Shown here: in pieces, positions 1-64,000 of the stretch
How the letters are laid out: the number at the start of each line of letters is the position of its first letter
How positions within the stretch are numbered: position 1 is the stretch's first letter
Source of the DNA: Pagrus major
Lineage: Eukaryota > Chordata > Actinopteri > Spariformes > Sparidae
DNA length: 64,000 nt
Assembly: GCF_040436345.1 (NCBI RefSeq)
Contig: NC_133215.1
Coordinates: 24,417,806-24,481,805, forward strand
Direction of reading: 5' to 3'
The notes under the pieces: generated by a model
Told to the model about the DNA's origin: nothing
The model's database searches: none
Seen by the model: the letters and a program-made list of their open reading frames with translations, nothing else
Position numbers and translations under genes: made by a program

Positions 1-85
1 AAAACTTTTCATACTTTGACACAAGCTTTTTCTTTATCACCACTCAGTGCAGCTTTTCTCTGCTATGTGTGCTGTCGGTCCTGCA

Positions 86-160
86 GTGATTGGCTGTGCT
101 ATGGTGGTTCAACAACTGGAGGAGGTTTATGACGGCAGAGACGAACCCTGAGTGAGAATG
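86..160 (+). promoter_or_regulatory. U3 copy 1 promoter (type a): CCAAT-type DSE and PSE
   Basis: An inverted CCAAT box (ATTGG, 89-93) lies 115 bases upstream of the RNA start. A PSE-like element, AACCCTGAGTGAGAATG, covers 144-160, that is -60 to -44. It resembles the vertebrate snRNA PSE pattern (ACCNTNACTNNAAAG). No TATA box sits at -30, as expected for Pol II snRNA-type promoters. The -60 to -44 spacing is the same in every full-length copy examined. PSE identity is by consensus and position only. Confidence 0.75.
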
Positions 161-203
161 ATCGTCCTGTGAAACACCTTCAGTTTTCACCATCATTCAG
201 ACT

Positions 204-420
204 AAGACTATACTTTCAGGGATCATTTCTGTAGTTTCTGACTTGAGAAATGTGTTTCTAAAGTGTTTGGTCTCGCTAACCACGATGATGAGTTGTGATA
301 TTCTCTTCTGAGCGTGAAGCTGATAGAGAGTACTGATTCAGTTCATATGCTCTCTGTCGTTGATGATTGTTCTGTACTTCCTCACAGAGTACTGAGGAAG
401 GGAATATGATCAGAGTGGTT
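204..420 (+). ncRNA. snord3: U3 small nucleolar RNA, copy 1
   Basis: U3 guides early 18S rRNA processing in the SSU processome. The 5' end AAGACTATACTTTCAGGGAT (204-223) matches the conserved vertebrate U3 start with GAC box and box A. Box B (GAGCGTGAAGC) and box C (TTGATGATTGT) follow in order. A terminal hairpin with arms CTTCCTCA/TGAGGAAG precedes the 3' end GAGTGGTT. Length is 217, equal to human U3. The expected box D CTGA reads CAGA (GATCAGAGT). About 10 bases downstream, GTGTCTAAAATAAAA resembles an snRNA 3' box. Confidence 0.93.
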
Positions 421-1089
421 ACAGATGTGTCTAAAATAAAATCAGCCTGAAAGACAAAAAATGCCCCTGTGATGTGATAACAATGTAGGGATAAAGAACT
501 TTGTTTAGTGCAGTTTGTTAATTTGAGAATGTCTCTTATGTCAACACAATAGCAGATCATGGCTGGCTAAAGTTATAGTGCGAGTTCAATGTTAATTGAT
601 TGCAGCAAGTATTTGGAATAACTGAGTTAAAAATGTAAGTGACTGAACTCCTTTTAATAAACATGAGAAAGGGAACATGATCACAGTTATTTAAAAAATA
701 CCATTGTAAAAATATGCTATGGCAAATATTAACCAATGTAACTAGTAACAGTTACTGTAACTATAATAATGCAGCCTACACCCTTCATAAGAACTGGTCT
801 TTATGCCCTCATAGCAGCTTTTTACAGCTTTTATTAGAGAAAATAGGCTGAATCAGAGTTGAGGACAAGTTAGTGTTTGAACGTCACAGTCCACACATTC
901 AGTCTCTCATGAGGAATAAAAACACATCAGTACTTTGAGATTTGGGGAAATGTAGTCACTGTAATTTTTGTAACTTTTCTTACTTTGTTACTTAAGACTT
1001 TTTATACACATGTTTTTTCTTTATCTCATCACTGCCTTAATCTCCTGTCTGTACGCCATGTTAGAGCTGTACTGTCAGTGGCATACAGC

Positions 1090-1192
1090 GATTGGCTGTG
1101 TTATGTTGTGTCATTTACATAAAACCACATGGCAGGTCGAGATGCAGCAACTGGAGGAGGGTTTCAACAGGGAGGAACCCTGAGTGAGAATC
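1090..1192 (+). promoter_or_regulatory. U3 copy 2 promoter (type b): CCAAT, octamer-like site and PSE
   Basis: The inverted CCAAT (1091-1095) lies at -145, about 30 bases farther out than in type a. The extra spacer includes ATTTACAT (1113-1120), one base off the Oct-1 octamer in reverse. The PSE-like AACCCTGAGTGAGAAT starts at 1176, again exactly -60. Copies 5 and 7 share this arrangement. Confidence 0.65.
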
Positions 1193-1235
1193 ATCGTCTT
1201 GTGAAACACCTTCAGTTTTCACCTCTGTTCAAACT

Positions 1236-1450
1236 AAGACTATACTTTCAGGGATCATTTCTATAGTTTCTGACTTGAGAAATGTGTTTCTAAAGTGTTT
1301 GGTCTCGCTAACCACGATGATGAGTCGTGATATTCCCTTCTGAGCGTGAAGCTGATAGAGCGTAATGATTCAGTTCATATTCTCTGTTGTTGATGATCAT
1401 TCTGTACTTTCTCACAGAGTACTGAGGAAGGGAATATGATCAGAGTGGTT
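1236..1450 (+). ncRNA. snord3: U3 small nucleolar RNA, copy 2
   Basis: Full length (215). It differs from copy 1 by the human-like CATTTCTATAGT stretch after box A, TCGTGATATTCCCTT before box B, and box C TTGATGATCAT. The 3' flank GTGTCTAAAAGAACAAAC is a better 3'-box match than that of copy 1. It is driven by the type b promoter. Confidence 0.93.
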
Positions 1451-1834
1451 ACAAAGCTGTGTCTAAAAGAACAAACTTCTACTTATTGAGAAAATCTGAT
1501 GTGACTGCAATTGAGAAAGGAATTTAGTTTACAAGTATAGCATGTCAGTTACAAGAATACTGATAGCTAACAAGATTGCAGATAAGACGGTTAAAGTTTA
1601 GTGTTTATTTGAGGAATTAAATAATTAGTGAGTGAAAGACAGAGAAACTTTGATAATTTGTCATTTCAAACATAAAAATTCCAGTCCTGTTACAACTTTG
1701 TTGTCAGCCCTGCAGTGATTGGCTGTGCATTGTTGTGGTTCAACAACTGGAGGAGGTTTATGATGGCAGAGAGGAACCCTGAGTGAGAATGATCGTCCTG
1801 TGAAACACCTTCAGTTTTCACCATCATTCAGACT

Positions 1835-2050
1835 AGGACTATACTTTCAGGGATCATTTCTATAGTTTCTGACTTGAGAAATGTGTTTCTAAAGTGTTTG
1901 GTCTTGCTAACCATGATGATGAGTTGTGATATTCTCTTCTGAGCGTGAAGCTGACAGAGAGTAATGATTCAGTTCATATGCTCTCTGTCATTGATGATCA
2001 CTCTATACTTCATTGTGAAGTATTGAGGAAGAGAATATGATCAGAGTGGT
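1835..2050 (+). ncRNA. snord3: U3 small nucleolar RNA, copy 3 (divergent)
   Basis: All boxes are present, but the second base is changed, so the RNA starts AGGACTATAC. The 3' hairpin is rewritten as ATACTTCA-TTG-TGAAGTAT, still perfectly paired. The 3' flank is unlike the other copies (GTGAAAAGAAAACAAAC). CCAAT lies at 1718-1722 and PSE at 1775-1791. It may be functional or a drifting variant. Confidence 0.85.
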
Positions 2051-2623
2051 AGAAGTACAGCTGTGAAAAGAAAACAAACAGTATGAATCTAGTAATATTG
2101 AGGCATCAAACTGTTGTTTCAGCTATCGACCGTCATACAACATGGATTGAGAGTTTTAAAAACAGTTCAAGACTTTGCTTAAGTTTCTAGTAACAAGTAC
2201 ATGATCAATAGGTTAGTGGGCCAAAATCACCAAATTGAATCTTAATCTTTACAGGAAGATAAACAGTGTACTGTTAGTGGCCATGTTAGTCTTCTTGAAA
2301 ACAGATTTCTTCATAATTCCTCCATTTTGTTTGCTGTCTGATCACTTCTGGAAGACTTGTTGTCTAGTAATGATTGAAAATTGGGACTTAAACAACTTTG
2401 TTCTGCTAATCATGGAGAGAAAAACTTTTCATACTTTGACACAAGCTTTTTCTTTATCACCACTCAGTGCAGCTTTTCTCTGCTATGTGTGCTGTCGGTC
2501 CTGCAGTGATTGGCTGTGCTATGGTGGTTCAACAACTGGAGGAGGTTTATGACGGCAGAGACGAACCCTGAGTGAGAATGATCGTCCTGTGAAACACCTT
2601 CAGTTTTCACCATCATTCAGACT

Positions 2624-2840
2624 AAGACTATACTTTCAGGGATCATTTCTGTAGTTTCTGACTTGAGAAATGTGTTTCTAAAGTGTTTGGTCTCGCTAAC
2701 CACGATGATGAGTTGTGATATTCTCTTCTGAGCGTGAAGCTGATAGAGAGTACTGATTCAGTTCATATGCTCTCTGTCGTTGATGATTGTTCTGTACTTC
2801 CTCACAGAGTACTGAGGAAGGGAATATGATCAGAGTGGTT
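2624..2840 (+). ncRNA. snord3: U3 small nucleolar RNA, copy 4
   Basis: Appears identical to copy 1, which lies 2420 bases upstream, including promoter (PSE from 2564) and 3' flank. Full length 217 with boxes A, B, C and the CAGA form of box D. Confidence 0.93.
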
Positions 2841-3655
2841 ACAGATGTGTCTAAAATAAAATCAGCCTGAAAGACAAAAAATGCCCCTGTGATGTGATAA
2901 CAATGTAGGGATAAAGAACTTTGTTTAGTGCAGTTTGTTAATTTGAGAATGTCTCTTATGTCAACACAATAGCAGATCATGGCTGGCTAAAGTTATAGTG
3001 CGAGTTCAATGTTAATTGATTGCAGCAAGTATTTGGAATAACTGAGTTAAAAATGTAAGTGACTGAACTCCTTTTAATAAACATGAGAAAGGGAACATGA
3101 TCACAGTTATTTAAAAAATACCATTGTAAAAATATGCTATGGCAAATATTAACCAATGTAACTAGTAACAGTTACTGTAACTATAATAATGCAGCCTACA
3201 CCCTTCATAAGAACTGGTCTTTATGCCCTCATAGCAGCTTTTTACAGCTTTTATTAGAGAAAATAGGCTGAATCAGAGTTGAGGACAAGTTAGTGTTTGA
3301 ACGTCACAGTCCACACATTCAGTCTCTCATGAGGAATAAAAACACATCAGTACTTTGAGATTTGGGGAAATGTAGTCACTGTAATTTTTGTAACTTTTCT
3401 TACTTTGTTACTTAAGACTTTTTATACACATGTTTTTTCTTTATCTCATCACTGCCTTAATCTCCTGTCTGTACGCCATGTTAGAGCTGTACTGTCAGTG
3501 GCATACAGCGATTGGCTGTGTTATGTTGTGTCATTTACATAAAACCACATGGCAGGTCGAGATGCAGCAACTGGAGTAGGGTTTCAACAGGGAGGAACCC
3601 TGAGTGAGAATCATCGTCTTGTGAAACACCTTCAGTTTTCACCTCTGTTCAAACT

Positions 3656-3870
3656 AAGACTATACTTTCAGGGATCATTTCTATAGTTTCTGACTTGAGA
3701 AATGTGTTTCTAAAGTGTTTGGTCTCGCTAACCACGATGATGAGTCGTGATATTCCCTTCTGAGCGTGAAGCTGATAGAGCGTAATGATTCAGTTCATAT
3801 TCTCTGTTGTTGATGATCATTCTGTACTTTCTCACAGAGTACTGAGGAAGGGAATATGATCAGAGTGGTT
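3656..3870 (+). ncRNA. snord3: U3 small nucleolar RNA, copy 5
   Basis: Counterpart of copy 2 at +2420, with type b promoter (PSE from 3596). The RNA appears identical to copy 2. One base in the upstream region differs (GGAGTAGGG for GGAGGAGGG). Confidence 0.93.
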
Positions 3871-4254
3871 ACAAAGCTGTGTCTAAAAGAACAAACTTCT
3901 ACTTATTGAGAAAATCTGATGTGACTGCAATTGAGAAAGGAATTTAGTTTACAAGTATAGCATGTCAGTTACAAGAATACTGATAGCTAACAAGATTGCA
4001 GATAAGACGGTTAAAGTTTAGTGTTTATTTGAGGAATTAAATAATTAGTGAGTGAAAGACAGAGAAACTTTGATAATTTGTCATTTCAAACATAAAAATT
4101 CCAGTCCTGTTACAACTTTGTTGTCAGCCCTGCAGTGATTGGCTGTGCATTGTTGTGGTTCAACAACTGGAGGAGGTTTATGATGGCAGAGAGGAACCCT
4201 GAGTGAGAATGATCGTCCTGTGAAACACCTTCAGTTTTCACCATCATTCAGACT

Positions 4255-4471
4255 AAGACTATACTTTCAGGGATCATTTCTGTAGTTTCTGACTTGAGAA
4301 ATGTGTTTCTAAAATGTTTGGTCTCGCTAACCACGATGATGAGTTGTGATATTCTCTTCTGAGCGTGAAGCTGATAGAGAGTACTGATTCAGTTCATATG
4401 CTCTCTGTCGTTGATGATTGTTCTGTACTTCCTCACAGAGTACTGAGGAAGGGAATATGATCAGAGTGGTT
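4255..4471 (+). ncRNA. snord3: U3 small nucleolar RNA, copy 6
   Basis: Copy 1-type RNA with one visible change (AAAATGTTTGG for AAAGTGTTTGG). It sits 599 bases after copy 5, where the first repeat holds copy 3. The upstream region is copy 3-like (TGCATTGTTGTGG) while the RNA is copy 1-like, so the repeat junction or a conversion tract falls near here. Confidence 0.92.
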
Positions 4472-5286
4472 ACAGATGTGTCTAAAATAAAATCAGCCTG
4501 AAAGACAAAAAATGCCCCTGTGATGTGATAACAATGTAGGGATAAAGAACTTTGTTTAGTGCAGTTTGTTAATTTGAGAATGTCTCTTATGTCAACACAA
4601 TAGCAGATCATGGCTGGCTAAAGTTATAGTGCGAGTTCAATGTTAATTGATTGCAGCAAGTATTTGGAATAACTGAATTAAAAATGTAAGTGACTGAACT
4701 CCTTTTAATAAACATGAGAAAGGGAACATGATCACAGTTATTTAAAAAATACCATTGTAAAAATATGCTATGGCAAATATTAACCAATGTAACTAGTAAC
4801 AGTTACTGTAACTATAATAATGCAGCCTACACCCTTCATAAGAACTGGTCTTTATGCCCTCATAGCAGCTTTTTACAGCTTTTATTAGAGAAAATAGGCT
4901 GAATCAGAGTTGAGGACAAGTTAGTGTTTGAACGTCACAGTCCACACATTCAGTCTCTCATGAGGAATAAAAACACATCAGTACTTTGAGATTTGGGGAA
5001 ATGTAGTCACTGTAATTTTTGTAACTTTTCTTACTTTGTTACTTAAGACTTTTTATACACATGTTTTTTCTTTATCTCATCACTGCCTTAATCTCCTGTC
5101 TGTACGCCATGTTAGAGCTGTACTGTCAGTGGCATACAGCGATTGGCTGTGTTATGTTGTGTCATTTACATAAAACCACATGGCAGGTCGAGATGCAGCA
5201 ACTGGAGGAGGGTTTCAACAGGGAGGAACCCTGAGTGAGAATCATCGTCTTGTGAAACACCTTCAGTTTTCACCTCTGTTCAAACT

Positions 5287-5501
5287 AAGACTATACTTTC
5301 AGGGATCATTTCTATAGTTTCTGACTTGAGAAATGTGTTTCTAAAGTGTTTGGTCTCGCTAACCATGATGATGAGTCGTGATATTCCCTTCTGAGCGTGA
5401 AGCTAATAGAGCGTAATGATTCAGTTCATATTCTCTGTTGTTGATGATCATTCTGTACTTTCTCACAGAGTACTGAGGAAGGGAATATGATCAGAGTGGT
5501 T
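5287..5501 (+). ncRNA. snord3: U3 small nucleolar RNA, copy 7
   Basis: Copy 2-type RNA with type b promoter (PSE from 5227). Small changes include AACCATGATGATGAG and GAAGCTAATAG just after box B. The 3' flank AAAGATGTGTCTAAAAGAAC keeps the 3'-box-like motif. Confidence 0.92.
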
Positions 5502-5885
5502 ACAAAGATGTGTCTAAAAGAACAAACTTCTACTTATTGAGAAAATCTGATGTGACTGCAATTGAGAAAGGAATTTAGTTTACAAGTATAGCATGTCAGT
5601 TACAAGAATACTGATAGCTAACAAGATTGCAGATAAGACGGTTAAAGTTTAGTGTTTATTTGAGGAATTAAATAATTAGTGAGTGAAAGACAGAGAAACT
5701 TTGATAATTTGTCATTTCAAACATAAAAATTCCAGTCCTGTTACAACTTTGTTGTCAGCCCTGCAGTGATTGGCTGTGCATTGTTGTGGTTCAACAACTG
5801 GAGGAGGTTTATGATGGCAGAGACGAACCCTGAGTGAGAATGATCGTCCTGTGAAACACCTTCAGTTTTCACCATCATTCAAACT

Positions 5886-6100
5886 AAGACTATACTTTCA
5901 GGGATCATTTCTATAGTTTCTGACTTGAGAAATGTGTTTCTAAAGTGTTTGGTCTTGCTAACCATGATGATGAGTCGTGATATTCCCTTCTGAGCGTGAA
6001 GCTGATAGAGTGTAATGATTCAGTTCATATACTCTGTTGTTGATGATTGTTCTGTACTTCCTCACAGAGTACTGAGGAAGGGAATATGATCAGAGTGGTT
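5886..6100 (+). ncRNA. snord3: U3 small nucleolar RNA, copy 8
   Basis: Full-length RNA with intact boxes A, B and C; PSE from 5826. The 3' flank is shortened to ACAAATAACAAAC, so the 3' box is weak. This is the last copy before the orientation switches. Confidence 0.88.
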
Positions 6101-6255
6101 ACAAATAACAAACTTTTACTCATCAGGAAAATCTGTTATAACTGCAGTTGTGAAAGGAATTTAGTTTATAACTAAGGATACTGATAACAAGATTGCAAAT
6201 AAGTTGATGGTTAAGGTTTAGTGCTCATCTGAGGAATTACATTTCAGCAACGTGT

Positions 6256-6292
6256 ACTGAAGGTGTTTCACAGGACAATCATTCTCACTCAG
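6256..6292 (-). promoter_or_regulatory. Orphan U3 promoter fragment
   Basis: On the minus strand this is the PSE-proximal part of a U3 promoter (CTGAGTGAGAATGATTGTCC and the following CACCTTCAGT), with no U3 RNA after it. It marks a rearrangement point where + and - copies meet. Confidence 0.6.
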
Positions 6293-6760
6293 CGCTGAAT
6301 GAAAAGTTTTTCTCTCCATGATTAGCAGAACAAAGTTGTGTTAAATTCCCAATTTTCAATCATTACTAGACAACAAGTCCTCCAGAGGTGATCAGACAGG
6401 AAACAAAATGGATGAATTATGAAGAAATCTGTTTTCAAGAACACTAACATGTACATCGTAAACCTCCTCCAGCTGTTGAACCACAGCATATCACAACCAA
6501 TCACTGCAAGCCACTGACAGCAAAGCTGTCACAGGACTGGCATTTTTATGTTTGAAATTACATATTATCAAAGTTGCTCTGTCTTTCACTCACTAATTAT
6601 TTAATTCCTCAAATAAACACTAAACTTTACCACTGTCTTATCTGCAATGTTGTTAGCTTCAGTGTTCTTGCAACTGACATGCTATACTTGTAAACTAAAT
6701 TCCTTTCTCAATAGCAGTCATATAACAGATTTTCTTGATGAGTAAAAGTTTGTTCTTTGT

Positions 6761-6977
6761 AACCACTCTGATCATATTCTCTTCCTCAGTACTCCATGGA
6801 GAAATACAGAATGATCATCAATGACAGAGAGCATATGAACTGAATCATTACTCTCTATCAGCGTCACACTCAGAAGAGAATATCACGACTCATCATCGTG
6901 GTTAGCGAGACCAAACACTTTAGAAACACATTTCTCAAGTCAGAAACTACAGAAATGATCCCTGAAAGTATAGTCTT
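6761..6977 (-). ncRNA. snord3: U3 small nucleolar RNA, copy 9 (altered box B)
   Basis: Full-length minus-strand copy with an intact 5' end and the PSE at 7021-7037. Box B reads GAGTGTGACGC instead of GAGCGTGAAGC, two changes in an element that binds the U3-specific protein. The terminal hairpin is also changed (TTTCTCCATGGAGTACTGAG). It is probably a pseudogene or a weak variant. Confidence 0.75.
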
Positions 6978-7552
6978 AGTCTGAATGATGGTGAAAACTG
7001 AAGGTGTTTCACAGGACGATCATTCTCACTCAGGGTTCGTCTCTGCCGTCATAAACCTCCTCCAGTTGTTGAACCACCATAGCACAGCCAATCACTGCAG
7101 GACCGACAGCACACACATAGCAGAGAAAAGCTGCACTGAGTGGTGATAAAGAAAAAGCTTGTGTCAAAGTATGAAAAGTTTTTCTCTCCATGATTAGCAG
7201 AACAAAGTTGTTTAAGTCCCAATTTTCAATCATTACTAGACAACAAGTCTTCCAGAAGTGATCAGACAGCAAACAAAATGGAGGAATTATGAGGAAATCT
7301 GTTTTCAAGAAGACTAACATGGCCACTAACAGTACACTGTTTATCTTCCTGTAAAGATTAAGATTCAATTTGGTGATTTTGGCCCACTAACCTATTGATC
7401 ATGTACTTGTTACTTGAAACTTAAGCAAAGTCTTGAACTGTTTTTAAAACTCTCAATCCATGTTGTATGACGGTCGATAGCTGAAACAACAGTTTGATGC
7501 CTCAATATTACTAGATTCATACTGTTTGTTTTCTTTTCACAGCTGTACTTCT

Positions 7553-7695
7553 ACCACTCTGATCATATTCTCTTCCTCAATACTTCACAATGAAGTATAG
7601 AGTGATCATCAATGACAGAGAGCATATGAACTGAATCATTACTCGCGGTCAGCTTCACGCTCAGAAGGGAATATCATGACTCATCATCGTGGTTA
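7553..7695 (-). pseudogene. U3 fragment lacking its 5' third
   Basis: The 3' part from ACCACGATGATGAG through box B, box C and the GAGTGGT end is kept, with a copy 3-like hairpin. The sequence then jumps straight into U3 promoter sequence (ACCCTGAGTGAGT), so the GAC box, box A and hinge are missing. It cannot function as U3. Confidence 0.8.
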
Positions 7696-8034
7696 CTCAC
7701 TCAGGGTTCGTCTCTGCCATCATAAACCTCCTCCAGTTGTTGAACCACAACAATGCACAGCCAATCACTGCAGGGCTGACAACAAAGTTGTAACAGGACT
7801 GGAATTTTTATGTTTGAAATGACAAATTATCAAAGTTTCTCTGTCTTTCACTCACTAATTATTTAATTCCTCAAATAAACACTAAACTTTACCACCGTCT
7901 TATCTGCAATCTTGTTAGCTATCAGTATTCTTGTAACTGACATGCTATACTTGTAAACTAAATTCCTTTCTCAATTGCAGTCACATCAGATTTTCTTAGT
8001 GAGTAAAAGTTTGTTCTTTTAGACAAGTCTTTAC

Positions 8035-8184
8035 AACCACTCTGATCATATTCCCTTCCTCAGTACTCTGTGAGGAAGTACAGAACAATCATCAACAACA
8101 GAGCATATGAACTGAATCATTACGCTCTATCAGCTTCATGCTCAGAAGGGAAACTATAGAAATGATCCCTGAAAGTATAGTCTT
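8035..8184 (-). pseudogene. U3 copy with internal deletion
   Basis: The 5' end up to CATTTCTATAGTTT is joined directly to CCCTTCTGAGCATGAAGC, losing about 65-70 internal bases including the 3' hinge and C'-like box. Box B also carries one change. Its promoter (about 8228-8244) is intact, so a shortened RNA could still be transcribed. Confidence 0.8.
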
Positions 8185-8550
8185 AGTCTGAATGATGGTG
8201 AAAACTGAAGGTGTTTCACAGGACGATCATTCTCACTCAGGGTTCGTCTCTGCCGTCATAAACCTCCTCCAGTTGTTGAACCACCATAGCACAGCCAATC
8301 ACTGCAGGACCGACAGCACACACATAGCAGAGAAAAGCTGCACTGAGTGGTGATAAAGAAAAAGCTTGTGTCAAAGTATGAAAAGTTTTTCTCTCCATGA
8401 TTAGCAGAACAAAGTTGTTTAAGTCCCAATTTTCAATCATTACTAGACAACAAGTCCTCCAGAGGTGATCAGACAGGAAACAAAATGGATGAATTATGAA
8501 GAAATCTGTTTTCAAGAACACTAACATGTACATCGTAAACCTCCTCCAGT

Positions 8551-8597
8551 GTACTTTCTCACAGAGTACTGAGGAAGGGAATATGATCAGAGTGGTT
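8551..8597 (+). pseudogene. U3 3'-end fragment
   Basis: Only the terminal hairpin, the CAGA box and GAGTGGTT remain, followed by an intact 3'-box-like flank (GTGTCTAAAAGAACAAAC). The left edge adjoins reversed spacer sequence at a second orientation switch. Confidence 0.8.
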
Positions 8598-8967
8598 ACA
8601 AAGATGTGTCTAAAAGAACAAACTTTTACTCACTGAGAAAATCTGTTGTGATTTTGTAAAGTGTGAAGGAATTTATTTTACAACTAAGAGTATTGATAGC
8701 TAGGAATTAAGTTAAGATGGTGGTTAAAGTTTAGTGTTTATTTGAGGAATTAAATAATAAATGAGTGAAAGAAAGAGTGACTTTAATAATATGTAATTTC
8801 AAACATAAAAATTCCAGTCCTGTTACAGCTTTGTTGTCAGTGGCTTGCAGTGATTGGCTGTGCTATGGTGGTTCAACAACTGGAGGAGGTTTATGACGGC
8901 AGAGACGAACCCTGAGTGAGAATGATCGTCCTGTGAAACACCTTCAGTTTTCACCATCATTCAAACT

Positions 8968-9184
8968 AAGACTATACTTTCAGGGATCATTTCTGTAGTT
9001 TCTGACTTGAGAAATGTGTTTCTAAAGTGTTTGGTCTCGCAAACCACGATGATGAGTCGTGATATTCCCTTCTGAGCGTGAAGCTGACAGAGAGTAATGA
9101 TTCAGTTCATATGCTCTCTGTCGTTGATGATTGTTCTGTACTTCTCCATTGAGTATTGAGGAAAGGAATATGATCAGAGTGGTT
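8968..9184 (+). ncRNA. snord3: U3 small nucleolar RNA, copy 10
   Basis: Last full-length copy: intact 5' end, box B GAGCGTGAAGC and box C TTGATGATTGT. The terminal hairpin is partly changed (CTTCTCCATTGAGTATTGAG). PSE from 8908 and inverted CCAAT near 8853 are present. The 3' flank (GCAAGCAATTTTACAAAAA) lacks the usual 3'-box motif, so 3' processing is uncertain. Confidence 0.87.
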
Positions 9185-10138
9185 GCAAGCAATTTTACAA
9201 AAAAAAAGCTCTTATTGAGAATGATATAAAAACAGATTGGTTGCAAGAGACTCATGACAATGGTGAGAATGTTGGTAGTCAATTACATTGCTGATGAAGG
9301 GTTAGTTCTCATTCAAAGAATTGAATAGTGCACTTGTTGATTAAAAGACAGGAACCTTGTAAAAATGCAAGTTATTCTTAATGTTCAGGTTCTGGCAAAT
9401 CAACTGTAGAAATTTCTCTGTTTTCTGAAATTCTATAGTGTAAACTAAAAAGATAATCAACACATTTTAATTTCGTAAGTATGAGAAAGAGAATGTGATC
9501 ATTGTGTTTTTTAAAAATACCAGTTATAATGCGGAAGGGAAGGACTTGATGTCTAGTAATCATTGACAATTGTGACTCAGCTGTGTGCTGTCAGAGTTCT
9601 GCAGTGATTGGCTCTGCATCTTCAGCTAAAGAGTTACACTGCCAAGTAGTTTGTGAGCGACAGAGGAGATTATTCCTGCCGATGTCTGACAAACTGTACA
9701 ACTCTGCTGTCGTTTGTCACAAAATGAACCTAAGGGAAAACTCGCTAGTTTTACAATGCGATTTTAAGATTTTGGAAGTCAATGCTCCTGGTGATCCCAA
9801 ATTAATATATGTGTGTCATTCATGAATTTAGTTTTTGCAATCAAAACAAACAAAACAGGCATCTATTATGACAATGATCTTAATACAACACAAAAAATAT
9901 GAAACATAATAGAAATGCATTAAACCACCAAAAATCTACTTTAATTATAATATGGATTCAATTAATACTCAATAGAGTGAGTTGTCTCCTTGAGGGCCAC
10001 AAAGATGGTCTTCATATGGTAATAATCATAAAACGTCCTTTTCTTTTTGTTTTGAATAGATGCTGACAATGAGTTTTAAATTTGAGGTCTAAAAAATAAA
10101 ATGTTTTTTTGTTGAGCTTTAATTGCTTTTATCATGAA
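9185..10138. other. Intergenic stretch with a U3 promoter relic
   Basis: AT-rich sequence between the U3 cluster and VPS37A. A relic of the U3 distal promoter (GTTCTGCAGTGATTGGCTCT, around 9597-9616) remains without PSE or RNA. Nothing else recognisable. Confidence 0.5.
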
Positions 10139-10150
10139 AACGTTATAAAA

Positions 10151-10250
10151 ACAGGAAGTGGCTCTTGACGCAACTCGCTCCGTGACGTAATACGTAAATA
10201 AGTTGATCAAGCTTGCTCACTCGAAAGGTTGTCTTCTTAAGATTGAATTA
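10151..10250 (+). promoter_or_regulatory. Probable VPS37A promoter
   Basis: Start of a CpG-richer block. An ETS-like ACAGGAAGTG (10151-10160) and a CRE-like TGACGTAA (10183-10190) lie 340-375 bases before the VPS37A start codon. No TATA box is evident, fitting a housekeeping promoter. Inferred from motifs only. Confidence 0.45.
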
Positions 10251-10525
10251 TCTCTCGCCTTGGTAATATTAACGACAGTGATGAAATCATAGACTTACTC
10301 CGAGATTAAACGGAATTGACATTTTATCGGACGCATCAGGACATGCCCTCTGACTTTGTAACGTAGCTCAAGTAAAGCCTCGTGAGGACAACAACCCGTC
10401 GTTAGTCAACAAGCTAACAGGCGTTAGCACCGCAGAGCTCTCACTTTCTCTTCCATTTCGTCTGCGTGTGTTGTCGGCCTTTAGATTCTGTCGCCAGGTT
10501 CAGTCCGTGGTTTTGCCAGGAGAGG

Positions 10526-13500
10526 ATGAACTGGCTTTTCCCCCTGTCCAAAGGCTCCGGACCTCTCCCTCCTCTGAACAGCCTACAGCAACAAAGACAG
10601 CGGCAGATCGAGTCACTCAAAGCTGCTCATCCGAGGTAACCGTGAATGGCAACCGGTCACCTGGTGCTGCCGATTAGCTTGTTAACAGTAACGTTATTTT
10701 ATTTTATTTTTTAAAACAGAGCTTGGTCAGTTTCTGGCTACTGGTGTCGATAACGAGAACATGTTGTCGGAGAGCACGCACACACACGGTGTGTTTACTT
10801 AGCATAGCTAGCCACTTGGCTGACAGTTAAGTCACAAGAAGTACGTCAGGCTAACATATAACTCATTGCCTTTATCCTCGCACACGTTTGTCGCTGCTAT
10901 ACTTAAAATATATGTCAAAATACCAAAGTCACGATATTACGTGAAGCAACAACCACTGCTTTTATGTGCTCCTCTGTGGACACCGAATAGCTAATGTTTG
11001 CTAACCTTTCCTCGTAGCTAACTAGCTAGTTAGGAATGATTTGGCAGGGCGCTGTGTTAGCCGTCTAGCTAATCAAGTGAGCCGGTGACAGTTACAGTAT
11101 CTATATTTAGGACTGATGACACAAGTTGTAGCTGGCCTGATACATCTTGTGATCATTCCAGTGTTAACTCGAACTTGTCACGCCTGTAGTTTTAGGAGGA
11201 GCTAGCTAATTAGATGTGGAGATTAAAGTATTAGCCTTTGTTTACTATAATAGAATTGCACGGGCCACAATGTACTGTGGTGAATGCTGCTCATGGCGTG
11301 GCGATGATGTCTAAGCGTGGGTGAATGGGAAAACAAGTTTCATACTGTTTAAAGATTGTGAGCAGACAGAGCCCCTCAACAGGCCATAGCAAACTTCTGT
11401 AGGGGTAAAGGATTATATCAGGCATAATGTGTTGACTTTCTGAAGTCATCATGACTGCAGTAAACAGTATGGTTTTACAGTTATTGCATGCAGTAATAGT
11501 AGGCAGATATGACTGGTGGAGCGTAGTCATGTGTTGGTAATGCAATGAGGCAAATAAGTAAGTGGATCAGCATTGGGCAAAGTAGTTAGTACAGATACAT
11601 GTTTTCTTGTTAGTTAAATGTCTTCAATTCAGGTTTTCTTACAAGTTCAGATAAAAGAAAAAAATAGGATTGTAGTAAAACTTTTAGATTGTACAGTTTA
11701 CTCTGTGGTCGGTCCAGTTTGCCTGGAAAACTGTGTCTACGTCTTAGCAAATTCGGTGGGTAAGGGATTAAGCATATAGAGTCATTGAGCGAGATTAATC
11801 ATTGAAGGTCTCTCTTTGTGAGTCTTTCTTTCTCCAAACTAGCAGGAGTTTCATTAACATTGATAAAGGATGTATACGACAGTTTCGAAATGTGCTGATC
11901 AAGACTACTGATGAAAGATTACAGATCATGACCTTCTTGTATTACTGTTTCCCAACAGCCTCGCAGAGATCCAGAAAGATGTTGAGTACAGAATACCATT
12001 CACAGTCAACAACTCCACCATTAGTGTTAATGTGTAAGTACAGTTTCTCACACATGGTCACAGTGTCACAGTATCAAATGCAGGCTGTGTGCTGGATTCA
12101 CAGTCACATATCATATTTTTTGTTGTATTTTCCTTTAGTCTGCTGCCTCCTCAGTTCCCCCAGGAGAAGCCGGTGGTTAGTGTCTACCCCCCTGTTGGTC
12201 ATCACTTAGTAGACAGCAATAATGGCACCATGATCACCAGCCCCCTCATCACTAATGTAAGTAGTTGTTTTGTTTTGTGTGATTCCTAATCTTGGTTTGT
12301 TGAAGGGGTTCGATGGGATAAAGGGGTTCTTACAAATCTGTGATCTGAGATCATTCAAGAAAACCACCAGCGGCTAATTTGTTACCTGGTTTTGAAACTG
12401 TCAACACACTCAGTGACATGAATGTTCTTGCTGTTTTCTCCACTGTTAAAATAACCTTATCTCATGGTTTCCTACAAGGGCAGGTTGAAAAGGGGTAGAT
12501 CATTACTCACAGCTGTATCCATAATGAATAAATGTCACATCTGACCAAAACTGAAACTGAAATGGTTAGTCACAGTAAAACGCTTTCTGTAGCTGAACAG
12601 TAGATCATTTCAAGATACAGTCACATGTGAGTAGTGCTTCTTTCAGCACAGAGTCCGTGCTCTTACTGCGTCCTCAGTTCAAATGCTCTGTCTTGTTTCC
12701 GTGATTCCATCATTATGCAGGTTTATGATCATCTTTGTTTGTGGAGCATTTGTTTGACCCCTTGATATCCCTCCCAGTCACTATGTCTCATTTCCGTACC
12801 AAAGCCAGGATAAGGGCTTATCCAGATATCTGAATCAAGGCTGTGATGTTTACACACAAATAGCTGTAGTTTGAATAGAGATAGGGGGAGAAAGCTGATT
12901 ACTGCCCAGCTACATGTAAACATGGGTTTCCCCTAATCAAGTGAATCTTCTCCTGATTCTTATAATAACATGCAAACGTAGTGTTCAACTCGCAGTATCA
13001 ACTTCTATTTGTCTTTCCTGGTTGTTTGATATTTAATGTAACTTTTGTTAGGTCAAACTTTAGTTTCATAAGTGATGATGTTCTTAGTTTCCTCCAAGTA
13101 TTTTTAGTTTTTGTTGTTGTGTATGTTGTAGTTTGGGATGCACTCAGATCTGGGTAAGGTCATTCAGAGTCTGCTGGATGAGTTCTGGAAGAGTCCCCCT
13201 GCCTTGATGTCCAGTGGCCCTGGTGGCTTTCCATAGTGAGTCTGCTCTTTCATTCATAGACATTTGTCTCTAAGTACTTTCTCATTATAACAGGAAGTTC
13301 AAGTGTTGTGTAACCTAAGTTTAAGTATTTTTGCAGTAATGCTTTTATATGGGCATTGCAGTAAATTAGTAGCCCTAAAACCCAGTTCATTATTATAATG
13401 GAAATTTGGGGCAACATTATGTAACCTTGTCATGTTTTTTTACTATCAAACATATTGTGTTAAACTGGAACCTGTGTGCCTTTTCCTGAATAGTCACGGT

Positions 13501-15322
13501 TGAAAAGCTCTGTCTAGTGGCTTCAAGAAAATTATTAAAGTAGCTTGTAAAATAATCTTTTTCTCCTCCCATGTTCACGCAGCAATATGTACAAGCCTCC
13601 TTACCCCACTCAGGCTTTCCACTATGGCTCTCGCCACATGGGTCCCAGTCACACGCCGCCTGCTGGTCCAGGCCCAGCTCCATCTCCAGCTCCCATGCCT
13701 CACCCAGGGGTCGAAAATGCCCATGGACACCCTCGAGCTCCAGCCCCATATGGACTGATTTCTGACCTGCCACTGCCTGTTCCCACCGGAGACTCCCAGG
13801 TACACTCACAATGCCTAATATACACAAGTGGGTTGGTAGAAGGAAGTGGTGATAGCATCTCAAACATTAAAACTCTCACAGCAGAGGGAGGTATGAGGCT
13901 GGCTTTCAGTTTAAAATATCTTTCCCTTCAACTGATTGGTCGTGTTCAGATAATTCTAGTGTGAGTTACTTATACTACCGCTGTCTTTTTCAGGCTGGAC
14001 TGAACGGACACATGTACAAGATGCCTGAGATTCCCGAGTCTTTTCCTGAGCTCTGTGACATGAAGTACAGTATCCCAAAATATTCTTGACTTAAAATGCA
14101 TTTTGATTGAGATCCGAAAACGTTCTCTTGGTTCCATTACATTAATGTCTTTGTTCCTTTCTTCTCTTACCTTCTGCAACACATCTACCACCTTCTGCTG
14201 CGCCACTTCCCAGTCTAATGCAGTTGTCGAACATGTCTGAAAACGAGGACGTGTTACTGGAGTTCTTTGTGAGTTTGCCACAACTCAAACAGATCACCAA
14301 TGATAAAGAAGAACTTGTCACCAGTATAGTGGACATGGCGAGTAAGTTGCTCTTCAACCCCTGATCTGAAGGTTTTGATGGTTATAACTATGAAAGGGAA
14401 GTAAAATTGAGTTAAGCTTTCCTGATATTTGTGCCTCTGTTTGTCATTTACAGAGAAAAACCTTCAGATGGAGCCACAGCTGGAAGGAAAAAGACAAGAA
14501 ATGCTCTACAAGGTCAGATATTACATCTCATATCTTGTGCTCTCTCATTGTGTCTGTCCCATGGACACATAAAAAACACATTCATGCTGTTATATCTCGC
14601 AGCTTCTGATGTTGGTTTTTGTCTGTTGACAGTACGAACAGCTGACCCAGATGAAATCGGCCTTTGAGACAAGGATGCAGCGACAGCACGACCTCAGCGA
14701 GGTGAGAGACTCATTGCGTTGTGGTTTTATTGATAATTGGGTTTTGAGTACAGATGCGCTTTTGTGGATTCAAGCTGCCTGTTTAATGTCCTTAAGTTAA
14801 AGGCCACATAGTTTTTACTTTGTCAGGTGAAGGAAATTAAAGGAGGAAATGTTGAGCGGTTTAAAGAAGCCAACCCCAGCCTGCTGGAAAATGTCTGTAA
14901 ACACGCTTCAGAAAATTTCTGTCTCTGTTTCTGACTTTGATGTCTTTCCTCCCTCACTAGAGTTGCAGTCTTAGTACCTTACAGGCTCGGTTAAAAGTTG
15001 CAGCCCACCAGGCCGAGGAGGAGTCAGAGGAGACGGCGGAAAACTTCCTGGAGGGACGCACAGATATCGACGAATTCCTGACCAGCTTCATGGAGAAAAG
15101 AACGGTGAGTAACTAGGAGTGCAGTGTTTGTGTAACTATTACTTTGATATATTGTTGTTTTTAGTGTCGATGTAATCAAATGTTCAGTATGTAACATTAG
15201 AAGAAGAAAGGTGTGTTGACCATTTTTGTGTTATTCCACAGCTTTGCCACAGCAGAAGAGCCAAAGAGGAAAAGTTGCAACAGTCCATCAACACACATGG
15301 ACCGTTTCCTACCAGCCACTAG
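10526..15322 (+). CDS. vps37a: VPS37A, ESCRT-I subunit (11 coding exons)
   Basis: Component of ESCRT-I, which sorts ubiquitinated membrane cargo into multivesicular bodies. Coding exons: 10526-10635, 11959-12033, 12139-12256, 13132-13235, 13583-13799, 13994-14064, 14214-14341, 14454-14512, 14633-14701, 14961-15104, 15242-15322. All junctions are GT-AG and phases join to a 391-aa protein (human 397). The N-terminus MNWLFPLSKGSG and the UEV-like part (LLPPQFPQEKPVVSVYPP, residues about 62-79; HSDLGKVIQSLLDEFWKSPP in exon 4) match the family. Exon 5 encodes a Pro/His-rich linker. Residues about 220-380 form the coiled-coil Mod(r) domain (LPQLKQITNDKEELV, LQARLKVAAHQAEEESEE, FLTSFMEKRT), ending AKEEKLQQSINTHGPFPTSH. 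The start codon aligns with the family start. No break was seen. Confidence 0.95.
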
Positions 15323-16885
15323 AACACAAGGTACAGCACACACAACAGATTACAAGTGTAATTTCTAAACAAAACTCACAAGACTGTAACTCTCAGTCAG
15401 TCATCTGTCTCTGTGGAGGGAAACTGGTGGTTCTCAGCTGACTGTTTCACAACTGCACTGGTGGTTTTCGTTTACGACTATACTTCCCTCTATTACTCTT
15501 ATTTTCTTACATTTGTTCCTCAGGTTTGATGTTTTCTCAGCCAACTGCTGCCAACTAAAAAGGATAAAGACATTTGAGGGGACAAAAAGCACACTGAGTC
15601 AACAATGGGCACTTTGGAGAAACACGAGGACGGGAATGGCAATGCTGGGCTTAAAAAAAAGAAAGACGAAGAAGCCTGCTGTGCCCAGATTTGAGCTAAA
15701 AAAGCCTGGTGAAGTTGGATGGAGAAGCTGTCAAGTCACCACAAGAGGCCAAAACTGGGAGAAGGAGACATTTGCCTGGCCTTTACTACCACATTACTAA
15801 GGATTGATTACACAGTGGATAATTTCCATTGCACATGCTGTTTGTCCAGTTTTGACTTGACAGAAAAAATTTTTTTTCTTTCTCGAATTTATGTTGCTCA
15901 CTAAGAGAAACGCGAGTGGTTGGTGATTTGAACACATTTGGAAGATAGTAGAAATTGTTTAGGACATTATTCCCAATCTTTTCAAAGCAGTGAGCAAGAA
16001 AATGTCACTATGAAATAACTGTTAAAATGCTGACGTTGGCGTCTATATTTGCTGTCTCTGAGATCACTGTCACGTCCTTCCTTTATTATTCCAGAAAGGT
16101 CCTACTGCCTACTGGACAGAGAGAGGAAATACATTTGCACTGCAAATCTCCTGTTTACATTGGAAAGGTTGGTCTAGACATTTTCATGAAACTCAGTAAG
16201 AATAGTGTTACGTTAACAAGTCAAGATAATCTCTCCAACAAGAGGCAAGGACGGGGCAGTGTTGTCAGGAGACGTTAAGCTCGGGGTGTTAAAAGTGTCA
16301 CTCTTTGCAGGCAGTGGTTGGTCCTTCATCAAGTTGGTGGATGTCCCCTTTTAAGTAATATCTTGAACAGAACCTCAATATCAGTGTGTTCGCACAAGCA
16401 CTCATAATTCGATAAGCTTCCCAGGGTAATACTCTGACTTTTTTCACAGTGTTGATACCATAACAGAATTCTGATATGTACTGTACATCAAAATCAGTCA
16501 ACACAATCCAAATTACAAAGTTGACCAGTTTACAAACAAATGATGTAAACTGGTGACATCAGAATGCCGTAAACCAGGTAAACGGTTTAATCACACTCTT
16601 ACCTAAATGCTTTTTACATGAATTGAGTTGTTTGTGTTCATGGAAACATACTGATCACCATCAGCACCTGGCTGTTTTCTGACACCATTTGAACTGGACA
16701 ATTTTTGATGCAGGTTTGGGATACTGTTGGGGGATATTAGGTTAAATGCTACAGTAAAGCTCGATGACATTGGATACTGTATTTAAATAATGTTAATAAT
16801 AGGCTATATTGTAATCAAAGACTCAGACACCTTGTATTATATGTTCTTATTTAATTTGTTAGAGTAATAAAGCATTTAGAATAAA
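15323..16885 (+). other. Probable VPS37A 3' UTR with poly(A) signals
   Basis: No further coding exon is recognisable after the stop. Two AATAAA signals lie at 16866-16871 and 16880-16885, the first good pair downstream. The UTR end is inferred, and a shorter transcript is possible. Confidence 0.4.
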
Positions 16886-17615
16886 TCATGTTTCCTTTAC
16901 TTGCTGCAACACTGAGTGCATTGTCTTGCATGCTTACCCAGACCACTCGCTTGCTTGTTAATCGCATAACAACAAAAAACAAGTGGCACAAATTCAATAG
17001 TATTGCCTTTAAGTTACATTCATAGCCTCTCAGTAGCACCAAAGAGCTCTTTTAAAAATGGTATTCACGTAGATTGCAATGACTGCTTAAGGAATATACA
17101 GTTGACATCAATTTATTATTGGCTTCACAGGGAGCCATTGTCAATGGATCCACTGCAATGAATACATGAATCCAATATGCGGCTAAAAGGTCAAACACAG
17201 TAAGAACAGTTTGACAAAAGAACATGCCTCTAATATGAGTCCTTAAGTATCTTCTCTTTAAAACACAGATCCATGAAACCTGCTCAGCACACAGCTGTGT
17301 GAGGTTTTTATAATACAGACTGGAGCTGCAGATGCACACATACACACAGGACTGATGGGGAAATACTCATACTCAGCAGGTTTTATTGTATGTGAAAGTC
17401 AAGCCATCACAAAGGATGCCACTAAGCCTGAACCCAACAACCAAACCAACAGATGGGTGCTAAACTTTGCAGGTCACAGCATTTCTTTACAAACCTGTGA
17501 GTTAAACAGATACAGTGTGTGTCCCGAGTACACGTCTCTAAATTAAAGCTTTGGGGCTAATGCTTCATCAAGAGCCCCACAATTCATGTCACCGCTCCTC
17601 CAACCATGTCAGTTT
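16886..17615. other. Intergenic, nothing recognised
   Basis: AT-rich sequence after the VPS37A poly(A) signals. Short open frames on both strands show no family resemblance and no splice or promoter context. Confidence 0.4.
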
Positions 17616-18090
17616 TACGGTGGCCCTGAAGTGCAAATCAGAGCAGCACATAGGAAAACATAAAACAACAAATCGGCAAATAAAACACGACAACAAGTAG
17701 GAACATACAACATCAAACAAAATGCGACAATAAATCACAAAACACAAAGGCAAATAGGAAATCAATTTAACAAAAGAGAAAACACAACAAACACCAGTAA
17801 GCACAACCACAAAGCAGAAAAGACAAGGACATAACTTATACCGGCAAAAGATTAGTTGTTGTGTTCTGTAAATTTTTGTATTAATTTACAAGAGGAAAAC
17901 AGCATCTTAAAAAATGAATGAACAAAACAAAAACAACCTATTCTATTCTATAGTTTGATGTTTATCTTGCCTTTACATTTTCCAATGATAAATTTGTTGT
18001 AACATTTTGTTAAACTATTTACTATAAACTGTTGTTTTGTTTCCTTTTTGTTGTTGTGTTTTCAATGATTTGCACTTCAGGGCCACCGTA
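17616..18090. mobile_element. MITE-like element with 25-bp perfect terminal repeats
   Basis: The ends TACGGTGGCCCTGAAGTGCA... and its exact reverse complement match over 25 bases (17616-17640 and 18066-18090). The interior of about 425 bases is A/C-rich on the left half and T/G-rich on the right, without coding potential. A TA at both ends would suit a mariner-like target duplication, but the superfamily is uncertain. Confidence 0.7.
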
Positions 18091-18247
18091 CATTTCTGTG
18101 AGAATTATGTAAAAGTTGAGTTTACATTACTTTCTGTATAAAAGTGGGTGAAATTACATTTCCAGGACGTATATGTTGTTCAGTGTTGGCAGAGATACTG
18201 ATTTATTTGTGTTGTATGGCATGGTGAAGGTGATAATCTCTCTTGAG

Positions 18248-18368
18248 CAGCAGGTGGCGGTAATTCACCACACAGGCTTCAGCAAGCAACCGGAAATAGA
18301 CAAGGAGGGGGAGAAGAAGAAGGAGGAGGAAAAACAACCGAGGAGGCGCGCATTACAGGAAGCAGCAG
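18248..18368 (+). promoter_or_regulatory. Probable NSMCE1 promoter and non-coding first exon
   Basis: CAGCAGGTGGCGGTAATTC (18248-18266) resembles a CTCF-type site and a repeat often found before fish genes. An ETS-like ACCGGAAAT lies at 18289-18297. A likely first-exon donor CAG|GTAAAT lies at 18368/18369; the next acceptor is TCTAG at 19108-19112, just before the start codon. Inferred from motifs. Confidence 0.4.
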
Positions 18369-18704
18369 GTAAATAAAACTTATTTTAAGTGAAGAAAGTC
18401 GACTCTGCAAAGGATATAAAAATGAAGTCATGAAGCTAAACCGAAAATAACCGAGGTCTGTGGTTTACTGACCTCACTTAGCAAGAAGTTCACAGTTAGC
18501 TGACGTTAATGTTGCTATGGACGTTAGCTAGCTAAGTTATCACTGTACACTCAGTAGATAAATGTTGTCAGATGCATGCTTGCAGCGCCACATTTAACTT
18601 GTAGTTGATCTTTTTGCTTTGGTCACATTTTTAAATAGCTGTTACCAAAAATGATGAGCCACTGATGGGGTCAGATAGACCTCCTGTGGGAGTCTGTTGT
18701 CTCT

Positions 18705-19016
18705 AGATCTGCAACAAATAATCCATTAATCGATTAAAAAGAAAATTACTTGATTTTCATAATCAACCTTTGCTGGTTCCAGTTTCTTAAATTTGAGGAT
18801 TTGCTGCTCTTCGTTGTCATTTATGATACTAAATAAATAGTCTTTGGGTTTTTGACTGTTGGTTGGACAGAAGAAGCAATTTGAAAATGTCTCTTTGGGC
18901 TCTGGGATATTATAATGACAATTTTTCACAATTTAAGACTAAACTATTAATTGTTTAATTGTGAAAATAACTGGCAGATTAATCGATAAGGATAAGAATC
19001 GTTAGTTGCAGCCGTA
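18705..19016. mobile_element. MITE-like element, ATTAATCGATTA family
   Basis: Imperfect terminal repeats: GCAACAAATAATCCATTAAT near the left end and, reversed on the right, GGCTGCAACTAACGATTCTT with ATCGATTAATCTG. This pattern (GCTGCAACTAACGATT...) is common in fish genomes. It lies in intron 1 of NSMCE1. Confidence 0.6.
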
Positions 19017-19126
19017 GTTGTTTCCTTTGTCTTTCTGGGTTGAATCGTTTACTTTTACAGCCACACATTGTGAGTTGCAGATTGTTTAGGTATCTGTGTT
19101 CTGTGTGTCTAGGTCAGTCCAGAAAC

Positions 19127-22100
19127 ATGTCGCGACAGATGGGAGACAGCCATCGGAGGTTCCTACAGACCATGATGGGCAGTGGCATCATCGATCAACA
19201 AGGGGCAAAGGCACTCTATCAGTATTGTTGTGAAACCCACAACAGTGAGTCATTTTATATAATAGTCACTGATGTTGATACCAGAGTAACTCAAGGGTTC
19301 ATCTCTGTAGCAGAAGACAGGCTCTCATACAGCAGGTCGAGGCCTGTGCAGATCCTTTAACGGCAAGAATAGAAATATGCCTCGAAAGTATTTTTTATTT
19401 AATCTTTGAAGTTCAAGTGAATATTTGAATTGCCTTTTACATGAACTATTTCAAGTATGTACATTTCATGAACACAACTTTTTCTGTTGGGAATAGTAAC
19501 ATTTTCAGTCAATGAGTTCCCTTACATTTGATTCAGAAAATGATAAACTAGACAGAAATTGAAATCTTCCTAATAAAGGAATTTAAAACCTGTGTTGAAA
19601 CTATAAAGATTCAGTCAGTTTCCAATGTATTCATCTTACTGCTTCTTTAAGTCTATCTTTGAAACTAACAAACTTTGTCTTTCTTGTGTTTGTTTTTTTT
19701 TGCAGCACAGCACGCCCCTGACAAACTGGATGATTTCATTGAGCCCATCAACTCAAAGCTGCAGCCCATGTTCATGCAGATTAGAAAAGGGATGTCTGAA
19801 GACAACGGTCAGCAGTACTACGCCTTGGTTAGTGGCTTTAACTGAATTTTTAAAAATTGACTCTTTTGAAGTCACAGGTTGGTTGGTGAATTGAGGGAGT
19901 CAAAGTTACACAGTTAAACAAAAAGTAGCTTTCTTTGGTCTGTATGTTCTGCAAAGTCCAACATGCACACAGACTCAGGTAAACATTTTAATAAGTCGGG
20001 TCCAATAGTCTGTGATCACATTGAAAATCTCTAATATTATCGAATAAACATGGAAATAATCAGAAAGTTTGAAGATTCAAAAGATAAATGAAAGTTAAAT
20101 TGATATTCTAAGCCAAGAAGGCCTTTCTCAGCCTCATGACCAGACTAAAGGTTTCTTAGTGGGCAGTGCACAGAACTCTAAAATGTTTTTCAGAAACTAG
20201 ATCAGATCAGGCAGACCCAAAATGACCACACCATCAGAGGATCAATACATTAAGGTGAGTTCCCTAAGAGTTAGAAAAGTTAATTTATCGAAGATACAGG
20301 AAAGGTAATGTCACAAATTAAGCTGTCTTGTGGTGGTCTCAGAGTTTCTAAACCACATCTCAGTAGGTGAAACAAAGCCAAACACTTGGAATACCAGAAT
20401 TTCACAGTGGATGACTGGAAAAAGTCCTATTTACTGGTGAATCCAAGTTACAGATGTATGGCAGTGACAGAAGGGTGTATATACGGAGACGAACAGGAGA
20501 GAGGATGATACCACAGTGTTTCAAACCTACAGTGGTGGGAATATTCACATCTGGGGCTGTTTTGCCTCCTTTGTATTTATCAGTGTGATTAGTTGCTCAG
20601 TAGGTGGTGAAAGATGTGTGAAATGTGAAAACAGCTGCAAATTAAAAATGGGTTGCTAAACCTTTGTCTGCATCTAAAGCATGTTGAGTCAGCAGGAGGC
20701 TTTATTAATCACAGTTTCACTGAAATCCTGTCCAGGTAAACATGGCTGAGACTGATGTCACCAGGATGTCCTCAGATTATGCTGACAATGAGCTGGAGCT
20801 GTTCGGGAAAACGGTGAGTGAATTTTGCAGAAAGAAATCCTCATGGATTAAAGTTCTCCGTCGCTACAAACTTAACAGAGGCGACCTGTGAGATCAACGT
20901 AGATCGGAGGAGAACTGTTGGCTGATGTTTATTGACAGATTGTCACACTCTACAGCCAATTATATCGTTAACAGCGTGTGCGCGCCTGACCAATTGCAGT
21001 GCAGTGACCCACACAGGGTGGGATCGCAACACAGAGCGGCACTAAAGTTTAGCTGCTTAGCTAGCAAGGACTCGTCGCGCTGCTACGTTATCAATTGAGT
21101 TTAGTCAGCACGTGAGAACTCGTCTGACACGGAGAGTCTCCTGTTGTGTGCTACATGTGTGAAATAACAGCTATAGTCTGGACTTTGTCTGCAGTGTATC
21201 TGTGTAAACGGCTTCATTCAGCGTCTCTCCCTCCCCTCTGGCACCGTGAGTTACCATGGTTACAGGAACGCCCTGAAACTTCATAATGATGATCAATAAG
21301 AAGCTTTTGGTTAGTTTGACTGTACAAAATCATGAATGTAGCCTGATGTGCTGAAATCTTGTATTATAACATATAGAACAAAGCCTCAGAGCTTCTTTGA
21401 TTACTAACAGTATGTTAGTGATGACAGAAAGGTGATAACTCGCCATCAGACTGACAAGGCTGCAAAAGTTGCTGCTTGTATGATGTATTTTTCTGTTAAA
21501 CGATAAGAGGCTCACTTTAAACAATATTATTAATAATAATAATTAATGATGATGAGAAGAAGTAGAAAAATAGCGTACTGAAAAGTTCTGTAGATGGTTG
21601 ATTATTTGAAAGAGTAAAACTTGAGAGAAACTTGGCAAAAATAAAGACACAGTTTGATTTGAAAATTACATTGAAAAGACAAAAAACATTTTAAGTGTGA
21701 ATAGAACAGCTGTTCAGATCATCCTCCTGTAAAACACTGTTGGTCAAATATTTAAACTTGATGTCTGCATTAGAGAACATGGTGTGGGGTGAGGCTGTAA
21801 ATCTTATCTTGTTTTTTTAGCACGTGTCAAGTAACGTGCCCTGTAACATGTTTCACAAATTACAAATTGGGAATATGACTTGGCTACAGCTCGAAAAAAT
21901 ATTTCAGTCAAAAGATTTTTTTTTGCTTTAATCCATGAATCCTGCTGAGTAACATTTTGGAGACAATTCTAAATCTAAATGTAATTTATTGCAATGGGAC
22001 GTGTTTCAGCAGTAATTGTAGTGCTGAGCTTCTTCAAAACCTGTTATTTGTTATTCCTGAACTTGAGCTGTTGATATTCAGATTGAGCTGATCGTGGGCT

Positions 22101-24574
22101 CTGAGAATGGCAAAGCCTCCTCCACTGACATCCTGAACAGTGCCGACACCCTGACCACCAAGAAACTGAAGAAGAGTGAGACAGAGCACGTCTTGAACCG
22201 ACTTGTGCATGACAAATGGCTGAATGAGGTAAAACAAATATCAAAATTAATTTTACCTTTTGTTTGTTTTTTTGTTTTCTTTTCTTTTTTACAAACTTCA
22301 AGCACTTTTAATGTGGACACAAAACTTTTGAGAGACACTTCTGTAGCCTTTTTATATGAGTTGGACTATCATCTATACTATGCAAAGCCAACCAGTGCTG
22401 TACAGATATATAAGTGGTATCAGTTTACTTTTTCATCTCCTGAAGCATATTTCTCGAAATGTCCAACAAGTCCCTTAACATTGGTGATACCAATTATCAA
22501 CTGGATGTGTTAAATATAGCTTTATATCATGATATGTCGTAAGTGTCGTCTTTTCCTGGTTTTAAAGGCTAAATTACAGTAAAGGTATGTAATTATCTGA
22601 ACTTACCAGAGTGTTCTACTTGTTCTGATACTTGCCTTTAACAACTTCATTATGTCCACATTACTGATGGTTATTTATCAAAAAACTCATTATGTTAATG
22701 TTTTGTAGTATAGTACAGTACCAACAGTCATCCCTACAATATTCTTGCATTGTCGATATTGAGTTATTTGGTCAAAAAATATTGTGATGATGGATTTTGA
22801 TTTTGTTGCCCATTCCTAGAATATATGAAGTGTTTTGAGGAGATATATATCCTGTATCACAATATCTCCTAAAATATTGAGATAATATTTTAAGGCATAT
22901 CGCTTGGCCCGAGTGCACAGTACCATTTAAGAGGGGTGAAAAAAAATCTCACAGGCAACATCAACAGTTCAAATGTTTTTAGTGGAGGATGAAAGTAGAT
23001 GGCTGATGTGTAAAATAGTTTTGTAATTTTGTGAGGTGAATAAAGTCAAATAATAGTGTTTCTTCATAGTCCCAATTCCAGACTTTGCTGTTCAAAACAC
23101 AGAAAAAATAATAAGAAAAACAGGTCAATACAAGTAATCATACTACAGTTTTAATTCTCAATTTATTTTTGTTTGTTGACGAGGTTAGCTACCACAACGA
23201 GCTAACCTCGTCAACAAACAAAAATAAATTGAGAATTGCTTGCTCCCACTTTGTTTGTATAATTGACTTCTTCTCATTGATTTAGAAACGGGGTGAATAC
23301 ACTTTGTCCACCAGATGTATTATCGAGATGGAGCCATACATCCGTGCAATGTATCAGGACCAGGTGAAAATGTGTCACATTTGTCGCAACATGGCTTTTC
23401 AGGTAAATTTGCATGAGCCTTTTCAGCCTTATCCCCTGTGATAAATACCTGAATGAAATACATTACAACCACTTCTGTCATATAGAAGCCTCTAGGTGCT
23501 TGTTTCATGTAATCACTTTAAAATAGAAATGCTGTGTGTTATTACTGTGGAGAACTATGTTTTGTTTGAACTACAAGTTACATGAGTACATTCATTATTG
23601 TCACCAAGAAAATTATCCTTACCATCAATTTTGTAGCTTAAAGAAAGGGGAGTAAAAAGCCTGAAATCAGATATATTAATGTAAAAAATAAACTAAATTA
23701 AATAACTAAACTATTAGAAGCTGTCTGGAGATTAGCATCAGACGGTCAAAAGTAATTTTAGTGAGAAGAATCAAATCACTTTGGACGTCACAGACTTGCT
23801 CTTGAGCAACTACGTTAACATAAATGAGCAAGAATTCCTGTTTCCTATCTGATTAGATGTGTTTCTGCAGTACAAACAGATACGTTTCATATGTAATCAG
23901 GATGTTTGTTGGTATTTTTTTCTGTCAGCTTCAGTTCTGTTTAGTTTCTACTTCCTGTGTCATGTTGAGTTGTTACAGTTAATATGTGTCAAACCGTATT
24001 TATTCTAAATGAGTTTGCTCACAGTATTGATCTGATCAGTTTGATAAACATCTGTTTTAATTTTCAGTGCCAAATTTGTGAGAATCCTACATGTGGGATA
24101 AAAATACACAACCCATGTGTGGCCAGATACTTTAAAGGAAGATCAGAGCCGCGGTGTCCAGCTTGTGATGACTTCTGGCCGCATGAAATTCCTGGTATTT
24201 ATTGTTTATTTACTGATGAAGTCCTGCTTTTTAGTGCATAGTTGCTACAAAACTCACCATCTGCATCTGTTCCCAGGATACTATTCTTATACATCATACT
24301 TAAATACTGCTTGTATTTTATGTTTAAGATGAATGCTTGAAAAAGATCATTCCACCATTACAAATATGTTGACAAAAAACAAAAAAAGACAACTGAAAGG
24401 GTTCAGTTGTCTTTTTGTTTTGTTTTACTTTTCAAAACTACGAAGTAAATCAGGCTTGCTTTAGGTGTTTGAATGAATGAATATAATGAAAATGAATTAA
24501 TCTGCTTGTGTTACATATTATTTATTGTGTTCATTACAGAAGTCAGACAAACCCGCTCTCAGTCCAGAAGATGA
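19127..24574 (+). CDS. nsmce1: NSMCE1, SMC5/6 complex RING-like subunit (7 coding exons)
   Basis: Nse1 pairs with the MAGE protein Nse3 in the SMC5/6 DNA-repair complex and carries a variant RING domain. Coding exons: 19127-19244, 19706-19827, 20736-20813, 22082-22228, 23286-23402, 24068-24194, 24540-24574; phases join to 247 aa (human 266). Family matches: [13 protein letters not shown] near the start, [47 protein letters not shown] and [13 protein letters not shown]. Zinc ligands of the RING-like region: C185, C188, C195 and/or C198, C203, H208, C211, C224, C227, ending [10 protein letters not shown] and a short basic tail [11 protein letters not shown]. The donor after exon 3 is the weak TTG|GTTAGT. 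Poly(A) signal AATAAA at 24688-24693. Exons 6-8 are duplicated downstream. Confidence 0.94.
20150..20580 (+). mobile_element. Decayed Tc1/mariner transposase remnant
   Basis: Within NSMCE1 intron 3, one frame reads [20 protein letters not shown] followed by [17 protein letters not shown], the Tc1 pattern of SDESKF...GSDG.VYVRR...GER..P.C..PTV. The catalytic SDE aspartate position reads TGE. The flanks are degenerate, no terminal repeats were found, and the edges are approximate. Confidence 0.7.
20850..21270. repeat. CpG-rich block in NSMCE1 intron 4, unassigned
   Basis: GC- and CpG-rich against AT-rich intron on both sides. A short inverted pair (AGTTCTCC near 20850 and GGAGAACT near 20910) sits at its left edge. 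Looks like an inserted repeat rather than an exon; no family recognised. Confidence 0.3.
22735..22915. repeat. ATATTGTGAT-type dispersed repeat
   Basis: An AT-rich stretch with repeated ATATTG, ATATCAC and AAATATTG motifs ending in GCATATCGCTTGGCCCGAG, resembling a dispersed fish repeat. In NSMCE1 intron 5. Confidence 0.3.
23153..23237. repeat. Perfect 38-bp inverted repeat (9-base loop)
   Basis: Left arm 23153-23190 and right arm 23200-23237 are exact reverse complements; the loop is ACCACAACG. It lies in NSMCE1 intron 5. The segment shared with the downstream copies begins two bases after its right end. Confidence 0.95.
24370..24426. other. Hairpin in NSMCE1 intron 7, kept in all units
   Basis: AAAGACAACTGAA and TTCAGTTGTCTTT pair perfectly around a short AGGG loop, with further A/T pairing outside. 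The hairpin recurs near 35955, 46984 and 53510, with one stem change in the last. Confidence 0.7.
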
Positions 24575-24693
24575 GGACTTCAGCACCAAATGTGTTTTTG
24601 TTTTCTTAAAACTGTTTATTAATTTTAACATACCTTTGTCATAAACCAAATTGTTAATATGAATGTCTTTGTTGTTATTTTTACAAAAATAAA

Positions 24694-25444
24694 TGAGAAT
24701 GTGTTCCACTCAAATGTCTTTATCATGTTTATTCACATGCAATAATCTTCAACAAACAAAGCCAATGCAGATTCTTATCGTGGTGTTTTAAACATTATCT
24801 GAAAAGAAACAAACACTTAGACGCAGAGTAATTGTCCTCTAGATTGTTCCCTTCTGTATACTGCTTTGAGCTCAATTGTCAAGAACATCATAAAGCTCAA
24901 AATGTAATAGTAAAATATACATGATGACATTTGTTTTATCTCTGCATAAGACGCAGCTTGTTTCATCTGTCTGAATTCTCTCTTCAACTAGATTCTTGAT
25001 CTGACAGAAAGCAGGTCTTATTATTACAAGAGCATTAATAGTTTTACAAACCAGGGGAGACATGAAGTTTGCTCTCATTTCCTCTCAAGAGTGAATATGG
25101 TTTCCACATTAGTTTTGTAATTCTGCTGAACCCTCGTGTATGATTTACACATCACCTTGATCAGTTTTCTTTGTACATGGAATCACTGACAACAATAATG
25201 AACATCATCAAACATCCAACTTCAGAAATGCTTCACATTTTCTGCCCCCTAAACACTTGGATGACATGAGGTAATGCAGTTAGGCAGCTTTTATTTCTTC
25301 AACTATATAGAGAAAAATAACTTTTGTAGAGTCTTTGTCATTAAATTCTAATGTGTGTTGTTTATAATCTAAAGACGGTGTTTGTCACTTGACCTCTCAG
25401 GAGCTCAGCATGTTCAGCCTGTTGTGGTCCACACAGGTTAAGAA
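24694..25444. other. Spacer between NSMCE1 and the TAAR 3' side
   Basis: AT-rich and well conserved between units. No coding exon recognised. A minus-strand AATAAA (TTTATT near 24728) could end a long TAAR transcript, which would converge with the NSMCE1 poly(A) site about 35 bases away. Confidence 0.35.
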
Positions 25445-25802
25445 TTAAAGGTGCACTATGTAGTTTTGGGGAAAGAAATTTTAATCAGAAGAGAAAGATC
25501 ATTGATTTTTTATGCCTAAACAAACTCTCCTCGTTTTCATGACTGAATAAACTGAATAAACAAACAGACCTTAAAGGACAACACAACTTCATACTGTTTT
25601 ACTTTGTTTATATTTGGCTGACCCTGCCACCTTTCTAGCTTCAAACAGTGTTCTGGGGACCTTATTTTCCTGAGAACAGCTTGTTTATTCACTTATGGAA
25701 AAGATATATATTTCTGAGTTTGTATTATTACCTCATTAAAATTGTAAATATTTAAATTCTGAGTTTGAATTACTTCTCCAAAGCTAAATAGTGCCCCTTT
25801 AA
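25445..25802. mobile_element. TTAA-flanked MITE, unit A
   Basis: The ends TTAAAGGTGCACTATGTAG and, reversed, TTAAAGGGGCACTATTTAGC are inverted repeats with TTAA at both edges, as in piggyBac-type MITEs. About 358 bases, no coding capacity. It recurs at the same place in units B and C and, truncated, in D. Confidence 0.75.
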
Positions 25803-26280
25803 AGGTATAAAGTTATAATCTACGTAAAGGATGAAGGAAATGGCTGTAAACTTGTGCAGTTTTGAATATTCAAAGGATTACTTTGGTTAAGTCAACTAAT
25901 AGTTTGACTAATAGTTTAACAGAAAATAGCGGGAAAAAAAGCTTTTTACAATTTCTTCAAACCTAAAATGACATTCAATTTCCATTATTTGTGATATTAG
26001 CTGTCTTAGATATTCAGTATGCCATAATGTAACATAAAAGAAAGCAGAAAATTTTAACTTTTATGAGGCTTAAACTACCAAGCGTTATTGCTTCATATTT
26101 TTTGATTTTTCAGCTCTGATTTACATCTTTGCTGAGCACTAACAGTCCAACAGACTAGCAGGCTGTTTAAAGAGGGAAATGTAAAATGTGAAATCAAACA
26201 CCCAACCGTATGTCACATGCTGCATATAGGTTTTTAAATGACAGACAGCAGTTTCATTATTGTTACTGGAGAAAGTGACT

Positions 26281-27273
26281 TTAAAGTATATTTGCCTGAG
26301 AGGAATCCTGCTCTAGTATCCTCAGGGTGACAATGAACTTAATAGCTTTCCTAAACCACGGGTAGAAAAATGCATATATGAGAGGGTTCAAACAAGAGTT
26401 AAAAAACAACAGCCAGGACACGATGGCCCAGTATGAAGTACTGTTTGAGATGTCCTGTCCTGCCAGAGAGGGGTAGTAATATGGACAGAAGGTCATCAGA
26501 AACACCAGTATGACAATACCCAGAGTCCTGGCTGCTTTTTTCTCTGATTTCTTTGCAGTGACTGTAACCGTACCACCTGCAATGACTGTAACATGAGACT
26601 GCATGGCTCGAGCCTGAGACACTGCCACAATAAACACCCTCATGTACAGAACAATGATGACTGAACACGGACCGATGAACGTGAACACGAGGTCGATAGT
26701 TCCTGAGACGTAGTTGATCACTACCAAACACTCCCCGTGGCAGGAGTTGTGTCTGTCCGGCCGCCTGAGATGGTCCTTTAGAATCAGCCCGTTGTAGAGG
26801 AGTGAGCAGGCCCAGCACACACACACACACACCTCCACTCTGCTGCGAGTGATTTTGTTGGGGTACTGCAGAGGATGACAAATAGCTACATAGCGGTCAA
26901 TGGATATGAGCACCATGTTCCCCACAGAGGCTGAGGTGAGGATGAAGCTGATAATGTAATATAGAGCGCACATGAGATCGCCCAGCAGCCAGCAGGGTTC
27001 TATGAAGCACACCATCTCCACCGGCATCACCAGCAGCCCCACCAGCAGGTCGGAGATGGCCAGGGAGAGCAGGAGCAGGTTGGTGGGCGTGTGGAGCTGT
27101 CTGAAGTGGGAGATGGAGATGATAACAAGCAGGTTGAGAGCCACAGTGAGCACTGTGATGCAGGAGAACAGAGTGTAGAGGAAGACGGCTTCAGAGCGAG
27201 GACGCTTTAAACCCCTGCAGGACGAGTTCAGGAGCTCAGGGTAGCAGAGCTCGGCTCGCTCCAGGCCCTCCAT
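26281..27273 (-). CDS. taar: Trace amine-associated receptor, copy A
   Basis: Single-exon class A GPCR, 330 aa. TAARs are mostly olfactory amine receptors in fish. The TM7 signature NSCLNPLIYAFFYPWF (residues 292-307) matches the TAAR fingerprint NSxxNPxxYxxxYxWF. Other landmarks: glycosylation site N16, D75 (2.50), C102 (3.25), DRY 126-128, W154 (4.50), P202 (5.50), P264 (6.50) in TFCP, NPLIY 296-300. Position 3.32 is S109 instead of Asp, and 5.42 is D194. 6.48 is F262 rather than Trp. Overall closest by eye to teleost TAAR13c-like receptors. The start is the ATG of MEGLERAELC; an in-frame stop lies just upstream. TM4 includes a coding (CA)8 run. Confidence 0.93.
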   Translation of the reverse strand: MEGLERAELCYPELLNSSCRGLKRPRSEAVFLYTLFSCITVLTVALNLLVIISISHFRQLHTPTNLLLLSLAISDLLVGLLVMPVEMVCFIEPCWLLGDLMCALYYIISFILTSASVGNMVLISIDRYVAICHPLQYPNKITRSRVEVCVCVCWACSLLYNGLILKDHLRRPDRHNSCHGECLVVINYVSGTIDLVFTFIGPCSVIIVLYMRVFIVAVSQARAMQSHVTVIAGGTVTVTAKKSEKKAARTLGIVILVFLMTFCPYYYPSLAGQDISNSTSYWAIVSWLLFFNSCLNPLIYAFFYPWFRKAIKFIVTLRILEQDSSQANIL

Positions 27274-27576
27274 CGTCTGCCACTGAGGGGAGGTGATGAC
27301 CTGAACTTGCTGAGCTCAAGCAGCTCTCTGATCGTACCAGACATGGTGCAGCTCTGTTATCTCCTCCACAACTCCCCAGTCATCCTCTTCATCACTGTCT
27401 TCTCTCAGCCTGTTCTTTGTTTCTTTAATTTCTCCTCATCTCCCTCACCCCTCCCTCACTTATTCCACCCTCCCTCCTTCCCTTTCAATCCCACTGATAG
27501 TTGATGCAACATATTTGTTTCATGCAACAGATGGATAACTTTTCTGTAAGTTTTGGTTGAGTCATAGCAACTTACT

Positions 27577-27740
27577 TTAAAGGTCCATGCTGTAGGATTT
27601 TGGGGGATTCACCATGTTTTACCGCCACCGTAGGTTCATCTACACGCTTTGACTGGGAGAGTTAGGGGAGCAGTGTTCAGTTGGTTGCGATCTGCAACCT
27701 CACTGCTAGATGCCACTTAATCCTTCACACAGGACCTTTG
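27577..27740. mobile_element. AAAGGTCC MITE, unit A
   Basis: Terminal inverted repeats AAAGGTCCATGCTGTAGGATT-type at the left and, reversed, AAAGGTCCTGTGTGAAGGAT at the right; about 160 bases. Present at the same site in units C and D, missing in B together with some flanking sequence. Confidence 0.65.
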
Positions 27741-28808
27741 AAGCCTTGAGGGGATCAGTGTCTGTTATCTGGGCATGTCAGTAATCAACAGACATGAGCT
27801 AAGGCAACATTACTGCAATGGTTGACTGACTAAGGGCATAACTAAACTCAAGCAGCACCTCGAAACAACAGTTGTTATAGATTTGACAAGTACAAGAACA
27901 AAACCGCAGCAGTGGAACTGAAGTCTCTTCTGACCTTTAGACCTGGATACGGCGGCGACACTCAGCCTTGCTTCCAATTTTGCCCAGTGGCCACTTGCAG
28001 TATTGCAGTGAAAAAATTCCCTTTCCCCATAGAACACCATTATAAAAGAGACGTCTGTAAAACTGTTGACAGGAGACCTCCAACTGCAAACAATGTCAAT
28101 CATGTTATGAGTTTTTGACTCATGGAGGTTTTATATTTGTAAAACTGAGAAAAATGGATTTAAAAATCTGTGACATCAACACCAAAGTCTGCTGGCATAA
28201 TGGGAACTCATGGGCAGGGCTAGTGGGAGAAACACTACTGCACATATTCAGTGGGCCTCATAACCAGAAAGTAAACCTGGAAGCTGGAAAAGGTTTTTGT
28301 TTTGTGCGCCAGACGAGTAATTCTTATTGGACTGAATAGGTGCCATCTTTGGGTCTAGTATCTATTTCTATTATAAATTGTGGGTGATTAAAGTATACCT
28401 GGGTTTGGGCTCCGAACTCTGCCGACTTTGTGATTGTTAGGTTTATTGCTTTAGTCATTGATTGTTGAACAGGATTTGCTGCTTTTCTCACTTGTATTTT
28501 GAATGTAGCTTTGGTTTCTCGACTACTCGTCAGACAAAACTGACAATAAGAAGATGTCAGTTTTGGTTCTGGGAAACTGTAGAATTAAATCACTCAATGT
28601 GGCCCCGACAACATATCTGGTTACACGTCACAAGTGATATCCTATCAGCACTGAATAATCTGAATCTGCAAAGTAACTGGTAACTTAATTTGTCAATAGC
28701 AGAGAGTTAGCATAAAGGAGCAGAAAACGGAAAAACAGAAGTGAAATACCTCAAAATTTTACTTTTGGTAGTTTTAGGCAATTGTAAGACGTTATATTCC
28801 ATCACTGA
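27741..28808. repeat. Unit-conserved non-coding stretch with dispersed repeat
   Basis: Lies upstream of the TAAR and is conserved in B (39130-40186) and D (56526-57562), and partly in C. Motifs such as GGGCAGGGCTAGTGGG and GGTGCCATCTTTGGGTCTAG resemble a fish dispersed repeat. No gene recognised. Confidence 0.35.
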
Positions 28809-31800
28809 TTACATTTACATTTACATTTAGGGCCTTTAGCAGACGCTTTTGTCCAAATCTACTTACAATAAGTACATTTGTCACAAGAAAGAAACCACAG
28901 CATATCACTGTCGAAAAAGTAAGAATGAAGTCACAAGTCATGCAATGCAGGGTCGAGTTGAAGTCTGAACAAGTGAATCTTGAGTCTTGCGGAATATGGC
29001 GAGTGACTCTGCTGTCCTGTCATTGGTCGGGAGTTTGTTCCACTACTGAGGCGCCAGAACAGAGAAGAGTCGTGACTTTGCTGAGCGACCTTTGTTTGCT
29101 CTCAGTGATGGCAGTACCAGCCGGCCAGCTGATGTAGTTGAAGGAAGTGCTTGTGCTGGGGCGTGTGGTCTGACTAGTGTTTGGAGGTAGATGGGTGCAG
29201 TTCCGTTGATGGCCTTGAAGGCCAGTACCATCTTCTCTGATCCGGGCTGCAACAGGAAGCCAGTGGAGGTCACGGAGGAGGGAGGTCACATGGGAGAATT
29301 TGGGTAAATTGAAAACAAGGCGCGTTGCAGCGTTCTGGATACGCTGCAACGGTTTACGCTAAGATTCCAGTGGATGCATGTCCGCTACGTTACGGCTCTG
29401 GTACAGTCTTGCTCCGTCGTCCGGCAACCCCCACCAGTTGCGTTTTGAGTCCACCACGGCGCAGCTCCGCCGATCAGCTGGAGTTACAAGACCGAGGAGT
29501 TCCCGCAATAATTACATAATCACCCGTGGCCGCAGTTATAGGTATGTGTCATAAACACAACAACACAAAGTGTGAAGGATAAGAAGAAGAGCTTGTATTT
29601 GTCTCTTTTTTGAGGTTTTATTTTGAAAATTAACCGGATGTCATGTTGTTGTTTCATGTCTGACTTCCTGTCTGCTCTGTGCTGAATTCGGCTGAATTGC
29701 TGCATCGTGCTCTGGCATCCGCCACATATAGAAGTCCTGTGTATCTGCTCCGGGGGACTGCGGACTGCCGGAGCTGGGATGCAGCAGACACGCAGCGCAG
29801 CGGACCTGGTGGAAGGTAACACATAGACTAGAGTGAAACTGATCAGCTCTGCTGCCGTGGCGGAGCCATGACGCAGCGGACATGTATCTGGTGGAATCGA
29901 GGGGTTAGTCGCAGAGGCTGGGAGTCCAGCCAAGAGCGAGTTGCAGTAGTCCAGGCGGGAGATGACCAGCGCTTGGTACAGAAGTAGTGTTGCATCCTTT
30001 GTGAGTAAAGACTGGATCCTGTGGATGTTGTAGAGGGCAAATCTGCAGGATTGTGCCACAGTAGTGATGTTGGGGGTGCAGAGCAAATAGAAGTGGTCCT
30101 AGTACTGAGCCTTGAGGGACACCAGTTTCCAGAAAGCAGGGTTCGGACAAGGAGTCATTCCATATGACCTGAAAGGTGCGATTTGTCAGGTATGATGTGA
30201 ACCAAGTTAGAGCAGAGTCAGCAATGCCAAGTTCAGCCAGAGTGGAGAGGAGGATTTGGTGGTTGACTGTGTCAAATGCAGAAGATAGGTCGAGGAGAAT
30301 AAGGACGGATGAGTGGGACGAGGCTCTGGCGGCACAGAGGGACTCAGTCGATGTGAGGAGGGCCGTCTCAGTGGAATGGGCAGTCCTGAAGCCTGACTGA
30401 TTGGGGTCAAGGAAGTTGTTTTGTGAAAGGTAGGAGGACAGTTGGTTGTAGACGCGCGTTCTAGGGTTTTAGAGAGGAATGAAAGAAGAGCTACATATCT
30501 GTAGTTTCGGATGTCAGCTGAGTCTAGGGTGGGTTTCTTTAGGAGTGGCTTTACTGTAGCAGTCTTGAAGGGAGCTGGAATAAGGCCTGAAGTGAGGGAG
30601 GAGTTGATCAGGGTAGTGAGGAATGGCAAGATGTCGTGAGAGATGTCTTGGAGAAGGGAGGAGGGAATCGGGTCAAGGGAACAGGTGGTGGCAGAGACGT
30701 AGATGTAACTAGTGTGTGAACATCTTCAGAGGAGAGAGGGCTGAAGCAGGTAAGGCCATCAGAGGTGAGGGTTTGGGGAGGTGCTTTCTGGATGGGCATA
30801 GGAGTAAATGAGGATCTGATGTCTTTTACTTTCTTGCAAAGTCATCAACAGTGAGGGAGGAAGGAGGGGGAAGGGTAGGAGGGGTGAGGAGAGAATAGAA
30901 CATGGATAATAGTTTCCTGGGGTTGGAGGCAGAGGAGTTGATCTTTGACAGGTAGAAGGCAGATTTGGCTGCTGACACAGTTGAGGTGAAGTCAGAGAGG
31001 AGGTTGTGGTAGTGAGCAAGGTCATCAGGATGACGTGATTTTTTCCATTTTCTCTCTTTGGCTCGTAGAGTCGATCTATTGGTTCGCAGAGATTCAGACA
31101 GCTGGGGTGAGATGATCGTGCTGGTCGGGAGGTGAGGGGACAGAAAGCATCTAAAGAGGAGGGGAAGGAGGATAACAGAGTGGAGGAGGCTTCCTCGGTG
31201 GACATTAGAGAGAATTGTTTTGTGGATGGTAGTGAGGAAAGAACAGTTGAGGAGCGAGTGGAGGGAGGGAGGGATTTCAGGTTGCGGCGGGTGGTGACCA
31301 TGTGAGGTGTAGGGCGAGGGAGGTGGTTGACTTCAAGGGGAGAGAGAAAGATACAAAGTGGTGGTTGGACACAGGGAGAGGGGTAACAGAGAGTGCCGAG
31401 GTACTACAGGACCTTGTGAAGACAAGGTCAAGTTGGTTCCTGGCCCGGTGGGTGGGTGGAGAGGGGGAGAGTGTGTGGTCAAATGTGAAGAAGAAGTCAA
31501 TGAATTCAGATGAGTGTAGATTCTCAGGGTGGATGTTGAAGTCACCCAGGACAACGTGTGGTGTGCCATCGTCAGGGGAGCAGCTTAGGAGGACGTCCAT
31601 CTCATCAAAGAAGTCACGGAGAGGACCGGGAGTGCAGTAGATCACCACAATGTTGAGCTTGAAAGAAGGGTGACAGAGACAGCGTGGAATTCAAGTGCAG
31701 ATCTGGGTAGTTGGTCCAGGGAAGGACCTGGTAGGACCACATGGGTGTGATGAGGAGTCCAGTTCCCCTTTTGCGACCTGTTAGTCTGGGGGAGTGTGAG

Positions 31801-32220
31801 AATGAGTAGGCAGTTGAGAGGGCAGCTGGAGTGGCAGTGTTTTCTGGGGTGATCCAGGCCTCCGTAAGGGCCAGGAAGTGGAGAGTCTGCAGGGAGGCAT
31901 AGGCTGAAATGGTGTCCGCCTTCTTGACTGCAGACTGGCAGTTCCATAGCCCCCCTAGTACTTCAAGTTCAGTACCAGTGGTGAATGTTGGGTAACAGAG
32001 ATTGGCTGGGTTACAGCCTCTAGCAATGGGTCTCCGTTGAAATCTTCTCCCGTTTGATGTCCTGACTGGGATTGGGTAGGAATCATGGCTGCGATGGGTG
32101 GACAGTGAGTAACTTGGACTCCCTTGATGGACTCCCGCAGAGAGACTCCTTAAGTCTTTGTTTGACAGTCTTCGTTTGGCTGTCCTGACGCTGCATCTGA
32201 CGCTGTAGTGACTAGCCCAT
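28809..32220 (-). mobile_element. L2/Maui-like LINE, unit A (defective)
   Basis: Minus-strand non-LTR retrotransposon. The 3' end at 28809 carries a short (ATTTAC)n tail next to the fish-typical CAGACGCTTTTGTCC motif. Reverse-transcriptase pieces: FNLPKFSHVTSLLRDLHWLP, VISRLDYCNSLLAGLPASA, ETGVPQGSVLGPLLF, TATVKPLLKKPTLDSADIRN. The APE endonuclease (about 31277-31650) shows VLGDFNIHPE, NQLDLVFTRS and SNHHFVSF. Several frameshifts and stops break the ORF, and a 548-bp element is inserted at 29357. The 5' edge is uncertain. Family by motif style only. Confidence 0.85.
29357..29904. mobile_element. Non-autonomous element with TTA target duplication, unit A
   Basis: Inserted in the LINE. Ends CGCTAAGATTCCAGTGGATG and, reversed, CCCCTCGATTCCACCAGATA, followed inward by shared CATGTCCGCT. 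TTA flanks both sides (29354-29356, 29905-29907), and unit B shows the uninterrupted site at 41551. A 3-bp TTA duplication suggests a PIF/Harbinger MITE. Confidence 0.65.
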
Positions 32221-32722
32221 ATGTGCTAGATTTACCTCATACAGGGTTAGCTCCGCCCTGCAATCAAACCTATTTATCACAGCTGAGTTGGCCAAAACTG
32301 GCTAATAACCACTCAGCATCAGCAGTTTCACAAGAATTCATACAAAAGGTATCTAACAAGATTAAATATGACAACTAACCCTCCTCACAGAATGCTTAAA
32401 CACTGGATTACTTTCTGACTTACCAGCAGCAGTTTCACAGCTTCTTTCCCTTAGACAAAATGTAACTTTGATTATTCTAAATTTTGACACTAACATTTTT
32501 ACTTTTACTGCAAATGGCTATCAGTTCCAAATATGTAAAATATGTTATTGGTCTCCTTGATTATTAATAATCAGTATCACATCGGTTGATCCCTTATTAT
32601 CAAATTTTGAAGACAAATAAAAAGAATCGATAGAACCAAAAAGACAACTGACAATGAAAATAATTGTTAATTGAAGCCCTGGATTTGCCTCTTATTCACA
32701 CATGCTCACACACAGATGGTAA
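32221..32722. other. Spacer between LINE 5' edge and conserved ORF
   Basis: AT-rich and shared with unit D, where a Harbinger element interrupts it. Around 32590-32685 is a decayed piece of the ATTAATCGATTA-type MITE (AAAATAATTGTTAATTGAAG). Nothing else recognised. Confidence 0.35.
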
Positions 32723-32920
32723 CAGATCAGCTACACAAGACACTGGTCGAAGCATCAGTTGCGATTCACTGTTCGCCGTTTTGTGGACAGGACCGAACTG
32801 TCCACCCTGCGATTAATAGATGACACATTCTACCTCCCAAGCCAGAGCTGGGATGAGCTTTTACTCATCCAGGACCTCTTGGACCAGCTCTGCTTGCTCG
32901 TTTTAAATTGGGTGTGCTAA
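32723..32920 (+). other. Unidentified open segment, unit A
   Basis: 65 codons open to TAA without an in-frame ATG at its start. The frame includes HQLRFTVRRFVDRTELSTLR and SQSWDELLLIQDLLDQLCLL, which look protein-like (basic then amphipathic). An in-frame TAA lies directly upstream. The same frame stays open in unit D (62496-62690). It could be a displaced exon or part of a transposon ORF. Family not recognised. Confidence 0.3.
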
Positions 32921-33844
32921 AAGCAGATTTGGCCACTGTCCAAATTTCTCTTCAGTCCCCAAGGTTTATAACAATCCCACCTAACTTTACATCAGTCCTG
33001 AAGTGCCTGAGACTGCTGCTTCGGTTAGGATGTGGAGTTCAGAGTACCATCCCATCATCCCTGTGTGTTTGCCTCTGCAGCTGTATGTGTAGGCCTTTTT
33101 CACAGAGTACATGTTGTCACAGTATGAAAGCACAAATAGGAATGATCAGATTAATGATTTCTGATTTCTGTGTAGCTGCTTCAGTTTCAGGCCTGGTATT
33201 GTTCATGCCGGATCACTCTTACTGGGACACTTAAGTACATTAGTACCATCATTAATGTTGTTAGTAACATACCTGTATGTGCATTCCCTACTGTGACAAG
33301 CCAAAATGTCTGCTGTGAAAAGGGCTGATTAAGCTGATTTAGCAAAACTACCAAAATACCAAAATACTTATGAACTTCTGTCAGGTCCACAATGGTTTAA
33401 ATACATCTGTTTATATCTTCACTGTAATGCTGAATGATATACAGAATGGCTCTTTCTGATATGCATCCTCTCTAAAACAGTTCCACGCACAGTTGGATTT
33501 ACTTCCCTCTTCTCTATCTGCTGTATCGTTGTAAGTTTTTCTTCTCGCTCGCCTGTGGTAACTTACTTTTCCCAAAGAGTACATCCATGTTTTCTGCCCC
33601 AGCTACATGTGGGACAAGGGGATATGGTTGCATCACGTGTTGATGTTAAAGTGTGCTTATTAACACCTTTGAGTGGAATTCAGTTGTGGGTTAATGTGTC
33701 AAACATTATTAGGTCCCTCTGGTGCACAACACAGGTATCAGCAATAGGGTCTGTTTTTTTATGTTGAAACTAATGTATCCTCTGAGGTACTGACATGTTT
33801 GATGAGTTCCTGTGTGTCAGTCTGAAATAATATCTAAACAAAAC

Positions 33845-34487
33845 TTAAAGGGGCAATTTGTGTGATATAGCCAAATGTTTCAGTTTAAAACACTCAAAGA
33901 ATGAACGAAAATTATGAACTGAATGTGAAGAAACAAAAGTGTTGATGTCAAAGACATTGATGTTGTAGAGATGTCTACTGAAGTTAGCGTGCCAGTGGAC
34001 TATCCCCGGCCTGCCCTGTCTCCTAATACTCTTTGTACCAGCAGGAGGTGATAGTCTGACGGCCCCCGTAGTTTCAGCAGGGAGATGTAAAAGCTGCGAG
34101 TTCGTTGCTAATAGCCTAATAAGTAAAAAAAAAATAAACTCACAAAATGTTGAGAAAGGAAATATTTTACACATTTGTTCTTTAAACTGCTCAGCAGTGT
34201 ATTTACTAATGATCTGCTGGAGCACAATTTGAACGCAGGGCCCTTAGTGGTAGTGGGTTGTGTTTTTATTACTGTGTTGCTGGAAGAGGGAATTTTTATC
34301 ACAACTTAAATTTTGAATTTCAGGCTTTCAGGGAAAATATTTATCCTGGTTTGTTAAAGACTAATAACCTGCCTCATTTGACTTTTTGCATTGGGAGGAT
34401 TCTTAAGTCTACTGTAAGATGCTTTGTTCAACTATTTTAAACCTTTGAATAAGATCTGGGTTGAAAATCAGTGAAATTATCCTTTAA
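33845..34487. mobile_element. TTAA-flanked MITE of about 640 bp, unit A
   Basis: Ends TTAAAGGGGCAATTTGTGTG and, reversed, TTAAAGGATAATTTCACTGA with TTAA at both edges. Also at 51390-52032 and from 63633. No coding content. Confidence 0.55.
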
Positions 34488-34876
34488 CAATGATTCCTTT
34501 TTTAATTAGCACTGTTAATATGAGGGATGCACAATAATATTGGCACGTCTTCAGTATCGGCTGATAGAAACCTTTAAAAGAAATATTGGCACTTGCCGAA
34601 AATGAACGTTTCTGCAGATATGACAGATGTCTCTTTCACTGTGCACACAACGCCAAGACTAAGTAGTTTTTTTATCTTGCTCAATGACTGTGTTCATTTG
34701 AACAACACTATATGTCTGCATCTACCAATGGGCTATTATCGTAAGAGTAGGCATAAATATATGTTAAATGTATTTCAACAGAGACTTGATGTTCTCTGCA
34801 GTTAGATGGAAAGAAATATCTCTGTCCGTCTTGCTCCCACTTTATTTGTATAATTGACTTCTTCTCATTGATTTAG

Positions 34877-36155
34877 AAACGGGGTGAATACACTTATTGT
34901 ATTATCGAGATGGAGCCATACATCCGTGCAATGTATCAGGACCAGGTGAAAATGTGTCACATTTGTCGCAACATGGCTTTTCAGGTAAATTTGCATGAGC
35001 CTTTTCAGCCTTATCCCCTGTGATAAATACCTGAATGAAATACATTACAACCACTTCTGTCATATAGAAGCCTCTAGGTGCTTGCTTCATTTAATCACTT
35101 TAAAATAGAAATGCTGAGTGTTATTACTGTGGAGAACTATGTTTTGTTTGAACTACAAGTTACATGAGTACATTCATTATTGTTACCGAGAAAATTATCC
35201 TTACCATCAATTTTGTAGCTTAAAGAAAGGTGAGTAAAAAGCCTGAAATCAGATTATTAATGTAAAAAATAAACTAAATTAAATAACTTAACTATTAGAA
35301 GCTGTCTGGAGATTAGCATCAGACGGTCAAAAGTAATTTTAGTGAGAAGAATCAAATCACTTTGGACGTCACAGACTTGCTCTTGAGCAACTACGTTAAC
35401 ATAAATGAGCAAGAATTCCTGTTTCCTATCTGATTAGATGTGTTTCTGCAGTACAAACAGATACGTTTCATATGTAATCAGGATGTTTGTTGGTATTTTT
35501 TTCTGTCAGCTTCAGTTCTGTTTAGTTTCTACTTCCTGTGTCATGTTGAGTTGTTGCAGCTAATATGTGTCAAACCGTATTTATTCTAAATGAGTTTGCT
35601 CACAGTATTGATCTGATCAGTTTGATAAACATCTATTTTAATTTTCAGTGCCAAATTTGTGAGAATCCTACATGTGGGATAAAAATACACAACCCATGTG
35701 TGTCCAGATACTTTAAAGGAAGATCAGAGCCGCAGTGTCCAGATTGTGATGACTTCTGGCCGCATGAAATTCCTGGTATTTATTGTTTATTTACTGATGA
35801 AGTCCTGCTTTTTAGTGCATAGTTGCTACAAAACTCACCATCTGCATCTGTTCCCAGGATACTATTCTTATACATCATACTTAAATACTGCTTGTATTTT
35901 ATGTTTAAGATGAATGCTTGAAAAAGATCATTCCACCATTACAAATATGTTGACAAAAAACAAAAAAAGACAACTGAAAGGGTTCAGTTGTCTTTTTGTT
36001 TTGTTTTACTTTTCAAAACTACGAAGTAAATCAGGCTTGCTTTAGGTGTTTGAATGAATGAATATAATGAAAATGAATTAATCTGCTTGTGTTACATATT
36101 ATTTATTGTGTTCATTACAGAATTCAGACAAACCCGCTCTCAGTCCAGAAGATGA
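34877..36155 (+). pseudogene. Orphan NSMCE1 exons 6-8, unit B
   Basis: Exon 6-like 34877-34984, exon 7-like 35649-35775, exon 8-like 36121-36155. All acceptors and donors are kept, and the frame is open through to the same TGA. Exon 6 has an in-frame 9-base loss (TYCII for TLSTRCII). The RING-like cysteines and histidine are retained; CPAC becomes CPDC. There is no promoter and there are no exons 1-5, so alone it is not a gene. Splicing from the upstream NSMCE1 transcript is conceivable. Confidence 0.8.
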
Positions 36156-37025
36156 GGACTTCAGCACCAAATGTGTTTTTGTTTTCTATAAACTGTTTAT
36201 TAATTTTAACATACCTTTGTCATAAATCAAATTGTTAATATAAATGTCTTTGTTGTTATTTTTACAAAAATAAATGAGAATGTGTTCCACTCAAATGTCT
36301 TTATCATGTTTATTCACATGCAATAATCTTCAACAAACAAAGCCAATGCAGATTCTTATCGTGGTGTTTTAAACATTATCTGAAAAGAAACAAACACTTA
36401 GACGCAGAGTAATTGTCCTCTAGATTGTTCCCTTCTGTATACTGCTTTGAGCTCAATTGTCAAGAACATCATAAAGCTCAAAATGTAATAGTAAAATATA
36501 CATGATGACATTTGTTTTATCTCTGCATAAGACGCAGCTTGTTTCATCTGTCTGAATTCTCTCTTCAACTAGATTCTTGATCTGACAGAAAGCAGGTCTT
36601 ATTATCACAAGAGCATTAATAGTTTTACAAACCAGGGGAGACATGAAGTTTGCTCTCATTTCCTCTCAAGAGTAAATATGGTTTCCACATTAGTTTTGTA
36701 ATTCTGCTGAACCCTCGTGTATGATTTACACATCATCTTGATCAGTTTTCTTTGTACATGGAATCACTGACAACAATAATGAACATCATCAAACATCCAA
36801 CTTCAGAAATGCTTCACATTTTCTGCCCCCTAAACACTTGGATGACATGAGGTAATGCAGTTAGGCAGCTTTTATTTCTTCAACTATATAGAGAAAAATA
36901 ACTTTTGTAGAGTCTTTGTCATTAAATTCTAATGTGTGTTGTTTATAATCTAAAGACGGTGTTTGTCACTTGACCTCTCAGGAGCTCAGCATGTTCAGCC
37001 TGTTGTGGTCCACACAGGTTAAGAA

Positions 37026-37383
37026 TTAAAGGTGAACTATGTAGTTTTGGGGAAAGAAATTTTAATCAGAAGAGAAAGATCATTGATTTTTTATGCCTAA
37101 ACAAACTCTCCTCGTTTTTATGACTGAATAAACTGAATAAACAAACAGACCTTAAAGGACAACACAATTTCATACTGTTTTACTTTGTTTATATTTGGCT
37201 GACCCTGCCACCTTTCTAGCTTCAAACAGTGTTCTGGGGACCTTATTTTCCTGAGAACAGCTTGTTTATTCACTTATGGAAAAGATATATATTTCTGAGT
37301 TTGTATTATTACCTCATTAAAATTGTAAATATTTAAATTCTGAGTTTGAATTACTTCTCCAAAACTACATAGTGCCCCTTTAA
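37026..37383. mobile_element. TTAA-flanked MITE, unit B
   Basis: Same element and position as in unit A; the ends read TTAAAGGTGAACTATGTAG and, reversed, TTAAAGGGGCACTATGTAGT. Confidence 0.75.
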
Positions 37384-37862
37384 AGGTATAAAGTTATAAT
37401 CTACATAAAGGCTGAAGGAAATGGCTGTAAACTTGTGCAGTTTTGAATATTCAAAGGATTACTTTGGTTAAGTCAACTAATAGTTTGACTAATAGTTTAA
37501 CAGAAAATAGCGGGAAAAAAAGCTTTTTACAATTTCTTCAAACCTAAAATGACATTCAATTTCCATTATTTGTGATATTAGCTGTCTTAGATATTCAGTA
37601 TGCCATAATGTAACATAAAAGAAAGCAGAAAATTTTAACTTTTATGAGGCTTAAACTACCAAGTGTTATTGCTTCATATTTTTTTGATTTTTCAGCTCTG
37701 ATTTACATCTGTGCTGAGTACTAACAGTCCAACAGAGTAGCAGGCTGTTTAAAGAGGGAAATGTAAAATATGAAATCAAACACCCAACCATATGTCACAT
37801 GCTGCATATAGGTTTTTAAATGACAGACGGCTGTTTCATTATTGTTACTGGAGAAAGTGACT

Positions 37863-38855
37863 TTAAAGTATATTTGCCTGAGAGGAATCCTGCTCTAGTA
37901 TCCTCAGGGTGACAATGAACTTAATAGCTTTCCTAAACCACGGGTAGAAAAATGCGTATATGAGAGGGTTCAAACAAGAGTTAAAATAAAGCAGCCAGGA
38001 CACGATGGCCCAGTATGAAGTACTGTTTGAGATGTCCTGTCCTGCCAGAGAGGGGTAGTAATATGGACAGAAGGTCATCAGAAACACCAGTATGACAATA
38101 CCCAGAGTCCTGGCTGCTTTTTTCTCTGATTTCTTTGCAGTGACTGTAACCGTACCGCCTGCAATGACTGTAACATGAGACTGCATGGCTCGAGCCTGAG
38201 ACACTGCCACAATAAACACCCTCATGTACAGAACAATGATGACTGAACACGGACCGATGAACGTCAACACGAGGTCGATAGTTCCTGAGACGTAGTTGAT
38301 CACTACCAAACACTCCCCGTGACAGGAGTTGTGTCTATCTGGCCGCCTGAGATGGTCCTTTAGAATCAGCCCGTTGTAGAGGAGTGAGCAGGCCCAGCAC
38401 ACACACACACACACCTCCACTCTGCTGCGAGTGATTTTGTTGGGGTAGTGCAGAGGATGACAAATAGCTACATAGCGGTCGATGGATATGAGCACCATGT
38501 TCCCCACAGAGGCTGAGGTGAGGGTGAAGCCAATAATGTAAGACAGAGCGCACATGAGATCGCCCAGCAGCCAGCAGGTTTCTATGAAGCGCGCCATCTC
38601 CACCGGCATCACCAGCAGCCCCACCAGCAGGTCGGAGATGGCCAGGGAGAGCAGGAGCAGGTTGGTGGGCGTGTGGAGCTGTATGAAGTGGGAGATGGAG
38701 ATTATAACGAGCAGGTTGAGAGCCACAGTGAGCACGGTGATGCAGGAGAACAGAGTGTAGAGGAAGATGGCCTCAGAGCGAGGACGCTTTAAACCCCTGC
38801 AGGACGAGTTCAGGAGCTCAGGGTAGCAGAGCTCGGCTCGCTCCAGGCCCTCCAT
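37863..38855 (-). CDS. taar: Trace amine-associated receptor, copy B
   Basis: 330 aa from the ATG of MEGLERAELC. A 32-codon upstream extension is open but begins with GTG, so it is not taken as start. Intact TAAR TM7 signature, DRY, C102 and D194 (5.42). Position 3.32 is Gly (G109). Differences from copy A concentrate in TM2-TM3: VEMARFIETCW and CALSYIIGFTL. It also has HFIQLHTP in the first intracellular loop, HPLHYP after DRY, TIDLVL in TM5 and Y290 in TM7. Likely functional. Confidence 0.93.
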   Translation of the reverse strand: MEGLERAELCYPELLNSSCRGLKRPRSEAIFLYTLFSCITVLTVALNLLVIISISHFIQLHTPTNLLLLSLAISDLLVGLLVMPVEMARFIETCWLLGDLMCALSYIIGFTLTSASVGNMVLISIDRYVAICHPLHYPNKITRSRVEVCVCVCWACSLLYNGLILKDHLRRPDRHNSCHGECLVVINYVSGTIDLVLTFIGPCSVIIVLYMRVFIVAVSQARAMQSHVTVIAGGTVTVTAKKSEKKAARTLGIVILVFLMTFCPYYYPSLAGQDISNSTSYWAIVSWLLYFNSCLNPLIYAFFYPWFRKAIKFIVTLRILEQDSSQANIL

Positions 38856-39129
38856 CGTCTGCCACTGAGGGGAGGTGATGGCCTGAACCTGCTGAGCTCC
38901 AGCAGCTCTCTGATCGTACCAGACATGGTGCAGCTCTGTTATCTCCTCCACAACTCCCCAGTCATCCTCTTCATCACTGTCTTCTGTCAGCCCGTTCTTT
39001 GTTTCTTTAATTTCTCCTCATCTCCCTCACCCCTCCCTCACTTATTCCACCCTCCCTCCTTCCCTTTCAATCCCACTGATACTTGATGCAACATATTTGT
39101 TTCATGCAGCAGATGGATAACTTTTCTGT

Positions 39130-40186
39130 AAGTTTATCTGGGCATGTCAGTAATCAACAGACACGAGCTAAGGCAACATTACTGCCATGGTTGACTGACT
39201 AAGGGCATAACTAAACTCAAGCAGCACCTCGAAACAACAGCTGTTATATATTTCACAAGTACAAGAACAAAACCGCAGCAGTGGAACTGAAGTCTCTTCT
39301 GATCTTTAGACCTGGATACGGTGGCGACACTCAGCCTTGCTTCCAATTTTGCCCAGTGGCCACTTGCAGTATTGCAGTGAAAAAATTCCCTTGCGGCCCT
39401 TTCCCCATAGAACACCATTATAAAAGAGACGTCTGTAAAACTGTTGACAGGAGACCTCCAACTGCAAACAATGTCAATCATGTTATGAGTTTTTGACTCA
39501 TGGAGGTTTTATATTTGTAAAACTGAGAAAAACAGATTTAAAAGTCTGTAACATCATCACCAAAGTCTGGTGGCATAATGGGAACTCATGGGCAGGGCCA
39601 GTGGGAGAAACACTACTGCACATATTCAGTCGGCCTCATAACCAGGAAGTAAACCTGGAAGCAAGAAAAGGTTTTTGTTTTGTGCGCCAGACGAGTAATT
39701 CTTATTGGACTGAATAGGTGCCATCTTTGGGTCTAGTATCTAGTTCTATTATAAATCGTGGGTGATTAAAGTATACCTGGGTTTGGGCTCCGAACTCTGC
39801 CGACTTTGTGATTGTTAGGTTTATTGCTTTAGTCATTGATTGTTGAACAGGATTTGCTGCTTTTCTCACTTGTATTTTGAATGTAGCTTTGGTTTCTCGA
39901 CTACTCGTCAGACAAAACTGACAAAAAGAAGATGTCAGTTTTGGTTCTGGGAAACTGTAGAATCAAATCACTTAATGTGGCCCCGACAACATATCTGGTT
40001 ACACGTCACAAGTGATATCCTATCAGCACTGAATAATCTGAATCTGAAAAGTAACTGTTAACTTAATTTGTCAATAGTGGAGAGGTAGCATAAAGGAGCA
40101 GAAAGCAGAAAAACAGAAGTGAAATACCTCAAAATTTTACTTTTGGTAGTTGTAGGTAATTGTAAGATGTTATATTCCATCACTGA
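39130..40186. repeat. Unit B counterpart of the TAAR upstream spacer
   Basis: Matches 27770-28808 of unit A, but the AAAGGTCC MITE and its immediate flanks are absent. No gene recognised. Confidence 0.4.
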
Positions 40187-40326
40187 TTACATTTACATTT
40201 ACATTTAAGGCCTTTAGCAGACGCTTTTGACCAAAGCGACTTACAATAAGTACATTTGTCACAAGAAAGAAACCACAGCATATCACTGTCGATAAAGTAA
40301 GAATGAAGTCATAAGTCGTGCAAGTG

Positions 40327-41146
40327 TAACCGGATGGTTGTTTATATTGTCTATATATTTCATTTCTCTTCTGTGTCCCTCAGTCTATGTGTAATTTGCA
40401 GCAGGCATGACGATCGCAGCAGGTGTGTGGCACGCCCTTTACCGGCACCTGTAGTGCGGCCGCGTCATTGGCTGCTAATGCGGACCTGTTCATATACCCC
40501 CGCTGTTTGTTTAGTCGCTCTCTCTCCTCTGCCGAAGCGAGTGCTGGCCGGCGTGCAGCTCCGCCGAGCCGTGGTATGTGCCGTGTGTTCATTCTCAGGT
40601 ATGTAGCACAGTCTCATGACGTTGTGAAGATGTTATAAGGTGCCGTGTTGACAGTCCTCTGTTGTAGGTTGGCGTGTTGGGCCGAGATGGTGTGTGTGTG
40701 TCCCCTTCCGGTTAGCCGCTGCTGCCGCCGTGCTGCTAGCAGTTAGAGTATTGTGTGCAGGCTACAGCTAACCACACAGGTAACTAGTGCCCCAAGCTTA
40801 GTGCTATTTTGTCTGCTAGTGTTTATGTATCGTCACTAACAGCTGGCTATGTTTCTTTTAAAGCTTGCCTGGCGTTAGGCTGCTGTTTGCCTCTATCCTC
40901 CTTTTCTTTTCTCTTTCGTTTTGCCTTGCTCATTCAGGCTTACAGTGAATAGCCGCTCTGTCATTCTGCCTTCGTCGTTTAGACGCTCTTTTAACATAGT
41001 GTATTATAGTTCAAGTGTGGTTAGCCCCAATCAGACCGTGACTCGTTGGTGGGGGGTTAGTACAGCAGTTATAGTGGAGGACCTGCCAAACTTATGCATG
41101 TTTTCTTTTGTTTTTCTTTCTTTTTCGTTCAACTGAGATTGCCACA
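40327..41146. mobile_element. Probable solo LTR in the LINE of unit B
   Basis: About 815 bases absent from the matching LINE in units A and D. It begins near TGTAACCGG and ends near GCCACA, fitting TG...CA LTR ends. Inside are CpG-rich sequence, a CCAAT motif (CATTGGCTG) and a TATA-like CATATACCCC, as in LTR promoters. A short CAA is found on both sides; a longer target duplication is not clear. No internal viral genes, so a solo LTR fossil. It is younger than the LINE, and its family is not determined. Confidence 0.45.
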
Positions 41147-42433
41147 CAATGCAGGGTCGATGTGAAGTCTGAACAAGTGAGTCTTGAGTCTTTTGCGAAA
41201 GATGGCGAGTGACTCTGCTGTCCTGGCATTGGTCTGGAGTTCGTTCCACCACTGATGCGCCAGAACAGAGAAGAGTCGTGACTTCGCTGAGCGACCTTTG
41301 TTTGCTCTCAGCGATGGTGGTACCAGCCGACCAGCTGATGTAGTTGAGGAAAGGTTACTGGGGCGTGTGGTCTGACTAGTGTTTGGAGGTAGATGGGTGC
41401 AGTTCCGTTGACAGTCTTGAAGGCCAGTACCATCGTCTCGGATCCGGGCTGCAACAGGAAGCCAGTGGAGGTCACGGAGGAGGGGGGTCTCATGGGAGAA
41501 TTTGGGTAAATTAAAAACAAGCTGCAGCATTCTGGATACGCTGCAACAGTTTAGTCACAGAGGCTGGGAGTCCAGCCAAGAGCGAGTTGCAGTAGTCCAG
41601 GCGGGAGATGACCAGCGCTTGGACCAGGAGTTGTGTTGCGTCCTTTGTGAAGAAAGACTGGATCCTGCGGATGTTGTAAAGGGCAAATCTGGCCACAGAT
41701 TGGGCCACAGCAGTGATGTTGGGGGTACAGGATAGTCTGTCACCGAGGATTACGCCGAGGTTCCTCGCAGTCGATGAAGGAGATACTGTGATGTCTTCGA
41801 CAGTGACTGACAGGTCCATGCGAGGGCAGTCTTTCCCCGGGATGAAGGGGAGTTCAGTTTTATTAAGGTTGAGCTTGAGGTGGTGCGCAGTTGTCCACGC
41901 GGAGATGTCTGCCAGACATTCCGAGATGCACGTTGCAACGTAGGTGAGGATGGAGGGAAAGAGAGGAACAATAAAAAACAGTGGTAAGAGAATCCATGTG
42001 ATGTGATTGCAGAGACTAGTGATCTAGTGCAGTGGTTCCCAACCTTTTTTCCTTGAAAAACAAGCCAGGCCCCCCCAACCCCAACACACTAAAAGAATAA
42101 AGTGATTAATTACAAACTTTTATTTGCAAAAAATAAACAACAGTTGTAGGTTTTTGCTCTTATTCTCCTTGTGTTACAATGTATATAGATACATTTCTTT
42201 CTTTTTGTGTCATCAGGTGTATCACACACAAACACAACTACACACACACAGTTTAATTTTTGACCATAATAGGCCTACCACAGAACAGAATAGGCCTACC
42301 TCATTACAACAGAAAGATGATTCATTGTTAAGATATATCAGTATCTGTACAGTTTTCCTTCTGTTTGTCACCAGGTGTATAAAACACGAACAGAACGGCA
42401 TTTAACTATGTCTCTTTCTATGAGAGCTAAACA

Positions 42434-43358
42434 TTAAAGGTCCCTTATTATGAAAAACATGTTTTCCCTGGTCTCTACATATATAAACTGGTCCTCCCTG
42501 AGCCTACCAACTCCCAGAATGAGGAAAGCAAATGAGTCCTGCATGGTCTCTGCAGCCCACTCACTGGTAAAACGGGGCTCCTACAGGCTGTTCAGATTCA
42601 GCTCCTGTCGTTATGTAACGACAGGAGTGATTTGCATAGGCCGGGCTCCTCTGAGCGAAAACACGCCCCCCTCTTGCCTACGAGTATGGTGAAGTCAGCT
42701 TGAAATTGGCTAACTAGTTAGCTCCGCTTCAGTCCGCTATGCAATGGCGTTTGAAGTGAGTTTAATGTTAATAATATTACGAGGGAGCTTGGTTGTCACA
42801 GTAAAAAGTCTGGAAACGTGCAGACCGGAGACAGAGACTATGCGAACAGTGTCCAAGAGTTTGGAGACTGTGTTGGAGACAAACACAGCTTTCGCTAACT
42901 GTTTTTAGATGTTACCTGTTGCAGGTCAGTGGGGGATGGGAGCCGGGTGGTTGTGTTGGGGAGTCCTGCTGCAGCCGCAGAGTCTGTATTTTTCTGAGCC
43001 TCTCCTTCTGGGTCCGATTCTGGGTCAAACTGGTATGGTTGAACGACAGCATCTCCGCGAGCCATAGTGATACATCCACCGTAAACATTAGCGCATGCTA
43101 CCGCTAGTGTAAGCGGCATCCTCTCCCTGAGAGGGGCGTGTAGCAGGCAAGGCAGGCGTTGACAAACGGAGCTCATTAGCATTAAAGGTGCAGGCACAGA
43201 AACAGCCTGCTCTCAGTAGAGCTCACTTGAGCGACTTTCAGACAGCTGAAATTCAGGACCATGGATGGGTTTGGGGCAATACATTTCGAATACAGTGTTG
43301 TTGGACCTCTGACAGCTGTGTGAAATTGATGAAAAACAGTATAATATGGGACCTTTAA
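42434..43358. mobile_element. TTAA-flanked MITE nested in the hAT
   Basis: Ends TTAAAGGTCCCTTATTAT and, reversed, TTAAAGGTCCCATATTAT, with TTAA on both sides; 925 bases. It lies downstream of the hAT transposase stop, so it did not interrupt that ORF. Confidence 0.8.
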
Positions 43359-43396
43359 ACTTTAACAGTTTTCCTTTAACAACTGAACAGAGTGGT

Positions 43397-43420
43397 CACA
43401 CACACACACACACACACACG
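43397..43420. repeat. (CA)n microsatellite
   Basis: About twelve CA units inside the hAT element, just after the nested MITE. Confidence 0.9.
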
Positions 43421-43606
43421 CTCTGTCACAGAGAACAGGGGAAGTCTGTTGATATTCACATGCACATCATGTCAACACAGGTTCGGACACAGCTATACAC
43501 GTTTATGTGTAATAATTACAATTACAACTAACATCAATAACAACAATAACAATAAACAAGTTATTCCTTATATTTTTTACTCTGTGCCAGTTTATTCATT
43601 CACAAA

Positions 43607-45404
43607 TTAATGGCCACCTTGGGCTTGCATACCTTTGACCAGGGATGCAATGTCAGGTGTGATGGTTGTGACAGCCAGTCTAAAGTCCTGGTGGACATCA
43701 AGTCTGTTTCTGGCTTTCTTTTTTATTGTCGCAAGGGCACTGAATGCTGTCTCAGACAAGTATGTAGTGCTGAATGGGAGAATAACCCTGGTCACTACGT
43801 GTTTGGCCAGTCTGGGAGCAACAGTTTGTCCTTTGACAATCCAAAACTTTTTGTATCTGTTCTCCTGGAAATATTTTTTTGACACAGAATCAGCTTGAAG
43901 GTCACAAAGCTCATCTTCACAGCCGAGGTATTCCACGTACTTGAGGGTGGAAATGTAGGGGTCCAGCACCCACACTTCCTTCGCTAAGTACTCACCGATG
44001 TCAGCGAAGCGGCTCTTAATCTCCTCACGGAGCAGGTTCAGGTGCCGGGTAAACTCGGTGCGTAAAGACGCACGCACAGTGCCAGCAGACTGCTTCAGCA
44101 GCAGTGGAAAATGCTGTAATTCCCTGTTCGACATTTTTTCAAGTCTGTAATCCAGTTTGCGCACAAAAGCATCCAGGGCGTCTTTGCACTGGATAACATT
44201 GGATTCAGGCCCCTGCATCCGCCTGTTCGTCTCATTGTAGAGTGTGAACATGTCCGCCAGGTATGCCGTTTTGATCCAAAATGCATCAGTCAGCTGTTCA
44301 CACAGTGGTCGATTGTGATCTTGCAAGAATTCCTTGATTTTTTTTCTTGCAGTTCCATAAAACGCACAAGCACTTGTCCACGCGACAACCACCGCACCTC
44401 CGTGTGTAGCAGCAGTGTTTGATGCGCTTCTTCCTCGCACAGCTGGGCAAAAAGTCTCTTGTTTGATGGCCGAGCTTTAATAAAGTTTACAACAACAGTT
44501 GACAGGGTGTTACTAAGGTCTTCTGAAAGTTTTTTACTTGCCAGTGCTTGCCGATGTAGCATGCAGTGGAAAATCACGCACCCTGGGGCTTTTTCCTTAA
44601 GGCGGCTGTTAAACCCCTTGTTTTTGCCCATCATTGCTGCAGCCCCGTCAGTGCAACATGCGACCAGGTTTTCATAGGGCAGATTGTTGGATGAGAGATA
44701 TGAGTCCACAGCCATAAATATATCCTGGCCGGTTGTTGTTGTTACTAGATTTGTAGACATAAGAATGTTTCAAGTCCTCGCCATCAATATACTGCACATA
44801 AACATTGAGGACGGACTCGTCTGACACTGTTGTCGTTTCGTCCAGCTGAATGGCAAAGTTAACATTCCTCAGCTTCTCGTGCAGCTAGTTTTGGCAATTC
44901 GCAGCCATTTTATCAGTTCTGTCTTTCACAGTGTTGTCTGAGAGTGGGACAGTTTTCACTTTATCAATAACCTGCGGTCCACACAGCCTCTCCACAATTT
45001 TCAGGCAGGCAGATTTGATTAGCTGCTCTCCAGTACTGTGCGGTTTTTTAGCCTTGGCAATTAACAGCGAACAGTCAAATGAGGCCTCCGTGGCTCTTTG
45101 TAAATCACTACCTGCTCTTTCAAAAGCTTTTCTAATGTCCGTGGATCTTCTTGATAGTGCCAATTGCTTCTTCTCAAAATATTCTCGACTTTCACCAATA
45201 GTCTGGTGGTGTTTGGTCTCTTGGTGTCGTTTCAGTTTGCTTGGCTTCATGCTATCATTAGCTAGCTTCTCACCACAAATGACGCATTCTGGCCAAAAAC
45301 TGTCCTGTCCTTCAAAAAACCAAACCAAGGTAACTCTCGAGATATTACCTTGTTTTCTTCTTTGATACAGATGAACCATCGGTACTTTTATGTTTCTCAG
45401 ACAT
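43607..45404 (-). pseudogene. hAT transposase, broken
   Basis: Start codon at 45404 (MSEKHKSTDGSS). A BED zinc finger (CVICGEKLA...LKRHQETKHH) follows in another frame, so a frameshift lies near the start. The catalytic-region motifs are FAIQLDETTT, CCTDGAAAMMG, HCMLHRQAL and EVRWLSRGQVL. The C-terminal dimerisation part reads TTYLSETAFSALATIKKKAR and NRLDVHQDFR. A TAG near 44887 and a frameshift near 44300-44440 also interrupt it. Related by eye to ZBED5/SCAND3/FAM200-type hAT proteins. Non-functional as it stands, though only lightly damaged. Confidence 0.88.
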
Positions 45405-47136
45405 GACTGGCAAAACAATCGGGGATGAATTACCCAGGTCTAGCCTAGCCCAACTTACCGGGAGACTATAAGGTTGCTTACGCAAGTTCAGAGGTCAGAG
45501 GTCAGGGGTGTTGGTAATTAATAGCTTAAATGAATTTAAATGTGGACCAAAAATATGTTTCAATTTGGATTATACAGAGTTTCGATTATCCAGTTGGGTG
45601 TGTTACTGGGATTTTATAAATTTAACGTGCACAAATATAATTTTGGTAACCTCACAACCTCAGAGCAGACAAAGGAACCACTGATCTAGTGTATAGTGAA
45701 AATAGAAGTGGTCCTAGTAATGAGCCTTGAGGGACACCAGTTTCCAGAAAGCAGGGTTTGGACAAGGAGTAATTCCATATGACCTGAAAGGTGCGATTTG
45801 TCAGGTATGATGTGAACAAAGTTAGAGCAGAGTCAGCAATGCCAAGTTCAGCCAGAGTGGAGAGGAGGATTTGGTGGCTGACTGTGTCAAACGAAGAAGA
45901 TAGGTCGAGGAGAATGAGGACAGATGAGTGGGACGAGGCTCTGGCGACTCAGTCACTGTGAGGAGGGCCGTCTCAGTGGAATGGGCAGTCCTGAAGCCTG
46001 ACTGGCTGGGGTCAAGGAGGTCGTTTTGTGAAAGATAGGAGGACAGTTGGTTGTAGATGGTGCGTTCCAGGGTTTTAGAGAGGAATGAAAGAAGAGATAC
46101 AGGTCTGTAGTTTTGGATGTCAGCTGAGCCACATTAGGGTGGGTTTCTTTAGGAGTGGCTTTACTGTAGCTGTCTTTAAAGGAGCTGGAATACGACCTGA
46201 AGTGAGGGAGGAGTTGATCAGGGTGGTGAGGAATGGCAAGATATCGTGCGAGATGTCTTGGAGAAGGGAGGAGGGAATCGGGTCAAGGGAACAGGTGGTG
46301 GCACAGTTAGACATAACTAGTGTGTGAACATCTTCAGAGGAGAGAGGGCTGAAGCAGGTAAGGCCATCAGAGGTGAGAGTTTGGGGAGGTGCTTTCTGGA
46401 TGGGCATATGAGTAAATGAGGAGCTTATGTCTTTTACTTTCTTGGTAAAGTAAGTTGCAAAGTCATCAGCAGTGAGGGAGGAAGGGAGGGTAGGAGGGGT
46501 GAGGAGGGAAGAAAACATGGATAATTGTTTCCTGGGGTTGAAGACAGAGGAGTTGATCTTTGACAGGTAGAGGGCAGATTTGCCTGCTGACACAGTTGAG
46601 GTGAAGTCAGAGAGGAGGTGGTGGTAGTGAGCAAGGTCATCAGGATGATGTGATTTTTTTCCATTGTCTCTCTGCTGCTCGTAACAGCGGCCTATTGGTT
46701 CGCAGAGATTCAGACAGTCAGGGAGGGGGCGGAGATGATCGTGCTGGTCGGGAGGTGAGGGGACAGAGAGCGTCTAAAGAGGAGGAGAAGGAGGATAACA
46801 GAGTGGAGGAGGCTTCCTCGTGGACATTAGAGAGAATTGTTCTGTAATTATTGTTTATTTACTGATGAAGTCCTGCTTTTTAGTACATAGTTGCTACAAA
46901 CTCACCATCTGCATCTGTTCCCAGGATACTATTCTTATACATCATACTTAAATACTGCTTGAATTTTATGTTTAAAATGAATGAAAAGACAACTGAAAGG
47001 GTTCAGTTGTCTTTTTTTGTTTTACTTTTCAAAACTACACAGTAAATCAGGCTTGCTTTAGATGTATGAATGAATGAATATAATGAAAATAAATTAATCT
47101 GCTTGTGTTACATATTATTTATTGTGTTCATTACAG

Positions 47137-47171
47137 AAGTCAGACAAACCCGCTCTCAGTCCAGAAGATGA
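47137..47171 (+). pseudogene. Orphan NSMCE1 exon 8, unit C
   Basis: Acceptor CATTACAG and the 35-base terminal coding exon to TGA are unchanged, followed by an AATAAA near 47276. Exons 6 and 7 are missing in this unit. Confidence 0.75.
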
Positions 47172-48029
47172 GGACTTCAGCACCAAATGTGTTTTTGTTT
47201 TAATTTTAACTTTAACATACCTTTGTAATAAACCAAATTGTTAATATAAATGTCTTTGTTGTTATTTTTACAAAAATAAATGAGAATGTGTTCCACTCAA
47301 ATGTCTTTATTATGTTTATTCACATGCAATCATCTTCAACAAACAAAGCCAATGCAGATTCTTATCGTGGTGTTTTAAACATTATCTGAAAAGAAACAAA
47401 CACTTAGACGCAGAGTAATTGTCCACCAGATTGTTCCCTTCTGTATACTGCTTTGAGCTCAATTGTCAAGAACATCATGAAGCTCAAAATGTAATATTAA
47501 AATATACATGATGACATTTGTTTTATCTCTGCATAAGACGCAGCTTGTTTCATCTGTCAGAATTCTCTCTTCAACTAGATTCTTGATCTGACAGAAAGCA
47601 GGTCTTATTATCAAGAGCATTAATAGTTTTACAAACCAGGGGAAACATGAAGTTTGCTCTCATTTCCTCTCAAGAGTGAATATGGTTTCCACATTAGTTT
47701 TGTAATTCTGCTGAACCCTCGTGTATGATTTACACATCACCTTGATCAGTTTTCTTTGTACATGGAATCACTGACAACAATAATGAACATCATCAAACAT
47801 CCAACTTCAGAAATGCTTCACATTTTCTGCCCCCTAAACACTTGGATGACATGAGGTAATGCAGTTAGGCAGCCTTTATTTCTTCAACTATATAGAGAAA
47901 AATAACTTTTGTAGAGTCTTTGTCATTAAATTCTAATGTGTGTTGTTTATAATCTAAAGACGGTGTTTGTCACTTGACCTCTCAGGAGCTCAGCATGTTC
48001 AGCCTGTTGTGGTCCACACAGGTTAAGAA

Positions 48030-48388
48030 TTAAAGGTGCACTATGTAGTTTTGGGGAAAGAAATTTTAATCAGAAGAGAAAGATCATTGATTTTTTTATG
48101 CCTAAACAAACTCTCCTCGTTTTCATGACTGAATAAACTGAATAAACAAACGGACCTTAAAGGACAACACAATTTCATACTGTTTTACTTTGTTTATATT
48201 TGGCTGACCCTGCCACCTTTCTAGCTTCAAACAGTGTTCTGGGGACCTTATTTTCCTGAGAACAGCTTGTTTATTCACTTATGGAAAAGATATATATTTC
48301 TGAGTTTGTATTATTACCTCATTAATATTGTAAATATTTCAATTCTGAGTTTGAATTACTTCTCCAAAACTACATAGTGCCCCTTTAA
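48030..48388. mobile_element. TTAA-flanked MITE, unit C
   Basis: Same element and position as in units A and B, with both inverted ends and TTAA edges intact. Confidence 0.75.
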
Positions 48389-48865
48389 AGGTATAAAGTT
48401 ATAATCTACGTAAAGGCTGAAGGAAATGGCTGTAAACTTGTGCAGTTTTGAATATTCAAAAGATTACTTTGGTTAAATCAACTAATAGTTTGACTAATAG
48501 TTTAACAGAAAATAGCGGGAAAAGAGCTTATTACAATTTCCTCAAACCTAAAATGACATTCAATTTCCATTATTTGTGATATTAGCTATCTTAGATATTC
48601 AGTATGCCATAATGTAACATAAAAGAAAGCAGAAAATTTTAACTTTTATGAGGCTTAAACTACCAAGTGTTATTGCTTCATATTTTTTGATTTTTCAGCT
48701 CTGATTTACATCTGTGCTGAGTACTAACAGTCCAACAGACTAGCATGCTGTTTCAAGAGGGAAATGTAAAATATGAAATCAAACACCCAACCGTATGTCA
48801 CATGCTGCATATAGGTTTTTAAATGACAGACGGCTGTTTCATTATTGTTACTGGAGAAAGTGACT

Positions 48866-49858
48866 TTAAAGTATATTTGCCTGAGAGGAATCCTGCTCTA
48901 GTATCCTCAGGGTGACAATGAACTTAATAGCTTTCCTAAACCACGGGTAGAAAAATGCGTATATGAGAGGGTTCAAACAAGAGTTAAAATAAAGCAGCCA
49001 GGACACGATGGCCCAGTATGAAGTACTATTTGAGATGTCCTGTCCTGCCAGAGAGGGGTAGTAATATGGACAGAAGGTCATCAGAAACACCAGTATGACA
49101 ATACCCAGAGTCCTGGCTGCTTTTTTCTCTGATTTCTTTGCAGTGACTGTAACCGTACCGCCTGCAATGACTGTAACATGAGACTGCATGGCTCGAGCCT
49201 GAGACACTGCCACAATAAACACCCTCATGTACAGAACAATGATGACTGAACACGGACCGATGAACGTGAACACGAGGTCGATGGTTCCTGGGACGTAGTT
49301 GATCACCACCAAACACTCCCCGTGACAGGAGTTGTGTCTGTCCGGCCGCCTGAGCTGGTCCTTTAGAATCAGCCCGTTGTAGAGGAGTGAGCAGGCCCAG
49401 CACACACACACACACACCTCCACTCTGCTGCGAGTGATTTTGTTGGGGTAGTGCAGAGGATGACAAATAGCTACATAGCGGTCGATGGATATGAGCACCA
49501 TGTTCCCCACAGAGGCTGAGGTGAGGATGAAGCTGAAAATGTAAGACAGAGTGCACATAAGATCGCCCAGCAGCCAGCAGGTTTCTATGAAGCGCGACAT
49601 CTCCACCGGCATCACCAGCAGCCCCACCAGCAGGTCGGAGATGGCCAGGGAGAGCAGGAGCAGGTTGGTGGGCGTGTGGAGCTGTCTGAAGTGGGAGATG
49701 GAGATGATAACGAGCAGGTTGAGAGCCACAGTGAGCACTGTGATGTAGGAGAACAGAGTGTAGAGGAAGACGGCCTCAGAGCGAGGACGCTTTAAACCCC
49801 TGCAGGACAAGTTCAGGAGCTCAGGGAAGCAGAGCTCGGCTCGCTCCAGGCCCTCCAT
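48866..49858 (-). CDS. taar: Trace amine-associated receptor, copy C
   Basis: 330 aa from the ATG of MEGLERAELCF; an upstream open extension starts with GTG and is not used. TM7 signature, DRY and D194 (5.42) intact; 3.32 is S109. Own changes: LLNLSC near the glycosylation site, FSYITV in TM1, VEMSRFIETCW, CTLSYIFSFIL in TM3 and VPGTIDLVF at the TM5 start. It shares HPLHYP and Y290 with copy B, but CFPELL and KDQLRR with copy D. Likely functional. Confidence 0.93.
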   Translation of the reverse strand: MEGLERAELCFPELLNLSCRGLKRPRSEAVFLYTLFSYITVLTVALNLLVIISISHFRQLHTPTNLLLLSLAISDLLVGLLVMPVEMSRFIETCWLLGDLMCTLSYIFSFILTSASVGNMVLISIDRYVAICHPLHYPNKITRSRVEVCVCVCWACSLLYNGLILKDQLRRPDRHNSCHGECLVVINYVPGTIDLVFTFIGPCSVIIVLYMRVFIVAVSQARAMQSHVTVIAGGTVTVTAKKSEKKAARTLGIVILVFLMTFCPYYYPSLAGQDISNSTSYWAIVSWLLYFNSCLNPLIYAFFYPWFRKAIKFIVTLRILEQDSSQANIL

Positions 49859-50162
49859 CGTCTGCCACTGAGGGGAGGTGATGGCCTGAACCTGCTGAGC
49901 TCCAGCAGCTCTCTGATCGTACCAGACATGGTGCAGCTCTGTTATCTCCTCCACAACTGCCCAGTCTTCCTCTTCATCACTGTCTTCTGTCAGCCTGTTC
50001 TTTGTTCCTTTAATTTCTCCTCATCTCCCTCACCCCTCCCTCACTTATTCCACCCTCCCTCCTTCCCTTTCAATCCCACTGATACTTGATGCAACATATT
50101 TGTCTCATGCAACAGATGGATAACTTTTCTGGAAAGTTTGTTTGAGTCACATCAACTTACCT

Positions 50163-50325
50163 TAAAGGTCCATGCTGTAGGATTTTGGGGGATTCGCCAT
50201 GTTTAGTGCCACAGTAGGTTCACCTACACGGTTCGACCGGGAGAGTTAGGGGAGCAGTGTTCAGTTGGTTGCGATCTGCAACCTCACTGCTAGATGCCAC
50301 TTAATCCTTCACACAGGACCTTTGA
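50163..50325. mobile_element. AAAGGTCC MITE, unit C
   Basis: Same site and ends as the unit A element. Confidence 0.65.
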
Positions 50326-51389
50326 AGCCTTGAGGGGATCAGTGTCTGTTATCTGGGCATGTCAGTAATCAACAGACACGAGCTAAGGCAACATTACTGC
50401 AATGGTTGACTGACTAAGGGCATAACTAGACTCAAGCAGCAACTCGAAACAACAGTTTTTATATATTTGACAAGTACAAGAACAAAACCGCAGCAGTGGA
50501 ACTGAAGTCTCTTCTGACCTTTAGACCTGGATACGGCGGCGACACTCAGCCTTGCTTCCAATTTTGCCCAGTGGCCACTTGCAGTATTGTAGTAAAAAAA
50601 TTCCCTTGCAGCCCTTTCCCCGTAGATCACCATTATAAAAGAGACGTCTGTAGAATAGTAGGAACAGCACAAATAGGAACGATCAGATTAATGATTTCTG
50701 ATTTCTGTGTAGCTGCTTCAGTTTCAGGCCTGGTATTGTTCATGCCGGATCACTCTTACTGGGACACTTAAGTACATTAGTACCATCGTTAATGTTGTTA
50801 GTAACATACCTGTATGTGCACTCCCTACTGTGACAAGCCAAAATGTCTGCTGTGAAAAGGGCTGATTAAGCTGATTTAGCAAAACTACCAAAATACCAAA
50901 ATACTTAAGAACTTCTGTCAGGTCCACAATGGTTTAAATACATCTGTTTATATCTTCACTGTAATGCTGAATGATATACAGAACGGCTCTTTCTGATATG
51001 CATCCTCTCTAAAACAGTTCCACGCACAGTTGGATTTACTTCCCTCTTCTCTATCTGCTGTATCGTTGTAAGTTTTTCTTCTCGCTCGCCTGTGGTAACT
51101 TACTTTTCACAAACAACTACATCCATGTTTTCTGCCCCAGCTACATGTGGGACAAGGGGATATGGTTGCATCATGTGTTGATGTTAAAGTGTGCTTATTA
51201 ACACCTTTGAGTGGAATTCAGTTGTGGGTTAATGTGTCAAACATTATTACAAGTGTCCCTCTGGTGCACAACACAGGTATCAGCAATAGGGTCTGTTTTT
51301 TTCATGTTGAAACTAATGTATCCTCTGAGGTACTGACATGTTTGATGAGTTCCTGTGTGTGTCAGTCTGAAATAATATCTAAACAAAAC

Positions 51390-52032
51390 TTAAAGGGGCA
51401 ATTTGTGTGATATAGCCAAATGTTTCAGTTTAAAACACTCAAAGAATGAATGAAAATTATGAACTGAATGTGAAGAAACAAAAGTGTTGATGTCAAAGAC
51501 ATTGATGTTGTAGAGATGTCTACTGAAGTTAGCGTGCCAGTGGACTATCCCCGGCCTGCCCTGTCTCCTAATACTCTCTGTACCAGCAGGAGGTGATAGT
51601 CCGACGGCCCCCGTAGTTTCAGCAGGGAGATGTAAAAGCTGCGAGTTCGTTGCTAATAGCCTAATAAGTAAAAAAAAAATAAACTCACAAAATGTCGAGA
51701 AAGGAAATATTTTACACATTTGTTCTTTAAACTGCTCAGCAGTGTATTTACTAATAATCTGCTGGAGCACAATTTGAACGCAGGGCCCTTAGTGGTAGTG
51801 GGTTGTGTTTTTATTACTGTGTTGCTGGAAGAGGGAATTTTTATCACAACTTAAATTTTGAATTTCAGGCTTTCAGGGAAAATATTTATCCTGGTTTGTT
51901 AAAGACTAATAACCTGCCTCATTTGACTTTTTGCATCGAGAGGATTCTTAAGTCTACTGTAAGATGCTTTGTTCAACTATTTTAAACCTTTGAATAAGAT
52001 CTGGGTTGAAAATCAGTGAAATTATCCTTTAA
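51390..52032. mobile_element. TTAA-flanked MITE of about 640 bp, unit C
   Basis: Counterpart of 33845-34487, with both TTAAAGG ends present. Confidence 0.55.
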
Positions 52033-52420
52033 CAATGATTCCTTGTTTAATTAGCACTGTTAATACGAGGGATGCACAATAATATTGGCACGTCTTCAGT
52101 ATCGGCTGATAGAAACCTTTAAAAGAAATATTGGCACTTGCCGAAAATGAACGTTTCTGCAGATATGACAGATGTCTCTTTCACTGTGCACACAACGCCA
52201 AGACTAAGTAGTTTGTTATCTTGCTCAATGACTGTGTTCATTTGAACAACACTATATGTCTGCATCAACCAATGGGCTATTATTGTAAGAGTAGGCATAA
52301 ATATATGTTAAATGTATTTCAACAGAGACTTGATGTTCTCTGCAGTTAGATGGAAAGAAATATCTCTGTCCGTCTTGCTCCCACTTTGTTTGTATAATTG
52401 ACTTCTTCTCATTGATTTAG

Positions 52421-53708
52421 AAACAGGGTGAATACACTTTGTCCACCAGATGTATTATCGAAATGGGGCCATACATCTGTGCAATGTATCAGGACCAGGT
52501 GAAAATGTGTCACATTTGTCGCAACATGGCTTTTCAGGTAAATTTGCATGAGCCTTTTCAGCCTTATCCCCTGTGATAAATACCTGAATGAAATACATTA
52601 CAACCACTTCTGTCATATAGAAGCCTCTAGGTGCTTGTTTCATGTAATCACTTTAAAATAGAAATGCTGTGTGTTATTACTGTGGAGAACTATGTTTTGT
52701 TTGAACTACAAGTTACATGAGTACATTCATTATTGTCACCAAGAAAATTATCCTTACCATCAATTTTGTAGCTTAAAGAAAGGGGAGTAAAAAGCCTGAA
52801 ATCAGATATATTAATGTAATAAATAAACTAAATTAAATAACTAAACTATTAGAAGCTGTCTGGAGATTAGCATCAGACGGTCAAAAGTAATTTTAGTGAG
52901 AAGAATCAAATCACTTTGGACGTCACAGACTTGCTCTTGAGCAACTACGTTAACATAAATGAGCAAGAATTCCTGTTTCCTATCTGATTAGATGTGTTTC
53001 TGCAGTACAAACAGATACGTTTCATATGTAATCAGGATGTTTGTTGGTATTTTTTTCTATCAGCTTCAGTTCTGTTTAGTTTCTACTTCCTGTGTCATGT
53101 TGAGTTGTTGCAGCTAATATGTGTCAAACCGTATTTATTCTAAATGAGTTTGCTCACAGTATTGATCTGATCGGTTTGATAAACATCTATTTTAATTTTC
53201 AGTGCCAAATTTGTGAGAATCCTTCATGTGGGATAAAAATACACAACCCATGTGTGTCCAGATACTTTAAAGGAAGATCAGAGCCGCGGTGTCCAGATTG
53301 TGATGACTTCTGGCCGCATGAAATTCCTGGTATTTATTGTTTATTTACTGATGAAGTCCTGCTTTTTAGTGCATAGTTGCTACAAAACTCACCATCTGCA
53401 TCTGTTCCCAGGATACTATTCTTATACATCATACTTAAATACTGCTTGTATTTTATGTTTAAGATGAATGCTTGAAAAAGATCATTCCACCATTACAAAT
53501 ATGTTGACAAAAAACAAAAAAGACAACTGAAAGGGTTCAGTCGTCTTTTTGTTTTGTTTTACTTTTCAAAACTACACAGTAAATCAGGCTTGCTTTAGGT
53601 GTTTGAATGAATGAATATAATGAAAATGAATTAATCTGCTTGTGTTACATATTATTTATTGTGTTCATTACAGAAGTCAGACAAACGCGCTCTCAGTCCA
53701 GAAGATGA
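52421..53708 (+). pseudogene. Orphan NSMCE1 exons 6-8, unit D
   Basis: Exon 6-like 52421-52537, exon 7-like 53203-53329, exon 8-like 53674-53708, with splice sites and frame intact to the TGA. Substitutions versus the full gene include KQGE for KRGE, EMGPYICAMY for [15 protein letters not shown] for NPTCG and CPDC for CPAC. Zinc-ligand positions are unchanged. No upstream exons or promoter. Confidence 0.8.
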
Positions 53709-54510
53709 GGACTTCAGCACCAAATGTGTTTTTGTTTTCTTAAAACTGTTTATTAATTTTAACATACCTTTGTCATAAACCAAATTGTTATTATAAATGT
53801 CTTTGTTGTTATTTTTACAAAAATAAATGAGAATGTGTTCCACTCAAATGTCTTTATCATGTTTATTCACATGCAATAATCTTCAACAAACAAAGCCAAT
53901 GCAGATTCTTATCGTGGTGTTTTAAACATTATCTGAAAAGAAACAAACACTTAGACGCAGAGTAATTGTCCTCTAGATTGTTCCCTTCTGTGTACTGCTT
54001 TGAGCTCAATTGTCAAGAACATCATGAAGCTCAAAATGTAATAGTAAAATATACATGATGACATTTGTTTTATCTCTGCATAAGACGCAGCTTGTTTCAT
54101 CTGTCTGAATTCTCTCTTTAACTAGATTCTTGATCTGACAGAAAGCAGGTCTTATTATCACAAGAGCATTAATAGTTTTACAAACCAGGGGAGACATGAA
54201 GTTTGCTCTCATTTCCTCTCAAGAGTGAATATGGTTTCCACATTAGTTTTGTAATTCTGCTGAACCCTCGTGTATGATTTACACATCACCTTGATCAGTT
54301 TTCTTTGTACATGGAATCACTGACAACAATAATGAACATCATCAAACATCCAACTTAAGAAATGCTTCACATTTCCTGCCCCCTAAACACTTGGATGACA
54401 TGAGGTAATGCAGTTAGGCAGCTTTTATTTCTTCAACTATATAGAGAAAAATAACTTTTGTAGAGTCTTTGTCCCTAAATGTGTGTTGTTTATAATCTAA
54501 AGACATAGAT

Positions 54511-54600
54511 GTATTATTACCTCATTAATATTGTAAATATTTAATTCTGAGTTTGAATTACTTCTCCAAAGCTACATAGTGCCCCTTTAAAGGTATAAAG
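54511..54600. mobile_element. Truncated TTAA MITE, unit D
   Basis: Only the right end (GCTACATAGTGCCCCTTTAA) and some interior remain. A deletion removed the left three quarters together with adjoining sequence. Confidence 0.65.
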
Positions 54601-55069
54601 TTATAGTCTACGTAAAAGCTGAAGGAAATGGCTGTAAACTTGTACAGTTTTGAATATTCAAAAGATTACTTTGGTTAAGTCAACTAATAGTTTGACTAAT
54701 AGTTTAACAGAAAATAGCGGGAGAAAAAAGCTTTTTACAATTTCTTCAAACCTAAAATGACATTCAATTTCCATTATTTGTGATATTAGCTGTCTTAGAT
54801 ATTCAGTATGCCATAATGTAACATAAAAGAAAGCAGAAAATTTTAACTTTTATGAGGCTTAAACTACCAAGTGTTATTGCTTCATATTTTTTGATTTTTC
54901 AGCTCTGATTTACATCTGTGCTGAGTACTAACAGTCCAACAGACTAGCAGGCTGTTTAAAGAGGGAAATGTAAAATGTGAAATCAAACACCCAACCGTAT
55001 GTCACATGCTGCATATAGGTTTTTAAATGACAGACAGCAGTTTCATTATTGTTACTGGAGAAAGTGACT

Positions 55070-56059
55070 TTAAAGTATATTTGCCTGAGAGGAATACTGC
55101 TCTAGTATCCTCAGGGTGACAATGAACTTAATAGCTTTCCTAAACCACGGGTAGAAAAATGCATATATGAGAGGGTTCAAACAAGAGTTAAACAACAGCC
55201 AGGACACGATGACCCAGTATGAAGTACTGTTTGAGATGTCCTGTCCTGCCAGAGAGGGGTAGTAATATGGACAGAAGGTCATCAGAAACACCAGTATGAC
55301 AATACCCAGAGTCCTGGCTGCTTTTTTCTCTGATTTCTTTGCAGTGACTGTAACCGTACCGCCTGCAATGACTGTAACATGAGACTGCATGGCTCGAGCC
55401 TGAGACACTGCCACAATAAACACCCTCATGTACAGAACAATGATGACTGAACACGGACCGATGAACGTGAACACGAGGTCGATAGTTCCTGAGACGTAGT
55501 TGATCACTACCAAACACTCCCCGTGACAGGAGTTGTGTCTGTCCGGCCGCCTGAGCTGGTCCTTTAGAATCAGCCCGTTGTAGAGGAGTGAGCAGGCCCA
55601 GCACACACACACACACACCTCCACTCTGCTGCGAGTGATTTCGTTGGGGTACTGCAGAGGATGACAAATAGCTACATAGCGGTCAATGGATATGAGCACC
55701 ATGTTCCCCACAGAGGCTGAGGTGAGGATGAAGCTGATAATGTAATATAGAGCACACATGAGATCGCCCAGCAGCCAGCAGGATTCTATGAAGCACATCA
55801 TCTCCACCGGCATCACCAGCAGCCCCACCAGCAGGTCGGAGATGGCCAGGGAGAGCAGGAGCAGGTTGGTGGGCGTGTGGAGCTGTCTGAAGTGGGAGAT
55901 GGAGATGATAACGAGCAGGTTGAGAGCCACAGTGAGCACTGTGATGCAGGAGAACAGAGTGTAGAGGAAGACGGTCTCAGAGCGAGGACGCTTTAAACCC
56001 CTGCAGGACGAGTTCAGGAGCTCAGGGAAGCAGAGCTCGGCTCGCTCCATGCCCTCCAT
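55070..56059 (-). CDS. taar: Trace amine-associated receptor, copy D (one residue shorter in TM7)
   Basis: 329 aa from the ATG of MEGMERAELC. DRY, C102, D194 (5.42) and the TM7 signature are present; 3.32 is S109. One residue is lost in TM7 just before NSCLNP (SWLLFNSC for SWLLFFNSC), shifting the helix register against position 7.43. TM2-TM3 resembles copy A (VEMMCFIESCW, CALYYIISFIL). Other changes are YPNEI, SETVFL and EQYSS. The frame is open, but function is less certain than for A-C. Confidence 0.9.
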   Translation of the reverse strand: MEGMERAELCFPELLNSSCRGLKRPRSETVFLYTLFSCITVLTVALNLLVIISISHFRQLHTPTNLLLLSLAISDLLVGLLVMPVEMMCFIESCWLLGDLMCALYYIISFILTSASVGNMVLISIDRYVAICHPLQYPNEITRSRVEVCVCVCWACSLLYNGLILKDQLRRPDRHNSCHGECLVVINYVSGTIDLVFTFIGPCSVIIVLYMRVFIVAVSQARAMQSHVTVIAGGTVTVTAKKSEKKAARTLGIVILVFLMTFCPYYYPSLAGQDISNSTSYWVIVSWLLFNSCLNPLIYAFFYPWFRKAIKFIVTLRILEQYSSQANIL

Positions 56060-56361
56060 CGTCTGCTACTGAGGGGAGGTGATGACCTGAACTTGCTGAG
56101 CTCCAGCAGCTCTCTGATCGTACCAGACATGGTGCAGCTCTGTTATCTCCTCCACGACTGCCCAGTCATCCTCTTCATCACTGTCTTCTGTCAGCCCGTT
56201 CTTTGTTTCTTTAATTTCTCCTCATCTCCCTCACCCCTCCCTCACTTATTCCACCCTCCCTCCTTCCCTTTCAATCCCACTGATACTTGATGCAACACAT
56301 TTGTCTCATGCAACAGATGGATAACTTTTCTGTAAGTTTTATTGAGTCATAGCAACTTACT

Positions 56362-56525
56362 TTAAAGGTCCATGCTGTAGGATTTTGGGGGATTCACCAT
56401 GTTTTACCGCCACCGTAGGTTCATCTACACGCTTTGACTGGGAGAGTTAGGGGAGCAGTGTTCAGTTGGTTGCGATCTGCAACCTCACTGCTAGATGCCA
56501 CTTAATCCTTCACACAGGACCTTTG
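56362..56525. mobile_element. AAAGGTCC MITE, unit D
   Basis: Same site and ends as in units A and C. Confidence 0.65.
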
Positions 56526-57867
56526 AAGCCTTGAGGGGATCAGTGTCTGTTATCTGGGCATGTCAGTAATCAACAGACACGAGCTAAGGCAACATTACTG
56601 CAATGGTTGACTGACTAAGGGCATAACTAAACTCAAGCAGCACCTCGAAACAACAGTTGTTATAGATTTGACAAGTACAAGAACAAAACCGCAGCAGTGG
56701 AACTGAAGTCTTTTCTGACCTTTAGACCTGGATACGGCGGCGACACTCAGCCTTGCTTCCAATTTTGCCCAGTGGCCACTTGCAGTATTGCAGTGAAAAA
56801 ATTCCCTTTCCCCATAGAACACCATTATAAAAGAGGCGTCTGTAAAACTGTTGACAGGAGACCTCCAACTGCAAACAAGGTCAATCATGACTCTTTCTGT
56901 TATGAGTTTTTGACTCATGGAGGTTTTATATTTTTAAAACTGAGAAAAACGGATTTAAAAATCTGTGACATCATCACCAAAGTCTGCTGGCATAATGGGA
57001 ACTCATGGGCAGGGCCAGTGGGAGAAACACTACTGCACATATTCAGTGGGCCTCATAACCAGGAAGTAAAAGTGCACCAGACGAGCAATTCTTATTGGAA
57101 TGAATAGGCGCCATCTTTAGGTCTAGTATCTAGCTCTATTATAAATCATAGGTGATTAAAGTATACCTGGATTTGGGCTCCGAACTCTGCCGACTTTGTA
57201 ATTGTTAGGTTTATTGCTTTATTGCAAGATTTGCTGCTTTTCTCACTTGTATTTTGAATGTAGCTTTGGTTTCTCGACTACTCGTCAGACAAAACTGACA
57301 AAAAGAAGATGTGAGTTTTGGTTCTGGGAAATTGTAGAATTAAATCACTCAATGTGGCCCCGACAACATATTTGGTTACACGTCACAAGTGATATCCTAT
57401 CAGCACTGAATAATCTGAATCTGCAAAGTAACTGTTAACTTAATTTGTAAATAGTGGAGAGTTAGCATAAAGGAGCAGAAAACGGAAAAACAGAAGTGAA
57501 GTACCTCAAAATTTTACTTTTTGTAGTTGTAGGTAATTGTAAGACGTTATATTCCATCACTGATACATTTACATTTACATTTAGGGCCTTTAGCAGACGC
57601 TTTTGTCCAAAGCGACTTACAATAAGTATATTTGTCACAAGAAAGAAACCACAGCATATCACTGTCGATAAAGTAAGAATGAAGTCACGAGTCATGCGAT
57701 GCAGGGTCGAGTTGAAGTCTGAACAAGTGAGTCTTGAGTCTTGCGGAATATGGCGAGTGACTCTGCTGTCCTGTTATTGGTCGGGAGTTTGTTCCACTAC
57801 TGAGGCGCCAGAACAGAGAAGAGTCGTGACTTTGCTGAGCGACCTTTGTTTGCTCTCAGTGATGGCA

Positions 57868-58061
57868 GTACCAGCCGGCCAGCTGATGTAGTTGAGGGAA
57901 GTGCTTATGCTGGGGCGTGTGGTCTGACTAGTGTTTGGAGGTAGATGGGTGCAGTTCCGTTGATGTACCAGCCGGCCAGCTGATGTAGTTGAGGGAAGTG
58001 CTTATGCTGGGGCTTGTGGTCTGACTAGTGTTTGGAGGTAGATGGGTGCAGTACCATCTTC
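57868..58061. repeat. 97-bp tandem duplication in LINE of unit D
   Basis: GTACCAGCCGGCCAGCTGAT begins at 57868 and again at 57965. The two copies differ by about one base. Units A and B have a single copy. Confidence 0.85.
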
Positions 58062-58163
58062 TCTGATCCGGGCTGCAACAGGAAGCCAGTGGAGGTCACG
58101 GAGGAGGTGGGACACATGGGAGAATTTGGGTAAATTGAAAAGAAGGTACTCTGCAACGGTTTA

Positions 58164-58657
58164 CGCTAAGATTCCACTGGATGCATGTCCGCTGCGTTAC
58201 GGCTCCAGTACGGTCTTGCTCCGTCGTCCGGCAACCGCCGAACAGCTGGAGTTACAAGACCGAGGAGTTCCCGCGATAATAATCACCCGTGGCTGCAGTT
58301 ATAGGTATGTGTTATAAACACAACAACACAAAGTGTTCCCGACCGAAGGATAAGAAGAAGAGCTTGTATTTGTCTCTTTTTTGAGGTTTTATTTTGAAAA
58401 TTAACCGGATGTCATGTTGTTGTTTCGTGTCTGACTTCCTGTCTGCTCTGTGCTGAATTCGGCTGAATTGCTGCGTCGTGCTCCGGCATCTGCCACATAT
58501 AGAAGTCCTGCATATCTGCTCCAGAGGACTGCGGACTGCCGGAGCTGGGATGCAGCAGACACGCAGCGGTAACACATAGACTAGAGTGAAACTGATCAGC
58601 TCTGCTGCCGTGGCAGAGCCGTGACGCAGCGGACACGTATCTGGTGGAATCGAGGGG
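58164..58657. mobile_element. Non-autonomous element with TTA target duplication, unit D
   Basis: Same element and LINE position as 29357-29904, flanked by TTA at 58161-58163 and 58658-58660. About 54 bases shorter through internal losses. Confidence 0.65.
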
Positions 58658-61270
58658 TTAGTCGCAGAGGCTGGGAGTCCAGCCAAGAGCAAGTTGCAGT
58701 AGTCCAGGCGGGAGATGACCAGCGCTTGGTACAGGAGTAGTGTTGCGTCCTTTGTGAGGAAAGACTGGATCCTGTGGATGTTGTAGAGGGCAAATCTGCA
58801 GGATTGTGCCACAGCAGTGATGTTTGGGGTGCAGGACAGTCTGTCACTGAGGATTACGCCCAGGTTCCTCGCAGTCGATAAAGGCGATACTGTGACGTCC
58901 TCGACAGTGACTGACAGGTCCATGCGAGGGCAGTTTTTCCCCGGGATGAAGAGGAGTTCAGTTTTATTAAGATTGAGCTTGAGGTGGTGCGCAGTTGTCC
59001 AAGTGGAGATGTCTGCCAGACATTCCGAGATGCATGTTGCAACGTTGGTGAGGATGGAGGGAAAGAGAGGAACAATTGGGTGTCGCCTGTATAACAGTGG
59101 TAAGAGAATACATGTGATGTGATTGCAGAGCAAATAGAAGTGGTCCTAGTACTGAGCCTTGAGGGACACCAGTTTCCAGAAAGCAGGGTTTGGACAAGGA
59201 GTCATTCCATATGACCTGAAGGGTGCGATTTGTCAGGTATGATGTGAACCAAGTTAGAGCAGAGTCAGCAATGCCAAGTTCAGCCAGAGTGGAGAGGAGG
59301 ATTTGGTGGCTGACTGTGTCAAACGCAGAAGATAGGTCGAGGAGAATGAGGACGGATGAGTGGGACGAGGCTCTGGCGGCACAGAGGGACTCAGTCGATG
59401 TGAGGAGGGCCGTCTCAGTGGAATGGGCAGTCCTGAAGCCTGACTGATTGGGGTCAAGGAAGTTGTTTTGTGAAAGGTAGGAGGACAGTTGGTTGTAGAC
59501 GCACGTTCTAGGGTTTTAGAGAGGAATGAAAGAAGAGATACAGATCTGTAGTTTCGGATGTCAGCTGAGTCTAGGGTGGGTTTCTTTAGGAGTGGCTTTA
59601 CTGAAGCAGTCTTGAAAGGAGCTGGAATAAGGCCTGAAGCGAGGGAGGAGTTGATCAGGGTAGTGAGGAATGGCAAGATGTCATGAGAGATGTCTTGGAG
59701 AAGGGAGGAGGGAATCGGGTCAAGGGCACAGGTGGTGGCAGAGACGTAGATGTAACTAGTGTGTGAACATCTTCAGAGGAGAGAGGGCTGAAGCAGGTAA
59801 AGCCATCAGAGGTGAGGGTTTGGGGAGGTGCTTTCTGGATGGGCATAGGAGTAAATGAGGATCTGATGTCTTTTACTTTCTTGCAAAGTCATCAACAGTG
59901 AGGGAGGAAGGAGGGGGATGGGTAGGAGGGGTGAGAAGGGAAGAGAACATGGATGATAGTTTCCTGGGGTTGAAGGCAGAGGAGTTGATCTTTGACAGGT
60001 AGAGGGCAGATTTAGCTGCTGACACAGTTGAGGTGAAGTCAGAGAGGAGGTTGTGGTAGTGAGCAAGGTCATCAGGATGACGTGATTTTTTCATTTTCTC
60101 TCTTCGGCTCGTAGCGTCGATCTATTGGTTCGCAGAGATTCAGACAGCTGGGGGGGGGGGTGATCGTGCTGGTCGGGAGGTGAGGGGACAGAGAGCGTCT
60201 AAAGAGGAAGGGAAGGAGGATAACAAAGTGGAGAGGCTTTCTTGGTGGACATTAGAGAGAAGTGTTCTGTTGATAGTAGTGAGGAAAGAACAGTTGAGGA
60301 GAGAGTGGAGGGAGAGAGGGATTTCAGGTTGCGGTGGTTGGTGACCGTGTGAGGTGTAGGGGCGAGGGAGGTGGTTGACTTCAAGGGGACAGAGAAAGAT
60401 ACAAAGTGGTGGTTGGACACAGTGAGAGGGGTAACAGAGAGTGCCGAGGTACTACAGGACCTTGTGAAGACAAGGTCAAGTTGGTTCCCGGCCCGGTGGG
60501 GAGAGGGGGAGAGTGTGTGGTCAAATGCGAAGAAGAAGTCAATGAATTCAGATGAGTGTAGCTTCTCAGGGTGGATGTTGAAGTCACCCAGGACAACGCG
60601 TGGTGTGCCATCGTCAGGGGAGCAGCTTAGGAGGACGTCCATCTCATCAAAGAAGTCACGGAGAGGACCGGGAGGGCAGTAGATCACCACAATGTTGAGC
60701 TTGAAAGAAGGGTGACAGAGACAGCGTGGAATTCAAGTGCAGATCTGGGTAGCTGGTCCAGGGAAGGACCCCGTAGGACCACATGGGTGTGATGAGGAGT
60801 CCAGTTCCCCTTTTGCGACCTGTTAGTCTGGAGGAGTGTGAGAATGAGTAGGCAGTTGAGAGGGCAGCTGGAGTGGCAGTGTTTTCTGGGGTGATCCAGG
60901 TCTCCGTAAGGGCCAGGAAGTGGAGAGTCTGCAGGGAGGCATAGGCTGAGAGACTCCCTAAGTCTTTGTTCGACAGTCTTCGTACGGCTCGCCTGACGCT
61001 GCATCTGAAGCTGGAGTGACTAGCCCATATGTGCTAAATTTACCTCATGCAGGGTTAACTCTGCCCTGCAATCAAGCCTATTCATCACAACTAAGTTGGC
61101 CGAAAACTGGCTAAGAACCACTCAGCATCAGCAGTTTCACAAGAATTCACACAAAAGGTATCTAGACAAGATTAAATATGACAACTAACCCTCCTCACAG
61201 AATGCCTAAACACTGGATCTACAATTACTTTCTGACTTACCAGCAGCAGTTTCACAGTTTCTTTCCCTTA

Positions 61271-62224
61271 AGGTGCGTTCACAGTGGAACTTTTATTTTT
61301 GTCGCTGGCGACAAGTTTACATATTAAGTCAACGCAAACGAGCGACTGAGCGATTAATCGCTCAGGTGAAAAATCGCTGGGGCTCTGAGCGACAGCGACA
61401 GAGCGACGGAGCGAAAAATCGCTCAATCGCTCTGTCGCTCGAGATGAGAAATCCCAAGTCTCTGGCCGTCAGTCGCTTGTCGCTCAGCGTTGATTGGCTG
61501 CCGTAATCTATGTGTAACTATGACAACTACTGAAACCATGGAAACGTAATGTAACTACACTGGTCCGGAAGAGCAAAGCCGGCTTTACTTTGACTTCTGG
61601 ATAAAGACTATTTTCTGGATACAGAGATATGACAGTGGACGTGGACAGGCTTATTGTCCTTGTGTCTTCCCACAGAATCCTGTGGGACCACACAATCAAT
61701 GATTACAAAAAAACGCACACACAGCCACTCACCGGAGACAAATGGCCAGGCGCTCCTCAGCTGGGATGGAGCGCCTGTAGTTGGTGTCCAACCAGGCAAT
61801 CCTGCCTCCGATTCTCACCAACAGCTCGTCAAACTGGGCCGTTGTCAGCAGCGTATACCGTTGAAAACGGTTGGCGTCCAGACGCAGCTCCTGGAATAGC
61901 CGGTGGTATTCACAGAGATCAGTGCACATCTTGAGTATGTTGTGGACCCAAAACCGACAACGCTTGGTTGTACAGCGCTTGTGGGACTTCCACAACAGGT
62001 AAACGGCGGCAACAGGTACAATGTCAGCCATGCTGGACCAATACAAACAGGAAGAAATGAGCACCTCCGAGCGACGTGAAATTCACTGGAATCGCTTGAA
62101 TGACGTTATCAGAGCGATCTGTTGAATTGTGCCGACGAGCGACTGCAGCTGAGCGACAGAGCGATTTTTTTGGAGCGACACGAGCGACAGCGACAAAAAT
62201 AAAAGGTCCGGTGTGAACGCACCT
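61271..62224 (-). mobile_element. PIF/Harbinger element, internally deleted
   Basis: Inverted ends AGGTGCGTTCACAGTGGAAC and, reversed, AGGTGCGTTCACACCGGACC, flanked by TTA (61268-61270 and 62225-62227). Unit A has the empty site CCCTTAGACAAAA at about 32449. Length 954. Subterminal regions are packed with GAGCGAC/GTCGCTC motifs, possibly transposase binding sites. Confidence 0.92.
61731..62031 (-). pseudogene. Harbinger transposase, first exon only
   Basis: From ATG at 62031: MADIVPVAAVYLLW, then RFWVHNILKM, FQELRLDANRFQRY, TLLTTAQFDELLVRIGGRIA and DTNYRRSIPAEERLAICLR, as in HARBI1/ALP1-like nuclease N-termini. A good donor CTCCG|GTGAGT follows at the point where relatives have an intron, but the DDE exon is absent. 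The element is therefore non-autonomous. Confidence 0.85.
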
Positions 62225-62495
62225 TTAGACAAAGTGTAACTTTGCTAATTCTAAATTTTGACACTAACATTTTTACTTTTACTGCAAATGGCTATCAGTT
62301 CCAAATATGTTAAATATGTTATTGGTCTCCTTGATTTTTAATAATCAGTATCACATTGGTTGATCCCTCATTATGACATTTTAAAGACAAAAAAAAGAAT
62401 CGATAGAACCAAAAAGACAACTGACAATGAAAATAATTGTTAATTGAAGCCCTGGATTTGCCTCTTATTCACACATGCTCACACACAGATGGTAA

Positions 62496-62690
62496 CAGAT
62501 CAGCTACACAAGACACTGGTCGAAGCATCAGTTGCGATTCACTGTTCGCCGTTTTGTGGACAGGACCGAACTGTCCACCCTGCGATTAATGGATGACACA
62601 TTCTGCCTCCCAAGCCAGAGCTGGGATGAGCTTTTACTCATCCAGGACCTCTTGGACCAGCTCTGCTTGCTCGTTTTAAATTGGGTTTGA
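62496..62690 (+). other. Unidentified open segment, unit D
   Basis: 64 codons open to TGA, the same frame as 32723-32920 of unit A. Differences include LMDDTFCLPS for LIDDTFYLPS, and the stop falls at NWV rather than NWVC. No ATG at the start and no recognised family. Confidence 0.3.
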
Positions 62691-63632
62691 CAAAGTGCTA
62701 AAAGCAGATATGGTCACAGTCCAAATTTCTCTTCAATCCCCAAGGTTTATAACAATCCCACCTAACTTTCCATCAGTCCTGAAGTGCCTGAGACTGCTGC
62801 TTCGGTTAGGATGTGGAGTTCAGAGTACCATCCCATCATCCCTGTGTGTTTGCCTCTGCAGCTGTATGTGTAGGCCTTTTTCACAGAGTACATGTTGTCA
62901 CAGTAGGAACAGCACAAATAGGAACGATCAGATTAATGATTTCTGATTTCTGTGTAGCTGCTTCAGTTTCAGGCCTGGTATTGTTCATGCCGGATCACTC
63001 TTACTGGGACACTTAAGTACATTAGTACCATCGTTAATGTTGTTAGTAACATACCTGTATGTGCATTCCCTACTGTGACAAGCCAAAATGTCTGCTGTGA
63101 ACAGGGCTGATTAAGCTGATTTAGCAAACCTACCAAAATACCAAAATACTTAAGAACTTCTGTAAGGTCCACAATGGTTTAAATACATCTGTTTATATCT
63201 TCACTGTAATGCTGAATGATATACAGAACGGCTCTTTCTGATATGCATCCTCTCTAAAACAGTTCCACGCACAGTTGGATTTACTTCCCTCTTCTCTATC
63301 TGCTGTATCGTTGTAAGTTTTTCTTCTCGCTCGCCTGTGGTAACTTACTTTTCCCAAAGAGTACATCCATGTTTTCTGCCCCAGCTACATGTGGGACAAG
63401 GGGATATGGTTGCATCATGTGTTGATGTTAAAGTGTGCTTATTAACACCTTTGAGTGGAATTCAGTTGTGGGTTAATGTGTCAAACATTATTACAAGTGT
63501 CCCTCTGGTGCACAACACAGGTATCAGCAATAGGGTCTGTTTTTTTATGTTGAAACTAATGTATCCTCTGAGGTACTGACATGTTTGATGAGTTCCTGTG
63601 TGTGTCAGTCTGAAATAATATCTAAACAAAAC

Positions 63633-64000
63633 TTAAAGGGGCAATTTGTGTGATATAGCCAAATGTTTCAGTTTAAAACACTTAAAGAATTAATGAAAAT
63701 TATGAACTGAATGTGAAGAAACAAAAGTGTTGATGTCAAAGACATTGATGTTGTAGAGATGTCTACTGAAGTTAGCGTGCCAGTGGACTATCCCCGGCCT
63801 GCCCTGTCTCCTAATACTCTCTGTACCAGCAGGAGGTGATAGTCCGACGGCCCCCGTAGTTTCAGCAGGGAGATGTAAAAGCTGCGAGTTCGTTGCTAAT
63901 AGCCTAAAAAGTAAAAAAAAAAATAAACTCACAAAATGTCGAGAAAGGAAATATTTTACACATTTGTTCTTTAAACTGCTCAGCAGTGTATTTACTAATA
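63633..64000. mobile_element. TTAA-flanked MITE, unit D, cut by window end
   Basis: Left end TTAAAGGGGCAATTTGTGTG and following sequence match 33845 onward; the right end lies outside the window. Confidence 0.5.

Follow-up and report, generated by a model that had tools for sequence, protein, structure and literature searches.

A Probable Cluster of U3 snoRNA Genes and Gene Remnants in Pagrus major

U3 RNA Copies at the Locus

U3 is a standard eukaryotic RNA for ribosome building. The window, i.e., the whole stretch of DNA that was analysed here, comprises 64,000 nucleotides of Pagrus major (contig NC_133215.1, assembly GCF_040436345.1), and its left 9 kb contains ten full-length matches to the U3 family RF00012 in an Rfam covariance search, nine on the forward strand and one on the reverse strand (Table 1). 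Each of the ten copies covers model positions 1-219; the scores are 147.4-167.2 bits, where 34 is the gathering score, and the E-values are 2.2e-38 to 3.1e-33. At these values, chance is excluded as the origin of these copies. The original prediction, that this is a multi-copy U3 locus with ten full-length copies, was thus supported by the covariance check, in which all ten were recovered.

The RNAs are 214-216 nt in length, and the predicted 215-217 was not reproduced. The expected A(A/G) start was found in all of them, as AAGACTATAC in nine copies and as AGGACTATAC, i.e., AGGACT, in c3 (1835, +). There are eight distinct sequences among the ten RNAs, and pairwise identity ranges from 89.8 to 100% when gaps common to both sequences are counted as matches. 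In the forward array, the copies are spaced 0.6-1.0 kb from start to start. Since the flank upstream of c1 reaches window position 1, the cluster may extend further to the left of the window.

Table 1. Features of the U3 locus in window coordinates, with RF00012 scores and upstream/downstream flank classes.
Feature	Positions	Strand	Bits	Flank classes	Remarks
U3 copy c1	204..419	+	160.2	a/a	identical to c4; upstream class assigned separately, the flank being clipped at the window edge
U3 copy c2	1236..1449	+	149.3	b/b	identical to c5
U3 copy c3	1835..2050	+	164.8	c/c	AGGACT start
U3 copy c4	2624..2839	+	160.2	a/a	
U3 copy c5	3656..3869	+	149.3	b/b	
U3 copy c6	4255..4470	+	160.2	c/a	recombinant
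U3 copy c7	5287..5500	+	147.4	b/b	
U3 copy c8	5886..6099	+	149.8	c/weakly b-like	
U3 copy c9	6762..6977	-	167.2	a/b-like	box B changed
U3 copy c10	8968..9183	+	162.3	c-related/own class	
c1 promoter (example)	88..203	+			inverted CCAAT -116, PSE-like -59, conserved block -36
c2 promoter (class b example)	1090..1235	+			CCAAT -146, octamer-like ATTTACAT -123, PSE-like -59
Tandem duplication	1..4254	+			1-1834 vs 2421-4254: 1 difference in 1834 positions
Inverted duplication of cluster	6299..8528	-			largest block 7695-6758
Deleted U3 copy t11	7553..7796	-	98.9		
Deleted U3 copy t12	8036..8184	-	51.4		Rfam match 8041-8179; ends 8036/8184 taken from sequence
3'-terminal U3 fragment	8550..8596	+			RNA position 168 to end (c7 numbering)
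Promoter fragment without RNA, about -56 to -20	6256..6292	-			97% over 37 bases
Distal promoter fragment without RNA	6456..6516	-			90% over 61 bases

Boxes and Secondary Structure

Motifs of the U3 boxes A, C', B, C, and D occur in the expected order in all ten complete copies, in agreement with the predicted order of A, B, and C. Box A (TTTCAGGGATCATTTCTRTAGT) is located at RNA position 11, in the 5' domain, of every copy, and its exact pattern had no match in the prokaryote contigs and none in the viral contigs. Box C' (TGATGA) at position 80 or 83, box C (TTGATGAT) at position 155 or 157, and box D (TCAGAG) at position 205 or 207 are likewise present in 10/10 copies. Box B (GAGYGTGA) is found at position 107 and is altered in c9 (6977, -), which has GAGTGTGACGC in place of GAGCGTGAAGC.

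The variation among the copies is mostly in the 3' domain: 5 of 79 RNA columns are variable in the 5' domain vs. 30 of 137 beyond it (Fisher p = 0.002). Changes on both sides were detected in six of the 62 pairs of the RF00012 model, all of them in the 3' domain. This number was equalled by 1 of 500 shuffles and the covariation score by none of 500, and control structures slid along the RNA gave 0 or 1 pairs with two-sided changes. The count of further pair types was equalled by 25 of 500 shuffles. Over the 62 pairs and the distinct sequences, 83.7% of the cells pair. The copies resemble RF00012 in that all ten match the whole model, but differ from it in that 14 pairs are unformed in at least one distinct sequence, eight of which, including pairs 4-38, 6-35, and 8-33 of the 5' hairpin, are formed in none. 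A C-A mismatch at pair 110-166, adjoining boxes B and C, is present in three of the eight distinct RNAs (4/10 copies).

Promoter-Like and 3' Elements

Vertebrate Pol II snRNA-type genes have a PSE near -55 to -60, a distal element that is either a CCAAT box or an octamer, and a 3' box soon after the RNA. Upstream of the ten complete copies, a PSE-like block (ACCCTGAGTGAGAAT) was found at the same place in every case, as predicted, although at -59 and not at -60. It shares 13 of the 17 positions of a mammalian consensus (four mismatches), an agreement that 2.2% of 3000 random stretches also reach. The inverted CCAAT box claimed for each copy is also present upstream of all ten, but its place is not fixed, being -116 in four copies, -118 in three, and -146 in three; the octamer-like ATTTACAT was found in three of the ten. 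Neither the PSE-like string nor the CCAAT string occurs past 10 kb in the window. When the ten copies and the deleted copy t12 are aligned, the stretch from -60 to -13 does not vary across the 11 sequences in 46 of its 48 columns.

The 3' box scan, for which the end of the 3' U3 fragment is only approximate, gave two mismatches to the consensus in seven of the ten copies, three in c3, four in c9, and five in c8. Two or fewer mismatches were also obtained in 7.7% of 3000 random stretches. No 3'-box-like element was found after c8 (5886, +) or c9 (6977, -), and the match is weak in the other eight copies. By their resemblance in sequence, the PSE-like block, the CCAAT box, and the weak 3' box suggest snRNA-type promoters at the U3 copies.

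Remnants and Duplication History

The locus also contains two internally deleted copies, one fragment from the 3' end of a U3 sequence, and two pieces of promoter, about which the original prediction was silent. In t11, RNA positions 74-216 (7695-7553) are fused directly to the promoter at -48, and the start site and box A are gone; in t12, about 65 bases are gone between RNA positions ~36 and ~100, box C' included. The 3'-terminal fragment is followed by a b-like downstream flank. The distal promoter fragment retains the GATTGG core and has lost the longer CCAAT string.

Tandem and inverted duplication have copied entire stretches of the cluster, spacers included, and exchange within the genes has probably reshaped it as well. 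Between 1236-1834 and 3656-4254 there are zero differences, and the largest inverted block is 97.6% identical to 1908-2843. The flank classes are combined variously around alike U3 units. Where units are older, likeness is confined to the RNA and the proximal promoter and does not extend to the outer spacers: the c3 and c4 RNAs are 91% identical vs. a global identity of 29% (-330 to -131) and 37% (+11 to +210 past the RNA) for their outer flanks, the shuffle control giving 17-43% (20 shuffles of one flank). In this flank comparison, the c1 flank has only 73 bases, being clipped by the window edge, and the values for t11, t12, and the 3' fragment are low because their ends are off by a few to ~120 bases. 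Either selection or gene conversion could have kept the units alike.

Open Reading Frames and Other Genes

Six ORFs of at least 90 aa were found in 1-9184. Four of them were tested and had no Pfam match (E 0.01), the translation of each of the remaining two is the same as one of these four, and the longest (112 aa) was reached in length by 71 of 200 first-order Markov sequences. On these grounds, with the longest ORF no longer than expected by chance, a protein-coding reading of the left 9 kb was rejected, and the ORFs look spurious, as originally judged. Receptor ORFs in the neighbourhood indicate that the DNA is from a fish.

No tRNA genes (ARAGORN) and no U5 gene (Rfam) were detected in the window. 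In 1-12000, no RNA family besides U3 was found by Rfam at E up to 1, with 34 overlapping lower-scoring same-clan matches excluded, and the whole window at gathering scores, with 10 such matches excluded, contains U3 plus one UnaL2 element. On these searches, linkage with other small RNAs in the window was rejected.

Interpretation of the Locus

The locus is most probably (about 95%) a U3 snoRNA gene cluster of the ordinary multi-copy kind, composed of debris and of genes predicted, from their sequence, to be active. Each intact unit would have its own snRNA-type promoter, from which RNA polymerase II would make a capped RNA of ~216 nt; this RNA would act in the U3 snoRNP, where its 5' domain would pair with pre-rRNA for 18S processing. 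New copies would arise via tandem duplication, inverted duplication, and crossover or conversion inside units, and these processes would also produce the deleted copies.

Activity might be confined to one or a few copies, with the others being recent, non-functional duplicates too young to have decayed. This reading, which also takes the copies as U3 genes and differs in the number that are active, is somewhat unlikely. The near identity of the tandem units (1 difference in 1834) speaks for it, and because these units are almost identical, their intact state is no evidence of function; in addition, two copies are already deleted and two are without a recognisable 3' box. However, older units with unlike outer flanks, e.g., c3 and c4, have kept their RNA, their boxes, and the block from -60 to -13, and the two-sided changes in six model pairs also argue against widespread loss of function. 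The single difference between 1-1834 and 2421-4254 and the absence of any between 1236-1834 and 3656-4254 would likewise fit an assembly in which haplotypes or repeats were misjoined in part of the array. This is improbable, as the junctions are not plain doublings (c6 combines upstream c with downstream a), c10 and the inverted arm have diverged, and recent tandem duplication accounts for the same data.

U3 retropseudogenes are common in mammals, and a run of nine A lies ~18 bases past the c10 RNA. Retrocopies would be without an upstream promoter block, yet every one of the ten complete copies has one, and their RNAs are full length; retroposed pseudogenes were therefore ruled out on the promoter block, with a negligible probability left to them. 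As for the genes of the cluster themselves, it is very doubtful that the promoter classes and the eight RNAs represent functional subtypes, e.g., oocyte (maternal) vs. somatic U3 employed at different stages.

Comparison With Known U3 Genes and Significance

By the title of Gao, Frey and Matera (1997; cited in PMC2784804, PMC4802181), the clustered human U3 (SNORD3) genes at 17p11.2 have a "complex inverted repeat structure". The Pagrus major cluster, with ten complete copies within 9 kb, is similar in that several U3 genes are clustered in an inverted arrangement. In Euglena gracilis, 14 U3 variants differ mostly in the 3' stem-loop domain; the genes are solitary or have a U5 or tRNA gene linked to them, and tandem U3 genes were sought by PCR without success (PMC2784804). 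The differences among the Pagrus major RNAs are also mostly in the 3' domain, whereas its genes are in tandem, and the window contains neither U5 nor tRNA genes. Among the papers listed in searches on fish or vertebrates, drawn from a collection with few subscription papers, no title or abstract opening dealt with a fish U3 array.

Because such U3 clusters are already known, the locus is real but ordinary, and the understanding of U3 is unchanged by it. It is a legible example of change in a small stable-RNA gene family, and the diagnostic bases of the eight RNA sequences make expression measurable for each sequence type.

The U3 Copies and Their RNAs

Scanning the whole 64 kb with Rfam covariance models returned 13 matches at or above the gathering scores. 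Twelve are to U3 (RF00012), and the other is to the UnaL2 LINE 3' element, which is of fish origin. The U3 matches comprise ten complete copies, c1 to c10 (214-216 bases, 147.4-167.2 bits), and two internally deleted copies, t11 and t12 (98.9 and 51.4 bits). When positions 1-12000 were scanned with E allowed up to 1, the same 12 U3 matches came up and no others. Sequence comparison placed the breakpoints: t11 lacks -47 to +73 (negative numbers count bases upstream of the RNA start), and t12 lacks about 65 RNA bases between about 36 and 100. Weak plus-strand matches to the U3 spacer (9450-9529, 71%, E 1e-5) and the distal promoter (9582-9617, 86%, E 5e-4) coincide with none of the U3 covariance matches listed for 1-12000 (E up to 1), and are possibly an older decayed unit right of the cluster.

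Features of the U3 cluster and of the sequence to its right
Feature	Position	Strand	Source
U3 3' fragment	8550-8596		repeats and BLAST
Promoter fragment	6256-6292		repeats and BLAST
Promoter fragment	6456-6516		repeats and BLAST
Receptor ORFs, four closely similar	26281-27273, 37863-38951, 48866-49954, 55070-56059	-	ORF listing
UnaL2 LINE 3' element	57580-57633	-	Rfam covariance match
ORFs, LINE-like pieces	29020-31947, 41129-41819, 46120-46593, 58312-61004	-	reading of translations

Eight distinct RNA sequences were found among the complete copies (c1 = c4, c2 = c5), with pairwise identities of 89.8-100%. All ten have motifs for box A, box C', box B, box C and box D in that order, box B being changed in c9. 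With the ten sequences aligned, 35 of the 216 columns are variable: the 5' domain, where box A sits, has 5 such columns among its 79, and the part following it has 30 among 137 (Fisher p = 0.002). Changes on both sides occur at 6 of the 62 Rfam-structure pairs, a count reached in 1 of 500 shuffles, and the covariation score was reached in none of 500, a control that is inflated because the copies are closely related. For such copies sliding the structure is the better control; it left 0 or 1 pairs changed on both sides, and it favours the Rfam structure because this was mapped through c9, itself one row. Against the structure reading, 25 of 500 shuffles reached the count of further pair types, 14 of the 62 pairs fail to form in one or more of the distinct sequences (8 of these 14 form in none), and 3 of the 8 distinct sequences have a C-A mismatch at pair 110-166.

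Six ORFs of 94-112 aa cross, or run antisense to, the RNAs and spacers. Four were searched against Pfam with zero matches, and the translation of each remaining one is identical to that of one of these four. A length of 112 aa was attained in 71 of 200 first-order Markov sequences of equal composition.

Promoters and 3'-Box-Like Stretch

The PSE-like block ACCCTGAGTGAGAAT begins at -59 and the conserved block TGTGAAACACCTTCAGTTTTCACC at -36 in all ten complete copies, and neither was found in the window beyond 10 kb. The deleted copy t12 carries both at these distances from its true RNA start, 8184, as read from the sequence (-64 and -41 from the Rfam match end, 8179). From -60 to -13, 46 of 48 columns are invariant among the ten copies and t12. 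The inverted CCAAT box, GATTGGCTGTG, lies upstream of every complete copy, at -116 (c1, c4, c9, c10), -118 (c3, c6, c8) or -146 (c2, c5, c7); t11 and t12 have it too. The copies with the box at -146 contain an additional upstream stretch with the octamer-like string ATTTACAT. Agreement with mammalian consensus sequences is weak: the PSE-like block has 4 mismatches in 17 positions (2.2% of 3000 random stretches were equally good), and the 3'-box-like stretch has 2 mismatches in seven of ten copies (background 7.7%) and 3, 4 and 5 in c3, c9 and c8, the last two sharing a gap there.

Flanking Sequences and Cluster History

Flanks were grouped by likeness. Upstream, class a comprises c1, c4, c9 and t12, class b c2, c5 and c7, and class c c3, c6 and c8, with c10 and t11 related; the c1 flank, which the window edge truncates, was assigned from the identity of 1-300 with 2421-2720. 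Downstream, class a comprises c1, c4 and c6, class b c2, c5, c7 and t12 (91%), and class c c3 and t11; c9 (81%), the 3' fragment (69-70%) and, weakly, c8 (53%) are b-like, and c10 stands in a class of its own. Global identity between different classes was 7-48%, where shuffling a single flank 20 times gave 17-43%; local BLAST matches near the RNA persist between some classes, e.g., about 160 bases downstream for a and b. Upstream class c occurs with three downstream classes (a, c and, weakly, b) and upstream class a with two (a and b); therefore, exchange inside the units most likely took place. Positions 1-1834 and 2421-4254 differ at a single position, and 1236-1834 and 3656-4254 are identical. 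A minus-strand repeat of the cluster lies between 6299 and 8528; its largest block is 97.6% identical over 940 bases.

Right of the Cluster

The receptor ORF at 37863-38951, the one tested of four, is a 7TM receptor by Pfam, and its closest relatives of solved structure are trace amine-associated receptors 13c, 13d, 13e and 13a, names known from fish; the four ORFs appear to be a local receptor expansion. Taken with the UnaL2 element, these receptor matches indicate a teleost. The LINE-like ORFs read like pieces of such an element. The sole piece tested, 31277-31648, matched endonuclease families in Pfam (E ~1e-5), one match slightly above and one slightly below its curated cut-off. Three minus-strand ORFs at 43607-45418 resemble, in translation, a disrupted transposase that begins with a zinc finger, and two of them, when searched, gave no Pfam match at E 0.01. 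A tandem repeat (97-base unit, 1.9 copies) lies at 57868-58052. The plus-strand ORF 19040-19360 looks like the N-terminal part of NSE1 (NSMCE1), a reading left unsupported by zero Pfam matches at E 0.01.

Comparison With Known U3 Loci

The complete copies retain the parts required for U3 to work, and we infer that they are transcribed. In man, U3 genes reportedly lie in a clustered arrangement with inverted repeats, and the Pagrus major copies are likewise clustered, with part of the cluster inverted. Multi-copy U3 variants differing mainly in the 3' domain are described for Euglena (PMC2784804), and the Pagrus major copies are similar, being multi-copy and varying mostly after the 5' domain. 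A more novel but improbable reading is that the flank classes represent maternal and somatic U3 forms. Clustered multi-copy U3 is a kind of locus already known, of which the Pagrus major cluster is a further example.
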